Shown piece after piece: positions 1 through 64,000 of a stretch of 64,000 nt of DNA (within the stretch, counting starts at the first letter, position 1; the number at the start of each line of letters is the position of its first letter). The stretch lies in contig JASBTI010000043.1 in assembly GCA_030148505.1 (NCBI GenBank), positions 62,001-126,000 on the forward strand, given 5' to 3'. Source of the DNA: Rhodanobacter sp. (GTDB lineage Bacteria; Pseudomonadota; Gammaproteobacteria; Xanthomonadales; Rhodanobacteraceae). A model generated the notes under the pieces. The model did not search any database, was not told the origin of the DNA, and saw only the letters and a list, made by a program, of their open reading frames with translations. The position numbers and the translations under genes are program-made.

Positions 1-1
1 C

Positions 2-2518
2 GCCGCGGTCGCCAGCATCACCACCCACGAGGTCGCCAGGATCCTCAAGAGACTGCGCGAAGCCGGCGTGCTGTACAAGCGAGGTTCCAGCAGTCGGGTC
101 GTTCCTGACCTTTTGGGGGATTTCATCGTCGAGGAACGCTGCATTTCGGCGACCGGTCAATCCACCGGATTCGCGGCCACTGTCTTCGATGCGACACCAG
201 ACGCCTATGCGGAGCACATCCTTGTGAACTTCGGGCGTCTGGACTGGCGGAAATCTAATGGCAATACGCGCAACAGCCGTATGCTCGACGAACTCTGGTC
301 TCGACTCAGGTACCAGGACAAATACGTCAATCCGCATCTCCGGGCGGCCGCGGCAGCGGCCTACTACCAGCCCAGCCAGGCGCTAGCCTTCGTTCGCAGG
401 ATGCTGCGGGAAGGGCACGTGGACAGGATGCTCGCCGACATCCTCCGGCATGTCGCGTATAGCCACGACCATCTCCCGAAAGCCTGCGAAATACTTTGGG
501 ATCTTGGCCGCAACGACGACGAGCCACTGAACCAGGAACCATCGCACGGCATTCGAGTACTGACGGAACTGGCGTCGCCCGAGCTCTACAAGCCCTTCGA
601 CTTCATGGACCAAGTCGTCGATTTCGGCCTGTCGCTGATCCCCTACGATGATAGCTGGACGGGCATCCACAACCCGCTGGAAATACTGTGCGGCGCACTA
701 GAGACGGAGGGCCATTCCTCCTCGGCCACGCACCGGGCGGTGATGCTGACTCCCTTCATCGTCCAACAGTCCGACGTAGCGGCGATCCGAAAGAAGATCA
801 TCGATGCCTGCATTACCCTGCTGTCGCACACGGACACCCGCCGTGCTCTTGCTGGTGCGAGGGCGCTTGGAAGCGCGCTGAGAGCGCCGCACGGTCTCCT
901 GGGCGCCACCGTCCCGAAGAGCATGGTGACCGCGTGGGAGAACGAGTTCGCCGAGACCTTCAAGGTCATTAACGCGGAATTGGATCGCGTTGACGTGGCT
1001 CCCGTCGTGCTTGTCAAACTCGCCGTTTCGACGGGCTGGTACTCCAGGTACGGAACCGGAGAACTGAAGAAGCTGTCAAGGCGGATCGTATCCCGCCTCG
1101 ACACGACGCTCGCCCTTCGCGCGACGCGCCTACTCGTGGACGGATGGGGGCACTTGTCCGATCAGATCGGAAGCGGGCGCTTAGAAGGACACACGAAGGA
1201 GCTCGACACGTTTGCGCAGGAAATTCTGTCGGCTGCCGACGGTCCCGGAGAAGCATATCGATTCGTGGAAGGGCTTCTCCCGGCCGTGCTCCAAGATCAG
1301 GAATCGGCGCCGCATGCATTGATTGACCACATCATCTTCCATTCGGTCGAATTCGCCAGGGCACTTTTGCAACCGGTAGTCCAAGGGAAATCGACTGCCT
1401 CAAGCCGATATGCCGGCAGGGCCTTGGGTAGGCTGTTGCATGACCAGCACGAACTGGCACTGACGATCGTGGAAAATGCCGTCGACACGAGCGACGCCCG
1501 ACTTCTGCCCGTCGTTGCCGAGGCGTACGCCGGCCACAAGCCCCAACGCTCGTACAGTCCGCTGGATCTGCGCGCACTACGGGGCGTCACATCCTCCGCC
1601 CAGCCGGCGGTGCGAAGGTGGGCTCCCCACATCGTGTATCAAGTCGCACAGACCGACGCCGACCTCGCGATTGAGCTCACGATTTCCGCGGACTTCGGCG
1701 ACTCCCAGCAGCTCGCTCACGACTATCTGATGTGGATCGCCGGAGACAGGTGCATTCCGTTCGACAACATTGGCGAATCGAACGTCAAGGCGATCCTGCA
1801 GAAATTGCTTCCGTTGCAGCAAATCGACGACCACTGGGTTCAGGAATTCATCAAGAAGTCGCTCCACCACCATCCCGGCCTAGCCGTCGACTTTCTAGTC
1901 GCCAGGGTGACGATCGCCCAGGAACGCGGCGACTGGTCCTACAGCCCGGTTCCTTGGTCTTCGGGTCTGCGCGGCGACTGGGGCCTGATGAAGCAGCAGG
2001 ACGCACTTAAGTGGATCCGTCGTTTGTTCGACTGGGCCCTGGCCCAGGAGCAGGCGGGCGAAAGTGTGCTGCCTTGGTTCGGCGACCTCGTCAGGACTCT
2101 CTGCACCGTCAGCAGTTCGGATTTCGTCGAGTTCTTCCGGCAGTGGATCTCAAGCGCCGGGCGTGAGGGCTTCGCCGTCGCGACCAGTCTCGCTCGACAG
2201 ACATCTCAGTCTTTCGCCTTCGAGCAGCATGAATTCGTCGTCTGGATGATGCGGCTGGCAAGGAGCCACGGGGCTGACGTTATGCGAAAACTGGGCAGTG
2301 CCCTGTACTGTGCCGCAGTCAGCGGTTCACGATCGGGTGTTCCCGGCGAACCCTTCCCGCAAGATATCAAGCTGCGAGACCGTGCCACCAAGGTTTTGTC
2401 GGGCTTGACTCGCCAGGATCCGGCATACGAACTCTATTCCGACCTGCTGCGGCACGCGATCCAGTCGATCGAAATGCAGGAAGAAGAAGGCCGGATGATG
2501 GTCGAGATGGATGAATAG
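2..2518 (+). CDS. C-terminal part of probable STAND-type NTPase, 5' end outside window
   Basis: The frame is open from base 2, so the GTG at 68 is not the true start; 22 more codons read upstream of it and the gene begins outside the window. The first visible residues look like a winged helix (basic helix, then the strand V-L-Y-K-R-G) followed by R-V-V-P-D-L-L-G-D, a junction I know from large STAND-like ATPases where a winged helix joins sensor repeats. The remaining roughly 780 residues are leucine/alanine-rich helical repeats (HEAT/TPR-like) with no transmembrane segment. The P-loop NTPase core would lie in the missing part, so the family call is inference. The next gene starts 75 bp downstream on the same strand, suggesting a two-gene operon. 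Anti-phage or stress signalling is possible, but a plain helical scaffold cannot be excluded. Confidence 0.55.
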   Translation, partial: AAVASITTHEVARILKRLREAGVLYKRGSSSRVVPDLLGDFIVEERCISATGQSTGFAATVFDATPDAYAEHILVNFGRLDWRKSNGNTRNSRMLDELWSRLRYQDKYVNPHLRAAAAAAYYQPSQALAFVRRMLREGHVDRMLADILRHVAYSHDHLPKACEILWDLGRNDDEPLNQEPSHGIRVLTELASPELYKPFDFMDQVVDFGLSLIPYDDSWTGIHNPLEILCGALETEGHSSSATHRAVMLTPFIVQQSDVAAIRKKIIDACITLLSHTDTRRALAGARALGSALRAPHGLLGATVPKSMVTAWENEFAETFKVINAELDRVDVAPVVLVKLAVSTGWYSRYGTGELKKLSRRIVSRLDTTLALRATRLLVDGWGHLSDQIGSGRLEGHTKELDTFAQEILSAADGPGEAYRFVEGLLPAVLQDQESAPHALIDHIIFHSVEFARALLQPVVQGKSTASSRYAGRALGRLLHDQHELALTIVENAVDTSDARLLPVVAEAYAGHKPQRSYSPLDLRALRGVTSSAQPAVRRWAPHIVYQVAQTDADLAIELTISADFGDSQQLAHDYLMWIAGDRCIPFDNIGESNVKAILQKLLPLQQIDDHWVQEFIKKSLHHHPGLAVDFLVARVTIAQERGDWSYSPVPWSSGLRGDWGLMKQQDALKWIRRLFDWALAQEQAGESVLPWFGDLVRTLCTVSSSDFVEFFRQWISSAGREGFAVATSLARQTSQSFAFEQHEFVVWMMRLARSHGADVMRKLGSALYCAAVSGSRSGVPGEPFPQDIKLRDRATKVLSGLTRQDPAYELYSDLLRHAIQSIEMQEEEGRMMVEMDE

Positions 2519-2593
2519 CCAACACCTTTTCGTCGCAATTGGACGCTGCCCCGCCACCCGCCCCTTTCTCCGAACGGTTTGCGAACTGCCTCG

Positions 2594-3826
2594 ATGCCAA
2601 CTTTTCGCCGCCCCGGCCGCTTCCCTCAACGCGACATCTATCCTCACGAAGCAGGCGAACTAATCGAACAACTGCGCCGGTTCATCGGGCACGACAGATT
2701 GGTTCAGCAAACCGCTGAATACCGCTCGACCGCGCGCACGAACAACGGCATTGTCGTTGCCAGACTGCGGGATAACCAGCCGCTCATCGAGGCGTTCGAG
2801 AAGTATGAGAAGGTGACCCGCCACCGCCAGCGACCGTTGCGCACGGTCGGCGGCCAACTGGGCGATCTAGCAAACGTGGCAGCATACTTCCGCGTAGTGG
2901 CACCGACGCTCGTGGATAGCGTCGAGCGACACCATCGCGACAAGCTGATCAATCTCAACGGCCAGCTAAAGCCACTCCTTCTGGAATGGAAGACGGCATC
3001 GCATTTCGCACGCGCCTACCATGCAGAGATCGCCTGGCTTCCCGTTGACCAGACTGGTCCGGAGTTCGTTGCGCGCATGGACGGACTCGAGTGCGAAGTA
3101 GAGTGCAAGCGCCAGTCCGACATGATCGTTGAACTCCTGGGGCTTGCAGAGGCCGATCATCTGGCTCAACGGATCATTGACCGCGTAGCGGGGAGCCATT
3201 TGCGTGGCAGTTTGCTGCTCCACGTGTCCGACGACTTCCAGAGGAGTTGTTTGGACGATGCCGAGGCGTGGTCCGCAAGTCTGGCCAGCGTCGGCGGTCC
3301 CGGCGTGGTGAACATCGAATTGCCCGGAGGACTTCGTCTTGAGGGCGAAGTGTTCCCTGCCGACGGAAGCGGTACCAACGCGTCTGAATGGCAAGCCATG
3401 CTGAAGGATCGCCATCGAGACGACGCGCGCCTGTATTCCCAAGCAAAGGCTGCCGGCCAAGTCGCCGTTGACTCGATCGACCTGCAGATGATCGGACCGC
3501 GCCGCAGTGGCATGGACCTTGTGGAGTATCTCTGGGACAGGAAATTCAGCAGGGCCGCCAGTCAATGTAGCGGGGAACGCGGCGCGGTACTGGTATTCGA
3601 ATGGGAGGGAGTCGATGACCCATCGGTCTTTAGCGAGTCGGATGCTTTTTTCAGTCTTCTCACAAGGACGTTTAACGAGCACCGTCATGTTGCCGCCATC
3701 GCTATGCGTTGCGACACCGCTCCAACGCGGTTGAATGGCGTCATCGACTACGCCACCGGAGCTTACTTAGCAAAGAGTGAAGTTACTAACTTTCCGGAGG
3801 TTTGGGATCTACTGAGGCTGGATTGA
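2594..3826 (+). CDS. Hypothetical protein with PD-(D/E)XK-like nuclease signature
   Basis: A protein of about 410 residues. I chose the ATG at 2594; an in-frame TTG at 2579 is the only longer option and neither has a clear ribosome-binding site. I do not recognise the family as a whole. Near residues 155-180 the sequence has a Pro-Asp in a strand, then G-L-E-C-E-V-E-C-K-R, which resembles the D...ExK core of PD-(D/E)XK nucleases: an acidic residue followed by E-x-K on a hydrophobic strand. The preceding helix around residues 130-150 (W-K-T-A-S-H-F-A) is also typical of that fold. No signal peptide or membrane segment is visible. It lies 75 bp after the STAND-like gene and probably shares its transcript, which would fit a nuclease effector beside a sensor NTPase. 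The nuclease activity is inferred from the motif only. Confidence 0.5.
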   Translation: MPTFRRPGRFPQRDIYPHEAGELIEQLRRFIGHDRLVQQTAEYRSTARTNNGIVVARLRDNQPLIEAFEKYEKVTRHRQRPLRTVGGQLGDLANVAAYFRVVAPTLVDSVERHHRDKLINLNGQLKPLLLEWKTASHFARAYHAEIAWLPVDQTGPEFVARMDGLECEVECKRQSDMIVELLGLAEADHLAQRIIDRVAGSHLRGSLLLHVSDDFQRSCLDDAEAWSASLASVGGPGVVNIELPGGLRLEGEVFPADGSGTNASEWQAMLKDRHRDDARLYSQAKAAGQVAVDSIDLQMIGPRRSGMDLVEYLWDRKFSRAASQCSGERGAVLVFEWEGVDDPSVFSESDAFFSLLTRTFNEHRHVAAIAMRCDTAPTRLNGVIDYATGAYLAKSEVTNFPEVWDLLRLD

Positions 3827-4304
3827 AAGCTGTCCCCTCCCAGCGCTTGATCGAGTCGTCGATTTTCCAGGTCGACGTTCGGCCTCAACGGCGGTTTTCT
3901 GAGGATGGCGTCACGGCTGCTAGGCTCTCGGGCTCCCGGCAGATCGCATGTAAGACGGGCGAGGCAGCCGGTCTTCGCAGCCCAAACGCCGAGCGCCCGT
4001 ACGGGATACGTGAGGTTTCGTCTCAGCGCTGCGGCTGCTGGCTTACCCTCGATAACGCGCCCTAATTCTCTATACTGAGAGCCTTATCTCCGCCCTTCGG
4101 CAGCGTTCGGCTCGCGATCGACCCACAGTGTGAACCTCTCGTCTTCCAGCTGCGCCTGCCAAGCGCCGAGCGCCGGTATACATCTCATACGGTCGCATTA
4201 AGCCTAGCAAAGGCTCGCCCAAGCGGGCCTCGTGGCGCCACTGCCCTATCCCCATCCGACTCGCACCTCGCAATCTGCGGGGACAGAGGAAACAGGATCG
4301 ATAG
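3827..4304. other. Intergenic stretch between convergent genes, possible gene remnant
   Basis: No convincing gene lies in these 478 bases. On the minus strand, 4084-4188 encodes a short polar peptide (34 residues from an ATG, with a stop just upstream of it) that reads like the C-terminal tail of a lost protein. I see no terminator hairpin with a T-run, although the flanking genes converge here. Confidence 0.4.
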
Positions 4305-6140
4305 CTACTTGCGCCACGGCCACACCATGTCATCCGTGCGTCGGCGCAAAAAGTTCTGCTGCAGGGACAGGCTGGATTTGTCCGCGCCGTTCCGCCAGCG
4401 TGCCCGATTCATTGCCCAATGCCGGCGCTTTCGTGCCCGCTGAGCTTCATCCACCGAGGCCGCACTCTCTTCAGGGCTCATCCAACACAGGGCGCGCCGA
4501 TCGGCGCATTCTTGGAACAATACCCAGGCAGCGAAGGCTTCTTCTGGGTCGTCGCGCCGCCAGTACTCGATCCACCAGTGACGGGCGCAGGCTTCCAAGT
4601 ACCGCAAACGCGCCGCACCACGCCGGACCTCTTGGGCCCAAGAGTGCGACTGGCCCTCGGGCCACGCGTCGTCCACCGGCAGCACGTTTCCCGCCAGAAA
4701 GCCGCGCAGAACCTCGCCTCGCTGCTGGCGCCAAGGCACGTGCGAGGCTAAGTCCCGCAAGATTGCCGCCTCGAGCCAGGCCGTGCAGCCATTGAGCTGC
4801 GCCGCAAGTGCAAGCGCATACAGCTGCTCATCGGTATTCGTGTGCTCCGGCTCCAGCAGCGCATCGCGCGCCGCGATGACCTCGGTCGAGGCCGGGACCC
4901 GGAACAGCATGTGCCAGAGCTCCGGCAGCTTCGCGGCGCCTGTCACGCGCGTACGCATGGCGTGGCCCAGGGCGCGCCACACGCTCACGCCGCGCGCCGG
5001 CTGCTCGATGAGCAGCGCTTCGGCGATCGCCAGGAACAATCCCTCGGCCAACTGCACGCGCCGCACGAACTCCACGCTCAAGGCGTCGTGACCTTCGATC
5101 CAATGCGTAAGCAGTTCGGGGCCGTGCTGCAGGATGGCCTGCCCGTCCTCGCGCGTGACAAACTCCAGATACAAACTGGCGCCTTCCTTGCGGGCCTTAG
5201 CGATTCGCGCGCTTGCCGTCTCGCTTGCGCGCTCGTGCGCTTCCCGCTGCGCCTTTTCATCGAGCGCGTGTCTGAGGGCTTCGGCCGAATTCGGGGCCTC
5301 GGAAGGCATCGGGCGAGCGGAGTACCACGGCGGTCGATTTGACGCGTCCGTGCGCTCGACGAAGATCTGTGCCCCGGGGTCGGGTGCCTCTCGCGGACCG
5401 CCGACGAGGATGGCATCCAGCCGCTCCAAGGCAATGCGGGCTTCCGAGGCGTCGCTGCCGCGCAGCCGCACTGCCTCTAACAAACGCCACGGCGCCAGGC
5501 GCCCGGCGACCTGCTCGAACGGCTGGCCTCGGGTGGCCTCGATGAGCGCGCCGGACGCGGCGTGCGCCGCGAGCGTGTCGGCGTCGAGAGTAATGCCCCA
5601 GCCCATCCGGTCCAGATGCGTCCCTAGGCGACGGAGATCGGCGGCGGCCAACGCCATGAACGCCAGACGCATGTCGATCTCGTCTGTCGAATTCGCCTTC
5701 TCCAATAGCCAATCCCAGGCCGCCTCGCTCAGCGCCGGCGGCTCCGTGATCAGCAGCGCTAAGACATCACGTTGCTGTTTGGGTGAACCAAATCGGTATC
5801 GTTCGATCAACTGATCGACCTGGATGCTGCTCATCGGGCGGAGATCATCGGTAATCCTGGTAGAGATACCCGACAGGTCCGCTTCCACGACCAGTAGCGC
5901 TTGCGCAAGGGCATCAAGATCGGTCAGTTCGGTCAGGAGCAGTTGCGTCGCGATATAGGCCTCCTCACTTTTGCGGGCATCGCGTTCGAACGTTCGCAAG
6001 ATAGGGGCGGCCGCGATCTGCTCGGTTCCGTGCAGGAGCAACGCATCGGTCTGGTGCCATGCTTGTACGGCGCGTGCCTCCAAGGTCGTCGCGGTCCGGG
6101 ACGCCAGCTTGCGATGCAAGTCCGCCAGCACGTTCGGCAC
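4305..6140 (-). CDS. Unrecognised large helical protein, possibly the C-terminal part of a longer one
   Basis: A 611-residue protein from a GTG at 6140. The frame stays open 22 further codons upstream to a TGA at 6207-6209 and contains no ATG there, so the true start may be a weaker codon or the gene may have lost its 5' part. The protein is almost entirely helical, rich in Ala, Leu, Arg and Glu, with a charged region around residues 285-325 and an Arg/Trp-rich C-terminus ending in P-W-R-K. I see no P-loop, catalytic motif, signal peptide or membrane helix. It lies 182 bp after the KfrA-like gene on the same strand and could be cotranscribed with it. The Arg/Trp-rich end vaguely recalls the C-termini of large NACHT/STAND-like proteins, but I cannot assign a function. 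Confidence 0.55.
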   Translation of the reverse strand: MPNVLADLHRKLASRTATTLEARAVQAWHQTDALLLHGTEQIAAAPILRTFERDARKSEEAYIATQLLLTELTDLDALAQALLVVEADLSGISTRITDDLRPMSSIQVDQLIERYRFGSPKQQRDVLALLITEPPALSEAAWDWLLEKANSTDEIDMRLAFMALAAADLRRLGTHLDRMGWGITLDADTLAAHAASGALIEATRGQPFEQVAGRLAPWRLLEAVRLRGSDASEARIALERLDAILVGGPREAPDPGAQIFVERTDASNRPPWYSARPMPSEAPNSAEALRHALDEKAQREAHERASETASARIAKARKEGASLYLEFVTREDGQAILQHGPELLTHWIEGHDALSVEFVRRVQLAEGLFLAIAEALLIEQPARGVSVWRALGHAMRTRVTGAAKLPELWHMLFRVPASTEVIAARDALLEPEHTNTDEQLYALALAAQLNGCTAWLEAAILRDLASHVPWRQQRGEVLRGFLAGNVLPVDDAWPEGQSHSWAQEVRRGAARLRYLEACARHWWIEYWRRDDPEEAFAAWVLFQECADRRALCWMSPEESAASVDEAQRARKRRHWAMNRARWRNGADKSSLSLQQNFLRRRTDDMVWPWRK

Positions 6141-6322
6141 GCACCGCGCCAGTACCGCCTGCAGATCTTCGAAGATGAGGGATGGCCGAGATTCGTGCGA
6201 AAACGCTCACATGGCGCCTAAGACGCTGTTTTCATTGAATTAGCCGGCCCGAACTAAAATTAGCAAGACCGAGGAAATCCCGCTAATCGCAGCTGTACCT
6301 GAAAACCGCCCCCCCCCTACTG

Positions 6323-7369
6323 TCAGTCCGATCCGTCCGGTGATGCGATGGCGGCGGGTGGCGCTGGCGTGGACGCAAGCTGCAGCGTGGACAAGACCTG
6401 TTCCAGCGTCTCCAGCCGGGCCTGCATTGATACGACTCGACCCTCGGCATCCTGCCTCGCCGCCCTCTCCTGATCGAGTGCCTGCGCGGCGGCTTCGAGG
6501 TCGAGACGCGCGCGTTCGAGCGCCTGGACATCGTGACCCCACGTCGTGCGGAGGCTGGCCAGTTCCGCCACCACCGGCTTGAGCGTGGCCACCTCGTCTT
6601 GCGCCGCGCGCACGGCGCTGCGTGCCTGCTGCACTTCCTTGTCCAGGCGCGCGTTGTGCTCTGTCAGGCGCCCGTTGTCGCGATTGAGCTGCAGGAGCTC
6701 GTGGTTTTTGCCCGTGAGGGCTTCGTTGGCTTGGCGCAGGGCCACCTGGAGTTCCTGGATCTGGTGCTCATGCCGACGCTGCTCCTGCTCCCGCTGTTCC
6801 TTCACGGACGTGCGGTAGTGTTCCAGGGCTTCGCGGGCATGCAGGTGTTTCTCTTCCAGCGACTGCGCGTGCGCTTCGTGCTCGGCCACGCGGGCGGTCA
6901 AACCCGTGACGCGTTCTTCCAGTTGCCGCGCTTGTAGCGTCGCATCGAGCTGCGCCTGGCGGGTGATCTCGTGTTGCGCCTGTTCTTCGCGCAGCGCCGT
7001 CGCCGTGCGCTCCTGGTCGGCACGGATGGACGCCGCCTCCTGCCGCGTCTGATCCAACTGGGCAGTCAGCTCTTTCCGCTGGGCCTCGAAACGGGCGGCG
7101 GCCTCGGTGATCTTGGCGTCCGCCTCCTCGTGGAGCCGACCGGCCAACCGGCTGACCAGATCGGCCAAGGCGTCGCTGATCGGGAACTTGCCGCCCACGC
7201 CGGTCGCGTCCTCGGCCTCCAGTTCCTTGAGGTAGCGATGGATGGTCGTTTTCGAGCCGGTGTTGCCCAACGCCACCCGCACCGCATCAACCGAGGGGTG
7301 CTTTCCCTCGGCCAACAAGGCGTTACGGGCCTTCTCGATCTCGGTCTTGTACACGCCGCCACGGGCCAT
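6323..7369 (-). CDS. KfrA-type DNA-binding coiled-coil protein
   Basis: A 348-residue protein. Residues 1-60 match the KfrA N-terminal DNA-binding domain: a helix-turn-helix with the typical 'G-x-x-P-S-V-D-A-V-R...G-N-T-G-S-K-T-T-I-H-R' pattern. Residues about 85-330 form one long Glu/Gln/Arg-rich coiled coil. In plasmid families KfrA proteins bind palindromes in their own promoter, repress it, and take part in partition or nucleoid organisation. The ATG start at 7369 has an AGGAGA ribosome-binding site nine bases upstream, and the nested palindromes at 7384-7426 lie just beyond it, as expected for autoregulation. Its presence on a chromosome-like stretch suggests an integrated plasmid or integrative element. 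The N-terminal match is strong; the cellular role here is inferred from the family. Confidence 0.85.
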   Translation of the reverse strand: MARGGVYKTEIEKARNALLAEGKHPSVDAVRVALGNTGSKTTIHRYLKELEAEDATGVGGKFPISDALADLVSRLAGRLHEEADAKITEAAARFEAQRKELTAQLDQTRQEAASIRADQERTATALREEQAQHEITRQAQLDATLQARQLEERVTGLTARVAEHEAHAQSLEEKHLHAREALEHYRTSVKEQREQEQRRHEHQIQELQVALRQANEALTGKNHELLQLNRDNGRLTEHNARLDKEVQQARSAVRAAQDEVATLKPVVAELASLRTTWGHDVQALERARLDLEAAAQALDQERAARQDAEGRVVSMQARLETLEQVLSTLQLASTPAPPAAIASPDGSD

Positions 7370-7383
7370 CGCCGGGTCTCCTG

Positions 7384-7426
7384 GGTATTTCGTAACGTAT
7401 TACATACCATGTAATTACGTAATACC
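7384..7426 (-). promoter_or_regulatory. Nested palindromic operator upstream of the KfrA-like gene
   Basis: The outer arms GGTATTTCGTAA (7384-7395) and TTACGTAATACC (7415-7426) are inverted repeats matching at 11 of 12 positions. Inside them ATTACAT (7399-7405) and ATGTAAT (7409-7415) form a perfect second dyad around ACC. The block starts 15 bases upstream of the KfrA-like start codon and is markedly AT-rich against its surroundings. An autoregulatory operator overlapping the promoter is the natural reading. Confidence 0.65.
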
Positions 7427-7461
7427 TCAAGTGAGCACAGCAGCAGTCATGGCCTGAATTC

Positions 7462-7494
7462 TGACACCGGATAATGGGAAGTTATCCGGTGTCA
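7462..7494. repeat. Perfect 13-bp inverted repeat with 7-nt spacer
   Basis: TGACACCGGATAA (7462-7474), spacer TGGGAAG, TTATCCGGTGTCA (7482-7494): a perfect dyad with no mismatch. There is no T-run after either arm, so a standard intrinsic terminator is unlikely. It lies between the KfrA operator and the truncated permease and may mark a recombination end or a protein-binding site. Confidence 0.7.
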
Positions 7495-7613
7495 TGGGTG
7501 CGCCGGGAATTTGTCTGTCCTCTGACCGTTATGATGGACAAATCGGGAGATCCTCTTTGCCGACGGCGTGGTCTCCGCGGCTGCTTACGATGTGGCTGCC
7601 TGGTCTCGAGTCG

Positions 7614-8210
7614 TCAGTCGACCAGCCGCAACGCAGCCATTGGAACTACCCGCGATGCTTGCAAGGCGGACTTCAGAGCAGTCAGCTGACACACGATGAG
7701 CATTGCTACCGCACCTGCAAGTAAATAGGAGTATGGAGTCCGCTCCAGACTGAGATGGCGCGTGATCCAAGTGCTTCCGGCGTAGGTAACGAGCCCGCCA
7801 GCTACAATTCCGATTCCAACGACGAGGGCGTTCTCCAACAGGAAGAGCAAAAGAATGTCTGCTCGCGTAGCGCCAAGGGCGCGCCTCAAACCAATCTGTC
7901 GCCGACGCAGTTGGACCCAGTAGGACGTTAAGCCACCGACCCCCATGAGGGCCACGAGGAGCACAACGCCCGTGATACCGGAGAGCAGCCACGCTGCGGC
8001 GTGGCGGCTTGCGAGGGCGCGTTCGCGCATGGCTGAGTAGGTCTCGCAACGAGGTTCGATTCCTTGCACCAACTCACCCCAAAAAGAGTCCTTTAGAACA
8101 TCGACAATACGTCGACAAACCCCACCTACGTCGGATGGCTGGTCAACTCGCGCTATGTAGACAGGTAGCGGCCATTCGCTAGGTATACCGGGAAAGATCA
8201 TGGCCTCTTC
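7614..8210 (-). pseudogene. C-terminal fragment of an FtsX/MacB-like ABC transporter permease
   Basis: About 200 residues matching the C-terminal FtsX domain of MacB-type permeases: a short periplasmic piece, a membrane helix, the cytoplasmic loop with R-R-R-Q-I-G-L-R-R-A-L-G-A-T, two further membrane helices and the final V-P-M-A-A-L-R-L-V-D. The R-R-A-L-G-A-T loop is the family's coupling signature. The large N-terminal part (first membrane helix and periplasmic core) is missing. Apparent residues upstream of about 8210 are the antisense of the neighbouring subtilisin fragment, so the open frame reads through a junction. It is a decayed fragment, distinct from the intact permeases at 45-51 kb. 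Confidence 0.75.
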
Positions 8211-8802
8211 GAGCTTACTTGGCATCGTGGGCATGGCGCCCGAGGCCACGCTCAGCATCTACAAGGCCTGCTGGTATCCGGCCGCCGGCACCGGCGTCGC
8301 ACGCTGCAATTCCTTCACCCTGGCCAAGGCACTGGCGGCGGTTATCAACACGCCGGCACGCATCGTCAACCTCAGCCTCGGCGGCCCTGCCGATCCGCTG
8401 CTGCGACGGCTGCTCGTCCAGTTGCTCGACCAGGGCCACATCGTGGTCACGGCGATGCCGCCGTCCGGACGGCTGGCTGGCTTTCCCGACGACACGCCAG
8501 GTGTGATCGTCGTGCGCAGCAGCGCTGCCTCGGCTGCGCCGCCCGACGTGCTGAGCGCGCCGGGCGACGACATCCTGACCACCCAGCCCAACGGCGGGTA
8601 CGACTTCACCTCCGGCTCGTCCATGGCCGCCGCGCACGTGAGCGGCATCGTCGCCCTGCTGCTCTCGATGTCGCCGAACCTCGACGCCGGTGCGGTGCGC
8701 GGTCTGCTGCTGCGCACCAGCAAGGTTACCGACGGGATGCTCCAGGTGAACGCGCGGGCCGCCGTGACTGCGCTGCAGGGCGCGCACGAAGCCCCTCGCT
8801 GA
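8200..8802 (+). pseudogene. C-terminal fragment of a subtilisin-family (S8) serine protease
   Basis: About 200 residues. The fragment begins within the part that follows the catalytic His of S8 proteases (G-M-A-P-E-A-x-L-x-x-Y-K) and carries the catalytic serine block, here T-S-G-S-S-M-A-A-A-H-V-S-G at about residues 140-152. The N-terminal half with the catalytic Asp and His is absent, so it cannot be an active protease. The break coincides with the end of the permease fragment on the other strand (about 8200-8215), so two unrelated genes were joined head-on by one rearrangement. The family call is strong; inactivity is inferred from the missing residues. Confidence 0.75.
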
Positions 8803-8849
8803 TTCACACCGCTTCGCGCCGCCAACCGACTGAGGAACGGAGATCCCGC

Positions 8850-8901
8850 ATGACGCCCGCATTCGGACTGCCCGACGTCCCCCCGCTTTCAGTAGCGGTC
8901 G
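8850..8901 (+). pseudogene. 5' stub of a gene interrupted by the IS3-family element
   Basis: Forty-seven bases after the subtilisin fragment there is an ATG at 8850 preceded by a good ribosome-binding site (GGAGATCCCGC). It opens a frame beginning M-T-P-A-F-G-L-P-D that runs into the insertion element at 8902 and stops a few codons later. I cannot find its continuation beyond the right end of the element, so flanking DNA was probably lost too. Too short to identify. Confidence 0.4.
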
Positions 8902-8904
8902 GGT

Positions 8905-10013
8905 TTAGAGTCCGGGGTTGATCGTATCTGTGTTTGCCAAGTGCTGTGCATAGGCCGCTGGCGTCATCCCGCTTAGGGCCGCCTTCGGCCTCTCTTCGTT
9001 GTATTCGCGTCGCCAGGTCTCGATCACGGCTCGGGCGTGCAGCAGGTGGGTGAACCAGTGCTCGTTGAGGCACTCGTCGCGCAGGCGGCCGTTGAAGGAC
9101 TCCACGTACGCGTTCTGGTTGGGTTTGCCCGGCTCGATCAGCCGCAGCTGCACGCCACGCTCGTGCGCCCAGACCACCATGGCCTTGCCGCAAAACTCCT
9201 TGCCGTTGTCGGTGCGGATCACGTCGGGCAGGCCACGGCTGAGCGCCAGGCGATCGAGCACCCGCGTGAGCATGTGGCCCGAGATCGCTCGCTCGACCTC
9301 GATCGCCACCGCCTCGTGTGTGGCGTCATCGACGATGGTCAGGCACTTGATCACCCGCCCTTCGGCCGTGCGGTCAAAGACGAAGTCCATGGACCAGACC
9401 TGGTTGGCCGCCATCGGCCGCAGCAACGGCTGACGCTCGCCCACCGGTACCTTCTTGCGCTTGCGCCGCCGCACCTGCAGCTTCGCTTCCTGGTACAGAC
9501 GTTCGACGCGCTTGTAGTTCACGAGCATCCCTTCCTGCCTGAGCTTGAGGTAGATCATCCCGACGCCGTAGCGCTTGTGCCGGTGCGCCAGCGCCAGGAT
9601 GCGCTCGCGCAAGACGACGTTGCGGTCCGGACGAGGCGCATAGCGCAGCGCGCTGGCACTCATGCGCATGACGGCCAGCGAGCGCCGCTCGCTTAAGCCT
9701 CGATCCATCAGGTGCCGCACCAGCCCGCGACGGGCCGGTGCGGTCACCACTTTTTTCGCAGGGCGTCCTTGATGACCTCGTTCTCGAGGACCTGCTCGGC
9801 CAGGAGCTTCTTCAGCCGGCCGTTCTCGGTCTCCAGCTCCTTCAGGCGCTTGGCATCGGGCACGCTCATGCCGCCGAACTTGCTGCGCCACAGGTAGTAG
9901 GAGGCCTCGCTGAAGCCGTGCTTGCGGCACAGGTCCTTCACCGCCATGCCGGCCTCCGCCTCACGCAGGAAGCCGATGATCTGCTCTTCGGAAAAGCGCT
10001 TCTTCACGTCCAA
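8905..10013 (-). CDS. IS3-family transposase OrfAB, made by -1 frameshift
   Basis: The fused transposase of the element. OrfB (frame ending at 8905) contains the HTH_21-like region and an rve integrase core with all three catalytic acidic residues: [17 protein letters not shown], and the Glu in N-A-Y-V-E-S-F-N-G, followed by the usual R-D-E-C-L-N block. OrfB is not expected to start independently: a -1 slip on the A-tract at 9751-9756 (minus strand AAAAAAG) joins the OrfA residues ending ...L-R-K-K to V-V-T-A-P in the OrfB frame, the classic IS3-family arrangement. Catalysis is cut-out/copy-in transposition of the element. No frameshift or stop disrupts the domain. Confidence 0.9.
9744..10013 (-). 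CDS. IS3-family OrfA (transposase DNA-binding subunit)
   Basis: An 89-residue protein with an N-terminal helix-turn-helix (HTH_8/Tnp_1 type: [12 protein letters not shown], then the recognition helix [10 protein letters not shown]) and a C-terminal leucine zipper ([15 protein letters not shown]). It binds the element's ends and regulates transposition. The stop at 9744 lies just past the slippery A6, so ribosomes either terminate here or slip into OrfB. Confidence 0.9.
9751..9756 (-). other. Slippery A6 site for programmed -1 frameshift
   Basis: Six A residues followed by G on the minus strand, two codons before the OrfA stop and exactly where the OrfB frame takes over. This is the usual A-AAA-AAG heptamer of IS3 elements. 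Confidence 0.8.
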
Positions 10014-10045
10014 TCTCCTTCGGATGGGGGATTGGACTCCAAACC

Positions 10046-10648
10046 GGCGTGCTACTTAAAGGCGGGGGGACGTCGTGCCGGCCCTCGTTCTCGCCGCGCT
10101 GGCAGCACGCCTGCTGCGGCAGCGGGGCCGTCCGCACTGTGTGTTCGCTTTTGCCCCGGCCTCGGCCTTCTTCGCGTCCCTGGCTGCTTCCGGGATCCAC
10201 CAGTCCATGCGCATGCCCTCTTCCACCGGCGGCGACAGCAGCGGCGCCATCCTGACATTGTGCTCCAGCCGGAGCGGCTCCAGTCCGGGGGCATCTTGAT
10301 TTTGGTGCAGTTTGTAGCGGTCCAAGCGAACCCTTCGGGCTGAGAGGCTGGATCACCACCAGTAACACCCTGGATCGCCACGTAAGCTCTCTGACCGATT
10401 TCCGCTTCTTGGACACGCCCGACAGTCTTCACCTATCGCCGCGCAAGGTTGCGCAAGCACTCTAGTTGCACTCGCCTGGGCTTCGGCGAGGGCGATGTCC
10501 CACACTTTGTGTTCCTCGACCAGAGTCGTTTGTTCGGCCAACAGGGCATTCCGCTCGGCCACGAGGGCGGTCCGTGCGGTGGCCTCACCCTACGCCAGCG
10601 CCAAGCGCCACGCCTCGGCAAACGCAAGCTGGCACGATCGTGGACTTG
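10046..10648. other. Remnant DNA between the IS and the cluster, no convincing gene
   Basis: Only short overlapping frames on both strands, none with a recognisable domain or ribosome-binding site. A minus-strand frame near 10440-10560 (A-E-R-N-A-L-L-A-E-Q-T) resembles the N-terminal coiled coil of IS66 TnpC proteins, but it is too short and interrupted to call. I read this as decayed mobile DNA forming the boundary of the biosynthetic cluster. Confidence 0.4.
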
Positions 10649-11500
10649 TCATAGCCTGCCTAGTTGGAGCACCCGTGGAAATTCATTCATGGACAACGCG
10701 AAGATTCCGACGCACATATAGACGGTGGAAGCCAGCAGAACGGCAGCCATGGCGACTTTTCTCACCTTGGTCGTATCCCTTGCACGCAGGCACCCTTCCA
10801 GCAATAGCAATGGAAGCAGGTAAGAGCCGAAGTCAATCACGAAATTCATGGGGCCATCCAGGTTGTCGGTGACCCAGAGACCGCCGGTGAATAAATACCA
10901 GGCAAACAGATCAAGACGCAGGAACCACACGGCGTTGGCTACCATGAACAGGCGCAGCGCCCAACGCCGGTGGCTTTGGATCTCGCCTCTGCGGGCACGA
11001 CTCCACGCTATGGCGGCAAAAGCGATGATCAGTAGCGTATCGAAGCTTAGCGCCGCCAGGCCCAATCTGCTGTTGCCGCTTATTCCCACCCCGCGCACCC
11101 AGGTCATCCAGAGGCCGGTGATACCGCACCCCAGTGCGGTCACCATGAAAGCGCGCCCATTCCACCGGTGAAAGCCAATGGCGTGACGCCGGAGCCACGG
11201 AAGCAGCTGCAGTGCACCACCGAACGAAATAACGGCAGCCAGCATGACATGAGCGCCAAAATACGCATTCCAGGCGTGGTCACCCGCCACATATCCTTTG
11301 AAGAGGTCGTGATTCCGGTTCCATAACTCGATCTTCCCCGTCACGATGGTGCGACCGTAAAAACCGGCAATGTAGTAAAGAAACGCCCACTGTCCGATCA
11401 ATGTGACCGCCCACCACGACGCAATGGAGAACGACAGGAAGCGTTCTGCCTTGTGTGGACGTGCGGGCGACTTGATGGCGGTTGCGATGGTGGCGGACAT
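10649..11500 (-). CDS. DUF2306 family integral membrane protein
   Basis: A 283-residue protein with about seven or eight hydrophobic helices. The conserved pattern of DUF2306 is visible: a histidine in a helix near residue 85 (Y-F-G-A-H-V-M-L), H-R-W-N-G-R near residues 111-116, and the loop with H-R-R-W-A-L-R near 177-183. The function of the family is unknown; the paired histidines recall haem-binding membrane proteins, but that is conjecture. The ATG at 11500 has AGGAAAG upstream, and the gene follows the HMG-CoA-synthase homologue by 55 bp on the same strand, so it is probably the last gene of the long operon. It could be an accessory oxidoreductase, a transporter-like protein, or simply a neighbour. 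Confidence 0.75.
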   Translation of the reverse strand: MSATIATAIKSPARPHKAERFLSFSIASWWAVTLIGQWAFLYYIAGFYGRTIVTGKIELWNRNHDLFKGYVAGDHAWNAYFGAHVMLAAVISFGGALQLLPWLRRHAIGFHRWNGRAFMVTALGCGITGLWMTWVRGVGISGNSRLGLAALSFDTLLIIAFAAIAWSRARRGEIQSHRRWALRLFMVANAVWFLRLDLFAWYLFTGGLWVTDNLDGPMNFVIDFGSYLLPLLLLEGCLRARDTTKVRKVAMAAVLLASTVYMCVGIFALSMNEFPRVLQLGRL

Positions 11501-11555
11501 ATGAACTTTCCTTTGTTTGCCTGTTCCGTTGCGGCGCTGGCGAATATGATTCTTA

Positions 11556-12815
11556 TCAAGACACCCACTCGTACTCCCGATGAAACTCCTTGATTTCCTT
11601 CAGGAACAAAGTGGGCCTGCCATGCGCCTTGCGCGCGGCGGAAATAAAGCCCGAGTCTAGCTGCACGTTACGCGTGCCGAACTTGACTGCATTGCTGGAA
11701 ACCAGCAGCGCGTCGTACTCGTCCATCGTCAGCTCGTAACGGCGGTTCAACTGTTCGTCGATTTTCATTTGGCGCACGCGCTCCTGCCCTTCCTTGCTTG
11801 CTACGCCGCTGAAGAATTCCGAACAGCAGCCCGATCCATAAGAGAAGCAGCCAATTCGCTGAGGAGCCTCGAAGTCACCCTGGTCGATGGTGCTGGCGAG
11901 CGACATCAGGGTGCAGGCGCCCATGATGTTTCCCACCCGTTGCCCGTAATGCAGGCTGGGACGAACGCGTCGCTCGAAGTCCACCTCGATGTCGGCCGGC
12001 TTCGCGCGCGCGATCTTGCGCATCAGGTTGCGATGCGCTCCCTTGACCATGCCGCCAAACGGCGTGTGCATCGCCAGGAAACCGAATGTCGACTGGATGT
12101 CGGCGCCTTGTACGCGGGACCGGTACTCGTGGAATGCTTTCTCGCAACAATCCAGGTAGGAGAGCAGCGACAGGTCCGAGTCGCCGGCTTCCTTGTCTGG
12201 AGCCGGTCGGCAGGTATCCATGACTTCGTAACCGTAGTAACCGCACGCACCGACGTCCATCTGGAAAACCCGCGGGATCTCGCTGACCAGCGCCGCCACG
12301 GCGCCAGCCCCGCTGCTTGGCTCCAGGAACGACCAGTCTTCCGTCAGGCCATCACCGCCCTCTTCGGTCATGAAGCGCGCGATATCGGTTGCGATAACCA
12401 GCACTTTGGCGCCGGGCGAGGCCTGCGAGAGCACGAAACTCACGGCAGTCTGAAGGCCGGCGATCCCCGAATAGCACGCGTTCTTCAGTTCGAAAAGCCG
12501 GCAGTTGCGGTTGAGACCCAGCAGGTCATGGAAGTAGGTACTCATCGACTTGCCGAAGTCGAAGGCCGACTCCGTGCAGGTAACGACCATCTCGATGCGG
12601 TCTTTTTCTTCCGGGCTCAGCGCGTCGATGATCGGCCTGGCTGCGTTCACGCCATAAGTGATCGGGTCCTCGTAAGGCAGCGGCACCGTTTTTTCCTTCA
12701 TTAGGAGATTGGCAAACCGGTTCATGTCCAGTTTCCGATGCATGGCCAATTTCTCCACGTCCACGCGGGCAGTTCCTGCATAGACATTCATTGCCTCGAT
12801 TCCCACCGCTCGCAT
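11556..12815 (-). CDS. HMG-CoA synthase homologue for polyketide beta-branching (copy 1)
   Basis: A 419-residue member of the HCS family. In beta-branching it condenses an acetyl unit from a donor ACP with the beta-keto group of an ACP-bound polyketide chain. Catalytic residues are in place: Glu82 (C-T-E-S-A-F-D-F-G), Cys114 (E-L-K-N-A-C-Y-S-G) and His250 (A-M-H-T-P-F-G). I chose the internal ATG at 12815 over the upstream alternative at 12914 because GGAGAAGGG precedes it and because it matches the start of copy 2 residue for residue. It lies 102 bp after PKS-C. A second, clearly homologous copy is at 53855-55114; by eye about three quarters of residues agree. Having two intact copies at opposite ends of the visible cluster is unusual. 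Confidence 0.93.
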   Translation of the reverse strand: MRAVGIEAMNVYAGTARVDVEKLAMHRKLDMNRFANLLMKEKTVPLPYEDPITYGVNAARPIIDALSPEEKDRIEMVVTCTESAFDFGKSMSTYFHDLLGLNRNCRLFELKNACYSGIAGLQTAVSFVLSQASPGAKVLVIATDIARFMTEEGGDGLTEDWSFLEPSSGAGAVAALVSEIPRVFQMDVGACGYYGYEVMDTCRPAPDKEAGDSDLSLLSYLDCCEKAFHEYRSRVQGADIQSTFGFLAMHTPFGGMVKGAHRNLMRKIARAKPADIEVDFERRVRPSLHYGQRVGNIMGACTLMSLASTIDQGDFEAPQRIGCFSYGSGCCSEFFSGVASKEGQERVRQMKIDEQLNRRYELTMDEYDALLVSSNAVKFGTRNVQLDSGFISAARKAHGRPTLFLKEIKEFHREYEWVS

Positions 12816-12917
12816 AACCCTTCTCCATTTACTTGGGTTCTTCCGGTTGCCGCTTTTCGGTTGGCAACCGATTGGTTTCTCGTGTTTCGCGATGCCAGGT
12901 GACACGCGTGCCACTCT

Positions 12918-15737
12918 TCAATAGCGCGCTTTCTCGCGCCCGCTCGACGCAACCGGCTCACCGCCCTCCCCGGCCTGAAAAATCTCCCAGGCGAGCTTGC
13001 CAAGCCGATGGAAATGCGCCGACACGTCCGGCCCTTGCCAGGAGGGCGCCGCAACGGGCGCTTCGGCATCACGACCGGGGCCGGCGGCTTGCGTGGCGCC
13101 GTCGGAGCCTGCGCATCGCTGTGCGACGATGAGCTGGTAGTCGGGATCCTGGCGCGACTGCATCGACCATGCCATCGGTGAAAGCCCAAGTTCGGACAGC
13201 ACCGAGCGCCACGTAGCCGATGCCAGGGCCGGACCACCCTGTAGCCGCAAGGCGGCATCCTCATGAAGCCACCAGCCGTCCAGAAGACCAAACGTGAGAT
13301 GCATCATGAGAGTGTTCTTGCTGATCTCGTTGATCAGCAAAACCCCATCGGGGCCAAGCAGGCTCTTGGCATGGGACAGTGCACGGCGTATGTCGCGGGT
13401 AGCATGCAGGACATTGCTGGCCAGCACGAGGTCGTACCGACCGAGATGCCGGGCGTCGACTTCATCGAAGCGTTCGATATCCAGCACATCGTAGGTGATA
13501 TAGCCCCGGCCAGTGCCATAGCGCTGCTGCGCATCAAGCAGGAAGGTCTTGGATATATCGGTGTAGCAATACTCGGCAACGCCCAGGCCTTCGGCATCGA
13601 AACGTTCCAGCACGAGGTCGCTGCTGGCGCCGGTGCCCGCTCCGATTTCGAGTATCCGCACGGCCCGCGAAGATGCGCTTTCCTGGAAGTGCTTTATCCA
13701 ACATGCAGCCAGCGCCGCCAGGGACCGGTTGAACGCCGTGGCCACGCGATCGTTCTTGTAGAAGGTTTCCACCAGTGCGATCGACGAGTCGGGAAAGATG
13801 ACATGCGTAGCCTGTTCGCGACCGGAGAGAATGTCCGGCAATGCCGGCAAGGTTTTGGCGAGCAGGCCCAACCAGTACCGGCAGTCCGACCGGGCACCCC
13901 ACCCCTCGACCGCTTGCGACCAGCGTTTCCAGTCTGGCGCCCGGCGGTCGGCCTGCTCATCGACCACGATCGTCTGGCCTCGCAGTTCCAGCAACCCGCT
14001 ATCGGCCAACAGCAGAAGCGATTCTTGCAGCCAGTGCTCATGCCGCGAAGGAATGACGACATAGTGGCGCTCGCCGGCTCCTGCTGGCGCGGGTGCTTCG
14101 CCAACGATACCCGCGCGCTTGATCTGCGCCCAAAGCAGTGGCAACAGCATCTCCTCGATGCGCTGACGACTGTCGTCCGAGGTGCCGTCATCGACCGAAT
14201 CGAGTACCTGCCTCAAGCCTGACGTCAACGCATCAGGCAGCTCGGGGGCTGGCACCGCCTGCGGGTCGATGGGAACGCCAAGCGACGCTAGCGCTCGATA
14301 GGTCGAAAGATAGACGAGCCGATCAACCCCGCCGCACAATAGCCGCTCCAGCGCCTGCATGGCCGTTGCCGGATCGATCGATGCGATGCCCTGGGCGGCC
14401 ATGCGTTCGGCAATGACCGGATTGGCGACGATGCCGGTCGTCCCCCAATAGCCCCAGTGGATCACCTTGACCGGGAATTCGACCAGGCCGGCAAGGTGCG
14501 ACGCCAACGCGTCCTTGAACATGCAGCCCGCTACGTAATTGCCCTGCCCTCCCGATTTGAGAAAAGAAGCCGCCGAAGAGAAGAACAGCATGAAATCCAG
14601 CGGCATGTCGCGGAATACCCGTGCCAGATGCACGCTCGCGTCGACTTTGGCAGCCATGACGCGCCGCAATGCGTGCTCGCTCATGTTCGCCAGGCTGCCA
14701 TCTTCCAGCGTGATCGCCGAATGCACGACGCCGTGGATGGTCCCGAACTCCTGACGGATGCGTATGAGCGCACGATCCCAGGCGTCGCCATCGCTGGTGT
14801 CGAAAAATAGATACAGCGGCTTGGGGCCTAGCGCCGCCAGGCGCTCGACCTTGCGCTCGATCGTTGCATCGGGGGCACGCCTTCCCACCCAGATCAGCCT
14901 GGCGCGGTAACGCGTAATCAGGTACTCGCTGAACACTTCGCCGAGGCCGCCCGCACCGCCCAGGATGAAATACACCCCGCCATCGCGATAGGCGTCGGCG
15001 CCATCGCTGTCGATGCTGCATGTCTGCAACACCTGGCGATACCACTGCCCCGCACGCAGGAGCAGGGTATTGCCCTCGGCGTCAGGCGGCAGTGCCCGCC
15101 ATGCCCGCGATAATCCATCGAGCGATGCGTCGGTATCCAGCAATGTCACCTGCCATGCCGGATGCTCCTTGGCCATCGAGGCCGCCAGACCATGTACGCC
15201 GCTGCAAGCAGGGTCGACAACGTTGCCGCCATGCTCGCCTTGCGCATGCCGGGTGACAATGCTCCAGGCCAGTTCCCTGGAGCGGTAATCCAGTCTGTGA
15301 AGGGCTTTCACCAACCGGAACAGGAAGACGGTGGCAAGGTAGCAACGATCTACCAGGGCCTGGTCCGGTACGCAGTCGGCAGATGCCGACGGGAACGCAA
15401 GGATGATCTGCGCGAGCCCAGGGGATGTCGACAGCTTTTCGACGATGGCATCCACCGTGTCGTTCCACTGAACCCCAAAGTCCGACCAGCCCGGCTGCAT
15501 CGACGAGAGTGAAACGCCGACCGCGCACACATCCCCCTTCCCTGCCATCGGCAGACGCGAAACATACTGCGGTTGCCACGCGATCCAGCGAGGGCGAAAC
15601 ATCTGCGCCTTTGCCCCGGCGATGTCCCATTCGCCTGCCTGCAATGCCGTCTGCATGATCATCTCTCCGAAAGTGGCCGCGCTGCCGTATGACGCGTGGT
15701 CATGTTCCATGGACGTGCGCAGATCATTCGACTGCAC
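12918..15737 (-). CDS. PKS-C: KR and C-methyltransferase only, no KS or ACP
   Basis: A 939-residue polypeptide (GTG start at 15737; ATG at 15710 is an alternative). Residues about 45-480 form a complete ketoreductase with structural and catalytic halves: G-G-A-G-G-L-G at 260-266, catalytic Ser388 and Tyr401 (G-Q-G-N-Y), and an L-E-D at the position of the B-type 'LDD' motif. Residues about 530-870 are a C-methyltransferase with the SAM loop E-I-G-A-G-T-G at 697-703, which would place an alpha-methyl group. The protein starts 14 bp inside the end of PKS-B, whose last domain is a KS, so the two chains together make KS/KR-cMT. The expected ACP does not follow: the last 60-70 residues are low-complexity, ending A-R-Y. 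The carrier protein must come from elsewhere or has been lost. Confidence 0.9.
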   Translation of the reverse strand: MQSNDLRTSMEHDHASYGSAATFGEMIMQTALQAGEWDIAGAKAQMFRPRWIAWQPQYVSRLPMAGKGDVCAVGVSLSSMQPGWSDFGVQWNDTVDAIVEKLSTSPGLAQIILAFPSASADCVPDQALVDRCYLATVFLFRLVKALHRLDYRSRELAWSIVTRHAQGEHGGNVVDPACSGVHGLAASMAKEHPAWQVTLLDTDASLDGLSRAWRALPPDAEGNTLLLRAGQWYRQVLQTCSIDSDGADAYRDGGVYFILGGAGGLGEVFSEYLITRYRARLIWVGRRAPDATIERKVERLAALGPKPLYLFFDTSDGDAWDRALIRIRQEFGTIHGVVHSAITLEDGSLANMSEHALRRVMAAKVDASVHLARVFRDMPLDFMLFFSSAASFLKSGGQGNYVAGCMFKDALASHLAGLVEFPVKVIHWGYWGTTGIVANPVIAERMAAQGIASIDPATAMQALERLLCGGVDRLVYLSTYRALASLGVPIDPQAVPAPELPDALTSGLRQVLDSVDDGTSDDSRQRIEEMLLPLLWAQIKRAGIVGEAPAPAGAGERHYVVIPSRHEHWLQESLLLLADSGLLELRGQTIVVDEQADRRAPDWKRWSQAVEGWGARSDCRYWLGLLAKTLPALPDILSGREQATHVIFPDSSIALVETFYKNDRVATAFNRSLAALAACWIKHFQESASSRAVRILEIGAGTGASSDLVLERFDAEGLGVAEYCYTDISKTFLLDAQQRYGTGRGYITYDVLDIERFDEVDARHLGRYDLVLASNVLHATRDIRRALSHAKSLLGPDGVLLINEISKNTLMMHLTFGLLDGWWLHEDAALRLQGGPALASATWRSVLSELGLSPMAWSMQSRQDPDYQLIVAQRCAGSDGATQAAGPGRDAEAPVAAPSWQGPDVSAHFHRLGKLAWEIFQAGEGGEPVASSGREKARY

Positions 15738-18700
15738 GCAACAAGTTAACGGCCTGCGCCGGGTCCAGTTCGTCGGTATCGAGCCGATCCAGGATGTCCT
15801 CTATCCAGCCCAGCTGCCCCGACTGCCCGGCAACAGCGACACCCGGCTTGTGCGCTTCGCCCTCGATCCAATGACGCTCCCTGGCGAACGGATAGGTCGG
15901 CAGATGGGCCCGCCTCGGCATTCCATCGACATATAGCCGTTCCCAGGGCACGTCCGCACCGCGCATCCATGCGGCAAGCAGCGAATCGACATCGCCGCAC
16001 TCGAGGTAATGCCGTACGGCCTGCTCGTCCCCGGCCTCATGCGTGCCTCCGTCGACGCGCACCCGCTTGAACCGGTCGGATTCGGGCCCGCCTTCGAGCC
16101 AGCGCTGCAGTGCATCTGCAAACTCCGCGGTCGAACTCGCCAGAACGCCGAAGCGCTCGTTCATCGGCTCGCGTCCAATTTGCAGTGTGCGGGCGATCTC
16201 CTCCAGAGTGACGACGCGGTCTGATTTCAAATAGGCAAGCAGGTCCGAGACCTTGCGGTGCAATGCTTCGGATGTGCGCGCGGACAGCGGGAGCGCGTAC
16301 CTGCCGCCACCGTCGTGATGGCTGCCATGTCCGGCCTGTCGATGGCCCGGTACGTATTCTTCGATGATTACATGCGCGTTGGTGCCGCTGTAGCCGAACG
16401 AGTTGATGCAGGCCCGCAGCGGCGCGCCTTCTTGGGATTGCCACGGGCGCGCGTGCCGGTTCACGTAGAAAGGCGACTCGGCGAACGCGAAGTGTGGGTT
16501 TTCCCTCTCGACATGAAGGGTCGGCGCGATGGTGCGATGCCGAAGCGAGAGCAGTACCTTGTGCACGCTGGCGATGCCGGCGGCCGCCGCGGTGTGCCCG
16601 ATGTTGCTCTTGAGCGAAGCGAGCGCGCAGTAGCCGACCTTCCGGGTTTTTTCCCTGAACACCGTGGTCAGCGCTTCGAGCTCGATGGGATCTCCCAGCC
16701 GCGTTCCGGTGCCGTGGGTCTCCACATAGCCGATCGTGCCCGGATCGATGCCGCACTTCGCAAAAACGCTTCGTTCGAGCTCCGCCTGGCTGACTGCGCT
16801 GGGTGCGGTGATGCCGTTGGTGCGCCCGTCCTGATTGACGCCGGAGCCGGCAATCACGCCATGTATGGCATCACCATCCGCGACTGCGTCGGACAGGCGT
16901 TTGAGCACGACCGCGCCGACGCCGTCGCCCATCACGATGCCATTGGCTCCTGCATCGAACGCCCGGCATTGTCCGGTAGGCGAAAGCATGCCGGCTTCAT
17001 TCATCGACAGATATTGCTCAGGCGTAAGCCACAGGCTGACGCCTCCGGCCAGCGCCATGTCGACCTCGCCGCTGCGCAACGCCTGACAGGCCAGATGCAG
17101 GGCGACCAGCGAGGACGAACAGGCCGTGTCGACCGAGATTGCGGGCCCCTTCAAGTTGAGGTGGTAGGCGATCCGCGCCGCCGCGATCGAATAGCTGTTC
17201 CCGGTAATCGGCGGCGCCATGATGCCGTGGCGTGCCAGCATCATCGCGTAGTCGTTGGTGGAGATACCCAGATAGACGCCGCAACGTTTGTCGCTGAGTT
17301 CGCGATGGGCGTAACCGGCATCCTCGAACGCACGATAGCTTTCCTCGAGGAAAAGCCTGTGCTGCGGATCCATCAGCGAGGCTTCCTCCGGCGAAATCCG
17401 GAAGAACAGCGGATCGAAGCAATCGACGTCTTCCATGGCGCCCAGCCACTTGGACACGGCGGTATTTGCACGTTGTCCGTGCGGATCATAGAAATGCGCA
17501 ACGTCCCAGCGCCACCGTGGCACTTCGACGATTGAATCACGTCCCCGCACCAGGTTGGCCCAGAAGGCATCGAGATCGGACGCCTGCGGATAGCGGGCGG
17601 ACATGCCGACGATGGCGATGCGTTCTTCTTCCGGCAATGACGGGCGTATCCGGCGCGACTGGGATGGCACCTTGCGCAACACTGGCGGTGCTACGACCTG
17701 GCGTACGCGCGATTCATGGGCGATGGTTGTTTCGGAAGATGAGGCAGGCGCAGGTGCTGCGGGTAGCTGCGCCTGCAGGAACGCGCTGAACTCGCGGATC
17801 GTAGGATAGCTGTAGATGTTGGTTGCTTCGTAGGACGTTCCGAACGCCTCGTTGATGCGACGTATCCAAGTGACGCCAATGATCGAGTCCATGCCGAGTT
17901 CTACAAAACGGTCATCGTCGTCGATCGTGCGCCCCTGCAGGTGAAGCTCCGCATCCAGCGTCTCCCTCAGCTTCGCCTTGATGGAAGAAGGCGTATGCGC
18001 TGCGCCATTTCGAACCGGTTGGGGAGCCGGCTGCCTGCCACGCGTCGCCGAGGCGTCCAGCTCGGCGAAACGTGCCTGGATCCGCGTCGTGGTTTCTTGC
18101 TTGCCGACGAAAGTGCGCTCGTGCATGGCCAATTCTTTTTGCAGCACGTCGTCCAGGCGCGCGAGCAAAGGAGCGTTCCATGCCTGCTTGAGCCGCACCA
18201 GGTAGTCGCGCGGCTGGCCTGCGATGCGCGTGGCCAACGCGAGCGCCGCGGGAACGACTTGCTCGCGGGGCAGCACGGCATGAGCCAGGCCGCGCTCGCG
18301 CAATTCCGCGCCGCTGTATTCGTGTGCGGACAACAGGCTTTCGCGTGCCAGGTCAATGCCCAGGCGCATAGGCGCCACCAGGGTCGCCCCTGCCCCAGGG
18401 GTGAATCCGTATCCCATGTAGGGGCTGACGTAGTGGCTCTCTTCGGCGTAGATGCCGACGTCGGCGAAAAGCCCGAGCGACCAGCCCGCGCCGATGCCAT
18501 GCCCCTGCATGGCCGCAATCACCGGCAACGGGCACTGGATCGGCAACAGGAATATCGACTGGTCGGTGAAGCGTGCCGTGCCCGACTGGATGGCGAGCAG
18601 GCTTTCCCGGGTGCCGCCCGAGGCGAAATAGCTGTCGAAGCCACTGAGCACGACGACCTTGTAGGCGTGCTCGGCGACATGGCCGAACGCTTCCTTCATG

Positions 18701-21700
18701 CCCTCGACAAGAGCGGGCGAATACATGTTCTTGGCGTCGCGGTCATGCAGCTGGATCAGCAGCACGCCTCCAGGATGCGCCGTTGCGACGATCACCTCGC
18801 TGCGCAGTTCGATGGGGCCGGTCGATGGCGCCGGGAGACTGGCCGGCTGGCATGGCCGCGCAAGAGCGTCCGCATCGTCCTTCCGCCATGCCTGCAGGCG
18901 CTCGCGCTTGCGCGCGGCCACGTGCAAGCCGCCATCGGCGAGCCATGCCGCCGCCCATTCACGCGCCAGGGAATGGACGCCGTCTGCGGGCGCTACCAGC
19001 AAGGCCGGCTGCCGCAGTTTCAGCGCGGTGCCGGTAAAGGATTCGCCGGTCAGCAGCATTTCCCGGCCCAGCACATCTCCGAAACAGACAGGTGCAAGTT
19101 TTGCTGCCGCGACCATCAGGACTGGAGCGCCATGCAGATCGGCCGCCCCATACCAGCCGGACTCGCTATAGACGGCCGCATCGCAACTCAGTGCCATACA
19201 CCAGCCCGCGCCCAGTGCATCGCCGGACAAGGCCGCCACGACCGGCATCGGAGCCTCAGCGATGAGCCGCTGCAAGGCGGCCAGCGCATCCGGCTGCACG
19301 TCGCCGTCGAATGGCGCAACATCGCTCCTGAGGATGATCGCCCGGCATTGGCGGCGGCTCCTGGCATCCTCCACGGCGTCGGCGAGTTGCCTCGAGACGG
19401 TTTCGATACTGCGCGCGTCGCAGCGAATGTCGATGGGCTCGTTCACGATGCTCCAGGCACCCGCATCGTGCGCGACTGCCGCATCGCCAGCTGCGAGCGA
19501 TTGGCGCGAAGCCTGTCGCAGATGCGCCTTGAGCAACCGCAATGCCTCCGCGGGCTTGCTCTTCAGTTGATCGGCCCATGCGAATGCATGCTGCTCGACG
19601 TCCTTGCCTTCGGCCACGGGAGCGGACCAACCCCGGGTCTTCCAGTCGTTTCCGCTGGCGGCACCAAGCGGCGAGAGCAGCCTTTCGCTCATCAGGTCGC
19701 CGAACCGTTCCCGCAATGCACCGGCGCGGCTTGCCGGCCATGGGTCGCTGAAAGTGGTAAATCCGTAGGACGCTTCGGCGGCGCATACCATCACGTCGCA
19801 GAGACTGCCCAGCCACCAACCGGCGTCCGTGGCGTGGCCGGCCATGGCTGCAATGACCGGATAGGGAAAGTCAGCCAAGGCATCTTCGAGGCCGCTTTCG
19901 TGCAGCGATGCGTACTGACGCCCCTGCAGGAATCCCTCGCGCGTACCGAGCAGCACCAGGACGCGCAGCGAGTCGATGGCGCCAGCGGTATCGAGGGCTT
20001 GACGCAACGCTTCGGCCAGTTCCATCGACAACGGATTGCCGTTGCCCGCATCCATGCGAACCTCGACCACACCGTCTCCGCGATCGACCACCCGGACAGT
20101 GCAGGCGGCAAGCCGTCCGGACTCAGTGTGGGCAAGCGTGATCTGCGGACGCTGCACAGGCACCTGCGAGTGCAATGCCGCGGAGTCGATGGAACGGGGC
20201 GGCGGCAACAGGATCTGCGGCTTGCTGCCAGGGACAGCAGGTTCCGCAGTCGCATTGCTTGGTTCGGCGACGCCATGGCCCACCTGGATGAGTAATGCCT
20301 GGCGAGGCGCGTGCAACGGCGGCCCGCATGTTGTTTCGGCATCCGTCTGCGCGAGAGGCACCCGCCGCAGCACTGATGCGTCGCTTACCGCGATGCCGCG
20401 AAGTTGCCATTGCGGCACGCCCGAAGCGTCACACAGGTCCAGATCCCAGGTCCCGGCATCGCGGCGGATCCATGCCTGGCTCGCCATCGGCGCGAACGGA
20501 TCGAATACGATCGACGAAGCCGCCGACAGCTGATCCGGCAGGCCGCCAACCTCGCGCCATGCTGCATCCAGCATGGACATGAGCGATGCGCGCGCCGCGT
20601 CCTTGGTTGCGGGTTCCGGTAGCTTGACCAACGCTTCCGCGTTACCCCTACCCACTCCAGCCTGGCGCATGCGGGCCTGCAGCGCCTCCAGGTCGACGCG
20701 TGGCATGGTGCTGGCCGGTACGATCGAGGAATCCGCTTGGCAATGGAGGTGTTCGCCCTCCTCCGCGGCGCTGGCGATCGTGACGCCAATGTGGTTCTCC
20801 GCCACGTCCAGGGCAACCGTCACGGGCGCACCGGGCTCGATCGGCACGGGTGCGTTCCAGCGCATGTCTCGCAACAGGATCGCGTCGCCCTCCGCCAATC
20901 GTTCGGCATGAGCCAGCGCCGCCAATGCCATTTCCATGTGCGCGGCTGGGTGCAAGGCGCGCGCGGCGCTAAAAAAGGGCTCGTCGCCACGGAAGACGGA
21001 CCGGTAGCCGTGCTGATACAGGTCCGATATGTTCGCGTGCAGCAAAGGATGAATGACTTCGGCTCCCTTGCTTTCAGTGGCGGCGGCATCACAGCCTCGA
21101 TGCCAGTAACGCTCACGCGCGAAGGGATAGCCAGGCAGGCGAATGCGGCGCGGCATGCGTTCCCGATGCAGTCTGCCCCAATCCCACTCCACGCCCTTGA
21201 CCCATAGCTCGGCCAGCTTCTCGAGCCGGCGATGGTCCAGCCAGCGCTCGACCACTTGTTGCAGATCCGCGTCGCCGGTGAACAGTGCCGACGTTCCCTT
21301 GCCCTGCCGCACCTGGCCCTGATGCACGCCAACGGCATCGCCATCCAGGAATGCCTGCAGCGTGACCGACATTTCGGCAAGCGTGGCGGCAACGAAGCTG
21401 AGCCGATCTTCCATCGCCTCACGACCTACCTGCAGCGTGTACGCAACCGATGCCAGCGATGTCGCGGGTTCGCGTGCAAGGTAAACCACCATGTCCCGCA
21501 CTTTTTCGCGCAACCGTTCGGCCGAACGGGCCGACAGCACGATCAGTTCAGGACCTTCCCAAGGTTCTTGCGGCGCTTGTGCGGGAGCTTCTGCCACCAC
21601 CACGTGCGCATTGGTTCCGCCGAAACCGAACGAACTCATGGCCGCCCGACGCGGCTTGCCTGCGGGCACTGCCCATGGACGCAGCGATGTATTCACATAG

Positions 21701-24700
21701 AACGGGCTGCCGTCGAGACGGATATGTTCGTTGAGATGCTCGAAATGGATAGTCGGCGGTTGCTGACGATGCTGGAGCGACAACATCAACTTGATGAAAC
21801 CTGCCGCGCCCGCCGCCGTCAGGCAATGCCCGATGTTGCTCTTCACCGAGCCCAAAGCGCAGTAGCCTTCTTGCTGCGTGTATTTGCCGAAGGAGGCTTT
21901 CAACGCTTCCACTTCGATCGGGTCGCCCAGCTTGGTGCCGGTGCCATGCGCCTCGATCATCTGGATCTCGCCCGGATCGATGCCGAACCGCGAATACACG
22001 TCCTGTTGCAGGCGCGTCTGCGAGTGCGGATTGGGCGCGGTAATGCCGTTGGTCCTCCCATCCTGATTGACGCCCCAGCCTTCGACCACGCCGTAGATCG
22101 TATCGTTGTCGCGCAGCGCATCCGACAGGCGCTTGAGCACCACGGTGCCTACCGCCTCGCCGGGCACGAATCCGTTCGCGCGTTGGTCAAACGTGAAGCA
22201 GCGGCCGTCTGCCGAGAGCATCCCGGCCTGGGCCGTCTTGATGTGCATGTCGGGACCGACCATCACGTACACGCCACCGGCGAGCGCCAGGTCGCTGGCG
22301 CCGTTCACCAGGCTGTCGCAGGCATGGGCTATCGCCACCAGCGACGACGAGCACGCTGTATCGATCGACAGGCATGGCCCCTGCAAGTCGAGCAGATAGG
22401 AGATCCTTGCGGCCAGGATGGAACTGGCGTTTCCGGTAAATCCCTGCGCCGTCAGTCGCTGCTCCGCGGAGAGCTGCTGATAGTCGCCGTGCGCGCAGCC
22501 GACGAAAACACCGCAGCGGCTTCCCGAAAGTGCCCGGGGGCTATAGCCGGCATCCTCGAACGCATGCCAGCACGTCTGCAGGAACAGGCGCTGCTGGGGA
22601 TCCATGTGCTCGGCTTCCCTGGGGGAAATGCTGAAGAACAGCGGATCGAACAGATCGTAGCCATCCAGTGCACCGAGCCAGCGACTGTTGGTGCGCCCCG
22701 GAGCCGCATCGCCTGGCTGATAGTAGCGCTGCGCATCCCAGCGCTCTGGAGAAACGGACGTAATGCAATCGCGGCCTGTGGCCAGATTGTTCCAGTATTG
22801 ATGGAGATCGCTTGCTTCAGGAAAACGGCCGGCCATGCCCACCACCGCAATCGACGGCGGCCGGGAAAGCACCGGCGCTGCCGACGACTTGGGCGACTTG
22901 CGCCGGACGGATGCTGCCGGGGCGACGGGCCGAGGCGGCGTGATCGCCACCATTGCGGTGGGACGTGATGCGGGCATCGGCGTTGCCGGCGTGGGCAGCC
23001 GGCCATGTCGTTGCAGTTCCGCGCCGACATGCCGGCTCATCTGGGCCAGCGTTGGATGGCTGTAGACACGGGTGGCTTCGATGTCCAGGCCGTACGCCTC
23101 GTTGATCTTGCGCACCCAGGTCACGCCGACGACCGAATCGAGGCCAAGGTCGACGAACTGGGCGCCCTCGTCCAGCTGCGCCTCGGGCAATTGCAGTTCG
23201 TGCGCAAGCAGCCTGCGCAACGTCGCACTCACCTCAGTCGAAACAGGACCCGCTTGCGCTATCGCGACTGGTGCAGACACCGGTGCCGGTGCCGACACAA
23301 ACAAGGGCGCAGCCTTGGGCGCGGGCACGGCTGCCTGCGAAGGTAAGGCAGGTGCGCGCAACCGGCCGCAGCGCAGAAGTTCTTCCGTAACGTGACGACT
23401 CAACTGCGCCAACGTCGGGTGGCCGTAGATACGGGTGGCTTCGAGGTCCAGACCATAGGCTTCGTTGATCTTGCGCACCCAGGTCACGCCGACGACCGAG
23501 TCCAGGCCCAGGTCCACGAACTGCGCCTTCTCGTCCAGCGTTGTCATGGGCAGCTGCAACTCGTGCGCGAGCATTCGGCGCAGCGTAGTCATCACTTCCT
23601 CGTCTGGCACATTCACGCTCGAGGACGCGATGGGAATGGCCATGTCCGAGGCGCGCGCTGGCTCGCTGGCGGGCTGGAAGCGGTGCTCGATCAGCGTCAA
23701 CGTATCGTCTCTGCCTACGAACGTGCGCTCGTGCATCGTCAGCTCTTGCTGGAGAACGGTATCCAGCGAGGCGCGCAAGGGTGCCGACCATAATGTCTTC
23801 GAAGTCACCAGCCACTGGCGCGGCAGGCGCGCCATGCTTGCCGCCATTTGCAACGCCGCGTCGAACACGCGTGCCCTTGGCAGCACGTGCGACAGGGCTC
23901 CACGCTCCCGCACTTCCTTCCCGCTGTATTCGTGGCCTGCAAACAGGCTCTCCTTGGCCAGGTCCCATCCAAGCCGTGCCGGCAACGCCAGCGTGGCGCC
24001 CGCCCCCGGCGTGAAGCCGTAATTCATATAGGGACTGGAGTAGCGGCCCTCTTCGGCATGCAGGGCGATGTCTCCGAACAGGCCCAACGCCCAGCCCGCT
24101 CCGATGCCATGCCCTTGCATGGCTGCGATGACCGGGACCGGGCAGCGCATGGCGATATGGAATACAGCGTAGTCGGTGAATCGCATTGCGCCCGACTGGA
24201 TCGCCAGCAGGCTTTCCTTCGTACCGCCGGAGGCAAAGAAATGGTCGTATCCAGTCAGGACCACGACCTTGTAGGGCTCGGCCGCCGCATGCGCGAACGC
24301 TTCTTCCAGGCAGGCGACGAGTGCTTGCGAAAACATGTTCCGGACGTCGCGGTCATGCATCTCGATGACCAGCACGCCACCCGCACGGGCCGTCGCAGAG
24401 ACAACCTGGCTTGCAAGCGGAATGCGCCCTTCCGCCGGCGCTGGCCGTTCCAGCCCGACGGATTGTGCAGACTGCTGGCATTGCGCATCGACGAGTGCAT
24501 CGACCCGGCTGCGCTTCCACCCTGCCAGCGTATCGTGTGTTTGCGTGGCGAATGTGTCGGCGAGTGCGCGCGCCTGGTCGAGCACCTGCTCTGCAGGGGC
24601 GACGACGGCGAAGCCCGAATGCGAGCCAAGCGATGATCCGGCAACCAGTTCGCCAGTGAGAAATGTCTCCCGCGCACGGGCCTCGCCGAGATACTCCGCG

Positions 24701-27700
24701 GTCAACCGTGCGAGGGCGGGCATCAGTTCCGGGTCAGTGCCTGGGCTGCCGATTCCATAGCGCCCTTCCTCGTCCAGAACCATCGCGTCGCAACACAACG
24801 CCAGCAGCCAGGATGCGCCGCGCACTTCGCCGCTCAGCGCAGAGAGCACCGGCACCGGGGCCTGCATGACGCAATGCTGCAAGGCCAGCACATCACTGGC
24901 GCGGCTGGCCGCAAGCGACAGATCGGCGGCCGCCAGGATGATGGCGCGGTACCTGCCACTGGCAGCCATCTCCGCCAACAGTCCGCTCAGCTCTCGCTCG
25001 ATGGATGCGGCATCGGCATGGTCACAACGCATGACGCTGGCATCGGCCAGGCTCGTCCATTTGCCGTCAACACGCGAATGCTTCTGCGGTTCGATGTGCA
25101 CGGCATCGGCAAGATGCGCTTTCAGCAGTCGCAAGGCTTCCGCTGGCTTGGCGGCGAACTCGCCTGCCAGGGATAACGCGCAGCGGTTCACTTCGGCGCA
25201 TGGCACCACCATGCCCATCCATCCGGCCTCCGTCATTTGCGCGCCGGTGAGTCCGCCTGCCGGGAAGCACAGCGATCGCGCAAGCCGGGCGCCGAGACGC
25301 GCATGCAGCCAGGAGGCGTGCTGCGTCGCACAGCCGGCATGTGTGGCCGTATAGCCATGGTGCGCCTGCGATCCGCAAACCATCACGTCGCACAAGGTAC
25401 CCAGCCACCAGCCAACCCCGAGCGCGTCGCCGGCCATGGCCGCGATGGTCGGATAAGGGAAGTCCGCAAGCGCACGGTGCAGGCCCGTTTCGAGCACCGC
25501 TTCCTGTTCCGCCTCACCGCCTTGCAAGAAATGCGCGCTGCTTCCCTGCAGTACGAGAACGCGCAACGCAGGCAACGATCGCGCCGCCTCCAGCGCGTTG
25601 CAGATGGCTGCGCAGACGGTGCGAGTCAGCGCATTTTCCGCTGCCTCGACATGCAGCGTGACGACGCCTTTTCCTTCGTTTTCCACGCGCACGCCACATG
25701 GGTCGGCCCACACCGGCTGCACAAAGTCGCTCTGTTCTACGGCAGCAAGAATCCAGCCACGCAGTTCAGCCAGTAGCGTGCCCGACCCGTCGCACAGGTC
25801 GACATCGATTGCCGCCGAATTCGTGGCTGCCGGACGAATCCAGGCCCACACCTGCTCGCGGCAGCGCGCATAGACACGCAACCTGTCCAGGGCGATCGGT
25901 TGGTGAGTCGCAAGCGTTGCATGCGTGCCGGCCACCCACTCGGCCGCCGCGCACCTGAGTGCCAGCAGCATCTTTGGATGCAGTACGTAACCGGTCGAAT
26001 CCTGTTGTTCCGGCCACGCCAAATCCAACCTGACCAGTACATCGTTGCCATGGCGATAGGCATGTTCCGCGACCTGCGCCCATTGCCGTTGCAACGCGTG
26101 CAGATCCAGGCGCATCGCCTGTCCGTCTGCCAGCGCGCTTGCCCTGCCACGCACGTGGACGATTTGCTCGCCATCTCGTTCGCTGAAAACTTCGCAGTCG
26201 AGATCGGAAGTCTCTGCCGGGTGTGCGAGTATGACCACGGATTCATCCGGAGCCACCGGAACGGGCGCATGCCACTGCACATCCTGCAGTTCCACGGCGC
26301 CGTCGTGACGCAAGGTGTCAGCGGCCACGGCACGCAGCATTTCCAGATAGACGCTGCCATCCAGGCAGCGCTGCGCGTAACAGAATGCCTCGTCGCCGCT
26401 GAAGTTCGAGCGGTAGCTCTGCTCATACAGGCTCGAGGTGTTGACCTGCACCAACGGATGCAGGCGCGCGCCCGCAAGCGCTTCCTGCGGGACGTGTCCC
26501 GCCTCGATGTCGATCCAATAGCGCTCCCTGGCAAACGGATAGCTGGGCAGGCTGATTCGGCCGGGAACGGAATCCGGATACAGCGCACTCCAGGGAATGG
26601 ACAGTCCCTTGACCCATAGCGCCAACACCTTGTCCAGCTTGCCCGCCGCCAACCACCGCTCCAGCGTTTGCTGGATGTCCGCTTCGTCGTTGAGATGGGC
26701 CATGGTATCCATGCCCGCCTGCGCCTGCCCGGCGTAGATTCCAGCGGCACCCTCGCGACCCTGTACAAAGGCTTCAAGACTATTGATCAGGGATGCCATG
26801 TCAGGCGCGACGAAGCCCAGTCGCTCGTTCATTGCCTCGCGACCGGTTTGCAAGGTATATGCGAGCCCGGCCAGGTCGCACCCGGATCCCACGCCCTGCA
26901 GGAACTGCAGCAGTTCGCTGGCCTTTTGCCGCAGCTGTCCGCCGGTACGGGCCGACAGCACGATCGCCGCCGCTTCCGGCGCGCTTGCTGCGCGCGTCGT
27001 CGCCACGTATTCCTGCACGATCATGTGCGCATTCGAACCACCGGCTCCGAAAGAGGAAAGCCCGGCGATGCGCGGGATCCGGCGTCCCCCGAGCATGGGC
27101 GCTTCCCACTCGGCGAGTACCTGATTCACGCGAAATGGCGTTGATTCGAAGTCGATGTGTGGATTGAGCCTGGCGGAATGCAGCGACGGCACGATCTGCC
27201 GGTGCCGCATTTGCAACAAGACCTTGGTCAAGCCCGCTACGCCCGCGGCGGCCTCGCAATGGCCGATGTTGGATTTGGCTGACCCGATCAGGCAGAACTG
27301 CCGATCGCGAGTCGTGCGACCGAACGCCTTGCTCAGGGCGGCTATTTCGATCGGGTCGCCCAGGCGCGTCCCGGTACCGTGCGCTTCGAGATAGCTGACC
27401 CAGCGCGCATCGACGCCGGCATCGGCCAGCGCATCCTCGATCGCACCGGCTTGTGCTTGCGGGTTGGGGACGGTGTAGCCGTTGGTGCGCCCGCCATGAT
27501 TGAGCGCGCTGCCGCGAATCAATCCATAGATGCGGTCGCCGTCGCGCTCCGCATCGGACAGGCGCTTGAGTATGACCACACCCACGCCTTCGCCTGGAAT
27601 GTAACCGTCTCCGCCTTCGCCGAAACTCTGGCAACGACCGTCGCTGGATATGAACTGGCCGGCACTGACGGCCAGGTATTTGTTCGGATGGATGCTGACG

Positions 27701-30210
27701 TTGACGCCACCGGCGATCGCCAATCGTACGCGGCCCAACCGTAGATCCTGGCAAGCCAGATGGATCGCCGTCAGGGATGAGGAGCACATCGTGTCCACGG
27801 TCATGCTCGGGCCGTGCAGATCCAGCGCATACGACACGCGGTTGGCGATGCTCGCGGTGCTGCCGACCAGTCCCGTGCGCTGCCCGCGCATGCTCGCCTC
27901 GACCCCGAACAACTGGTATTCGCTGTACATCACTCCCGCATAGACGCCGACCTGTCCCGGCAGGCTGGCGGACGACCCGGCTGGCCGCGACTGTGCCTGC
28001 AAGTCGGCGCGCGTGCACCCGGCATCCTCCAGTGCCATCCATGTGTGCTGCAGGAACAGCCGTTCCTGGGGATCGATTCGCGCCGCTTCCCGTGGCGAGA
28101 TGTTGAAGAATTGAGGATCGAACTCATCGACGCCCTCGATGAAACCACCCCAGCGGCTGTAGTGCCGTCCCGGTTCGGTGCGATCTTCGCTGTAGTACTC
28201 GCGCCAATCCCACCGCTCACGAGGGACTTCGACAATGCAGTCGCGCCCTTCGCGCAAGTTGTCCCAGTAGGCGGCTACGTCCCGCGCAGCTGGATAACGT
28301 CCGCTCAGTCCTACGATCGCAATAAAGTCGGAACCGGACTCGCCCTGAGGCGCCGGAGCCGGCGTTTTAACCGCCGAGCCCACCGATCTGGCTTGCGGAC
28401 TTTGTTGGCCTGTGGTCACGGGAGAAGCTGCGGCGGCGCGGTTAGCCAACCCCTTGCCCGGATCCGCAGCAACCGGACGCCTGGTCGAGGAGACGAACAA
28501 TGTACCGACGACATCCGGACGCGCCTCCACCAGGTGCGTGGCAAGATCGGCCAGGTTGTGATGCTCGAACAGCAGCGTCTTGGACAGCGGCCCGAAGGTT
28601 TTTTCCAGGTGGCCGGTCAAGCGCATGGCGAGGATGGAGTCGATGCCGTAACGTTGCAGCGACTCCTGCGGATCCAGGCGTTCCGCCGGCACTTTCAGCA
28701 GCGTGGAAAATTCCTTGCGCAGGAATTCACGCATTTTCGCCTGCAGGTCGTGTTTTTCCGTGCTCGGCTGCTCCGCTGCCTGCAAGTTCGCGCGCGGCGC
28801 TGGTTGCAACAGATCTTGGTCGCGCCGTCCGTGCAGCGCCTTCAGTCGACCGGGGTTGCCTTGCACGGCCAGGGTGCTGCCTGCTCCTGCCATGATGCTG
28901 GCGTGGAAGGCTCGCATACCCTGGGCGGTCGACAATGGACGCATACCGGTTGCGTTTTCCAGCGTGGCCAGCGCTTCGGGGTCGAGTTCTGTCTCAACGT
29001 CCTGCCAGGCCGACCAGTGAATGGCCACGCTACGACCATGACGCCTGCCCTCGCCAACAAGCCGGTTGCGATGCTGCGCCAACGCCGCGAGAAAACCATC
29101 GGCGGCGGCAACGCCCAGTTGCCCGCTTTCACCGAGGACCGATGCTGCCGAGCAGGACAACGCGAAGAAATCGAGCTTGAGCTCCTTGGTGGCTTCGTCC
29201 AGGTTCGCGGCCGGCATGATCGCCGCGGCCAGGGACCGCTCGAACTCAATGGCAGGTTGATTCAGAAGCCCGGCCTGCGCGAGCTCAGCGGTTTCATGAA
29301 GAATGCCTTCGATGCCACCCCATTGCCGGACGACAGTCGCTATCAGGTGTTCCGCCGCTTGTGCATCCCGCAGGTCGATTGGTTGATGGTGCAGCCGCCC
29401 GTTCGACTGCTCTTGAAGCGTCTGAAGTTCGCTTGAAAACCGTGCTTTCGCCGGCGAGCCGGCCAGCACGACCTGCGCATGCCTGGTCTGGGCCAGTATG
29501 GTGCTGGCAAACAGAAGCCCCCTGCGCCCCAGCGCGCCAGTGATCAGGTAGACCCCGCGCTCCTTCCAGACAAGCCCCTGCGTGCGCATGGATTGCTTGC
29601 GCCAACGCAGAGACATCGGTTGGGCGCCGTCTTCGCAGCGGAGCACGGGTTCTGTCGTTCGGATTCCGGCCTGCTCCAGTTGCCGGGCCAGAGATGCGGC
29701 GGTCAGGCCTGGTTGCACAAGAACCAATTGGCCCTGGAACCCAGGATGCTCGGCGCTGGCCACTTTCAGCATGGAAGCCAGTCCGACAAGCGCCTCCATG
29801 TCGTCCGTAGCAGGCATGACCCATTGCATGAACACCGGCCCACGCACGCCACGCCGGAGTATGGCCCCGGTTCGCTCCAGACAGGCAGCCGCGCAGGACG
29901 TGTAACGTTGCACAACCGAATCGCCGGAAGCGCTGGGCAATACCGCGTAACCGTCGCATGGCAGCAAGGCCTGCAACTCGACTGGCGCAAGACCGGGGAG
30001 TTCGCAGAGCAAAACGTGGCGTTCGCCTTTCTGCGCCGCAGTGCCGGTCTCGGCGGAGACGGCTTGCCATGTCGGCGCAGCCAGCAGCAGCCGGCTGCCA
30101 TCGGACTGCTTTCGCCTCAGCGCCAGGATGCGATCCAGCGCATCCTGCTTCGAGATCCTTGCTGCGGCCAAGTCCCGGTAGATCCCTTCCAAGCTGCGAT
30201 CATCTGACAT
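15724..30210 (-). CDS. PKS-B: giant trans-AT PKS with two triple-ECH beta-branching modules
   Basis: 4828 residues from the ATG at 30210, five bases after the PPTase stop; a longer frame from 30306 overlaps that gene and has a non-protein-like Arg-rich start. Domains in order (residues): docking helix 1-40; degenerate KR 210-470; ACP 492-563 (Ser525); KS1 628-1068 (Cys809, His944, His984); degenerate DH 1248-1488; three ECH domains 1503-1713, 1723-1893, 1930-2178; tandem ACPs (Ser2238, Ser2359); KS2 2452-2873 (Cys2620, His2755, His2795); degenerate DH 3052-3273; three ECH domains 3370-3568, 3591-3763, 3800-4048; ACP (Ser4109); KS3 4196-4618 (Cys4364, His4499, His4539). There is no AT domain, so malonyl must come from a free AT. 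The third ECH of each array is PksI-like. It ends on a KS linker and overlaps PKS-C by 14 bp. Confidence 0.95.
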   Translation of the reverse strand: MSDDRSLEGIYRDLAAARISKQDALDRILALRRKQSDGSRLLLAAPTWQAVSAETGTAAQKGERHVLLCELPGLAPVELQALLPCDGYAVLPSASGDSVVQRYTSCAAACLERTGAILRRGVRGPVFMQWVMPATDDMEALVGLASMLKVASAEHPGFQGQLVLVQPGLTAASLARQLEQAGIRTTEPVLRCEDGAQPMSLRWRKQSMRTQGLVWKERGVYLITGALGRRGLLFASTILAQTRHAQVVLAGSPAKARFSSELQTLQEQSNGRLHHQPIDLRDAQAAEHLIATVVRQWGGIEGILHETAELAQAGLLNQPAIEFERSLAAAIMPAANLDEATKELKLDFFALSCSAASVLGESGQLGVAAADGFLAALAQHRNRLVGEGRRHGRSVAIHWSAWQDVETELDPEALATLENATGMRPLSTAQGMRAFHASIMAGAGSTLAVQGNPGRLKALHGRRDQDLLQPAPRANLQAAEQPSTEKHDLQAKMREFLRKEFSTLLKVPAERLDPQESLQRYGIDSILAMRLTGHLEKTFGPLSKTLLFEHHNLADLATHLVEARPDVVGTLFVSSTRRPVAADPGKGLANRAAAASPVTTGQQSPQARSVGSAVKTPAPAPQGESGSDFIAIVGLSGRYPAARDVAAYWDNLREGRDCIVEVPRERWDWREYYSEDRTEPGRHYSRWGGFIEGVDEFDPQFFNISPREAARIDPQERLFLQHTWMALEDAGCTRADLQAQSRPAGSSASLPGQVGVYAGVMYSEYQLFGVEASMRGQRTGLVGSTASIANRVSYALDLHGPSMTVDTMCSSSLTAIHLACQDLRLGRVRLAIAGGVNVSIHPNKYLAVSAGQFISSDGRCQSFGEGGDGYIPGEGVGVVILKRLSDAERDGDRIYGLIRGSALNHGGRTNGYTVPNPQAQAGAIEDALADAGVDARWVSYLEAHGTGTRLGDPIEIAALSKAFGRTTRDRQFCLIGSAKSNIGHCEAAAGVAGLTKVLLQMRHRQIVPSLHSARLNPHIDFESTPFRVNQVLAEWEAPMLGGRRIPRIAGLSSFGAGGSNAHMIVQEYVATTRAASAPEAAAIVLSARTGGQLRQKASELLQFLQGVGSGCDLAGLAYTLQTGREAMNERLGFVAPDMASLINSLEAFVQGREGAAGIYAGQAQAGMDTMAHLNDEADIQQTLERWLAAGKLDKVLALWVKGLSIPWSALYPDSVPGRISLPSYPFARERYWIDIEAGHVPQEALAGARLHPLVQVNTSSLYEQSYRSNFSGDEAFCYAQRCLDGSVYLEMLRAVAADTLRHDGAVELQDVQWHAPVPVAPDESVVILAHPAETSDLDCEVFSERDGEQIVHVRGRASALADGQAMRLDLHALQRQWAQVAEHAYRHGNDVLVRLDLAWPEQQDSTGYVLHPKMLLALRCAAAEWVAGTHATLATHQPIALDRLRVYARCREQVWAWIRPAATNSAAIDVDLCDGSGTLLAELRGWILAAVEQSDFVQPVWADPCGVRVENEGKGVVTLHVEAAENALTRTVCAAICNALEAARSLPALRVLVLQGSSAHFLQGGEAEQEAVLETGLHRALADFPYPTIAAMAGDALGVGWWLGTLCDVMVCGSQAHHGYTATHAGCATQHASWLHARLGARLARSLCFPAGGLTGAQMTEAGWMGMVVPCAEVNRCALSLAGEFAAKPAEALRLLKAHLADAVHIEPQKHSRVDGKWTSLADASVMRCDHADAASIERELSGLLAEMAASGRYRAIILAAADLSLAASRASDVLALQHCVMQAPVPVLSALSGEVRGASWLLALCCDAMVLDEEGRYGIGSPGTDPELMPALARLTAEYLGEARARETFLTGELVAGSSLGSHSGFAVVAPAEQVLDQARALADTFATQTHDTLAGWKRSRVDALVDAQCQQSAQSVGLERPAPAEGRIPLASQVVSATARAGGVLVIEMHDRDVRNMFSQALVACLEEAFAHAAAEPYKVVVLTGYDHFFASGGTKESLLAIQSGAMRFTDYAVFHIAMRCPVPVIAAMQGHGIGAGWALGLFGDIALHAEEGRYSSPYMNYGFTPGAGATLALPARLGWDLAKESLFAGHEYSGKEVRERGALSHVLPRARVFDAALQMAASMARLPRQWLVTSKTLWSAPLRASLDTVLQQELTMHERTFVGRDDTLTLIEHRFQPASEPARASDMAIPIASSSVNVPDEEVMTTLRRMLAHELQLPMTTLDEKAQFVDLGLDSVVGVTWVRKINEAYGLDLEATRIYGHPTLAQLSRHVTEELLRCGRLRAPALPSQAAVPAPKAAPLFVSAPAPVSAPVAIAQAGPVSTEVSATLRRLLAHELQLPEAQLDEGAQFVDLGLDSVVGVTWVRKINEAYGLDIEATRVYSHPTLAQMSRHVGAELQRHGRLPTPATPMPASRPTAMVAITPPRPVAPAASVRRKSPKSSAAPVLSRPPSIAVVGMAGRFPEASDLHQYWNNLATGRDCITSVSPERWDAQRYYQPGDAAPGRTNSRWLGALDGYDLFDPLFFSISPREAEHMDPQQRLFLQTCWHAFEDAGYSPRALSGSRCGVFVGCAHGDYQQLSAEQRLTAQGFTGNASSILAARISYLLDLQGPCLSIDTACSSSLVAIAHACDSLVNGASDLALAGGVYVMVGPDMHIKTAQAGMLSADGRCFTFDQRANGFVPGEAVGTVVLKRLSDALRDNDTIYGVVEGWGVNQDGRTNGITAPNPHSQTRLQQDVYSRFGIDPGEIQMIEAHGTGTKLGDPIEVEALKASFGKYTQQEGYCALGSVKSNIGHCLTAAGAAGFIKLMLSLQHRQQPPTIHFEHLNEHIRLDGSPFYVNTSLRPWAVPAGKPRRAAMSSFGFGGTNAHVVVAEAPAQAPQEPWEGPELIVLSARSAERLREKVRDMVVYLAREPATSLASVAYTLQVGREAMEDRLSFVAATLAEMSVTLQAFLDGDAVGVHQGQVRQGKGTSALFTGDADLQQVVERWLDHRRLEKLAELWVKGVEWDWGRLHRERMPRRIRLPGYPFARERYWHRGCDAAATESKGAEVIHPLLHANISDLYQHGYRSVFRGDEPFFSAARALHPAAHMEMALAALAHAERLAEGDAILLRDMRWNAPVPIEPGAPVTVALDVAENHIGVTIASAAEEGEHLHCQADSSIVPASTMPRVDLEALQARMRQAGVGRGNAEALVKLPEPATKDAARASLMSMLDAAWREVGGLPDQLSAASSIVFDPFAPMASQAWIRRDAGTWDLDLCDASGVPQWQLRGIAVSDASVLRRVPLAQTDAETTCGPPLHAPRQALLIQVGHGVAEPSNATAEPAVPGSKPQILLPPPRSIDSAALHSQVPVQRPQITLAHTESGRLAACTVRVVDRGDGVVEVRMDAGNGNPLSMELAEALRQALDTAGAIDSLRVLVLLGTREGFLQGRQYASLHESGLEDALADFPYPVIAAMAGHATDAGWWLGSLCDVMVCAAEASYGFTTFSDPWPASRAGALRERFGDLMSERLLSPLGAASGNDWKTRGWSAPVAEGKDVEQHAFAWADQLKSKPAEALRLLKAHLRQASRQSLAAGDAAVAHDAGAWSIVNEPIDIRCDARSIETVSRQLADAVEDARSRRQCRAIILRSDVAPFDGDVQPDALAALQRLIAEAPMPVVAALSGDALGAGWCMALSCDAAVYSESGWYGAADLHGAPVLMVAAAKLAPVCFGDVLGREMLLTGESFTGTALKLRQPALLVAPADGVHSLAREWAAAWLADGGLHVAARKRERLQAWRKDDADALARPCQPASLPAPSTGPIELRSEVIVATAHPGGVLLIQLHDRDAKNMYSPALVEGMKEAFGHVAEHAYKVVVLSGFDSYFASGGTRESLLAIQSGTARFTDQSIFLLPIQCPLPVIAAMQGHGIGAGWSLGLFADVGIYAEESHYVSPYMGYGFTPGAGATLVAPMRLGIDLARESLLSAHEYSGAELRERGLAHAVLPREQVVPAALALATRIAGQPRDYLVRLKQAWNAPLLARLDDVLQKELAMHERTFVGKQETTTRIQARFAELDASATRGRQPAPQPVRNGAAHTPSSIKAKLRETLDAELHLQGRTIDDDDRFVELGMDSIIGVTWIRRINEAFGTSYEATNIYSYPTIREFSAFLQAQLPAAPAPASSSETTIAHESRVRQVVAPPVLRKVPSQSRRIRPSLPEEERIAIVGMSARYPQASDLDAFWANLVRGRDSIVEVPRWRWDVAHFYDPHGQRANTAVSKWLGAMEDVDCFDPLFFRISPEEASLMDPQHRLFLEESYRAFEDAGYAHRELSDKRCGVYLGISTNDYAMMLARHGIMAPPITGNSYSIAAARIAYHLNLKGPAISVDTACSSSLVALHLACQALRSGEVDMALAGGVSLWLTPEQYLSMNEAGMLSPTGQCRAFDAGANGIVMGDGVGAVVLKRLSDAVADGDAIHGVIAGSGVNQDGRTNGITAPSAVSQAELERSVFAKCGIDPGTIGYVETHGTGTRLGDPIELEALTTVFREKTRKVGYCALASLKSNIGHTAAAAGIASVHKVLLSLRHRTIAPTLHVERENPHFAFAESPFYVNRHARPWQSQEGAPLRACINSFGYSGTNAHVIIEEYVPGHRQAGHGSHHDGGGRYALPLSARTSEALHRKVSDLLAYLKSDRVVTLEEIARTLQIGREPMNERFGVLASSTAEFADALQRWLEGGPESDRFKRVRVDGGTHEAGDEQAVRHYLECGDVDSLLAAWMRGADVPWERLYVDGMPRRAHLPTYPFARERHWIEGEAHKPGVAVAGQSGQLGWIEDILDRLDTDELDPAQAVNLLRAVE
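18067..20103 (-). other. Second triple ECH (crotonase) array of PKS-B
   Basis: PKS-B residues about 3370-4048, the same three-domain layout as the first array. Domain 3 again has F-A-S-G-G, G-H-G-I-G-A-G-W and Y-G-F-T-P-G-A-G-A-T. The ACP that follows (Ser4109) also carries the flag Trp (4115). Array and module look like a duplication of the preceding ones that kept one ACP instead of two. Confidence 0.85.
23011..23604 (-). other. Tandem ACPs with the beta-branching Trp flag
   Basis: Two nearly identical ACPs in PKS-B, each with G-L-D-S-V-V-G-V-T-W-V-R-K-I-N. The phosphopantetheine serines are 2238 and 2359, and a Trp stands six residues after each (2244, 2365), the position known to mark ACPs served by HMG-CoA-synthase homologues. 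Confidence 0.85.
23677..25704 (-). other. First triple ECH (crotonase) array of PKS-B
   Basis: PKS-B residues about 1503-2178. Domain 1 keeps a crotonase-like A-A-M-A-G-D-A-L-G-V-G-W; domain 2 is eroded (S-G-E-V-R-G-A-S-W); domain 3 is closest to PksI-type ECH2 enzymes, with F-A-S-G-G, A-A-M-Q-G-H-G-I-G-A-G-W and Y-G-F-T-P-G-A-G-A-T. Dehydration and decarboxylation of the HMG-type branch are the expected reactions. Confidence 0.85.
28807..29589 (-). other. Degenerate ketoreductase domain of PKS-B
   Basis: PKS-B residues about 210-470. The nucleotide-binding loop is T-G-A-L-G-R-R-G instead of the usual G-G-x-G-G-x-G. In the catalytic block ending G-Q-L-G-V-A-A-A-D the active-site Tyr is Val367 and the following Asn is Asp371. 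It should not reduce; a structural role is likely. Confidence 0.75.
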
Positions 30211-30214
30211 CACG

Positions 30215-31156
30215 TCACGTGCCCCTAGTCCACGAATACCATGTTGGCGCCTTTGCCTCCGAGGCCGGTTGCGCCATCGCTTCATCCATTGCCGCTTTTC
30301 CTGCAACGCCGCAGTGCTCAGGCGTGTCCCGGCACAGCAACCCCCAGCGTCCTCGATGCACCGCAGGCATGACTTCGCTGATACGGAACGCGATCTGTTC
30401 TCCGGCGCTCGCGCACTTCACCGCCAGCGCTGCGCGATGGCGCTCGTCCACCCGCCACGCGCGGAATCGCCACAGGCCCGGGTCGCCCTGATCCACATCG
30501 TGAAAGACAATCGACGCCTGCTGCGCGCCACAGCTGAAAGAAAAGCTGTCCAGCGGCAACGTCATGCCCAGACCCTTAGCCTTGATGTAGGCCTCTTTGA
30601 GTGTCCACAGTTGAATGAACCGCTCATGCCGTTCGACAGACGGGAGCGCGCGGAGCGCGCGTACTTCATCGGGAGAAAAGAACCGCTCGGCGATCTTCTC
30701 TCCCTCGTGATGGCGCGCAGCATCCTCCACATCGATACCGATGGGGCGGCCAGATGCCACCGCGCAAGCCACCAGTCCACAGGTGTTCGACAAATTGAAT
30801 GACAAATGCGCCGCCGGATCGTCCGGTGGAAGCGACGGTCTTCCGTAAGCATTGCTGGCAAATACCCAGGTGCCGGGATGGCGGTCCGTGTAGCTTGATA
30901 ACGCTACCCGGCACAGGGCGCGGGTGAGCAGGAATTCATGTTTCAGATCCTCAAATGCAAGACGTGCCAGCCGCTGCCGCTCGTCCGCCGTCAATAGCGA
31001 CAGGTATTGAGGCATCAGCCCAGCGCGCACGCAGGCATCGGTGCGTGCAAGCCAAACATGTACATCCGCGCCGCCAAGGGCAACGCGGACGGATGTATCG
31101 GCCAAATGCGACACTTCAGGTCTCTGGAACGGCATCGGGCAACATGCCGGCCGCAT
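30215..31156 (-). CDS. Sfp-type 4'-phosphopantetheinyl transferase
   Basis: A 313-residue protein that transfers phosphopantetheine from CoA to the serine of ACP and PCP domains, activating the PKS and NRPS carriers encoded around it. Family motifs are visible: N-L-S-N-T-C-G in the substrate-binding part, the Mg-binding G-I-D-V-E-D, and W-T-L-K-E-A-Y-I-K-A-K-G. The ATG at 31156 has AAGG five bases upstream and overlaps the end of the DoxX-like gene by 41 bp; an ATG at 31135 is possible. Its stop lies four bases before the PKS-B start codon, so the enzyme and its largest substrate are probably translationally coupled. It is somewhat longer than the usual Sfp length of 220-250 residues, mainly at the C-terminus. 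Confidence 0.93.
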   Translation of the reverse strand: MRPACCPMPFQRPEVSHLADTSVRVALGGADVHVWLARTDACVRAGLMPQYLSLLTADERQRLARLAFEDLKHEFLLTRALCRVALSSYTDRHPGTWVFASNAYGRPSLPPDDPAAHLSFNLSNTCGLVACAVASGRPIGIDVEDAARHHEGEKIAERFFSPDEVRALRALPSVERHERFIQLWTLKEAYIKAKGLGMTLPLDSFSFSCGAQQASIVFHDVDQGDPGLWRFRAWRVDERHRAALAVKCASAGEQIAFRISEVMPAVHRGRWGLLCRDTPEHCGVAGKAAMDEAMAQPASEAKAPTWYSWTRGT

Positions 31157-31556
31157 GCGGCCTTCGCATGGGATAGTCGGCCAGCAGGTGGCGGAAACTC
31201 GGCCAGTAAGCCTTCAGCAGCACGAGATTGAGAACCGCCACGAGCGTGAAGGCGTAATACCAATGCAGGTCGAATACGTAGAACAGACACAGTACCGACG
31301 AAATAGGCGTCAACAATGCCGTGCCAAGGGCGGGCTTGAAGTTGAGCAAGAGGGACAGCGCGCCGATGAACTCGATCGATTTCAAGAACGACCAGAAGTA
31401 CACCGTATGCTGGAGGACACCGTGAAAAGACGCATCCGTGGATTCGCCGGTGAGGTAGATGCCGAAACAGAGCGCGAGAAAGCCATCCACCGCTCCGAAA
31501 AGGTAGATGATCCCGAGCAGGTAGCGGGCTATCGTTTCATAGATTTTCAATCGCAT
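31116..31556 (-). CDS. DoxX-like small membrane protein
   Basis: A 146-residue protein with four hydrophobic helices, similar in layout to DoxX/DUF4870-like families (an N-terminal helix with a Y-L-L-G-I-I-Y-L-F-G-A-V-D-G-F motif). The start is the ATG at 31556, which overlaps the NRPS-2 stop by 10 bp; the longer upstream frame is antisense-like and Arg-rich. It overlaps the following PPTase gene by 41 bp, so it is firmly embedded in the operon. Its role is unknown: it could assist export or redox steps at the membrane. The family match is moderate and the membrane topology is clear. Confidence 0.7.
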   Translation of the reverse strand: MRLKIYETIARYLLGIIYLFGAVDGFLALCFGIYLTGESTDASFHGVLQHTVYFWSFLKSIEFIGALSLLLNFKPALGTALLTPISSVLCLFYVFDLHWYYAFTLVAVLNLVLLKAYWPSFRHLLADYPMRRPHAAGMLPDAVPET

Positions 31557-34500
31557 GGCTCTTGCTCCTTGTAAGAAGGCATGCCTGCCGCGTCGGCGAT
31601 TTCGGTGTCTGCGGCCTGGAGGTCTCGGGCAATCAGATCGATGGCGGGAGGGGCGAGGATCGAGAAATGTCCGGCATCGATGTCTACGACCCGCAACGGG
31701 CCGCGCAGCACCCTGCACCACCCATGTTCATCCGCCTGGCGCCCGTCGGCCTGGCGGTCAGCCGATGCGCGATACAGGGTGACGGGAACGTCTTCCGGCA
31801 ACGGAGTCGGCTCGTAGCTTGCGTAAGCACGGCGGCTGGCCTCGAAGACCCGCAAAAGTATCTCGAATTGCTCCACTCCGACATCGATTCCCTGTTGCGC
31901 CAGTGCGGAAACGATTTCCTGTGCGCTCTTGCCGCGAAGACTGCCGGCCGGCATCGATACGGTTCGTCCATTGAGTTCGCCCAAGGTGCTGCATAGGTCG
32001 CTGAGTACGTCGGCGTCGTCCATGGCCACATCGCCCGCAGCGATCGCGGTGGCGAACGCATCCACCAATACGATCTTCTCGATGGTTTCACCCTGCTCGA
32101 GCAGCAGGCGCGAAGTCTCCACGGCGACGACGCCACCGTAGGAATGCCCCAGCAATCGATAAGGACCTGAGGGCTGGATGGAGCGAATCGCCTTGACGTT
32201 CTTCTGCGCCGTTTCTTCGACGCTTTCCAGCGGTGCTGCCAGCCCATCGAGCCCAACCGCCTGCAGCCCGTACAGCGGCTGCCCGCTGCCCAATGCACGC
32301 GCCAAAGGCTGGAAGGAAAGCACGTTGCCGCCTACGCCTGGCATCACGAAGACCGGTTGTGCCGTGCCCCCGCGCTGGATGGGTACGAGGACGGCGTCTT
32401 GTTCCGCGAGCGCAGGTCCACCCAGCCGCCGGGCCAATTCGGCGATGGTCGGCGCAGCAAAAAGGATCGCCAGCGGAAGCAAGGTTCCAAAGCATCGCTC
32501 GATGCCGGCCATCAGGCGCACGGCCAGCAGCGAGTGACCGCCCAGCTCGAAGAAGTCGCTGTGCACGCCGATACTTTCCGGCGGCAGGTTCAGCACCTCG
32601 GCCCACAGTTCGGCGAGGCGTCGTTCGTCGTCCGTGCGTGGCGCCACAGGCGCCGCGGTGTCGACGGCGACCTGCAGGGCCCCCAGCGCACGCCGGTCGG
32701 CCTTGCCGCTGCTGGTCAGCGGCAACGCATCGAGTGCAACGAAGCGTGCCGGGACCATGTAGTCGGGCAAGGTCTGCGCCAGGTGCGTGCGCAAGGCCTC
32801 GTTCGCCGGCGGCTCGCCGGCAGCGCGATAAAACGCCACCAGACTCTGCTCGCGCAGGATCACCACGGCGGTCTCGATGCCGGGGTGCGCCTCCATCTGC
32901 GCCTCGATCTCGCCCAGCTCCACGCGCAACCCGCGCAGCTTGACCTGGGTATCGATGCGCCCGAGGTATTCGAGGATGCCCTCCTCCGTCCAGCGCGCCA
33001 GGTCGCCGGAACGGTACATCCGCTCGCCGGGGAAGAACGGGTCGGTCACGAAGCGCTCGGCCGTCAGGTCGGGCCGGTGGAGGTAGCCGCGCGCCAACCC
33101 TGCGCCGGCGATGTGCAGTTCCCCCGGCACGCCGACCGGTTGCGGTTCTCCGCGCGGATCGAGAATGTAGATCCGCGTGTTGTCCATCGGCCGTCCGATC
33201 GGCACCGTGGCCGACACCAGGTCGGTGCAGTCGTGCGCGGTGACGTCGATCGCCGCCTCGGTCGGACCGTAGAGGTTGTACAGGTTCGCCTCCGGGAAGC
33301 GCGTGCGGTAGCCCGTGGCGGCCTTGCGGCCCAGCGCCTCGCCGCTGCAGATGATCCGGCGCACCGAGGGATGGACGGCCTGCCCGTTTTCCAGGAACGC
33401 GGTGAACATCGACGGCACGAAGTGCAGCGTGGTGATGCCGTGCGTGGCGATCAGCCGGTCGAGATACGCCACGTCGCGATGGCCTTCGGGTGCGGCCATC
33501 ACGAGCCGGGCCCCCACCATGAGCGGCCAGAAGAACTCCCAGACCGAGACGTCGAAGCTGTAGGGCGTCTTCTGCAGCACGACATCGTCGGCCGTCAGGC
33601 CGTAACGGCGCTGGCGCCAATGCAGCTGGTTGACCAGCGCGCGGTGTTCGGTCAGGACCCCCTTGGGCCGGCCAGTGGAGCCGGAGGTGTAGAGGACGTA
33701 GCAGAGGTTCGTCGCACTTGCACTGTCGTCGTACGGTAGATGCGCGGCTTCTTCCACGATCGCCGGCCACTCGCTGTCCAGGCAATACAAGGCAGTCGAT
33801 GCGGTGAGCAACGGCGCGATCGTGTTGCGCAGATGCGCCTGGGTGAGCACCACGCCGACCGCGCTGTTCTCCAGCATGTAGCTCAACCGGTCCGCCGGAT
33901 AGGACGGATCCAGCGGCAGGTAGGCCGCACCGGCACGCACGATGCCCAGGATGCCCACGACCATCGCCACCGAGCGCTCGGCGCACAGGCCGACGATGGT
34001 GTCCGGTCCCGCACCGCGCGCCTGCAGCACGCGTGCCAGCGCCAGGCTGCGTGCGTCCAGCTCGCCATAGGTGAGCGTCTCCTGCGCGGTCACCACCGCC
34101 ACGCGTTCCGGTGCCGCCGCCATCTGTTCGAGCACGAAGTCGTGGATGCGCCGCTCGCGCGGGAAGGCCCTCGCGGTCTCGTTGAGCGTGTGCACCAGGT
34201 ACGTGCGCTCGTCCTCGGCGAGGTAGCGGAGCGTGTCGAGGGCTTGCCCGGGCGAATGCAGCGCCGACGCGCACAGCATCCCCAGGTGCGCCGCCATCCG
34301 CTCGATGCGTTCGGCGCTGTACAGCTCGGTGCTGTAGGTGATCGCACCGGCCAGCCCCGCGGCGGTCTCCTGGAACTCGAAGGACAGGTCGAACTTCGCC
34401 ACGCCCTCGTCCAGGTCCAGCGGCTGCACGCCGTCCGGCAGGGTCACCGCCTCGGTGTTCTGCAGCACCACCATCACCTGGAACAGCGGACTGATCGCGC

Positions 34501-37500
34501 GGTTGCGATGCGGCCGCACCGCCTCGACGATGCGCTCGAACGGCGTGTCCTGGTGCTCGTACGCATCCAGGCAGGTGCGCGCCACGTCGGCCAGCAAGGC
34601 ATCGAAGCTTTCCTGGCCGCGGACGCGCGTGCGCAGCGGCAGCGTGTTGACGAACATGCCCACCAGCCCTTCGGTCTCGCCGTACTGGCGGTTGGCCACC
34701 GGACTGCCGATGCACAGATCCTCCTGCGCGGTGTAGCGGTACAGCAGCGCCTTCACCAGGGCGAGCAGTGCCATGTAGAGCGTCGCCCCGTGGGCTTCGG
34801 CATGGGCCTTCAGGGCGCCGAGCCGGTCGGCATCGAGGCGGAAGCTGCGCGTCGCGCCGGCCGCACTGCGCTCGGCCGGACGCGGGTAGTCCGGGATCAG
34901 TTCGAGCGATTCGGGCAGACCGGCCAGTTGCGTCGTCCAGTACCCCAGCTGGCGCGCGAGCACCCCGCCCTCGTCCAGCCAGCGGCGTTGCCACACGGCG
35001 TAGTCGGCGTACTGGATCGGCAGTGCCGGCAGCGCCGCCGACGGATCGGCCAGCAGGCGGCCCAGCTCGCCGAGCAACACGCCGATCGACCAGCTGTCGC
35101 TGATGATGTGATGCATGTGCAGCATCAGCACGTGCTCGTCCGTGGCCAGCCGGATCAGGCGGCTGCGCAGCAACGGGCCGCTGGCCAGGTCGAAGGGCGT
35201 GGCCGCTTCGGCCTGGCACACGCGCACGGCGTCGGCCTCGCGTCCGGCCGGCGGCCGGTCGCCCAGGTCGATGACGCGCAGGTCGGCCTCGGCGGCCGGC
35301 AGTACCTGCTGGCGGGGCTGGCCGTTCTCGCTGGGAAAGACCGTGCGCAGGCTTTCGTGCCGCGCCACCAGGCGCGTCAATGCCGCCTGCAAGGACACCG
35401 CCTGCACCGTGCGGCCACGGATGCGCACGGCACCCGGCACGTTGTACGCCACACTGTCCGGCTCGAGTTGTTGCAGGAACCACAGCCGTTCCTGGGCGAA
35501 GCTCAGCGGCAGCGCCTGTTCGCGCGCGACCGGCCGGATCGGCGGGACCTGGCTGCGCATCGCTCCCGCCAGCGCTTCCGCCAGGCGCACCAGCGTGCTG
35601 CTCTCGAACAACGTCCGCAGCGGCAGGTCCACATCGAAGTGCGTGCGCAGCCGGGACACCAGCCGCGTCGCCAGCAGCGAGTGACCGCCCAGCTCGAAGA
35701 AGTCGCTGTGCACGCCGATGCTCTCCGGCGGCAGGTTCAGCACCTGGCTCCATATCGCGGCCAGGCGCTGCTCGATGTCATTGCGTGGCGCAATGAACTC
35801 CCTCGAGTGGTCAATGACTATCCCGGTCTGCTCAAGCTGCCTGATGTCGACCTTGCCGTTGGGCGTCAGCGGCCATTCGGCCAGTTGCACGCATACCTGG
35901 GGAACCAGGTAGTCCGGAAGCCGTTGGCGCAAGTAAGTCCGCAGCGCCTCGCTGTCCGGTCTAGGATCGGCCGATGGGTCGGCAGCCCGCCAGAAAGCGA
36001 CAAGGCATTTGCCTTCGGCATGCTCCTGGGCAACGACAGCTGCATCGAGAACGGCCGGATGCTCCACCAGAGCGGCTTCGATTTCGGCCGGCTCGACGCG
36101 AAACCCGCGAATCTTGACTTGCTTGTCGGTACGGCCCAGGTATTCGATTTGTCCATCGTGACGCCAGCAGCCCAGATCGCCCGTGCGGTACATGCGCGTG
36201 CCCGGATTGAAGGGGTTGCGCACGAATCGTTCGCGGGTGAGGTCCGCGCGTCCGAGGTAGCCACGGGCAAGTCCCGTGCCGGAAATGCATATCTCGCCGG
36301 GAATGCCGATGGGCACCGGGCGCCTTCGCGAATCCAGGATGTAGATCTGGGTGTTGTCGATGGGCCGGCCGATCGGCACCGTCTCCGCTGCTTCGAACAC
36401 CTCGCGCGTCACCCTGGCGGACGTGCTGATGACTGTCGTCTCGGTCGGTCCGTAAGTGTTGTAGAGCACCCGGGAGGAAGCGCTGTCGAAGAACTTCGCT
36501 GCCTTGCGCGCGTCGAGTCGCTCGCCGCCGACAATGACTCTCCGCACGGATGGCAGCCGGCATTCCGCCGTTACGAGTTCATGGAAAAGCGCGGTGGGGA
36601 GATTGAGCGTGGTGACGCCGAATTCCACCGCCAGCACTTCCAGGGCGGACGGCGAAAGGATCCGCTCCCGTGGCGCCAGCACGAGGGCCGCGCCGGCACG
36701 CAGGAAGCTGAGCACCTCTTCGAGAAACAGGTCGAAGCTCAGGCTTGAAACGAGGATTTGGACATCCGTGGCATCGAGCTGGTAATGATCCGCTGCAAAC
36801 CGGTTATGGTTGACCAGCGACCGGTGTTCCACGACGACGCCCTTCGGCTTGCCGGTGGATCCGGAGGTATAGATCACATAAGCGGCATCCGCTGGCGTTG
36901 GCTCGGCATCGAACGAAGACAACGCTTCAACGATGTCGGCAACGCCGGACGATGCGCGCCAGTCGTAGCTTATGCGGCACGGCGACGCCTCGGCGATTCC
37001 TTCCAGCGCCGCCTCTCCCAACCCGTCGGTAACGATGAGCCGCGCATGGCTGTCCCCCAGCATGTAGCGCAACCGTTCGGCTGGATAGTTCGGATCCAGC
37101 GGAAGGAACACGCCACCAGCCATGAACACGGCCAGCATGCCGATCACCATCGCGGGCGTGCGATCAACGCACAGCCCTATCACATCGCCTGTTGCGGTCC
37201 CGGCCTTTTTGAGGTCCGTGGCCAGCTTCAACACCTGGGCCAGCAGCTCGCCGTACGATATCCCGACGTCTTCCATGCGAAGAGCTGTACGCGCAGGCTC
37301 GCTCAGTGCCTGGCGGACGAAGGCGTCGTGTGCGCGTTCTCCGGGCGCCAGCGGTTTGTCGGTGGCATTGAACTGGCGTAGAACCTGGTCGCGCTCGGGC
37401 CCCAGGAATTCCACGTCGTCGATTTGCGTTTGCGGCTTCGCCAGCAACACGTCGAGGATCGTCGCGTAGTGCCGCGACAATCGCGCCATGCGGTCAGGCG

Positions 37501-38914
37501 CGAACATATCCGTGCTGTATTCGATGAGACCATCGATGCCATCCTTGGTCTCGGTGAATTCGAGGCTCAGGTCGAATTTGCTGACTCCGGTCTCAAACAG
37601 GAAGGGTTCGGTTCCGGGGGCGGCCCCGTTCCTTGCCGCTTCCTGAACCAGCAGCATCACCTGGAACAGCGGCGTGGTCGCCAGGCTTCGGGCCGGAGCG
37701 ACCGCTTCCACGATCTTCTCGAATGGCGCGTCCTGCCGCGCATACGCATCGAGGCAGGTCTGTCTGGTCTGGTCGAACAGCTTTTCGAATGTGGCGGCGG
37801 GGTCGACCGACGTGCGAAGCGGCAACGTGTTCACGAACATGCCGATAAGCCGGGACGTCGCCATGTGCCTGCGGTTGGCCACGGCCGTCCCGATGCAGAT
37901 GTCTCGTTGGCCGGTGTAGCGGTACAGCACCGCGTTCAGGGCAGCCAGCAAGGCCATGAAGAGCGTCCCCTCCCTGGCACGCGCAAACTGCTTCAGGCGC
38001 GATGCCAGCAAGGCATCCAGCCGGAACCTGAGGGTTGCCCCCACATCCCTTCGCTCGGTCGGACGCGGAAAATCCGTCGGCAGGTCGATCGACGCGGGCA
38101 TGCCGGCCAACTGCCGCTTCCAGTAATCCAGATCCGCAGCCAGCCCGCTGCCTTCTTTGAGCCAACGACGCTGCCACATGGCGAAATCCGCATACTGCAC
38201 GGGAAGCTCGGGCAGGATGTGTTCGCCAGCGCCCAGAATGGCCGCCAGGTCTTCCATCAGAATACCGATCGACCATCCGTCGCCGACGATATGGTGCAGA
38301 TTCAGCAGGAGCACGCTTTCGTCTTGCTTCAACCGAAGCAGCAGCGCACGGATCAGTGGTCCATTCGATAGTTCGAAGCCCCGTTGCGCCTCCTCGACAC
38401 AAAGGCGCCGGGCGATCTGTTCGCGGGAGGATTCCGGCAGCTGCCGAAGATCGTGGAAAACCAGTGGAACTTCAACGGCGGGAAGAATGAGCTGGAAGGG
38501 CTCTCCGTCACGGCTGGGGAAAACCGTTCGCAGGCTTTCGTGTCGGGCCACGAGCCGCGCGAGGCCGTTCCGAAGCCCGTCCGGATCGACATGCATCCGG
38601 ATCCTTACCGCGCCGGGAATGTTGTAGCCGGGTCCGCCGGGCGCCATCTGCTCGATGAACCAGAGCCGTTCCTGCGCATAGCTCAGCGGCAGGATTCCGG
38701 AACGATCAGCCGGAGGGATGGCATCGTCGCCCGATGCTCTCGCGAGCCGCTGGCGAAGCAGCCCTATTAACACGTCCCTGTGCTCGAAGATGTTCGCTCG
38801 CAGATGTCCGGTGAGCACTCCCGGCGGGGCATAGCAGACCAATTCGTCTTGCTCCAGGGTCAACTTGACACCTGCCTGTAACAAGGCATGCAAGGAACTG
38901 GTCACCGTCTCCAT
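31547..38914 (-). CDS. NRPS-2: C-A-T-C-A-T-TE, terminal release module
   Basis: 2455 residues. Order: TubC-type docking domain 1-55; C1 75-500 (H-H-I-V-G-D-G at 207-213); A1 520-1040; T1 (Ser1079); C2 1135-1570 (H-H-I-I-S-D-S at 1268-1274); A2 1590-2085; T2 (Ser2128); type I thioesterase 2175-2440 with G-H-S-Y-G (Ser2258). My hand alignment of the A2 pocket reads D-V-W-H-I-S-L-I-D-K, one change from the standard serine code. A1 reads about D-L-E-L-I-G-T-V-I, which I cannot assign. Both carrier regions share the same E-S-I-G-V-H-S-D-F-F-E-L-G-G-H-S-L-L stretch, a sign of module duplication. This is the only thioesterase in the window, so the finished chain should leave from here. The ATG at 38914 has AGGGGATGG upstream, and the end overlaps the DoxX-like gene. 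Confidence 0.95.
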   Translation of the reverse strand: METVTSSLHALLQAGVKLTLEQDELVCYAPPGVLTGHLRANIFEHRDVLIGLLRQRLARASGDDAIPPADRSGILPLSYAQERLWFIEQMAPGGPGYNIPGAVRIRMHVDPDGLRNGLARLVARHESLRTVFPSRDGEPFQLILPAVEVPLVFHDLRQLPESSREQIARRLCVEEAQRGFELSNGPLIRALLLRLKQDESVLLLNLHHIVGDGWSIGILMEDLAAILGAGEHILPELPVQYADFAMWQRRWLKEGSGLAADLDYWKRQLAGMPASIDLPTDFPRPTERRDVGATLRFRLDALLASRLKQFARAREGTLFMALLAALNAVLYRYTGQRDICIGTAVANRRHMATSRLIGMFVNTLPLRTSVDPAATFEKLFDQTRQTCLDAYARQDAPFEKIVEAVAPARSLATTPLFQVMLLVQEAARNGAAPGTEPFLFETGVSKFDLSLEFTETKDGIDGLIEYSTDMFAPDRMARLSRHYATILDVLLAKPQTQIDDVEFLGPERDQVLRQFNATDKPLAPGERAHDAFVRQALSEPARTALRMEDVGISYGELLAQVLKLATDLKKAGTATGDVIGLCVDRTPAMVIGMLAVFMAGGVFLPLDPNYPAERLRYMLGDSHARLIVTDGLGEAALEGIAEASPCRISYDWRASSGVADIVEALSSFDAEPTPADAAYVIYTSGSTGKPKGVVVEHRSLVNHNRFAADHYQLDATDVQILVSSLSFDLFLEEVLSFLRAGAALVLAPRERILSPSALEVLAVEFGVTTLNLPTALFHELVTAECRLPSVRRVIVGGERLDARKAAKFFDSASSRVLYNTYGPTETTVISTSARVTREVFEAAETVPIGRPIDNTQIYILDSRRRPVPIGIPGEICISGTGLARGYLGRADLTRERFVRNPFNPGTRMYRTGDLGCWRHDGQIEYLGRTDKQVKIRGFRVEPAEIEAALVEHPAVLDAAVVAQEHAEGKCLVAFWRAADPSADPRPDSEALRTYLRQRLPDYLVPQVCVQLAEWPLTPNGKVDIRQLEQTGIVIDHSREFIAPRNDIEQRLAAIWSQVLNLPPESIGVHSDFFELGGHSLLATRLVSRLRTHFDVDLPLRTLFESSTLVRLAEALAGAMRSQVPPIRPVAREQALPLSFAQERLWFLQQLEPDSVAYNVPGAVRIRGRTVQAVSLQAALTRLVARHESLRTVFPSENGQPRQQVLPAAEADLRVIDLGDRPPAGREADAVRVCQAEAATPFDLASGPLLRSRLIRLATDEHVLMLHMHHIISDSWSIGVLLGELGRLLADPSAALPALPIQYADYAVWQRRWLDEGGVLARQLGYWTTQLAGLPESLELIPDYPRPAERSAAGATRSFRLDADRLGALKAHAEAHGATLYMALLALVKALLYRYTAQEDLCIGSPVANRQYGETEGLVGMFVNTLPLRTRVRGQESFDALLADVARTCLDAYEHQDTPFERIVEAVRPHRNRAISPLFQVMVVLQNTEAVTLPDGVQPLDLDEGVAKFDLSFEFQETAAGLAGAITYSTELYSAERIERMAAHLGMLCASALHSPGQALDTLRYLAEDERTYLVHTLNETARAFPRERRIHDFVLEQMAAAPERVAVVTAQETLTYGELDARSLALARVLQARGAGPDTIVGLCAERSVAMVVGILGIVRAGAAYLPLDPSYPADRLSYMLENSAVGVVLTQAHLRNTIAPLLTASTALYCLDSEWPAIVEEAAHLPYDDSASATNLCYVLYTSGSTGRPKGVLTEHRALVNQLHWRQRRYGLTADDVVLQKTPYSFDVSVWEFFWPLMVGARLVMAAPEGHRDVAYLDRLIATHGITTLHFVPSMFTAFLENGQAVHPSVRRIICSGEALGRKAATGYRTRFPEANLYNLYGPTEAAIDVTAHDCTDLVSATVPIGRPMDNTRIYILDPRGEPQPVGVPGELHIAGAGLARGYLHRPDLTAERFVTDPFFPGERMYRSGDLARWTEEGILEYLGRIDTQVKLRGLRVELGEIEAQMEAHPGIETAVVILREQSLVAFYRAAGEPPANEALRTHLAQTLPDYMVPARFVALDALPLTSSGKADRRALGALQVAVDTAAPVAPRTDDERRLAELWAEVLNLPPESIGVHSDFFELGGHSLLAVRLMAGIERCFGTLLPLAILFAAPTIAELARRLGGPALAEQDAVLVPIQRGGTAQPVFVMPGVGGNVLSFQPLARALGSGQPLYGLQAVGLDGLAAPLESVEETAQKNVKAIRSIQPSGPYRLLGHSYGGVVAVETSRLLLEQGETIEKIVLVDAFATAIAAGDVAMDDADVLSDLCSTLGELNGRTVSMPAGSLRGKSAQEIVSALAQQGIDVGVEQFEILLRVFEASRRAYASYEPTPLPEDVPVTLYRASADRQADGRQADEHGWCRVLRGPLRVVDIDAGHFSILAPPAIDLIARDLQAADTEIADAAGMPSYKEQEPCD

Positions 38915-38986
38915 AAGTCCATCCCCTGTTGAATCCGACTCAAGTCCCTGTCTGCCCGCGGGAGGTGCCGCCAGCGGGCGTTAACC

Positions 38987-39709
38987 TCAAGACTCCACGA
39001 CGGCCAATACGGGCTGTGCGATGGAGCGATCGTCGACCAGCTTGCCGTCGAACAGCGAAATCTGCCGGTGCGCCCGCTCTGCGGATCGTGGATCATGCGT
39101 CACCATCACGACCGTGCTTCCCTTCTGGTGGAGCTCGTCGAGCAAGTCCATCACCATCTCGGCATTTTTCGAATCGAGGTTGCCGGTGGGCTCGTCCGCC
39201 AGCAGTACCTTGGGGCGTCCTACCACGGCTCTGGCGATCGCGACTCGCTGTTGCTGACCGCCGGAGAGCTCTGCGGGCCGGTGCTTGTGTCGATGCCCCA
39301 TCTCTACCTGATCCAGCGCTTCGGCAACCAGGGCATGCCGCTGCTTCTTGTCCAGGTCATCCCGAAACGTGAGTGGCAGCTCGACGTTCTGGAAGACGCT
39401 CATTTCCCCGATCAGGTTGAATGCCTGGAAGATGAACCCGATGTCGCGATTGCGAACACGGGCGCGGTCCTTCTCGCCAAGTGCGGACACCTCTGCGCCA
39501 TTGAGCCAATAGGAACCTTCAGTGAGCGAGTTGAGGAGCCCGATGACCGACAGAAGCGTCGATTTTCCGCAGCCTGAAGGACCGGTGATGGATACATATT
39601 CACCCTTGCCGATCGTCAAATGGACATTGTTGAGCGCCCAGGTCTCCAGCTCTTCCGTAAAGAAGATCTTCTTGGCAGCCCGCAAATCGATCAGGGGTTG
39701 TTCGGTCAT
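38987..39709 (-). CDS. MacB-type ABC transporter ATPase 1
   Basis: A 240-residue stand-alone nucleotide-binding subunit. Walker A G-P-S-G-C-G-K-S-T is at 43-51, the signature L-S-G-G-Q-Q-Q-R at 148-155, and Walker B L-L-A-D-E-P-T-G-N at 169-177. The family (MacB/LolD) powers FtsX-type permeases that move substrates through periplasmic adaptors rather than across the inner membrane alone. The ATG has GGGAGA upstream. It follows the MacA-like adaptor by 75 bp and precedes NRPS-2 by 72 bp. A near-twin of the same length (ATPase 2) lies at 48033-48755 beside the permeases, so this copy may serve the adaptor or be redundant. Confidence 0.92.
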   Translation of the reverse strand: MTEQPLIDLRAAKKIFFTEELETWALNNVHLTIGKGEYVSITGPSGCGKSTLLSVIGLLNSLTEGSYWLNGAEVSALGEKDRARVRNRDIGFIFQAFNLIGEMSVFQNVELPLTFRDDLDKKQRHALVAEALDQVEMGHRHKHRPAELSGGQQQRVAIARAVVGRPKVLLADEPTGNLDSKNAEMVMDLLDELHQKGSTVVMVTHDPRSAERAHRQISLFDGKLVDDRSIAQPVLAVVES

Positions 39710-39784
39710 TGCAATCTCCCGTTGCTTTGCGACCGCAACAGGTCGCTTTTTCTGGAGCAGATATCGGCCTCCCTGCGAGGCCGG

Positions 39785-41041
39785 TCACTTCAGCAGGATC
39801 CGGTCCTGGCCCTGCCACTCACCCGTTTCAGAAGTAATCAGCCGATCCCCCTCCGAGAGCCCGCTGAGTACCTGCATGTAGTCGAGTGAAACCTTGCCGA
39901 CGCGGACCGTCACGCGATTGGCGTAATTGCCGCTGGCGTCGAGTTTGTAGACGGACACTGTCGCATCGGACTTCACGAATGAAGGGCGCCCCACATAGAG
40001 CGTGCTGGGAATGCGGGAGACATAGATGACTCCCTCCACCGGAAGTTGTGGCCTCGCGCTTGCGGGGATCTTTCCTGTCAGGGCGACATCGACCGCCACC
40101 GTCCCGTTGAGGACCGCCGGATCGATGCGTGACACCTTCCCATCCACGGTGCCATTGCGCGTGTCGACCGAAACGTTCTGGCCCAACTGCACGTCATTCG
40201 CCTCCCTGGCCGAGACAAGCAGTTCGGCATAGAGATCGTCCGGTTTCGCGATTCGCCCGATGGGAGCGCCGGGTTGCAGCTGCTGGCCGGCCTCCACGTT
40301 CATTTCCTGCACGATGCCGTCGATGCCGGCAACCACCCGCAGGTTTGAAACCTGGTCATTCGCGCGTTCCATAGCGCCTTTCAGCTCGTCCGCACGGGAT
40401 TGATCGGCGTTGAGTTTCTCGCGGATGTTTACCTGGATGGCTGCGGTGCGGTTGGTTTCGAGAGCCAATTGCGCGGAGGCCTGCGCCGCATTGAGCTTGG
40501 TGGCTTCGTGCTCGAGTTCGGGGATGATGCCGGGCGGCAGCGCATTCTCCGCAGCCAGCCGGCTCTTCGCTTTCTGCAACGCGAATTTCGCCTGCATCAG
40601 CGTCGATTGCTGGTTGAGCAACTGGGCGCGGCTGTCAGCCTTGGAGGCATTCAGTGCATTTACCGCCCCTTCCCAGGCATCCTTGGCCTCGGCTGCGCTG
40701 ACCACCAACTGGGGATTGCTGAGTTCCGCAAGGACATCTCCTGCCTTCACCGCATCGCCAGGACGCACGTTTTTCTTGATTACGCGTCCGGTGACCTGCG
40801 CCGCAAGGTATTCGACGTTGCGTGGGATCAGCTGCCCGTTCGCGTGGATCTTGACCTCGAGGAGGCCGCGTTGGACCGTACTGATGGTCACCTTGTCGCG
40901 CGCGATCCGTTGCGTGCTGAAGTCGATGGTCGCCAGGCCGATGCCGCAGACGCCGAGAACGGAGGCGCCTGCCAGCACCAGGACGAACCTTTTGGGGAGC
41001 TTGGATTTGGGTTTGATTCTGATGTGGTCCATGGCGAACAT
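39785..41041 (-). CDS. MacA-like periplasmic adaptor (HlyD/RND-type) protein
   Basis: A 418-residue membrane-fusion protein. A short basic N-terminus is followed by one membrane helix (about residues 19-38), a lipoyl/barrel-sandwich half (A-A-Q-V-T-G-R-V...V-R-P-G-D-A-V-K-A-G-D), a long helical hairpin (about 115-240), the second lipoyl half (D-G-I-V-Q-E-M-N-V-E-A-G-Q) and beta-barrel domains. In the family it links an inner-membrane MacB-type permease with an outer-membrane channel. No TolC-like gene is present, so a channel encoded elsewhere would be needed. It lies between NRPS-1 and ATPase 1; the permeases it should partner are 4-10 kb upstream in the same operon. Starts at 41041 or 41032 are both possible. 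Confidence 0.9.
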   Translation of the reverse strand: MFAMDHIRIKPKSKLPKRFVLVLAGASVLGVCGIGLATIDFSTQRIARDKVTISTVQRGLLEVKIHANGQLIPRNVEYLAAQVTGRVIKKNVRPGDAVKAGDVLAELSNPQLVVSAAEAKDAWEGAVNALNASKADSRAQLLNQQSTLMQAKFALQKAKSRLAAENALPPGIIPELEHEATKLNAAQASAQLALETNRTAAIQVNIREKLNADQSRADELKGAMERANDQVSNLRVVAGIDGIVQEMNVEAGQQLQPGAPIGRIAKPDDLYAELLVSAREANDVQLGQNVSVDTRNGTVDGKVSRIDPAVLNGTVAVDVALTGKIPASARPQLPVEGVIYVSRIPSTLYVGRPSFVKSDATVSVYKLDASGNYANRVTVRVGKVSLDYMQVLSGLSEGDRLITSETGEWQGQDRILLK

Positions 41042-41139
41042 TTAGCAATGCTTGTGCCACACGCAAATGGCTGAGATAACAGGGCTTTCCGCTGTCCCGG
41101 CCGCGTCCTGTTTCCCAGGGCCGGGAGTTTTTCGTCCCA

Positions 41140-44100
41140 TTATCGGGAAGCCTTCAGTGCGTCGATCTCGCTCGCCAGATCGCGGATGGTGGTGCGCTCG
41201 AACAGCGCACGTATCGGCAGCTCGACCCGCAACCGCGAACGAATGGTGTAGAGCAACTGGGTCGCCAGCAAGGAGTTGCCGCCCAGGTCGAAAAAGTTGT
41301 CGTTCGCGCCTATACGGGAATCCCTCGGGACGAAGCCCTTTTCCTTGAAGACATCCACCCAGATGGAGGCCAGTTCGCGCTCTGTCTCTGTCGCAGGTGG
41401 CTCGTAGCGCTCTTGCGGCTCGATGCCCACCTCCAGCTGCTGGAGCGCGCGGCGGTCGGCCTTGCCGTTCGCGGTGACGGGAATCGATGCCACGCTCACG
41501 AATGCCACCGGCACCATGTATTCGGGCAGCGTTTCCTGCAAATAGGCACGCAATTGCGTGTGCGGGACATCCTGCAATTGGCCAGGCAACGAATCGCGCA
41601 TCCGGTAGAAAGCGATCAGTTGCGTGTAGCCGGTGGAACCGCGCGGTATCACGGCACAAGCGGCCATACCCGGAAACGATGCCAGGCGGGCTTCGATTTC
41701 GCCGGTCTCGATACGGACGCCGCCGATCTTGACCTGGTCGTCGATACGGCCAAGGTACTGGATGTTTCCGTCCCGGAGCCAACGCGCCAGGTCCCCGGTC
41801 CGGTACATGCGGCCATCGGGGGTGAAGGGGTTGGGGACGAAACGCTCTGCGGTGAGCTCCGGGCGGTTGAGGTAACCGCTGGCGAGGTTGACGCCGGCGA
41901 TGTGCAACTCACCCGGAACGTCGGGCGGCTGGGGATTCCCACGTTCGTCAAGAATATAGATCTGCGTGTTGCTGATCGGCTTTCCGATCGGAACAAACGC
42001 AAGATCCAGCCGACTGCAATCAAAGGCGGTGACGTCGATGGCCGCCTCGGTCGGACCATACAGGTTGTGCAGCGCCGCGTTCGGAAACACATCCCGATAA
42101 CGCCGGGCGGACTCGGCGTCCAACGCTTCGCCGCTGCAAAACACAAAGCGAACGTCCGGGCACGACCCTCCGCTGTGATCCAGAAACGTGTGAAGCATGG
42201 ATGGCACGAAGTGCAAGGCTGTGACGCGTTCAGCCACGATCAGCCGGCGCATGTACTGGGCATCCATGTGGCCATCCGGCGCTGCGAATACCAGCAGCGC
42301 ACCCGTCATCGGCGTCCACAGGAATTCCCAGACCGAGACGTCGAAGCAATAGGGCGTCTTTTGCACCACAACGTCGCCAGGTCCGAGTGGGTAGCTGGCC
42401 TGCATCCACTGCAGCCGGTTCACCAACGCCCGGTGCTGGACGAGAACTCCCTTCGGCCGACCCGTCGATCCGGAGGTATAGATGATGTATGCGGTGTCTT
42501 CGGCTCCGGCTTCGTCTGGCGCAAGCGCACGCGCTACCCCTTCCAGAGGCACCCCATCGGCCTGGATCGAGCCGCCGTCGCTATCCAGTTCGACGATCTC
42601 CAGGTCGCTGGACTCCAGCCCGGCCAGACGGCTGCGATGCTCGCCTTCTGTCAGTACGACGCGCGCGTGCGAGTCTTCGAGCATGTACGCCAGGCGTTCC
42701 TGGGGGTACCCGGGATCGATCGGCATATAGGCGCCACCTGCCCGGAGTATGCCGAGGATGGCCACCATCAACGCCACTGATCGGTCCATGAGGATCGCGG
42801 CGACCCGGCCCGAGCCGACACCCTTGTCCTGCAAACGCAAGGCGAGATGGCGAGTGGCGACCTCGAGTTCGCGGTAGCTGAGCGTCAATCCGCCGTAACG
42901 GACGGCGGGTGCGTCTCCCCCCTGCTCCACGCGCTCGAGGAAAAAATTGTGGATGCATCGCGTTCGAGCGAACGGCGCGTCCGTCGCGTTGTTGTGCTGC
43001 ACGACCTGCTCGCGTTCGCCCCCGGTCGCCAACGGATAAGCGCCAACGTCGAGGGACGGCGTCGCAATGACTCGCTCAAGCAGGCCGACGTAACGTTTCA
43101 GCGCGTCCGCAATCACGTCATCCGGATGAATGCGCGGGTCGCCTTGTACAGCGATGCGGAATATTCCTTCTTCTTCGAATACTTCCAGTGCAAGCTCGTA
43201 GTCCCCTTCACCTTCAAGCTGGAAACCTGGCAGTGCCTCGAGTCCGTGGCGTTCGCGAAGAATGGCGAATGCGGTGTCCGCCAGGCTGCTGAACTCATGG
43301 AACCCGTACAGGAGTCCGAATGGAACATTGGCGTCGGAGCGCTGCCGGTCGAGCATGCGGGAAAACGGAAAACTCGAGTGAAAGACGCCATCCATCGTTG
43401 CCATCTGGACGTCGCGGAAAAGCGCGGCCAACGGCTTGTCGTTCGCCAGCGTCATGCGAACCGGGATGACGTTGAAGAAGTAGCCAACCTCTTCGGCAAA
43501 TGGTTTGCCGGGGCGGACCATGACTGGCATGAGAACGGTGAGGTCTTCCTGCGCGCTGTGTTTGTACAGGAGCACGAAGAAGAGCGTCAGGAAGAAAACC
43601 GAGGGCTGGATGCCGCATGCCTTGCACGTCGACCGCACACGTCCAGCGAGCTCCGCAGACAACGTCTCGTTGAATATCCGGGACGGGCGGTGCGCATCGA
43701 ATGTGCCCGCATGCTCCGGCAACAATTTGAAGTTAGTGCGTTCGGCCGCAAGCCGCTGTTGCCAATACGCCTGATGGGAACGCCCCTCCGCCGAGGCCAG
43801 CATCTCCGCTTCCCAGGCGACAAAGCGGCGGTAGGCGCTTTCGCGTCGGGGCTCTGCAGGCAGGCCCGCGACAACGCTCTCATAGGCCTTGAAGAGCTCG
43901 CGGATGAGAATGCCGATCGACTGGCCGTCAAAGATGAGGTGGTTCACGAGCAGGAAAAGACCGCGCCTTCCATCCGGTTGGGAAAAGAGCGTCGCTCGTG
44001 CGAGAGGACCGTGACTCCACTCGAAAGGCTCGCGTGCGCGGGCCTGAAAATGCCTGACGACCATCTCGTCCCGGGAAAAATCAAGGGCTTCGCGGCCCAT

Positions 44101-44532
44101 GACTGGCCGCGCCTGGGCGTCGATTACATGCATCGGCTCGCCGCCGTTCTCGACGATTCGCGCCGAGAGGATGGGAAAGCGGTCCACCACCCTGTCCCAC
44201 GCAACAGCCAGCGCCGTCTCGTCCACGCCGGCCCCCAGGCGAAAGCATGCCGCGACGGCATGACTTCGCTCGGTATGCCATCGCTGCAGCAGATAGTGCG
44301 AGCGCTGCCCTAGCGAAAGCGGAAATGTCCAGGGCGAGTCCGCCGTCGGATTTTCGCTGCTGAATTCGCCTGAAAGCGTCTGGACCAGACTCTGCTTGAG
44401 GCGGGTAATCGCCTCTCGCAGATCAGGGGTGAGTCTTCCTTGCGGAGCGTGGCAAGTCAGGCGGCCGTCCTGCACCTCAAGCTTGATTTCGCGACTCGCC
44501 AACTCTGCCAGCAATGATGTCACGTCGTTCAT
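41140..44532 (-). CDS. NRPS-1: C-A-T module, serine-type pocket
   Basis: 1130 residues from the ATG at 44532, with GGGGGAGG upstream; a frame from 44580 would overlap the START gene. Order: TubC-type docking domain 1-52; C domain 70-500 with N-H-L-I-F-D-G at 197-203 (first His of HHxxxDG is Asn, catalytic second His kept); A domain 520-1030 (F-D-V-S-V-W-E at 730-736); T domain about 1040-1110 with G-G-N-S-L-L-A. My hand reading of the pocket is D-V-W-H-F-S-L-I-D-K, two residues from textbook Ser and compatible with serine. It begins with a C domain, so it should extend an acyl or peptidyl chain and hand over to NRPS-2, whose N-terminus also has a docking domain. There is no thioesterase. Confidence 0.94.
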   Translation of the reverse strand: MNDVTSLLAELASREIKLEVQDGRLTCHAPQGRLTPDLREAITRLKQSLVQTLSGEFSSENPTADSPWTFPLSLGQRSHYLLQRWHTERSHAVAACFRLGAGVDETALAVAWDRVVDRFPILSARIVENGGEPMHVIDAQARPVMGREALDFSRDEMVVRHFQARAREPFEWSHGPLARATLFSQPDGRRGLFLLVNHLIFDGQSIGILIRELFKAYESVVAGLPAEPRRESAYRRFVAWEAEMLASAEGRSHQAYWQQRLAAERTNFKLLPEHAGTFDAHRPSRIFNETLSAELAGRVRSTCKACGIQPSVFFLTLFFVLLYKHSAQEDLTVLMPVMVRPGKPFAEEVGYFFNVIPVRMTLANDKPLAALFRDVQMATMDGVFHSSFPFSRMLDRQRSDANVPFGLLYGFHEFSSLADTAFAILRERHGLEALPGFQLEGEGDYELALEVFEEEGIFRIAVQGDPRIHPDDVIADALKRYVGLLERVIATPSLDVGAYPLATGGEREQVVQHNNATDAPFARTRCIHNFFLERVEQGGDAPAVRYGGLTLSYRELEVATRHLALRLQDKGVGSGRVAAILMDRSVALMVAILGILRAGGAYMPIDPGYPQERLAYMLEDSHARVVLTEGEHRSRLAGLESSDLEIVELDSDGGSIQADGVPLEGVARALAPDEAGAEDTAYIIYTSGSTGRPKGVLVQHRALVNRLQWMQASYPLGPGDVVVQKTPYCFDVSVWEFLWTPMTGALLVFAAPDGHMDAQYMRRLIVAERVTALHFVPSMLHTFLDHSGGSCPDVRFVFCSGEALDAESARRYRDVFPNAALHNLYGPTEAAIDVTAFDCSRLDLAFVPIGKPISNTQIYILDERGNPQPPDVPGELHIAGVNLASGYLNRPELTAERFVPNPFTPDGRMYRTGDLARWLRDGNIQYLGRIDDQVKIGGVRIETGEIEARLASFPGMAACAVIPRGSTGYTQLIAFYRMRDSLPGQLQDVPHTQLRAYLQETLPEYMVPVAFVSVASIPVTANGKADRRALQQLEVGIEPQERYEPPATETERELASIWVDVFKEKGFVPRDSRIGANDNFFDLGGNSLLATQLLYTIRSRLRVELPIRALFERTTIRDLASEIDALKASR

Positions 44533-44576
44533 AAGCCTCCCCCTATTGCGGATTCCCTTCGCCGGCTTGCTTCGAA

Positions 44577-45305
44577 TCAATCGGCCACGATCGGTTGTCC
44601 GTTATAGATCCGGTCAAGCGAAACCTGGTCGTACTTGCTCTCGTTGTACAGGCGAGGCAAATCCGCGAAGGCATCGAACACCGCTCCTGGTGCATCGCTG
44701 TTGAAGAGGAAGTATGGAATACCGACGTCGATGTCCTGGAAGAGATCGACCTTGATGTCCTTCCCGTCGATGGGCGTGAGGGTCCACACCGCATGCATAT
44801 GGGTGAGCCGGTAGCAACAGTTGTCCGCCGGCAAGGCATCGGGTGCGGCGATGAATTCCACCGTGACGGGGGCCGATTTGTCTTTTTGCTGGAACTTCGT
44901 ATGCAGCAGGAATTGGCGCGGCTTGAACGGACTCGGAAAATTTTCCACCCAAAGCCGGGTGTAATCCCGATTGACCGGATTCCATGGCTTCACCAACCGC
45001 GAGGAGACGCAGTCAGGAATCCAGTCGTGGCAATTCTCCAGGCTGCCATCCAACTGGGACGCGACGGCCTTGTCCATGCTGGCACGCACCACGCGCTGGG
45101 CATGTATCTTCAGCAACGTGTCTCCGGGCGTCTTGATCGTATAGACCTGGATTCCGTCGCGGTCGATGACGAGCTTCGGCTGGCCATTCCCGGAGTATTT
45201 CCAGATGAGGTGTGCCGCCAGCAGAGCCACCCCGATGCAGGCGATCAAAATCAGGCTGACCTTGCCAATGCGCCTGACGATTCCCTTTCGCTTCTTTTCC
45301 GCCAT
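44577..45305 (-). CDS. Membrane-anchored START-domain protein 1
   Basis: 242 residues: a basic N-terminus, one membrane helix (about 15-37), then a START/SRPBCC lipid-binding fold of about 200 residues with the family landmarks D-G-I-Q-V-Y-T, a Trp in the middle strand, P-F-K-P-R-Q-F, and G-I-P-Y-F-L-F-N before the long C-terminal helix. Such domains bind a hydrophobic ligand in a deep pocket; here the domain would face the periplasm. A paralogue (START 2, 51565-52323) has the same layout, and the pair brackets the two permeases and ATPase 2. Binding the hydrophobic product or precursor during export, or protecting the membrane from it, is inference. AGGAGGAG precedes the ATG. Confidence 0.8.
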   Translation of the reverse strand: MAEKKRKGIVRRIGKVSLILIACIGVALLAAHLIWKYSGNGQPKLVIDRDGIQVYTIKTPGDTLLKIHAQRVVRASMDKAVASQLDGSLENCHDWIPDCVSSRLVKPWNPVNRDYTRLWVENFPSPFKPRQFLLHTKFQQKDKSAPVTVEFIAAPDALPADNCCYRLTHMHAVWTLTPIDGKDIKVDLFQDIDVGIPYFLFNSDAPGAVFDAFADLPRLYNESKYDQVSLDRIYNGQPIVAD

Positions 45306-45394
45306 GAACTCCTCCTGATCGCATGCCGGGATTTCCTGTCACCCGGCCTCCCCTGTTTTCCGTGCGCCTTCCGCGAATCCCGCTTCAATGGCAC

Positions 45395-47812
45395 TCATTC
45401 GTATCGCAACGCGTCTCCTGGCTCCATCGAGACAGCCCGGCGAGCTGGCAGGTAGGACGATATGAAGATGACCCCGACCATCGCGAGCAGCACACCGGAG
45501 GTTACCGTAACGACACCCTGCAGTGCGTTGGGCACGACGCTTGTCATGCCAGTCGTCAGCAGTACTCCGACGGCACCTCCAAGCAAGCCGATGCACAGGT
45601 ACCGGAATGCCTGCCACAGGAACAGGCGAATAATGTGCGAGCTGGTACTGCCGAGCGCACGCATGATCCCGATCTCCTGCGTCCGCTGGGCGACGGATCG
45701 GCTGATCAGGCCGAACAGTCCGCTCGCGGCAAGGATCATGGTGATCACGCCGATGCCGGTGAAGCCCGGAACCATGGACTTGTAGCCGTTGATCGCAACC
45801 AGGTACTCATCGAGTCGTTGCAGGTTATGCAAGGGCACCCGCGGATCCACATCGAACGCGGCGGCACGAAGTTGCTTCGCGCTGTCGGCCGCGGTGGCCG
45901 GCAACTTCACCAGCAGTTGGAACTGCCTGGGAAGCACCTGCTTCAGAGGGCGGTACACCACCCCCACGCTGTCGCTGTACGGTCCGGCGACGGCCGAAGC
46001 CACGCCTACCACGGTCACCCAGGGAGTGCCGGGATCGGAATCAAACCGTATACGTTCTCCGATCGGATTGTGCCCCGGCCAATAGCGCGCCGCCGTGCGC
46101 TGATCCACGACCGCAACGGGCTGGCCGGAAGCCGTATCCGTGTCGTCGAAGCCTCGTCCTGAAACGATCCGGATGCCGAGCGTATCGAAGTAGTTCGCTG
46201 AAACCGTCGAGACCGGCAACTCCAGCTTGTCGTCCTGGGACGCCGAGCGGCCTTCGATCTGCGCGCGCACGTCCGTCGGTACGGTCGGACTGGCGCTCAT
46301 GAAAACCACTCCGGCTCCGGGAATACGCTGGCCGATGGATGCCGTCAGCTGATCCCAGTAACGCAACCGGTCTTCCGGTTTCGCATAGCTATCGCCAAGC
46401 GCGCTTGGATAGGTGGAGAGCATGCGGTTTTCCACAGCCACGCCTACCGGCTTGGACAGCTCGCTGTTGACGGCCGCCGCGATGTTCGCGCAGATCACCA
46501 GCAGAAGGCAGGAAATGGCCACCTGGATACCGACGAGGATGCTCGTGGTGCGCTGGCTTCCCTTGGCTGCGTTGCCCTTGCCGGTACCTGCGAGCGTGGT
46601 GGCCGGGTCCAATCGCGAGATGCGCCAGGCGGGAGCCAGCGTGCTGAGGAGCCAGAGCGCCACGGCCGCAAGGATCGCCACCAGGAAATCGAGCGGCCGC
46701 ATGACGAGTTCGTTCGGATCGCGCCCGGTCGCCTGCAGGCGCGCGGTGAAGTCGAGCAGTCCATGAGCCCAGTGGACAGCCAACATGGCAAGCACGCCCC
46801 CGAGCATCAGGCCGAACACGATAACCAGCACGGATTGCAGCAGGCATTGCCGCAGGACGCGAAACCTGCTCGATCCCAATGCAGTGCGCAAGGCCAGTTC
46901 GCGGCTGCGCTCCAGCAGCATCGCAAAGAAGATCATGCTGATGTTCAGCCCACCCAGGAACAGCACCGCGATGGCAATGAAGGTCGCCATGGCGATGACT
47001 GGAATGTTGTCATGGGTATACATGCGGTGCGCCGGGAAGACAGCGATCAGCCGCTTGGCGTCGAAGACCTTGGGAAAGTCACTGTTGATGGACGCCAGCG
47101 CCTGCGTCAGGTCAGCCGCGATGGCATCCTTGCTCGCGCCGTCCTTCGCCACTACGATCGGCGTCAGCTCGGGCAGGGACAGGTCCGGCGCCGCCAAGAG
47201 CGGCAATTGCAGGGGCGTCCATATCTCGAAGTCCCGAAAGGCGAAGAAATCTTTGGGCATGACGCCGATGACGCGAGCCGTACCGCCATCCAGGCGAATC
47301 TGTTTGCCGACGATGCCAGGGTCGGACGCGAAATAGGTCTTCCACGCACCAAAGCTCAACAGCACCGTGGACGCGGCGCCGGGTGAGCTGTCCTGGTCGT
47401 CGAACAAGCGGCCGTGAAGCGGCGAGGCACCCATGGCGCGCAGGAGCGACGGGCTGATGGCCGCCCCGCGCAAGCGCGTACTTGCCTCGCCTTCGCTGAG
47501 GATGGGGCCGCGAGGCGAGAAGGCGCCGAGATAGTCGACCGTTCGCGTGCGCTTGCTCAGTTCCTGGTAGGTAAACGGATCGACGTGTGGATCGAACGAG
47601 TCGGAAGCATTGCCTGCGATCTGGATGCTCAGCCAACGATCCGCGCCTTGGAAGGGAAGCGGCTTGAGGCCGATGTTGTAGTCGATCACGTAGACGAACA
47701 GCGAAAGGCCGACGCTCAGTGCCACCACCACGATGCAAAGCAATGAATTGCCGGGCGAACGCAGGAACAGCCGCCACGCGTGCCCCAGATCGAACCATAT
47801 GTGCTTGAACAT
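45395..47812 (-). CDS. MacB/FtsX-type ABC transporter permease 1
   Basis: 805 residues with an unusual double layout: an N-terminal membrane helix followed by a MacB_PCD periplasmic region, three helices near 285-410 with S-R-E-L-A-L-R-T-A-L-G-S-S-R, another helix and a second periplasmic region, and a C-terminal FtsX domain with T-Q-E-I-G-I-M-R-A-L-G-S-T and three helices. This is the 'two FtsX halves in one chain' architecture of about 800 residues. It ends E-P-G-D-A-L-R-Y-E like its paralogue permease 2. There is no ATPase domain; ATPase 2, 220 bp upstream, is the likely partner. The two paralogous permeases could assemble as a heterodimer. Confidence 0.9.
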   Translation of the reverse strand: MFKHIWFDLGHAWRLFLRSPGNSLLCIVVVALSVGLSLFVYVIDYNIGLKPLPFQGADRWLSIQIAGNASDSFDPHVDPFTYQELSKRTRTVDYLGAFSPRGPILSEGEASTRLRGAAISPSLLRAMGASPLHGRLFDDQDSSPGAASTVLLSFGAWKTYFASDPGIVGKQIRLDGGTARVIGVMPKDFFAFRDFEIWTPLQLPLLAAPDLSLPELTPIVVAKDGASKDAIAADLTQALASINSDFPKVFDAKRLIAVFPAHRMYTHDNIPVIAMATFIAIAVLFLGGLNISMIFFAMLLERSRELALRTALGSSRFRVLRQCLLQSVLVIVFGLMLGGVLAMLAVHWAHGLLDFTARLQATGRDPNELVMRPLDFLVAILAAVALWLLSTLAPAWRISRLDPATTLAGTGKGNAAKGSQRTTSILVGIQVAISCLLLVICANIAAAVNSELSKPVGVAVENRMLSTYPSALGDSYAKPEDRLRYWDQLTASIGQRIPGAGVVFMSASPTVPTDVRAQIEGRSASQDDKLELPVSTVSANYFDTLGIRIVSGRGFDDTDTASGQPVAVVDQRTAARYWPGHNPIGERIRFDSDPGTPWVTVVGVASAVAGPYSDSVGVVYRPLKQVLPRQFQLLVKLPATAADSAKQLRAAAFDVDPRVPLHNLQRLDEYLVAINGYKSMVPGFTGIGVITMILAASGLFGLISRSVAQRTQEIGIMRALGSTSSHIIRLFLWQAFRYLCIGLLGGAVGVLLTTGMTSVVPNALQGVVTVTSGVLLAMVGVIFISSYLPARRAVSMEPGDALRYE

Positions 47813-47961
47813 CCCGAAGCTCCATTCCTTCTGTAGCGGTTGTCGCTGCTGCTCGCCGGCCTTTGCGGATTATCCGGTTGCCGTTAAACAACGATCAGCA
47901 AGCGATGTGCCAACGGTGGGATCGCACTGTTCCGCCACGGGCACGTCCAGAGGCGTGCTGA

Positions 47962-48000
47962 CCATCCCGGATTCGGGATGGCCGATGTCCCGATTTCGGG
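47962..48000. repeat. Two consecutive hairpins between ATPase 2 and permease 1
   Basis: CCATCCCG-GATT-CGGGATGG (47962-47981) is a perfect 8-bp stem with a 4-nt loop. CCCGA-TT-TCGGG (47989-48000) follows 7 bases later. They lie inside the 220-bp gap 47813-48032, the largest non-coding gap between transport genes apart from 51265-51564. There is no T-run; attenuation, mRNA stabilisation or processing is possible. Confidence 0.5.
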
Positions 48001-48032
48001 TCCCAGGCCCCGACCAGGGCGATGCGGCCAGC

Positions 48033-48755
48033 TCAACCTTCGATGGCAGCCAGCATCGGCTGGACCTGCCGGCAGTCGTCTACCAGCTTGCCGTCGAACA
48101 GCGAGACTTTCCGCTTGGCATGTTCCGCGGACCTTGGATCGTGCGTGACCATCACGATCGTGCTGCCGTTGCCATGAAGTTTGGAAAGCAACTCCATGAC
48201 CATATCCGCGTTAGCCGAATCCAGGTTGCCGGTCGGCTCGTCCGCCAGCAACACTTTGGGGTGTCCGGCCAGCGCGCGCGCGATGGCCACCCGCTGCTGT
48301 TGACCGCCCGAAAGCTCAGAGGGAGCGTGCTTTTGCCGGTGCCCCATGTCCACCTGCTCGAGCGCCTCGACGACCATTGCATGGCGTTGCTTCTTGCTGA
48401 GGTCGTCACGAAAGGTGAGCGGCAGTTCGACATTTTCGAAGACATTCATCTCGCCGATCAGATTGAATGCCTGGAAAATGAATCCGATATCGCGGTTTCT
48501 TACCCGCGCCTGCTCAACTTCGCCCAGCGCGGACACTTCCGTGCCGTTGAGGAAGTAGTGCCCTTCATTGAACGAACTCAGCAAGCCCATGACCGAAAGC
48601 AGCGTCGACTTGCCGCAACCGGATGGCCCGCTCACCGACACGTACTCTCCCTCGTCGATCCTGAGATGGATGTTGTTGAGGGCCCACGTCTCCAGCTCCT
48701 CCGTGTAGAAGACTTTCTTGACGGCCTGCAAATCGATCAGGTGTGGCTTGCTCAT
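48033..48755 (-). CDS. MacB-type ABC transporter ATPase 2
   Basis: 240 residues from the ATG at 48755 (AGGAGA upstream; a longer frame from 48788 lacks one). It has the same motifs at the same positions as ATPase 1: Walker A G-P-S-G-C-G-K-S-T, signature L-S-G-G-Q-Q-Q-R-V-A, and Walker B L-L-A-D-E-P-T-G-N. It lies between the two FtsX-type permeases, 82 bp after permease 2, and is their most likely energy source. The D-D-L-S-K-K-Q-R-H-A and F-N-L-I-G-E-M blocks are shared almost unchanged with ATPase 1, showing a within-cluster duplication. Confidence 0.93.
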   Translation of the reverse strand: MSKPHLIDLQAVKKVFYTEELETWALNNIHLRIDEGEYVSVSGPSGCGKSTLLSVMGLLSSFNEGHYFLNGTEVSALGEVEQARVRNRDIGFIFQAFNLIGEMNVFENVELPLTFRDDLSKKQRHAMVVEALEQVDMGHRQKHAPSELSGGQQQRVAIARALAGHPKVLLADEPTGNLDSANADMVMELLSKLHGNGSTIVMVTHDPRSAEHAKRKVSLFDGKLVDDCRQVQPMLAAIEG

Positions 48756-48837
48756 ATCTGTCTCCTTGGGCGTTGACAGCCTTGGCACCGGAATGCAACG
48801 CGTTCTAGGGCGAACCGCAGTCGCGCATGCGGGCGGT

Positions 48838-51264
48838 CTATTCGTATCTCAGCGCGTCACCCGGTTCGAGCGAGATGGCTCGCCGGGTTGGCAGGTACGA
48901 CGCCGAGAACACCACCAGGAACATCACGACTATGACGCCCGCGATGACCAGGATCATGTGACTGAGGGCATTGGGGATCACGGAAGTCAGCAGGCTGGTG
49001 ATGACGATGCCTAAAATCCCGCCCACCATAGTGATGCCCAGATAGATCGCCGCCTTGCGCATGAAAATGTTGCGTACGCGCGCCTTGGTGCTTCCCAGCG
49101 CACGGCGGATACCGATCTCCTGCGTTCGCTGGACCACCGAGCGGCTGATCATGCCGAACAACCCGCTGCCGGCCAGCAGCACGGTGATCGCCACGATGGC
49201 GCTGAATACCGGAACAATCGAGACGTACCCGATGTCGAGCGCGGCCAGGAGGTCGTTGAGCGACTGGATATTGTGCAGCGGCAGGTCGCGGTCAACCGTG
49301 TAGGCTGCTTCGCGGATGGCAGAGGCGAGGTCGCCCGGGCGCTGTGAAGCGCGCACGATGACCTGGAAAGCGCTGGGGGCAGCCTGCCGCAAGGAGCGAT
49401 AGATCACTCCCTTTTCTCCGCCATAGGGTTCGCTCGCAACGTGGCTGGCCACGCCGATGACCGTGAGCCAGGGCCCGTTCGACGCTGGATCGAACTGGAT
49501 ACGCTTGCCTACGGGATCCTGTCCAGGCCAGTAGCGTCGCGCAAGCTCTTCGTCCACTACGGCCACCTGGAGACCGTCCGAAGCGTCGGTGCCGTCGAAG
49601 AACCTGCCGCTCACCTTGGCAATGCCCATCAGGGCAAAGTAGTTATCCGACACCACCGTGACCGGAAGCTTGAGCGTACTTTCGTTGAAGGCCGCCTGGC
49701 GACCCTCGATCGCCACCGGGAAATCGTCCGGACGAGTAGGTACTGCCGTGGCGAATGCGGTCTCCGAGCCAGGCAGGCGCTGCGTGATCGCACGCTCCAG
49801 ATCCGTCCAGTAGTTGTTGCGCGCCTTGGCATCCGCGTAACGCGAAGTAAATGTCGTCGGATCGCTCGTGACGTACATGCCGTCGACATGGACTCCGCGA
49901 GGCTTGCTTACTTCCCCGGACACCGCCAGCACCAGGCTTGCGCAGATCACCAGGAGCAGGCAGGAAATGACCAGCTGCACGCCGACCAGGGCCGTCGCCG
50001 TACGCGATCGGCCACCGGCCGTTGCGCCTTTACCGGTACCACCGATGACTTTCGCGGCGTCCTGGCGGGACATGCGCATCGCGGGAACGAGCGTGCTTGC
50101 AAGCCACACGACGATGGCGGCGAATATGCCGATGAAAATGTCCACCGGTCGTAACTGCGGATAATCCCAGGGCATGCCGGTGGCCAGTACGCGCGAAGGA
50201 AAATCGCGGATGCTTTGCCCCCATTGGACGCCAAGCTCGGCAAACGCAATACCGACGACGACGCCGATCGCGACGATAAGAGCCGATTCAAGCAGGCACT
50301 GGCGAAGCAATCGCCGCCGCGTGGAACCCAGTGCCGAACGCAAGGCGAGCTCGCGGCTGCGCTCGAGCAACCGCGCATAGAAAATCATGCTGATGTTCAT
50401 GACGCCCAGCAACAATATCGCGATGGCGATGAAGCCGGACACCGCGATGATCGGCATGTTTTCGTGGCTGTAGATACGAAACGCGGGGAAGAGTTCGGCC
50501 GAACGGTGTGCATCGTAGACGCCGGGATAGCGCTTGTTGACGTCCTGGACGATGGGCTGGATCTCGTTGAGGATATCCACGCCGCTGACACCCGCCCTCT
50601 TGCGCGCAAAAGCCGAAACGCGCAGCTTCGAATCCTGCGGGGATGCGATGGGGGACATCGCCAGCGGGAACCACAATTCGTAGTCCTGGAAGGCGTAGAA
50701 CCCCTTGGGCATCACGCCCACTACCTGCGTGGGTTGCGCGTTGATCCGGATCTGCTTGCCGATGATCGCAGGGTCGGCTGCAAAGTATTTCTGCCAGGAG
50801 TCATAGCTGAGAATGACCGCCGGAGCGGAGGTCACCTGTCCGTCATGCTCGTCGAACAGGCGCCCCAGCCTGGGTGCGACATGCATCGCGGCGAGCAGTC
50901 CCGGGGTAATCGCAGCCGCGCGGAGAGGATTGCTTTCCTCTCCTTCACTCAGCACCGCCTCCCGCGAGGTAAACGCGCCGATGTAATCGACGTTGCGACG
51001 ACGGTTAAGCAACTCCTGGTACGTGTAGGCGTCCAGCCGGGGCTCAGCCGACTCGGTCGGCTTGCCAGCAATCTGGATGCTGACCCAACGGTCGGCGCCG
51101 GGGAAAGGCAGTGGCTTGTAGGCGATGGAATAATCCATCACGAACACGAACAGCGCCAGGCCGACACTCAGCGCGACCACCATCGCGCATAGCAGCGAAT
51201 GGCTGAGCGCCCTTCGCAACAGACGCATGGCGTAACGCAAATCGAACCAGAAATTGCTCATCAT
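48838..51264 (-). CDS. MacB/FtsX-type ABC transporter permease 2
   Basis: 808 residues from the ATG at 51264 (51261 is also possible); the longer frame to 51354 has an Arg-rich unlikely N-terminus, and this start aligns with permease 1. Same double-FtsX architecture: N-terminal helix with R-R-A-L-S-H-S-L-L, periplasmic core, central helices with R-S-R-E-L-A-L-R-S-A-L-G-S-T, a second periplasmic core, and the C-terminal block T-Q-E-I-G-I-R-R-A-L-G-S-T plus three helices, ending E-P-G-D-A-L-R-Y-E. It precedes ATPase 2 by 82 bp. With permease 1, ATPase 2 and the MacA-like adaptor it could build one tripartite exporter for the polyketide-peptide. Confidence 0.9.
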   Translation of the reverse strand: MMSNFWFDLRYAMRLLRRALSHSLLCAMVVALSVGLALFVFVMDYSIAYKPLPFPGADRWVSIQIAGKPTESAEPRLDAYTYQELLNRRRNVDYIGAFTSREAVLSEGEESNPLRAAAITPGLLAAMHVAPRLGRLFDEHDGQVTSAPAVILSYDSWQKYFAADPAIIGKQIRINAQPTQVVGVMPKGFYAFQDYELWFPLAMSPIASPQDSKLRVSAFARKRAGVSGVDILNEIQPIVQDVNKRYPGVYDAHRSAELFPAFRIYSHENMPIIAVSGFIAIAILLLGVMNISMIFYARLLERSRELALRSALGSTRRRLLRQCLLESALIVAIGVVVGIAFAELGVQWGQSIRDFPSRVLATGMPWDYPQLRPVDIFIGIFAAIVVWLASTLVPAMRMSRQDAAKVIGGTGKGATAGGRSRTATALVGVQLVISCLLLVICASLVLAVSGEVSKPRGVHVDGMYVTSDPTTFTSRYADAKARNNYWTDLERAITQRLPGSETAFATAVPTRPDDFPVAIEGRQAAFNESTLKLPVTVVSDNYFALMGIAKVSGRFFDGTDASDGLQVAVVDEELARRYWPGQDPVGKRIQFDPASNGPWLTVIGVASHVASEPYGGEKGVIYRSLRQAAPSAFQVIVRASQRPGDLASAIREAAYTVDRDLPLHNIQSLNDLLAALDIGYVSIVPVFSAIVAITVLLAGSGLFGMISRSVVQRTQEIGIRRALGSTKARVRNIFMRKAAIYLGITMVGGILGIVITSLLTSVIPNALSHMILVIAGVIVVMFLVVFSASYLPTRRAISLEPGDALRYE

Positions 51265-51564
51265 GAGTATTGAGTCCCCACTAACGTAAGAGGATCCTGT
51301 CCTTAGCCCTGCCGCCCGCCGGATTCGAACGCGTTGACGCGCCCCTACGCGCAACCACGTAGCAATGGATATGCCATCCGGGCCGATACAACAGGATCAA
51401 CCATTTAGATGCATGATGTGAACGGGGCCGTCCCATTTTGGCGACAGCCGGCGTCCCGCAAACGCACACCCTCACGCCGTGCCCGGCAAACTCCGCAGGA
51501 CGTCCCCCTGGCTGGCAAGCGGGGCCATGGCACCCCGCCCTGGCCGCCATGCTGTCCTGTGCAA
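51265..51564. other. 300-bp intergenic gap inside the operon
   Basis: A non-coding stretch between START 2 and permease 2, with an AT-richer centre (about 51390-51415) on the minus strand reading towards permease 2. A minus-strand open frame of 89 residues fits inside but looks random (Arg/Gly-rich, no ribosome-binding site). An internal promoter is possible; I see no box pair convincing enough to mark. Confidence 0.4.
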
Positions 51565-52323
51565 TCAGTTGGCTCCCTGCACTTGCATGGAAGGCTCCGT
51601 TATGTACGGAAGCGGCGCCGCCCCCGCGATGTATTTCTGCTTGAATTTCTCGCTGTTGACGAATTTTCGGACCCCCGCAAGCGCCTCGTAGGCGACGGTT
51701 TCATGAATCTTGTTTGCGATGAAGAACGGGATCCAGCCGCCCTCGGATTCGTTGATCACATACTCGACCCGCACCATGCCATGGTCCTGCGGCTGGAATC
51801 GCCATGTGTTGTCCATGTGAGGCACACGGACACAGCAAGGGTTGGGCGGAAGCAGGTTCGCGTCGCTGCTGTAGCGAACGAGCTCTTCGTGGCTTTGGGG
51901 ATCCTGCGATACCTCGATCTTCACAACGAACTGCCGTTTGTCGAACGGATCGTAGTCGTACACAAAGGACATGTATTGGACTTGCGGATTGACCGTCTTC
52001 AGGACCACCGGGTCTGTGCATCCGACGTCATCGCATGCCGTGGGGTCTTGCATGAACCTGGTAATGCTCGTCAGGGAGACAGGAAACTCCGTCACGCCCT
52101 TGTATATGATGAGGCTGCTCTCTGGTCGCTTCATGCTGAAGACGGCGATGCCATTGCGCTCGCCCAACGATTTCCAATGACTCCAGCCGTAGAAGTAGTA
52201 GCCAAGAAAGGCCGCTCCTGCAGTCACCATCGTGCCGAGCAGGACGATGCCAAGCCAACGGACCAGAGGCCGAAAGAAAGAGCGCTTGCCACCCGTCCCG
52301 CGTGCTTGCTTCGAATCATTCAT
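51565..52323 (-). CDS. Membrane-anchored START-domain protein 2
   Basis: 252 residues from the ATG at 52323 (GGGAG upstream). A basic N-terminus and one membrane helix (about residues 24-46) are followed by a START/SRPBCC fold: N-G-I-A-V-F-S-M, the Cys-containing loop C-D-D-V-G-C, a D-P-F-D-K-R-Q-F strand, N-P-C-C-V-R-V-P-H, and G-W-I-P-F-F-I-A-N before the C-terminal helix. The Cys-Cys and I-P-F/Y-F-x-x-N elements are shared with START 1, so they are paralogues of about equal length. It lies 62 bp after the acyltransferase gene and opens the transport block. A periplasmic lipid- or product-binding role is inferred from fold and context. Confidence 0.78.
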   Translation of the reverse strand: MNDSKQARGTGGKRSFFRPLVRWLGIVLLGTMVTAGAAFLGYYFYGWSHWKSLGERNGIAVFSMKRPESSLIIYKGVTEFPVSLTSITRFMQDPTACDDVGCTDPVVLKTVNPQVQYMSFVYDYDPFDKRQFVVKIEVSQDPQSHEELVRYSSDANLLPPNPCCVRVPHMDNTWRFQPQDHGMVRVEYVINESEGGWIPFFIANKIHETVAYEALAGVRKFVNSEKFKQKYIAGAAPLPYITEPSMQVQGAN

Positions 52324-52385
52324 TGCCAACTCCCTTATCCATCTTGTATGGCGGCCACTCGACGCTGATGCACCGCCGCGCCGTG

Positions 52386-53513
52386 CTATGCAGCGACGAT
52401 CTCATCCAGGTCGAAGTAACCCTCGTAACCTTCCAGATACACGGCGGCGCGGTGACCGAACAGCACGATCGCCTCCGTCCGGGTGCGCAGCGGTTCCTTG
52501 TCGGCCTGGATCGCGATGACTTTCGTTCCTGCCGGGTGCATGCGGTTCCAGGCGGCGACCTTGCTTGCGGCGTCGCCCGCACCTGCAGGCGGCGCCACGG
52601 CCTCGACAGGCTTCGCCGCCTTGGGTTCCGGCGCGGCCACAGGCGATGCCAGTGGCTTCGCCTGGCGAATGGCACGCATCATCTTGGCCAGTACATCGCC
52701 ATGCCCCACCTCCTCGAACTCCATCGGATTCGCGTCGTCGCCGAGCGAAAGCAGATAGCGGATGCCGTCACACCAATGCACCGGGCTGGCGATCTGCCGG
52801 GCGAGCGTGTCGACCAGGGCATCGGATTCGTAGCGCCTGGCGGTCACGTTCGATATCACGGGGATGCGCGGCGCGGCCAGATCGAAGGTGCGGAGGAAAG
52901 CAAGGAATTCATCCTGGGCCTGTTGCATGAACGGCGTATGGAATGCCCCGCTGGTCTTCAGCGGAAACACCAGCACGTTGCCCTTTTGCAGCAGCGGCTG
53001 TGCCGCGGCGACTTCGCTGGCGGCACCGGAGATCACGGTCTGCACGGGCGTATTGAAGTTCGCCAGGTGGACGTTCGCCAGGCCACCCTCACGCAAGGCG
53101 CCCTCGATCGCTTCGGGCGTGGCATTGATCACCGCCGCCATCGCACCCCCGCTGGCGCGGCTCATGAGTTCGCCGCGTTTCTGCACCAGGCGCACCCCGG
53201 CCTGGAAATCGAAACAGCCCGCCGCGTGAAGCGCATTGAATTCGCCCAGGCTGTGCCCGACGAGAAAGTCCGGCTCGGGCTTGCCTTCGCGCTGGCGCCG
53301 CAAATACGAAAGCGCACTGACTACAAACAATGCGGGCTGGGTGAACTGGGTGTTGTTCAGCTCCTGCCGCGGGTCTTCGAGGCAGCGCTCGCGGATGGAA
53401 TAGCCCAGGATGGCATCGGCTTGTGCCACTTCGTCGGGAAAGGCGTCGAAAAGCTCGGCGCCGCCCATGCCTTTGGCCTGGGATCCCTGCCCGGGAAACA
53501 TGCATGTCTTCAT
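52386..53513 (-). CDS. Free trans-acting malonyl-CoA acyltransferase with C-terminal extension
   Basis: 375 residues from the ATG at 53513, where GGAGG lies upstream. It matches FabD-like trans-ATs: F-P-G-Q-G-S-Q at 6-12, nucleophile Ser88 in G-H-S-L-G, catalytic His in G-A-F-H-T-P-F-M, and E-V-G-H-G at the end of the core. It loads malonyl onto the PKS modules, none of which has its own AT. After about residue 285 come an Ala/Pro linker and a further 55-60 residue segment (A-W-N-R-M-H-P-A-G-T-K-V ... Y-F-D-L-D-E-I-V-A-A) absent from FabD; its role is unknown to me. The gene is third in an HMG-synthase/ACP/AT block with gaps of about 45 bp. Confidence 0.94.
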   Translation of the reverse strand: MKTCMFPGQGSQAKGMGGAELFDAFPDEVAQADAILGYSIRERCLEDPRQELNNTQFTQPALFVVSALSYLRRQREGKPEPDFLVGHSLGEFNALHAAGCFDFQAGVRLVQKRGELMSRASGGAMAAVINATPEAIEGALREGGLANVHLANFNTPVQTVISGAASEVAAAQPLLQKGNVLVFPLKTSGAFHTPFMQQAQDEFLAFLRTFDLAAPRIPVISNVTARRYESDALVDTLARQIASPVHWCDGIRYLLSLGDDANPMEFEEVGHGDVLAKMMRAIRQAKPLASPVAAPEPKAAKPVEAVAPPAGAGDAASKVAAWNRMHPAGTKVIAIQADKEPLRTRTEAIVLFGHRAAVYLEGYEGYFDLDEIVAA

Positions 53514-53558
53514 AGGTCGTCCTCCAGATTGGCTCTGCGCAACATGTGCCCGCACCGG

Positions 53559-53813
53559 TCAGGCCGGCAGGCTGGCCTTGCGGTCGGCGAGCAACTGCGC
53601 CAGTTCGCCGATATTGCCTGCCTTGAGCGTTTGCGCCAGCGGCATATCCAGGTTGATGGCTTCGAGCGTCATCATCACGATCTCGGAGCGATCGATCGAG
53701 TTCGCTCCCAGCTCCCGCAGCGAATCGGTCTCGGTGAAGGCATGCGTCTCCAGACGGGGAATCACTTCGCATGCGTGGGTGACGATCAGCTTGAAGATCT
53801 GTTCTTTGGTCAT
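53559..53813 (-). CDS. AcpK-type acyl carrier protein for beta-branching
   Basis: 84 residues with the phosphopantetheine site L-G-A-N-S-I-D-R (Ser39). The A-N-S-I-D-R form, rather than G-x-D-S, is typical of donor ACPs that carry acetyl for HMG-CoA-synthase homologues (AcpK and relatives). It lies directly between HMG-CoA-synthase homologue 2 and the trans-AT, as in other beta-branching cassettes. It would be malonylated by the AT and decarboxylated by a dedicated KS, which is not visible in this window. It is also the only discrete ACP available if PKS-C needs an external carrier, though its motif argues against that. Confidence 0.9.
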   Translation of the reverse strand: MTKEQIFKLIVTHACEVIPRLETHAFTETDSLRELGANSIDRSEIVMMTLEAINLDMPLAQTLKAGNIGELAQLLADRKASLPA

Positions 53814-53854
53814 GGCTTCTGGCCCTTGGTTGAAAATCTACCGATTGTCTGCAA

Positions 53855-55114
53855 TCAGGAAACCCACTCGTATTCCCGGTGAAATTCCTTGATCTGTTTC
53901 AGGAAGAGCGTCTCGCGCTCGTGCGCCTTGCGGGCCGGGGCGATGAACGAGGGATCGGGCACGGCATTGCGCGTGCCGAACTTGACGACATGGCTGCCGG
54001 CGAGAATCTCGTCGTACTCGGTCATGCTGAGCCGATGGCGCTGGTCGAGCCGGTCGCCGATACCCTGCGCATGGATGCGTGCCTGCCCCTCCCTGCCCGC
54101 AACGCCACTGAAGAATTCCGAGCAACAGCCGGAGCCGTAGGAAAAGCAGCCGATCCGCTGCGGTGCGTCGAACTGGCCATGCTCGATCGCGCTCGCGATG
54201 GCCATGAGCGTGCTCGCTCCCATGATGTTGCCCACGCGCTGCCCGAAGTTCAGGCTCGGCTGGACACGCCGCTCGAAATCGCTTTCGATATCGGCCGCGC
54301 GCGCCTTGGCGATCTTGCGCATGATGTTTCGGTGCGCCCCTTTGACCATGCCGCCGAATGGCGTGTGCATGGCCAGGTAGGTGAACGTACTTGCGAGATC
54401 CGCATCCTCGACGCGCGCCTGGTACTCCATGAATGCCTTCTCGCAGCAATCCAGATACGAAAGCAGCGACAGGTCCGCGTCGCCGGCTTCCCTGTCGGGT
54501 GCCGGGCGGCAGGTGTCCATCACTTCGTAGCCGTAGCAACCGCTGGCGCCTACGTCGACCTGGAACACGTAGGGCAGCTCGCTGACCAGCGCGGCGACTG
54601 CGCCGGCGCCACTGCTCGGCTCGAAGAACGACCAGTCGTCGGTCAGTCCCTCCCCGCCCTCCGCGGTCATGAAGCGCGAAATGTCCGTGGCGATGAGCAG
54701 CGCCTTGGCGCCTGGCGATACGCCCGCAAGCACGAAATTGATCGCCGTCTGCAGGCCGGCGATGCCCGAATAGCAGGCGTTCTTCAATTCGAACAGGCGG
54801 CAATTGCGGTTCAGGCCAAGCAGCTTGTGGAAATAGGTACTCATCGACTTGCCGAAATCGAACGCGGATTCCGTGCAGGTGATGACCACTTCGATGCGGT
54901 CCTTTTCCTGCGGTGTCAGCGCGTCGATCAGCGGCTTGGCCGCATTGATGCCGAAGGTGATGGGGTCCTCATAGGGAAGCGCGACGGTCTTTTCCTTCAT
55001 CAACAGGTTGGCGAACCGGGTGATGTCCAGCCCGCGGTGCCTGGCCAGTTCTTCCACGTCGACGCGCGCCGTGCCGGCGTAGACGTTCATTGCTTCGATT
55101 CCCACCGTTTGCAT
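53855..55114 (-). CDS. HMG-CoA synthase homologue for polyketide beta-branching (copy 2)
   Basis: 419 residues from the ATG at 55114; a GTG further upstream would add 21 charged residues. The same catalytic set as copy 1 is present: Glu82, Cys114 (E-L-K-N-A-C-Y-S-G) and His250 (A-M-H-T-P-F-G). It catalyses aldol addition of an acetyl-ACP unit to an ACP-bound beta-keto chain. It sits in a canonical block with the donor ACP and the trans-AT, so it is probably the ancestral copy, with copy 1 at 11556-12815 the duplicate. Differences cluster in the C-terminal third (around residues 345-395), which could affect partner ACP choice. Confidence 0.94.
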   Translation of the reverse strand: MQTVGIEAMNVYAGTARVDVEELARHRGLDITRFANLLMKEKTVALPYEDPITFGINAAKPLIDALTPQEKDRIEVVITCTESAFDFGKSMSTYFHKLLGLNRNCRLFELKNACYSGIAGLQTAINFVLAGVSPGAKALLIATDISRFMTAEGGEGLTDDWSFFEPSSGAGAVAALVSELPYVFQVDVGASGCYGYEVMDTCRPAPDREAGDADLSLLSYLDCCEKAFMEYQARVEDADLASTFTYLAMHTPFGGMVKGAHRNIMRKIAKARAADIESDFERRVQPSLNFGQRVGNIMGASTLMAIASAIEHGQFDAPQRIGCFSYGSGCCSEFFSGVAGREGQARIHAQGIGDRLDQRHRLSMTEYDEILAGSHVVKFGTRNAVPDPSFIAPARKAHERETLFLKQIKEFHREYEWVS

Positions 55115-55173
55115 GATGCCCCCATGGCCCTTTGTCGTCGCTTGTGCCGGATCGCGGCGCGAGCGTGTCTTTT

Positions 55174-55890
55174 TCACTGGAACGCAAAAAGCTTTTCCCG
55201 ACTTTGTCCTCGCCGGAGCCGGAAGGCGGCAAAGTCATCCTTGTTGTTGAATTGCAGATAGATGTTTTCGTGCAGGACATCCGCGAAGCGCTGCCCGGGT
55301 ACCCTGCCGAACGAATGCCCTGGATAGATGCGCGTGTCGGCCGTCGATTCCCGCCTGAGCTTCTGCAGGCTTTCGTACATCTGGTGCGCACCCTGCAGGT
55401 TCGGGCAGATGCCGCAACCTTCGGCGAACAGCACGTCGCCGGTGAACAGGTTGCACCCGATGCCGAAACACATGCAGCCCGGCGTATGACCCGGCGTCAG
55501 CATCGGCCGGATCAGCATGCCGCCGACCATCCAGGGCGACTCGTCGATCGCGACCAGTGCGGGCACGCTGAAACCCGATGCGGCGATCTCCGCCGAGGAC
55601 ATCCACAGCGGACACCCGTAGTGAGCGGACATCGGCAACGCGAGATCGATGTGATCCGGATGTGAGTGCGTCAAAAGGATGCCGTCCACGCGCACTCCCG
55701 CGAGCGCCACCGCATCGTGGATGAGTCCCGGCTGCCAGGATGGATCGACCAGCACGGCCGACCGGCTCGTCGCGTCGACGACCAGATAGTTGTAGTTGGT
55801 CATCTTGCCGTGCGTCGTGCGCAGGACGACCACACCAGGCTCGCGCGACGCATCCATCGCCAGCGGCGTGCGAGTCGGATCTTCGTTCAT
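55174..55890 (-). CDS. PksB/BaeB-like metallo-beta-lactamase-fold hydrolase
   Basis: 238 residues. I chose the ATG at 55890 over a start at 55926 because it is closer to the usual family length. The metal-binding motif T-H-S-H-P-D-H is at 74-80, followed by P-G-H-T-P-G, G-D-V-L-F and Y-P-G-H-S-F-G, the full glyoxalase-II-like set for two metal ions. Members accompany many trans-AT PKS clusters (PksB, BaeB); a thioester-hydrolysing or editing role is suspected but not settled. It lies between the amidotransferase (78 bp) and HMG-CoA-synthase homologue 2 (59 bp), on one transcript with both. Confidence 0.9.
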   Translation of the reverse strand: MNEDPTRTPLAMDASREPGVVVLRTTHGKMTNYNYLVVDATSRSAVLVDPSWQPGLIHDAVALAGVRVDGILLTHSHPDHIDLALPMSAHYGCPLWMSSAEIAASGFSVPALVAIDESPWMVGGMLIRPMLTPGHTPGCMCFGIGCNLFTGDVLFAEGCGICPNLQGAHQMYESLQKLRRESTADTRIYPGHSFGRVPGQRFADVLHENIYLQFNNKDDFAAFRLRRGQSREKLFAFQ

Positions 55891-55968
55891 GCCCGTGCAC
55901 CTTCGCCACCTGAAAACCGTTGCCATTGCGGACCAACTCGTTTTTCGTTTCGCATAGCCCTGCCTCTT

Positions 55969-57816
55969 TCAGCACTCCACCGCCACGTCGTATTCCCGGA
56001 TCCAGTTCGCCACCGACAACGCACGTTCCAGGTCGGCCCGCTGGTAATGCAGCGAACGCTCTTCGCCCAGCGGCCGGTTCAACAGGCGACGGATACGCTT
56101 CTTGTCGAACAGGTCGCCTGCCGGATGCGCGGCGTCGTCCAGCAGGCGCTCCACCTTCGCACGGAGTCCGCGTTCGTAGGCGGGATCCTGCGTCGACGGA
56201 TACGGGCTTTTCACCCGCTCGACGATCGAAGCGGGCAGGCGTTCCCGGACCGCGGCGCGCAACACGCTCTTCTCGCGGCCGTCGAACGACTTCATGCGCC
56301 AGGGGATGTTGAAGACGTACTGGATCAGGTGCGGGTCACAAAACGGGACCCGTACTTCCAGACCGACCGCCATGCTCATGCGGTCTTTACGCTCGAGCAT
56401 GAACTGCAGGAAGCGCGTCATGTGCAGGTAGGACAGTTCGCGCATGCGGGCATCCTCGGCCGACTCGCCCTCCAGCCTCGGCGCTTCGGCAACTGCCTGG
56501 GCGTAGCTGTCCGCCTGGAATTCGCGCAGGCAAAGCGCCTCACGCACTTCGCGAGCCAACAGGTCACTTCCGTCGAACACCGTGCCGGTCATGGCCAGCC
56601 AGGGAAACATTTGCGCATTCACCACCGCCGGATGGTGGAACCACGCGTAGCCTCCGAAGATCTCGTCGGCCGATTCGCCGGAGAGCGCGACCGTGGATTC
56701 GGCGCGCACGGCGCGGAACAACTGGTAGAGCGACGAGCACATGTCGCCCGACAGGCTGAGCGGGACGTCGCCGGCCTTCAGCACAGTGTGGTCGAGCGTG
56801 TCGTCGGCAAGCGCGCCGCTGTCGAGCACGATCTCAGTGTGATTGCATCCGACGTGGCGGATGAAGTCCCTGACAAACGGCGTGTCGTGGGATTTGTGCG
56901 GCCCGTCTTCAGAGAAGGACGCCCCCTGGCCGGCGAAGTCGACGGAAAACGTGCGCATGGCCTGGCCGAGCGGCATCGTGAATTCATGTGCGATGGCGGT
57001 AATGGCCGAAGAATCCAGCCCTCCCGAGAGCAACGTGCACAACGGCACGTCACTGACGATCTGTCTTTCGACCGAGGCTTCAAGCAGCGCCTTTACCCGC
57101 TCGATCGTACGCGGCAGGTCATCCTCATGCGGCCTCGCCGCAAGCTTCCAGAACGTGTGGGAAGCCATGCCATCGCGACGGAAACGCAGCCACTGGCCGG
57201 GCTTGACCTCGTACATGCCGGCATATGGGCTGCGTCCAGGGGTTCGCGCCAAGACGAAAATCTCGCGGAGACTGTCCTGGTCGGCACGCGCGCGAACGTC
57301 GGGATGGGCGAGGATGGCTTTCGGTTCGGAGCCGAACAGGACGCCATTGCCCAACGGCTGGTAGTACAGCGGCTTGATGCCCATGAAATCGCGAGCCAGC
57401 AGCAATTCCTGGCGGGCGTCATCCCAGATCGCGAAGGCGAACATGCCATTGAGCCGCTCGGTCACGGATTCTCCCCATTGGAGATAGCCGCGCAATACCA
57501 CTTCCGTGTCACTGGCGGTGGCGAAGCGGTGCCCCAGCGCGACGAGTTCGGAGCGCAGTTCGCGATAGTTGTAGATCTCTCCGTTGTAGGTCAGCGCGAC
57601 AGTGCCCCGCTGCGTATCGTCGTGAATCATCGGCTGCGCACCGCCGGCCAGGTCGATCACCGCCAGCCGGCGGTGTCCCAGGCCGACGCGTGGCGACATC
57701 CATACACCCTCGCCGTCGGGACCGCGCGCGGCGAGCGTGCGCGTCATCGCCTGCACGACTGAATGCTGGTACGTCAGGTCCTGCGTGAAGCTCAACCAGC
57801 CTGCGATTCCACACAT
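55969..57816 (-). CDS. AsnB-like glutamine-dependent amidotransferase
   Basis: 615 residues with AAGGAGAATG upstream of the ATG. The N-terminal glutaminase has the nucleophile Cys2 (M-C-G-I-A-G-W), R49-R50 and Y-N-G-E-I-Y-N. The C-terminal synthetase has the ATP loop L-S-G-G-L-D-S-S at 263-270 and S-G-E-S-A-D-E-I-F-G-G-Y. In asparagine synthetase it amidates a carboxylate through an acyl-adenylate. In natural-product clusters homologues make primary amides, for example malonamyl starters or terminal carboxamides. It follows PKS-A by 34 bp, so a role in tailoring or priming the polyketide is likely; primary asparagine synthesis is unlikely in this context. Which carboxyl group is amidated cannot be read from the sequence. 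Confidence 0.92.
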   Translation of the reverse strand: MCGIAGWLSFTQDLTYQHSVVQAMTRTLAARGPDGEGVWMSPRVGLGHRRLAVIDLAGGAQPMIHDDTQRGTVALTYNGEIYNYRELRSELVALGHRFATASDTEVVLRGYLQWGESVTERLNGMFAFAIWDDARQELLLARDFMGIKPLYYQPLGNGVLFGSEPKAILAHPDVRARADQDSLREIFVLARTPGRSPYAGMYEVKPGQWLRFRRDGMASHTFWKLAARPHEDDLPRTIERVKALLEASVERQIVSDVPLCTLLSGGLDSSAITAIAHEFTMPLGQAMRTFSVDFAGQGASFSEDGPHKSHDTPFVRDFIRHVGCNHTEIVLDSGALADDTLDHTVLKAGDVPLSLSGDMCSSLYQLFRAVRAESTVALSGESADEIFGGYAWFHHPAVVNAQMFPWLAMTGTVFDGSDLLAREVREALCLREFQADSYAQAVAEAPRLEGESAEDARMRELSYLHMTRFLQFMLERKDRMSMAVGLEVRVPFCDPHLIQYVFNIPWRMKSFDGREKSVLRAAVRERLPASIVERVKSPYPSTQDPAYERGLRAKVERLLDDAAHPAGDLFDKKRIRRLLNRPLGEERSLHYQRADLERALSVANWIREYDVAVEC

Positions 57817-57850
57817 CGATTCATTCTCCTTGAAGTGGCACTGACGTCGC

Positions 57851-64000
<6,150 letters not shown>

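Follow-up and report, generated by a model that had tools for sequence, protein, structure and literature searches.

PksI and CurF ECH2 are homotrimers, and polyketide synthases (PKSs) are dimers. To our knowledge, how a trimeric crotonase fits into a dimeric PKS, and what role a truncated ECH domain plays when it stands ahead of an ECH2, are unsettled. The accessible excerpts of one study report a trimeric state for PksH, for PksI and for CurF, state that no PksH-PksI heterotrimers were found, and name His230 as the catalytic residue of PksI (PMC7501309). The same excerpts state that PksI-H230A still turned over a CoA substrate at a reduced rate, so the loss of this histidine alone may not abolish activity (PMC7501309). 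Pairs of a truncated ECH and an ECH2 are described as common in the available passages of the lasonolide work, which propose that a truncated ECH without oxyanion sites is inactive (PMC9600693).

The window analyzed here, a stretch of 64,000 nucleotides from Rhodanobacter sp., encodes a protein, PKS-B, in which the ECH domains are more numerous (Table 1). On the whole protein, Pfam finds three KS, four ACP, one KR, two PKS_DH_N stretches, one PS-DH stretch and six ECH_1 stretches (E = 1.6e-155 for ECH_1 on the whole protein). Together with local HMMs, this gives the order (KR-ACP)-[KS-DH*-E1-E2-E3-ACP-ACP]-[KS-DH*-E1-E2-E3-ACP]-KS, with approximate domain boundaries since the local HMMs were built from PKS-B itself. 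The two consecutive KS-DH*-ECH-ECH-ECH modules of the original prediction are thus borne out by Pfam and its six crotonase stretches. Both arrays lie in one uninterrupted open frame, and other genomes show the same order, which rules out an assembly or frameshift artefact. In long BLAST pieces the identity between the two modules is 42-45%; they stem from an old duplication. The His-bearing segment is absent from both DH* domains and is present in the DH of a PKS on contig C1 of the same genome. PKS-A ends with KS-DH, so that the next module seems to be split between PKS-A and PKS-B.

Table 1. Coordinates of PKS-B, its domains and neighboring genes in the window
Feature	Position	Strand	Basis or remark
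HMG synthase 1	11556..12914	-	Pfam
Next protein after PKS-B, KR and methyltransferase	12918..15737	-	
PKS-B gene	15724..30306	-	4860 aa
Third KS of PKS-B, after second branching module	16387..17640	-	Pfam and local HMM
Module B ACP	17779..17991	-	Trp flag DSIIGVTW
Array B E3	18082..18795	-	PksI/CurF-type ECH2; ECH_1 match 18771-18097, 159.9 bits
Array B E2	18817..19455	-	ECH_1 match 19284-18901, 44.9 bits
Array B E1	19471..20094	-	ECH_1 match 20079-19486, 58.3 bits
Module B DH* with linkers	20107..21129 (approximate)	-	Local HMM; active-site segment missing
Module B KS	21619..22872 (approximate)	-	Pfam and local HMM
Module A ACP 2	23029..23241	-	Trp flag DSVVGVTW
Module A ACP 1	23392..23604	-	Trp flag DSVVGVTW
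Array A E3	23692..24405	-	PksI/CurF-type ECH2; ECH_1 match 24381-23716, 155.9 bits
Array A E2	24427..25059	-	Truncated; ECH_1 match 24918-24457, 50.1 bits
Array A E1	25060..25689	-	Truncated, without catalytic His; ECH_1 match 25674-25087, 83.4 bits
Module A DH*	25732..26460	-	Active-site segment missing
Module A KS	27040..28341 (approximate)	-	Pfam and local HMM
Trans acyltransferase	52386..53555	-	
Donor ACP (ACPD) candidate	53562..53837	-	NCBIfam PRK07117, 105 bits (cut-off 79)
HMG synthase 2	53855..55177	-	Pfam; 75% identical to HMG synthase 1
PKS-A, 3' part	57852..64000	-	Ends KS-DH

Searched separately, all six ECH segments are matched by both Pfam and NCBIfam, and each exceeds the Pfam ECH_1 cut-off of 27 bits, which rules out that an array holds only one or two crotonase folds. 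The E2 domains cover the profile in part, at positions 68-221 (array A) and 77-204 (array B) of 251. On NCBIfam PRK07110, the PksI/ECH2 family profile (cut-off 215), the two E3 domains score 256.3 and 256.5 bits; E1 (96.5 and 89.7 bits) and E2 (55.6 and 67.9 bits) remain below the cut-off, with PRK07110 nonetheless their best family match. E3 of array A also aligns with PksI at 223.6 bits and with CurF at 160.4 bits. The His230 equivalent is kept in E3 of both arrays and, across the alignment, in all 19 full-length E3 rows, in none of the 19 E1 rows and in none of the 13 E2 rows. The oxyanion-site glycines of PksI and CurF are aligned in E3, and E2 of array A lacks the Gly-Gly first oxyanion loop along with the histidine. 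In the phylogenetic tree (drawn with an arbitrary root, with the contig-cut E3 of locus L024 left out and rows from L086-L089 included), a 100/100 branch separates ECH1 and the housekeeping crotonases from E1, E2, E3 and ECH2. E1 and E2 form separate clades on the ECH2 side, and domains group by position rather than by array. Judged from sequence, E1 and E2 are truncated descendants of ECH2 that are presumably inactive, and only the third domain of each array looks catalytic. The PRK07110 scores and the histidine alignment agree with the original prediction on this point, namely that the third domain is PksI-like and the first two are altered.

All partners expected for beta-branching, namely HMGS, donor ACP, KS0, ECH1 and ECH2 (E3), are encoded in the genome. 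HMG synthase 2 scores 210 on TIGR01835, under the cut-off of 360. On contig C1, a KS0 (608 bits against a curated cut-off of 445) carries GASASG at the position of the KS cysteine. Beside it lies a free PksH-like ECH1 (PRK07112, 333 bits, cut-off 250) that, by eye, keeps the equivalents of Asp68 and Glu137. These genes presumably belong to the same cluster; no exact overlap of 20-399 bases was found between the ends of contigs C1 and C12. All three ACPs behind the arrays carry the motif DSxxxxxW, the Trp flag of beta-branching acceptor ACPs, and the one ACP ahead of the arrays does not. PADLOC found no match in five ORFs. With these parts, the KS and a Trp-flagged ACP would supply a beta-ketoacyl thioester. 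The free HMGS would add to it an acetyl-type unit that KS0 prepares and the donor ACP delivers. The free ECH1 would then dehydrate the intermediate, and the embedded E3 would decarboxylate it to leave a beta-methyl or beta-methylene branch. This would occur in two consecutive modules, and the data support the two adjacent beta-branching modules that had been proposed.

AlphaFold2 predicted array A with a pLDDT of 82.4 and array B with a pLDDT of 79.6, both with a pTM of 0.83, although the two predictions share the same 6 sequences and hence are not independent. By arithmetic, a pTM of about 0.41 would be expected if the inter-domain error were 20 Å (with 3 Å within domains), and 0.83 needs an error of about 4.6 Å. 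The models support the view that each triple array would pack as one rigid body, and its geometry may be that of a closed ring resembling the PksI trimer. In the reading that we favor, with a probability of roughly 0.6, each array is a single-chain crotonase pseudotrimer that holds the active decarboxylase E3 and the scaffold pseudo-subunits E1 and E2, and serves as one decarboxylation unit of a trans-AT PKS beta-branching module. E1 and E2 have lost the catalytic-His helix and parts of the active-site loops and would remain as structural pseudo-subunits. With three crotonase folds fused, every chain of the PKS would contain a complete, closed pseudotrimer in which only one active site is left. 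A somewhat less secure extension, which we still lean toward, is that this is a natural single-chain trimer in which one subunit was kept active and two were made scaffolds, that a three-fold enzyme is thereby fitted to a two-fold PKS, and that paired arrays are intermediates or find a different third partner.

The distribution of the arrays bears on this reading. E1-E2 sequence is present in 7 of 398 genomes of the order Lysobacterales, which rules out that the triple array is unique to this genome. Complete triples were found only in Lysobacterales relatives, with up to three per cluster (all three in Tahibacter aquaticus are complete); outside the order there is a possible split triple (G595). 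Nine further complete triple arrays keep E1 and E2 in frame. E1 and E2 are under purifying selection: dN/dS is below 1 in each measurable close pair, at 0.30-0.68 for E1 and 0.19-0.28 for E2, with E1 weakly constrained in one lineage (0.62 and 0.68). In locus L063 and in one array of L062, the match is limited to the last two thirds of the E1 model. Furthermore, six fetched loci have paired arrays (E1-E3, without E2) and three have a single embedded ECH2, and local HMMs recognized no hidden third crotonase ahead of E1 in the pairs. Completion of a trimer in cis is not a general need, because one chain with a paired or single array has too few crotonase domains to form a closed trimer by itself. 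The triple array probably elaborates on the ECH pairs known from published enzymes of this type. As to the rarity that had been claimed, no description of three ECH domains in a row or of fused crotonase trimers was found among the literature matches listed, nor did any paper listed on trans-AT PKSs of these genera have three in a row (PMC7930024 does not mention ECH). The claim is qualified by the pairs described in print as common and by the related genomes that share the triple.

Among other explanations, E1 and E2 could instead be adaptor or gating domains, which hold the tandem ACPs or the trans-acting HMGS and ECH1 near E3 or steer endo versus exo products. The purifying selection would fit such a role, as would the pairs without E2, since they indicate that a truncated domain can act outside a closed trimer. 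Excerpts of PMC9600693 also state that a truncated ECH right before an ECH2 commonly accompanies exo-methylene formation, but they predict an endo-methyl group from the same architecture as well, so this link is not strict. The high pTM speaks for predicted packing with E3, which an adaptor role would neither require nor exclude. We consider this possible but rather unlikely. It is doubtful, to a greater degree, that the two arrays install different branches with an HMGS each, a proposal that is compatible with the pseudotrimer. Myxovirescin has two HMGS, and two HMGS genes lie in this window; however, these are 75% identical to each other, a single donor ACP candidate emerged from the window together with the retrieved portions of C1 and C12, and there is one KS0 and one ECH1, side by side.

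That E1 and E2 are functionless leftovers of ECH2 duplications might be supposed from the missing histidine (0 of 32 rows), but the in-frame retention in the nine further triples, the separate clades and the dN/dS values below 1 make this improbable. Least probable of all is ECH1 dehydration in cis by E1 or E2. The two domains do stand ahead of the decarboxylase in the chain, and the original prediction had proposed split roles for them. However, PRK07112 was absent among the matches listed for E1 and E2 (25 of 48, 16 of 16, 25 of 33 and 19 of 19), and the family profile, the tree and the free ECH1 gene together reject the proposal. The suggestion that E1 and E2 share the canonical reactions is thus not supported, as a PksH-like ECH1 is encoded with KS0 elsewhere and both domains fall with ECH2.

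Because they have exactly three domains and one intact member, these arrays are well suited to testing, on a small scale, whether pseudo-subunits complete the trimer. If the pseudotrimer reading is true, it would provide an annotation rule, counting one decarboxylation per array instead of three, and a model for transplanting ECH2 to other modules in self-contained form. It would also mark Rhodanobacteraceae and their relatives as holders of trans-AT PKS clusters for which two or three beta-branches close together are predicted.

E3 shares the family profile, the catalytic histidine and the oxyanion glycines with PksI of bacillaene and CurF ECH2 of curacin. However, PksI is a free homotrimer and CurF ECH2 a single embedded domain, whereas here three domains are fused and one is intact. 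According to excerpts of the lasonolide work, LasH and LasO carry a truncated ECHa directly before an embedded ECH2, with Trp-flagged ACPs and a free ECH1, as is the case here; OnnB of onnamide, with two ECH domains, is a comparable case. Those systems have one truncated ECH; each array here has two different truncated domains, in two consecutive modules, and so differs from the pair. The cylindrocyclophane-like tandem ECH-ER systems, as far as the available text describes them, also have several ECH domains on the same PKS polypeptide, but they are cis-AT with an ER after the ECHs (PMC9582728). The ECHQ-TE of aurantinin (Art21), in the passages available, is likewise derived from ECH2, lacks the catalytic histidine and keeps a role, as E1 and E2 may do, although it is no array but a free-standing protein of two domains, which diverts the assembly line (PMC11425284). 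The triples of Tahibacter aquaticus and other Lysobacterales, considered here as sequence only and with no description among the literature matches listed, have the same KS-DH*-E1-E2-E3-ACP(-ACP) order.

The genome is a 3.68-Mb draft, in which the window corresponds to positions 62001-126000 of contig C12. A domain search of the whole PKS-B protein recovers three KS, six ECH_1 stretches, four ACP, one KR, two PKS_DH_N stretches, and one PS-DH, and local HMMs made from the protein itself place these in the order KR-ACP / KS-DH*-E1-E2-E3-ACP-ACP / KS-DH*-E1-E2-E3-ACP / KS, wherein E1, E2, and E3 are the first, second, and third crotonase-fold (ECH) domains of arrays A and B. The original prediction of a triple ECH in two consecutive modules is therefore upheld. 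The active-site segment is missing from both PKS-B DH domains (DH*), and a DH on contig C1 of the same genome has it. The modules seem to be split between proteins, since PKS-A, upstream of PKS-B, terminates in KS-DH and the downstream protein carries KR and MT.

Partners for beta-branching are found in the window, including two HMGS with 75% identity to each other, and on contig C1. The latter encodes a KS0 with GASASG (PRK07103, 608 bits; cut-off 445) and a free ECH1 (276.7 bits to PksH, a known ECH1; PRK07112, 333 bits; cut-off 250), followed by a PKS start, with the contig end 8-10 kb past KS0 and ECH1. C1 runs on for 118 bases after this PKS frame, and the end of C12 falls within PKS-A; we infer that both gene sets belong to one cluster, and put it no more strongly because no exact overlap of 20-399 bases was found between the two contig ends. 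Taking DSxxxxxW as the pattern of the ACP Trp flag, all three ACPs behind the arrays carry the flag and the ACP ahead of them lacks it. The flag is mentioned in the accessible parts of two papers (PMC9600693; PMC12560621).

Beta-branching features of the window
Feature	Position	Strand	Detail
PKS-B gene	30306-15724	minus	4860 aa
HMGS gene	11556-12914
HMGS gene	53855-55177
Donor ACP candidate	53562-53837		92-aa ORF; PRK07117, 105 bits (cut-off 79)

The PKS start on C1 (L027, 1169-3500) has an odd loading region: its first domains resemble LPG_synthase_C and a beta-eliminating lyase (PLP), and KS-DH-KR follows. The cluster also holds an asparagine-synthase-like amidotransferase and a metallo-beta-lactamase-fold hydrolase (window 55969-57816 and 55174-55926 (-)), as well as two MacB/FtsX permeases (45395-47812 and 48838-51354 (-)). 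On the left flank, three large ORFs (68-2518 (+), 2579-3826 (+), and 4305-6140 (-)) matched nothing in Pfam at 0.001 or in PADLOC. An integrase-core protein and a KfrA-like protein adjoin the cluster (8905-9930 (-) and 6323-7369 (-)).

All six ECH domains have the PksI-type family PRK07110 as their top NCBIfam match, with E3 alone over the cut-off of 215 bits (256.3 and 256.5 bits; E1, 96.5 and 89.7; E2, 55.6 and 67.9). In a PDB sequence search, E3 of array A matches the known ECH2 decarboxylases PksI and CurF at 223.6 and 160.4 bits, and E2 of this array matches crotonases weakly (best 39.6 bits). When aligned to PksI, an equivalent of His230 is present in 19/19 full-length E3 rows (a 20th is interrupted by a contig end), and in 0/19 E1 and 0/13 E2 rows. 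The E3 rows, which also cover the pairs (E1-E3 without E2), a free ECH2 (L066), and a lone embedded ECH2 (L067), keep Gly65-Gly66 in 20/20 and Phe81 in 19/20, with Tyr in L067. The columns around Phe81 are absent from every E1 and E2 row, and no E2 row shows Gly-Gly at the first oxyanion site; the alignment is uncertain there. Cut-off and histidine thus agree with the expectation that only the third domain is fully PksI-like and the first two are altered. The accessible part of the PksI study names His230 as catalytic, Gly66 and Gly108 as oxyanion residues, and Lys80 and Lys232 as dispensable, and reports reduced turnover of a CoA substrate by PksI-H230A (PMC7501309). Because of that remaining turnover, the loss of the histidine would be a strong, yet not final, sign of E1 and E2 inactivity. 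A KS-ECH fusion on an Azospirillum argentinense plasmid (L082, 6012-8693) has an ECH2-like domain (aa 644-894) with Gln at the His230 position; this is shared with the ECHQ of Art21, although L082 is not an ECH-TE protein.

In an ECH tree of 72 rows, most E1 (17 rows; support 100/98) and all 13 E2 (100/99) form clades by position, so the triple arose before the duplication that gave the window's two modules. Support is weaker (84/78) for the grouping of 18 array E3, and the E1 of three distant loci (L078, L080, and L086) are placed apart from the E1 clade, their branches being long or uncertain. A branch with 100/100 support separates ECH1 and housekeeping crotonases from E1, E2, E3, and ECH2, so E1 and E2 descend from the ECH2 side. 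Across five close pairs, dN/dS was 0.30, 0.33, 0.68, 0.62, and 0.35 for E1, 0.22, 0.28, 0.25, and 0.19 for E2 (one pair identical), and 0.15, 0.08, 0.15, 0.28, and 0.15 for E3; E1 and E2 are thus retained, with conservation strictest in E3. The window's own arrays (dN/dS 0.31, 0.51, and 0.30; dS 1.7, 1.3, and 1.0) are too distant from each other to weigh. In locus L062 of genome G103, E2 of two arrays (6293-6862 and 15747-16316) is identical over the 190 codons compared and E1 only 73% identical, pointing to gene conversion or recent local copying.

The E1-E2 sequence is found in at least seven of 398 genomes of the order among the matches listed (this genome, G294, G103, G395, G275, G327, and G086, whose contig stops after E2), and these matches include none of the 21 others labelled as the same genus. 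Together with the integrase-core and KfrA-like neighbors, this hints that the cluster was gained horizontally. Of 233 family genomes, seven match at 1e-30: six with E1-E2, ours being the sole one of its genus, and G331 with ECH2 alone. Wider samples yielded 3/369 genomes of the class at 1e-12 (this one, G471 with a pair, and G595) and 11/398 of the phylum at 1e-20 (this one, G471, and nine with single-domain matches). In G595 (L078), KS-E1 lies in the frame 2-3085 and a middle ECH with E3 in the next (3114-10226), possibly a triple broken by a gene boundary or frameshift.

Fetched sequence outside the window holds nine complete triples (Tahibacter aquaticus, three; G103, two; a Lysobacterales MAG, G395, G275, and G327, one each). 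Incomplete are L024, interrupted by a contig end, the fragment L071, and a third G103 place known only as an E1-E2 match. G294, labelled as the same family, is identical to the T. aquaticus contig over the 18,272 bases compared, which makes Rhodanobacteraceae the family of the present genome. In L063 and one L062 array the local HMMs matched only the last two thirds of the E1 model. Six pairs (L064, L065, Xanthomonas cannabis L025, G471 L080, an Ensifer canadensis plasmid, L084, and a Nostoc plasmid, L086) and three single embedded ECH2 (L067, L083, and L089) were also found. A close ECH2 occurs in 18 plasmid records, five of which were taken as duplicates by organism and identity; the other 13, counting a single one of the two Eleftheria places, hold two pairs, two single embedded, nine that are free or fused to a protein terminus, and no triple. 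In L067 (G331:C30:1-20000; minus-strand frame 8124-20000, aa 2054-2889), seven consecutive ACP directly precede the ECH2.

AlphaFold2 predictions of arrays A and B, made from the same six sequences in different order and so not independent, gave pLDDT 82.4 and 79.6, each with pTM 0.83. By a simple estimate, errors of 20 Å between and 3 Å within domains would give a pTM of about 0.41, and 0.83 would need about 4.6 Å between domains. The top Foldseek match of the array B model is PksI (E 3e-15; TM-score by target 0.84; 45% identity); as it covers 243 columns, it corresponds to one domain, by identity E3. Judged by eye, the E1 model follows the strand and helix order of the crotonase fold, E2 is missing the first strands, and both have two C-terminal helices and lack the long His-bearing helix of E3. 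C-terminal helices of this sort form crotonase trimer contacts.

The roles of KS, HMGS with its donor ACP, and ECH1 in beta-branching are established, and here they would act in turn as usual for cassette members, with E3 performing the final decarboxylation and E1 and E2 serving as scaffold. We read E1 and E2 in this way because crotonases of this branch are trimeric (PMC7501309, accessible part), three folds are fused with one intact, and the model behaves as one rigid body. Pairs and singles, which also occur in published pathways (PMC6855096 and PMC9600693, as far as accessible), fit this reading less well: they show that such modules do not generally need a trimer completed in cis. In the main rival, E1 and E2 would be adaptor or gating domains. 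The observation behind the original prediction stands, and its interpretation is borne out in part.

Among the papers listed by the literature searches, none reports three ECH in a row, which is weak evidence of absence because most subscription papers, including a review on beta-branching that the lasonolide study cites, lay outside their reach. Tandem ECH are described in cis-AT systems (PMC9582728), and OnnB has two ECH (PMC6855096), according to the accessible portions of these sources. In LasH and LasO, a truncated ECHa precedes ECH2 and is proposed to be inactive owing to its size and missing oxyanion sites, and this ECHa-ECH2 arrangement is called commonly observed with exo-methylenes (PMC9600693, in the part available).
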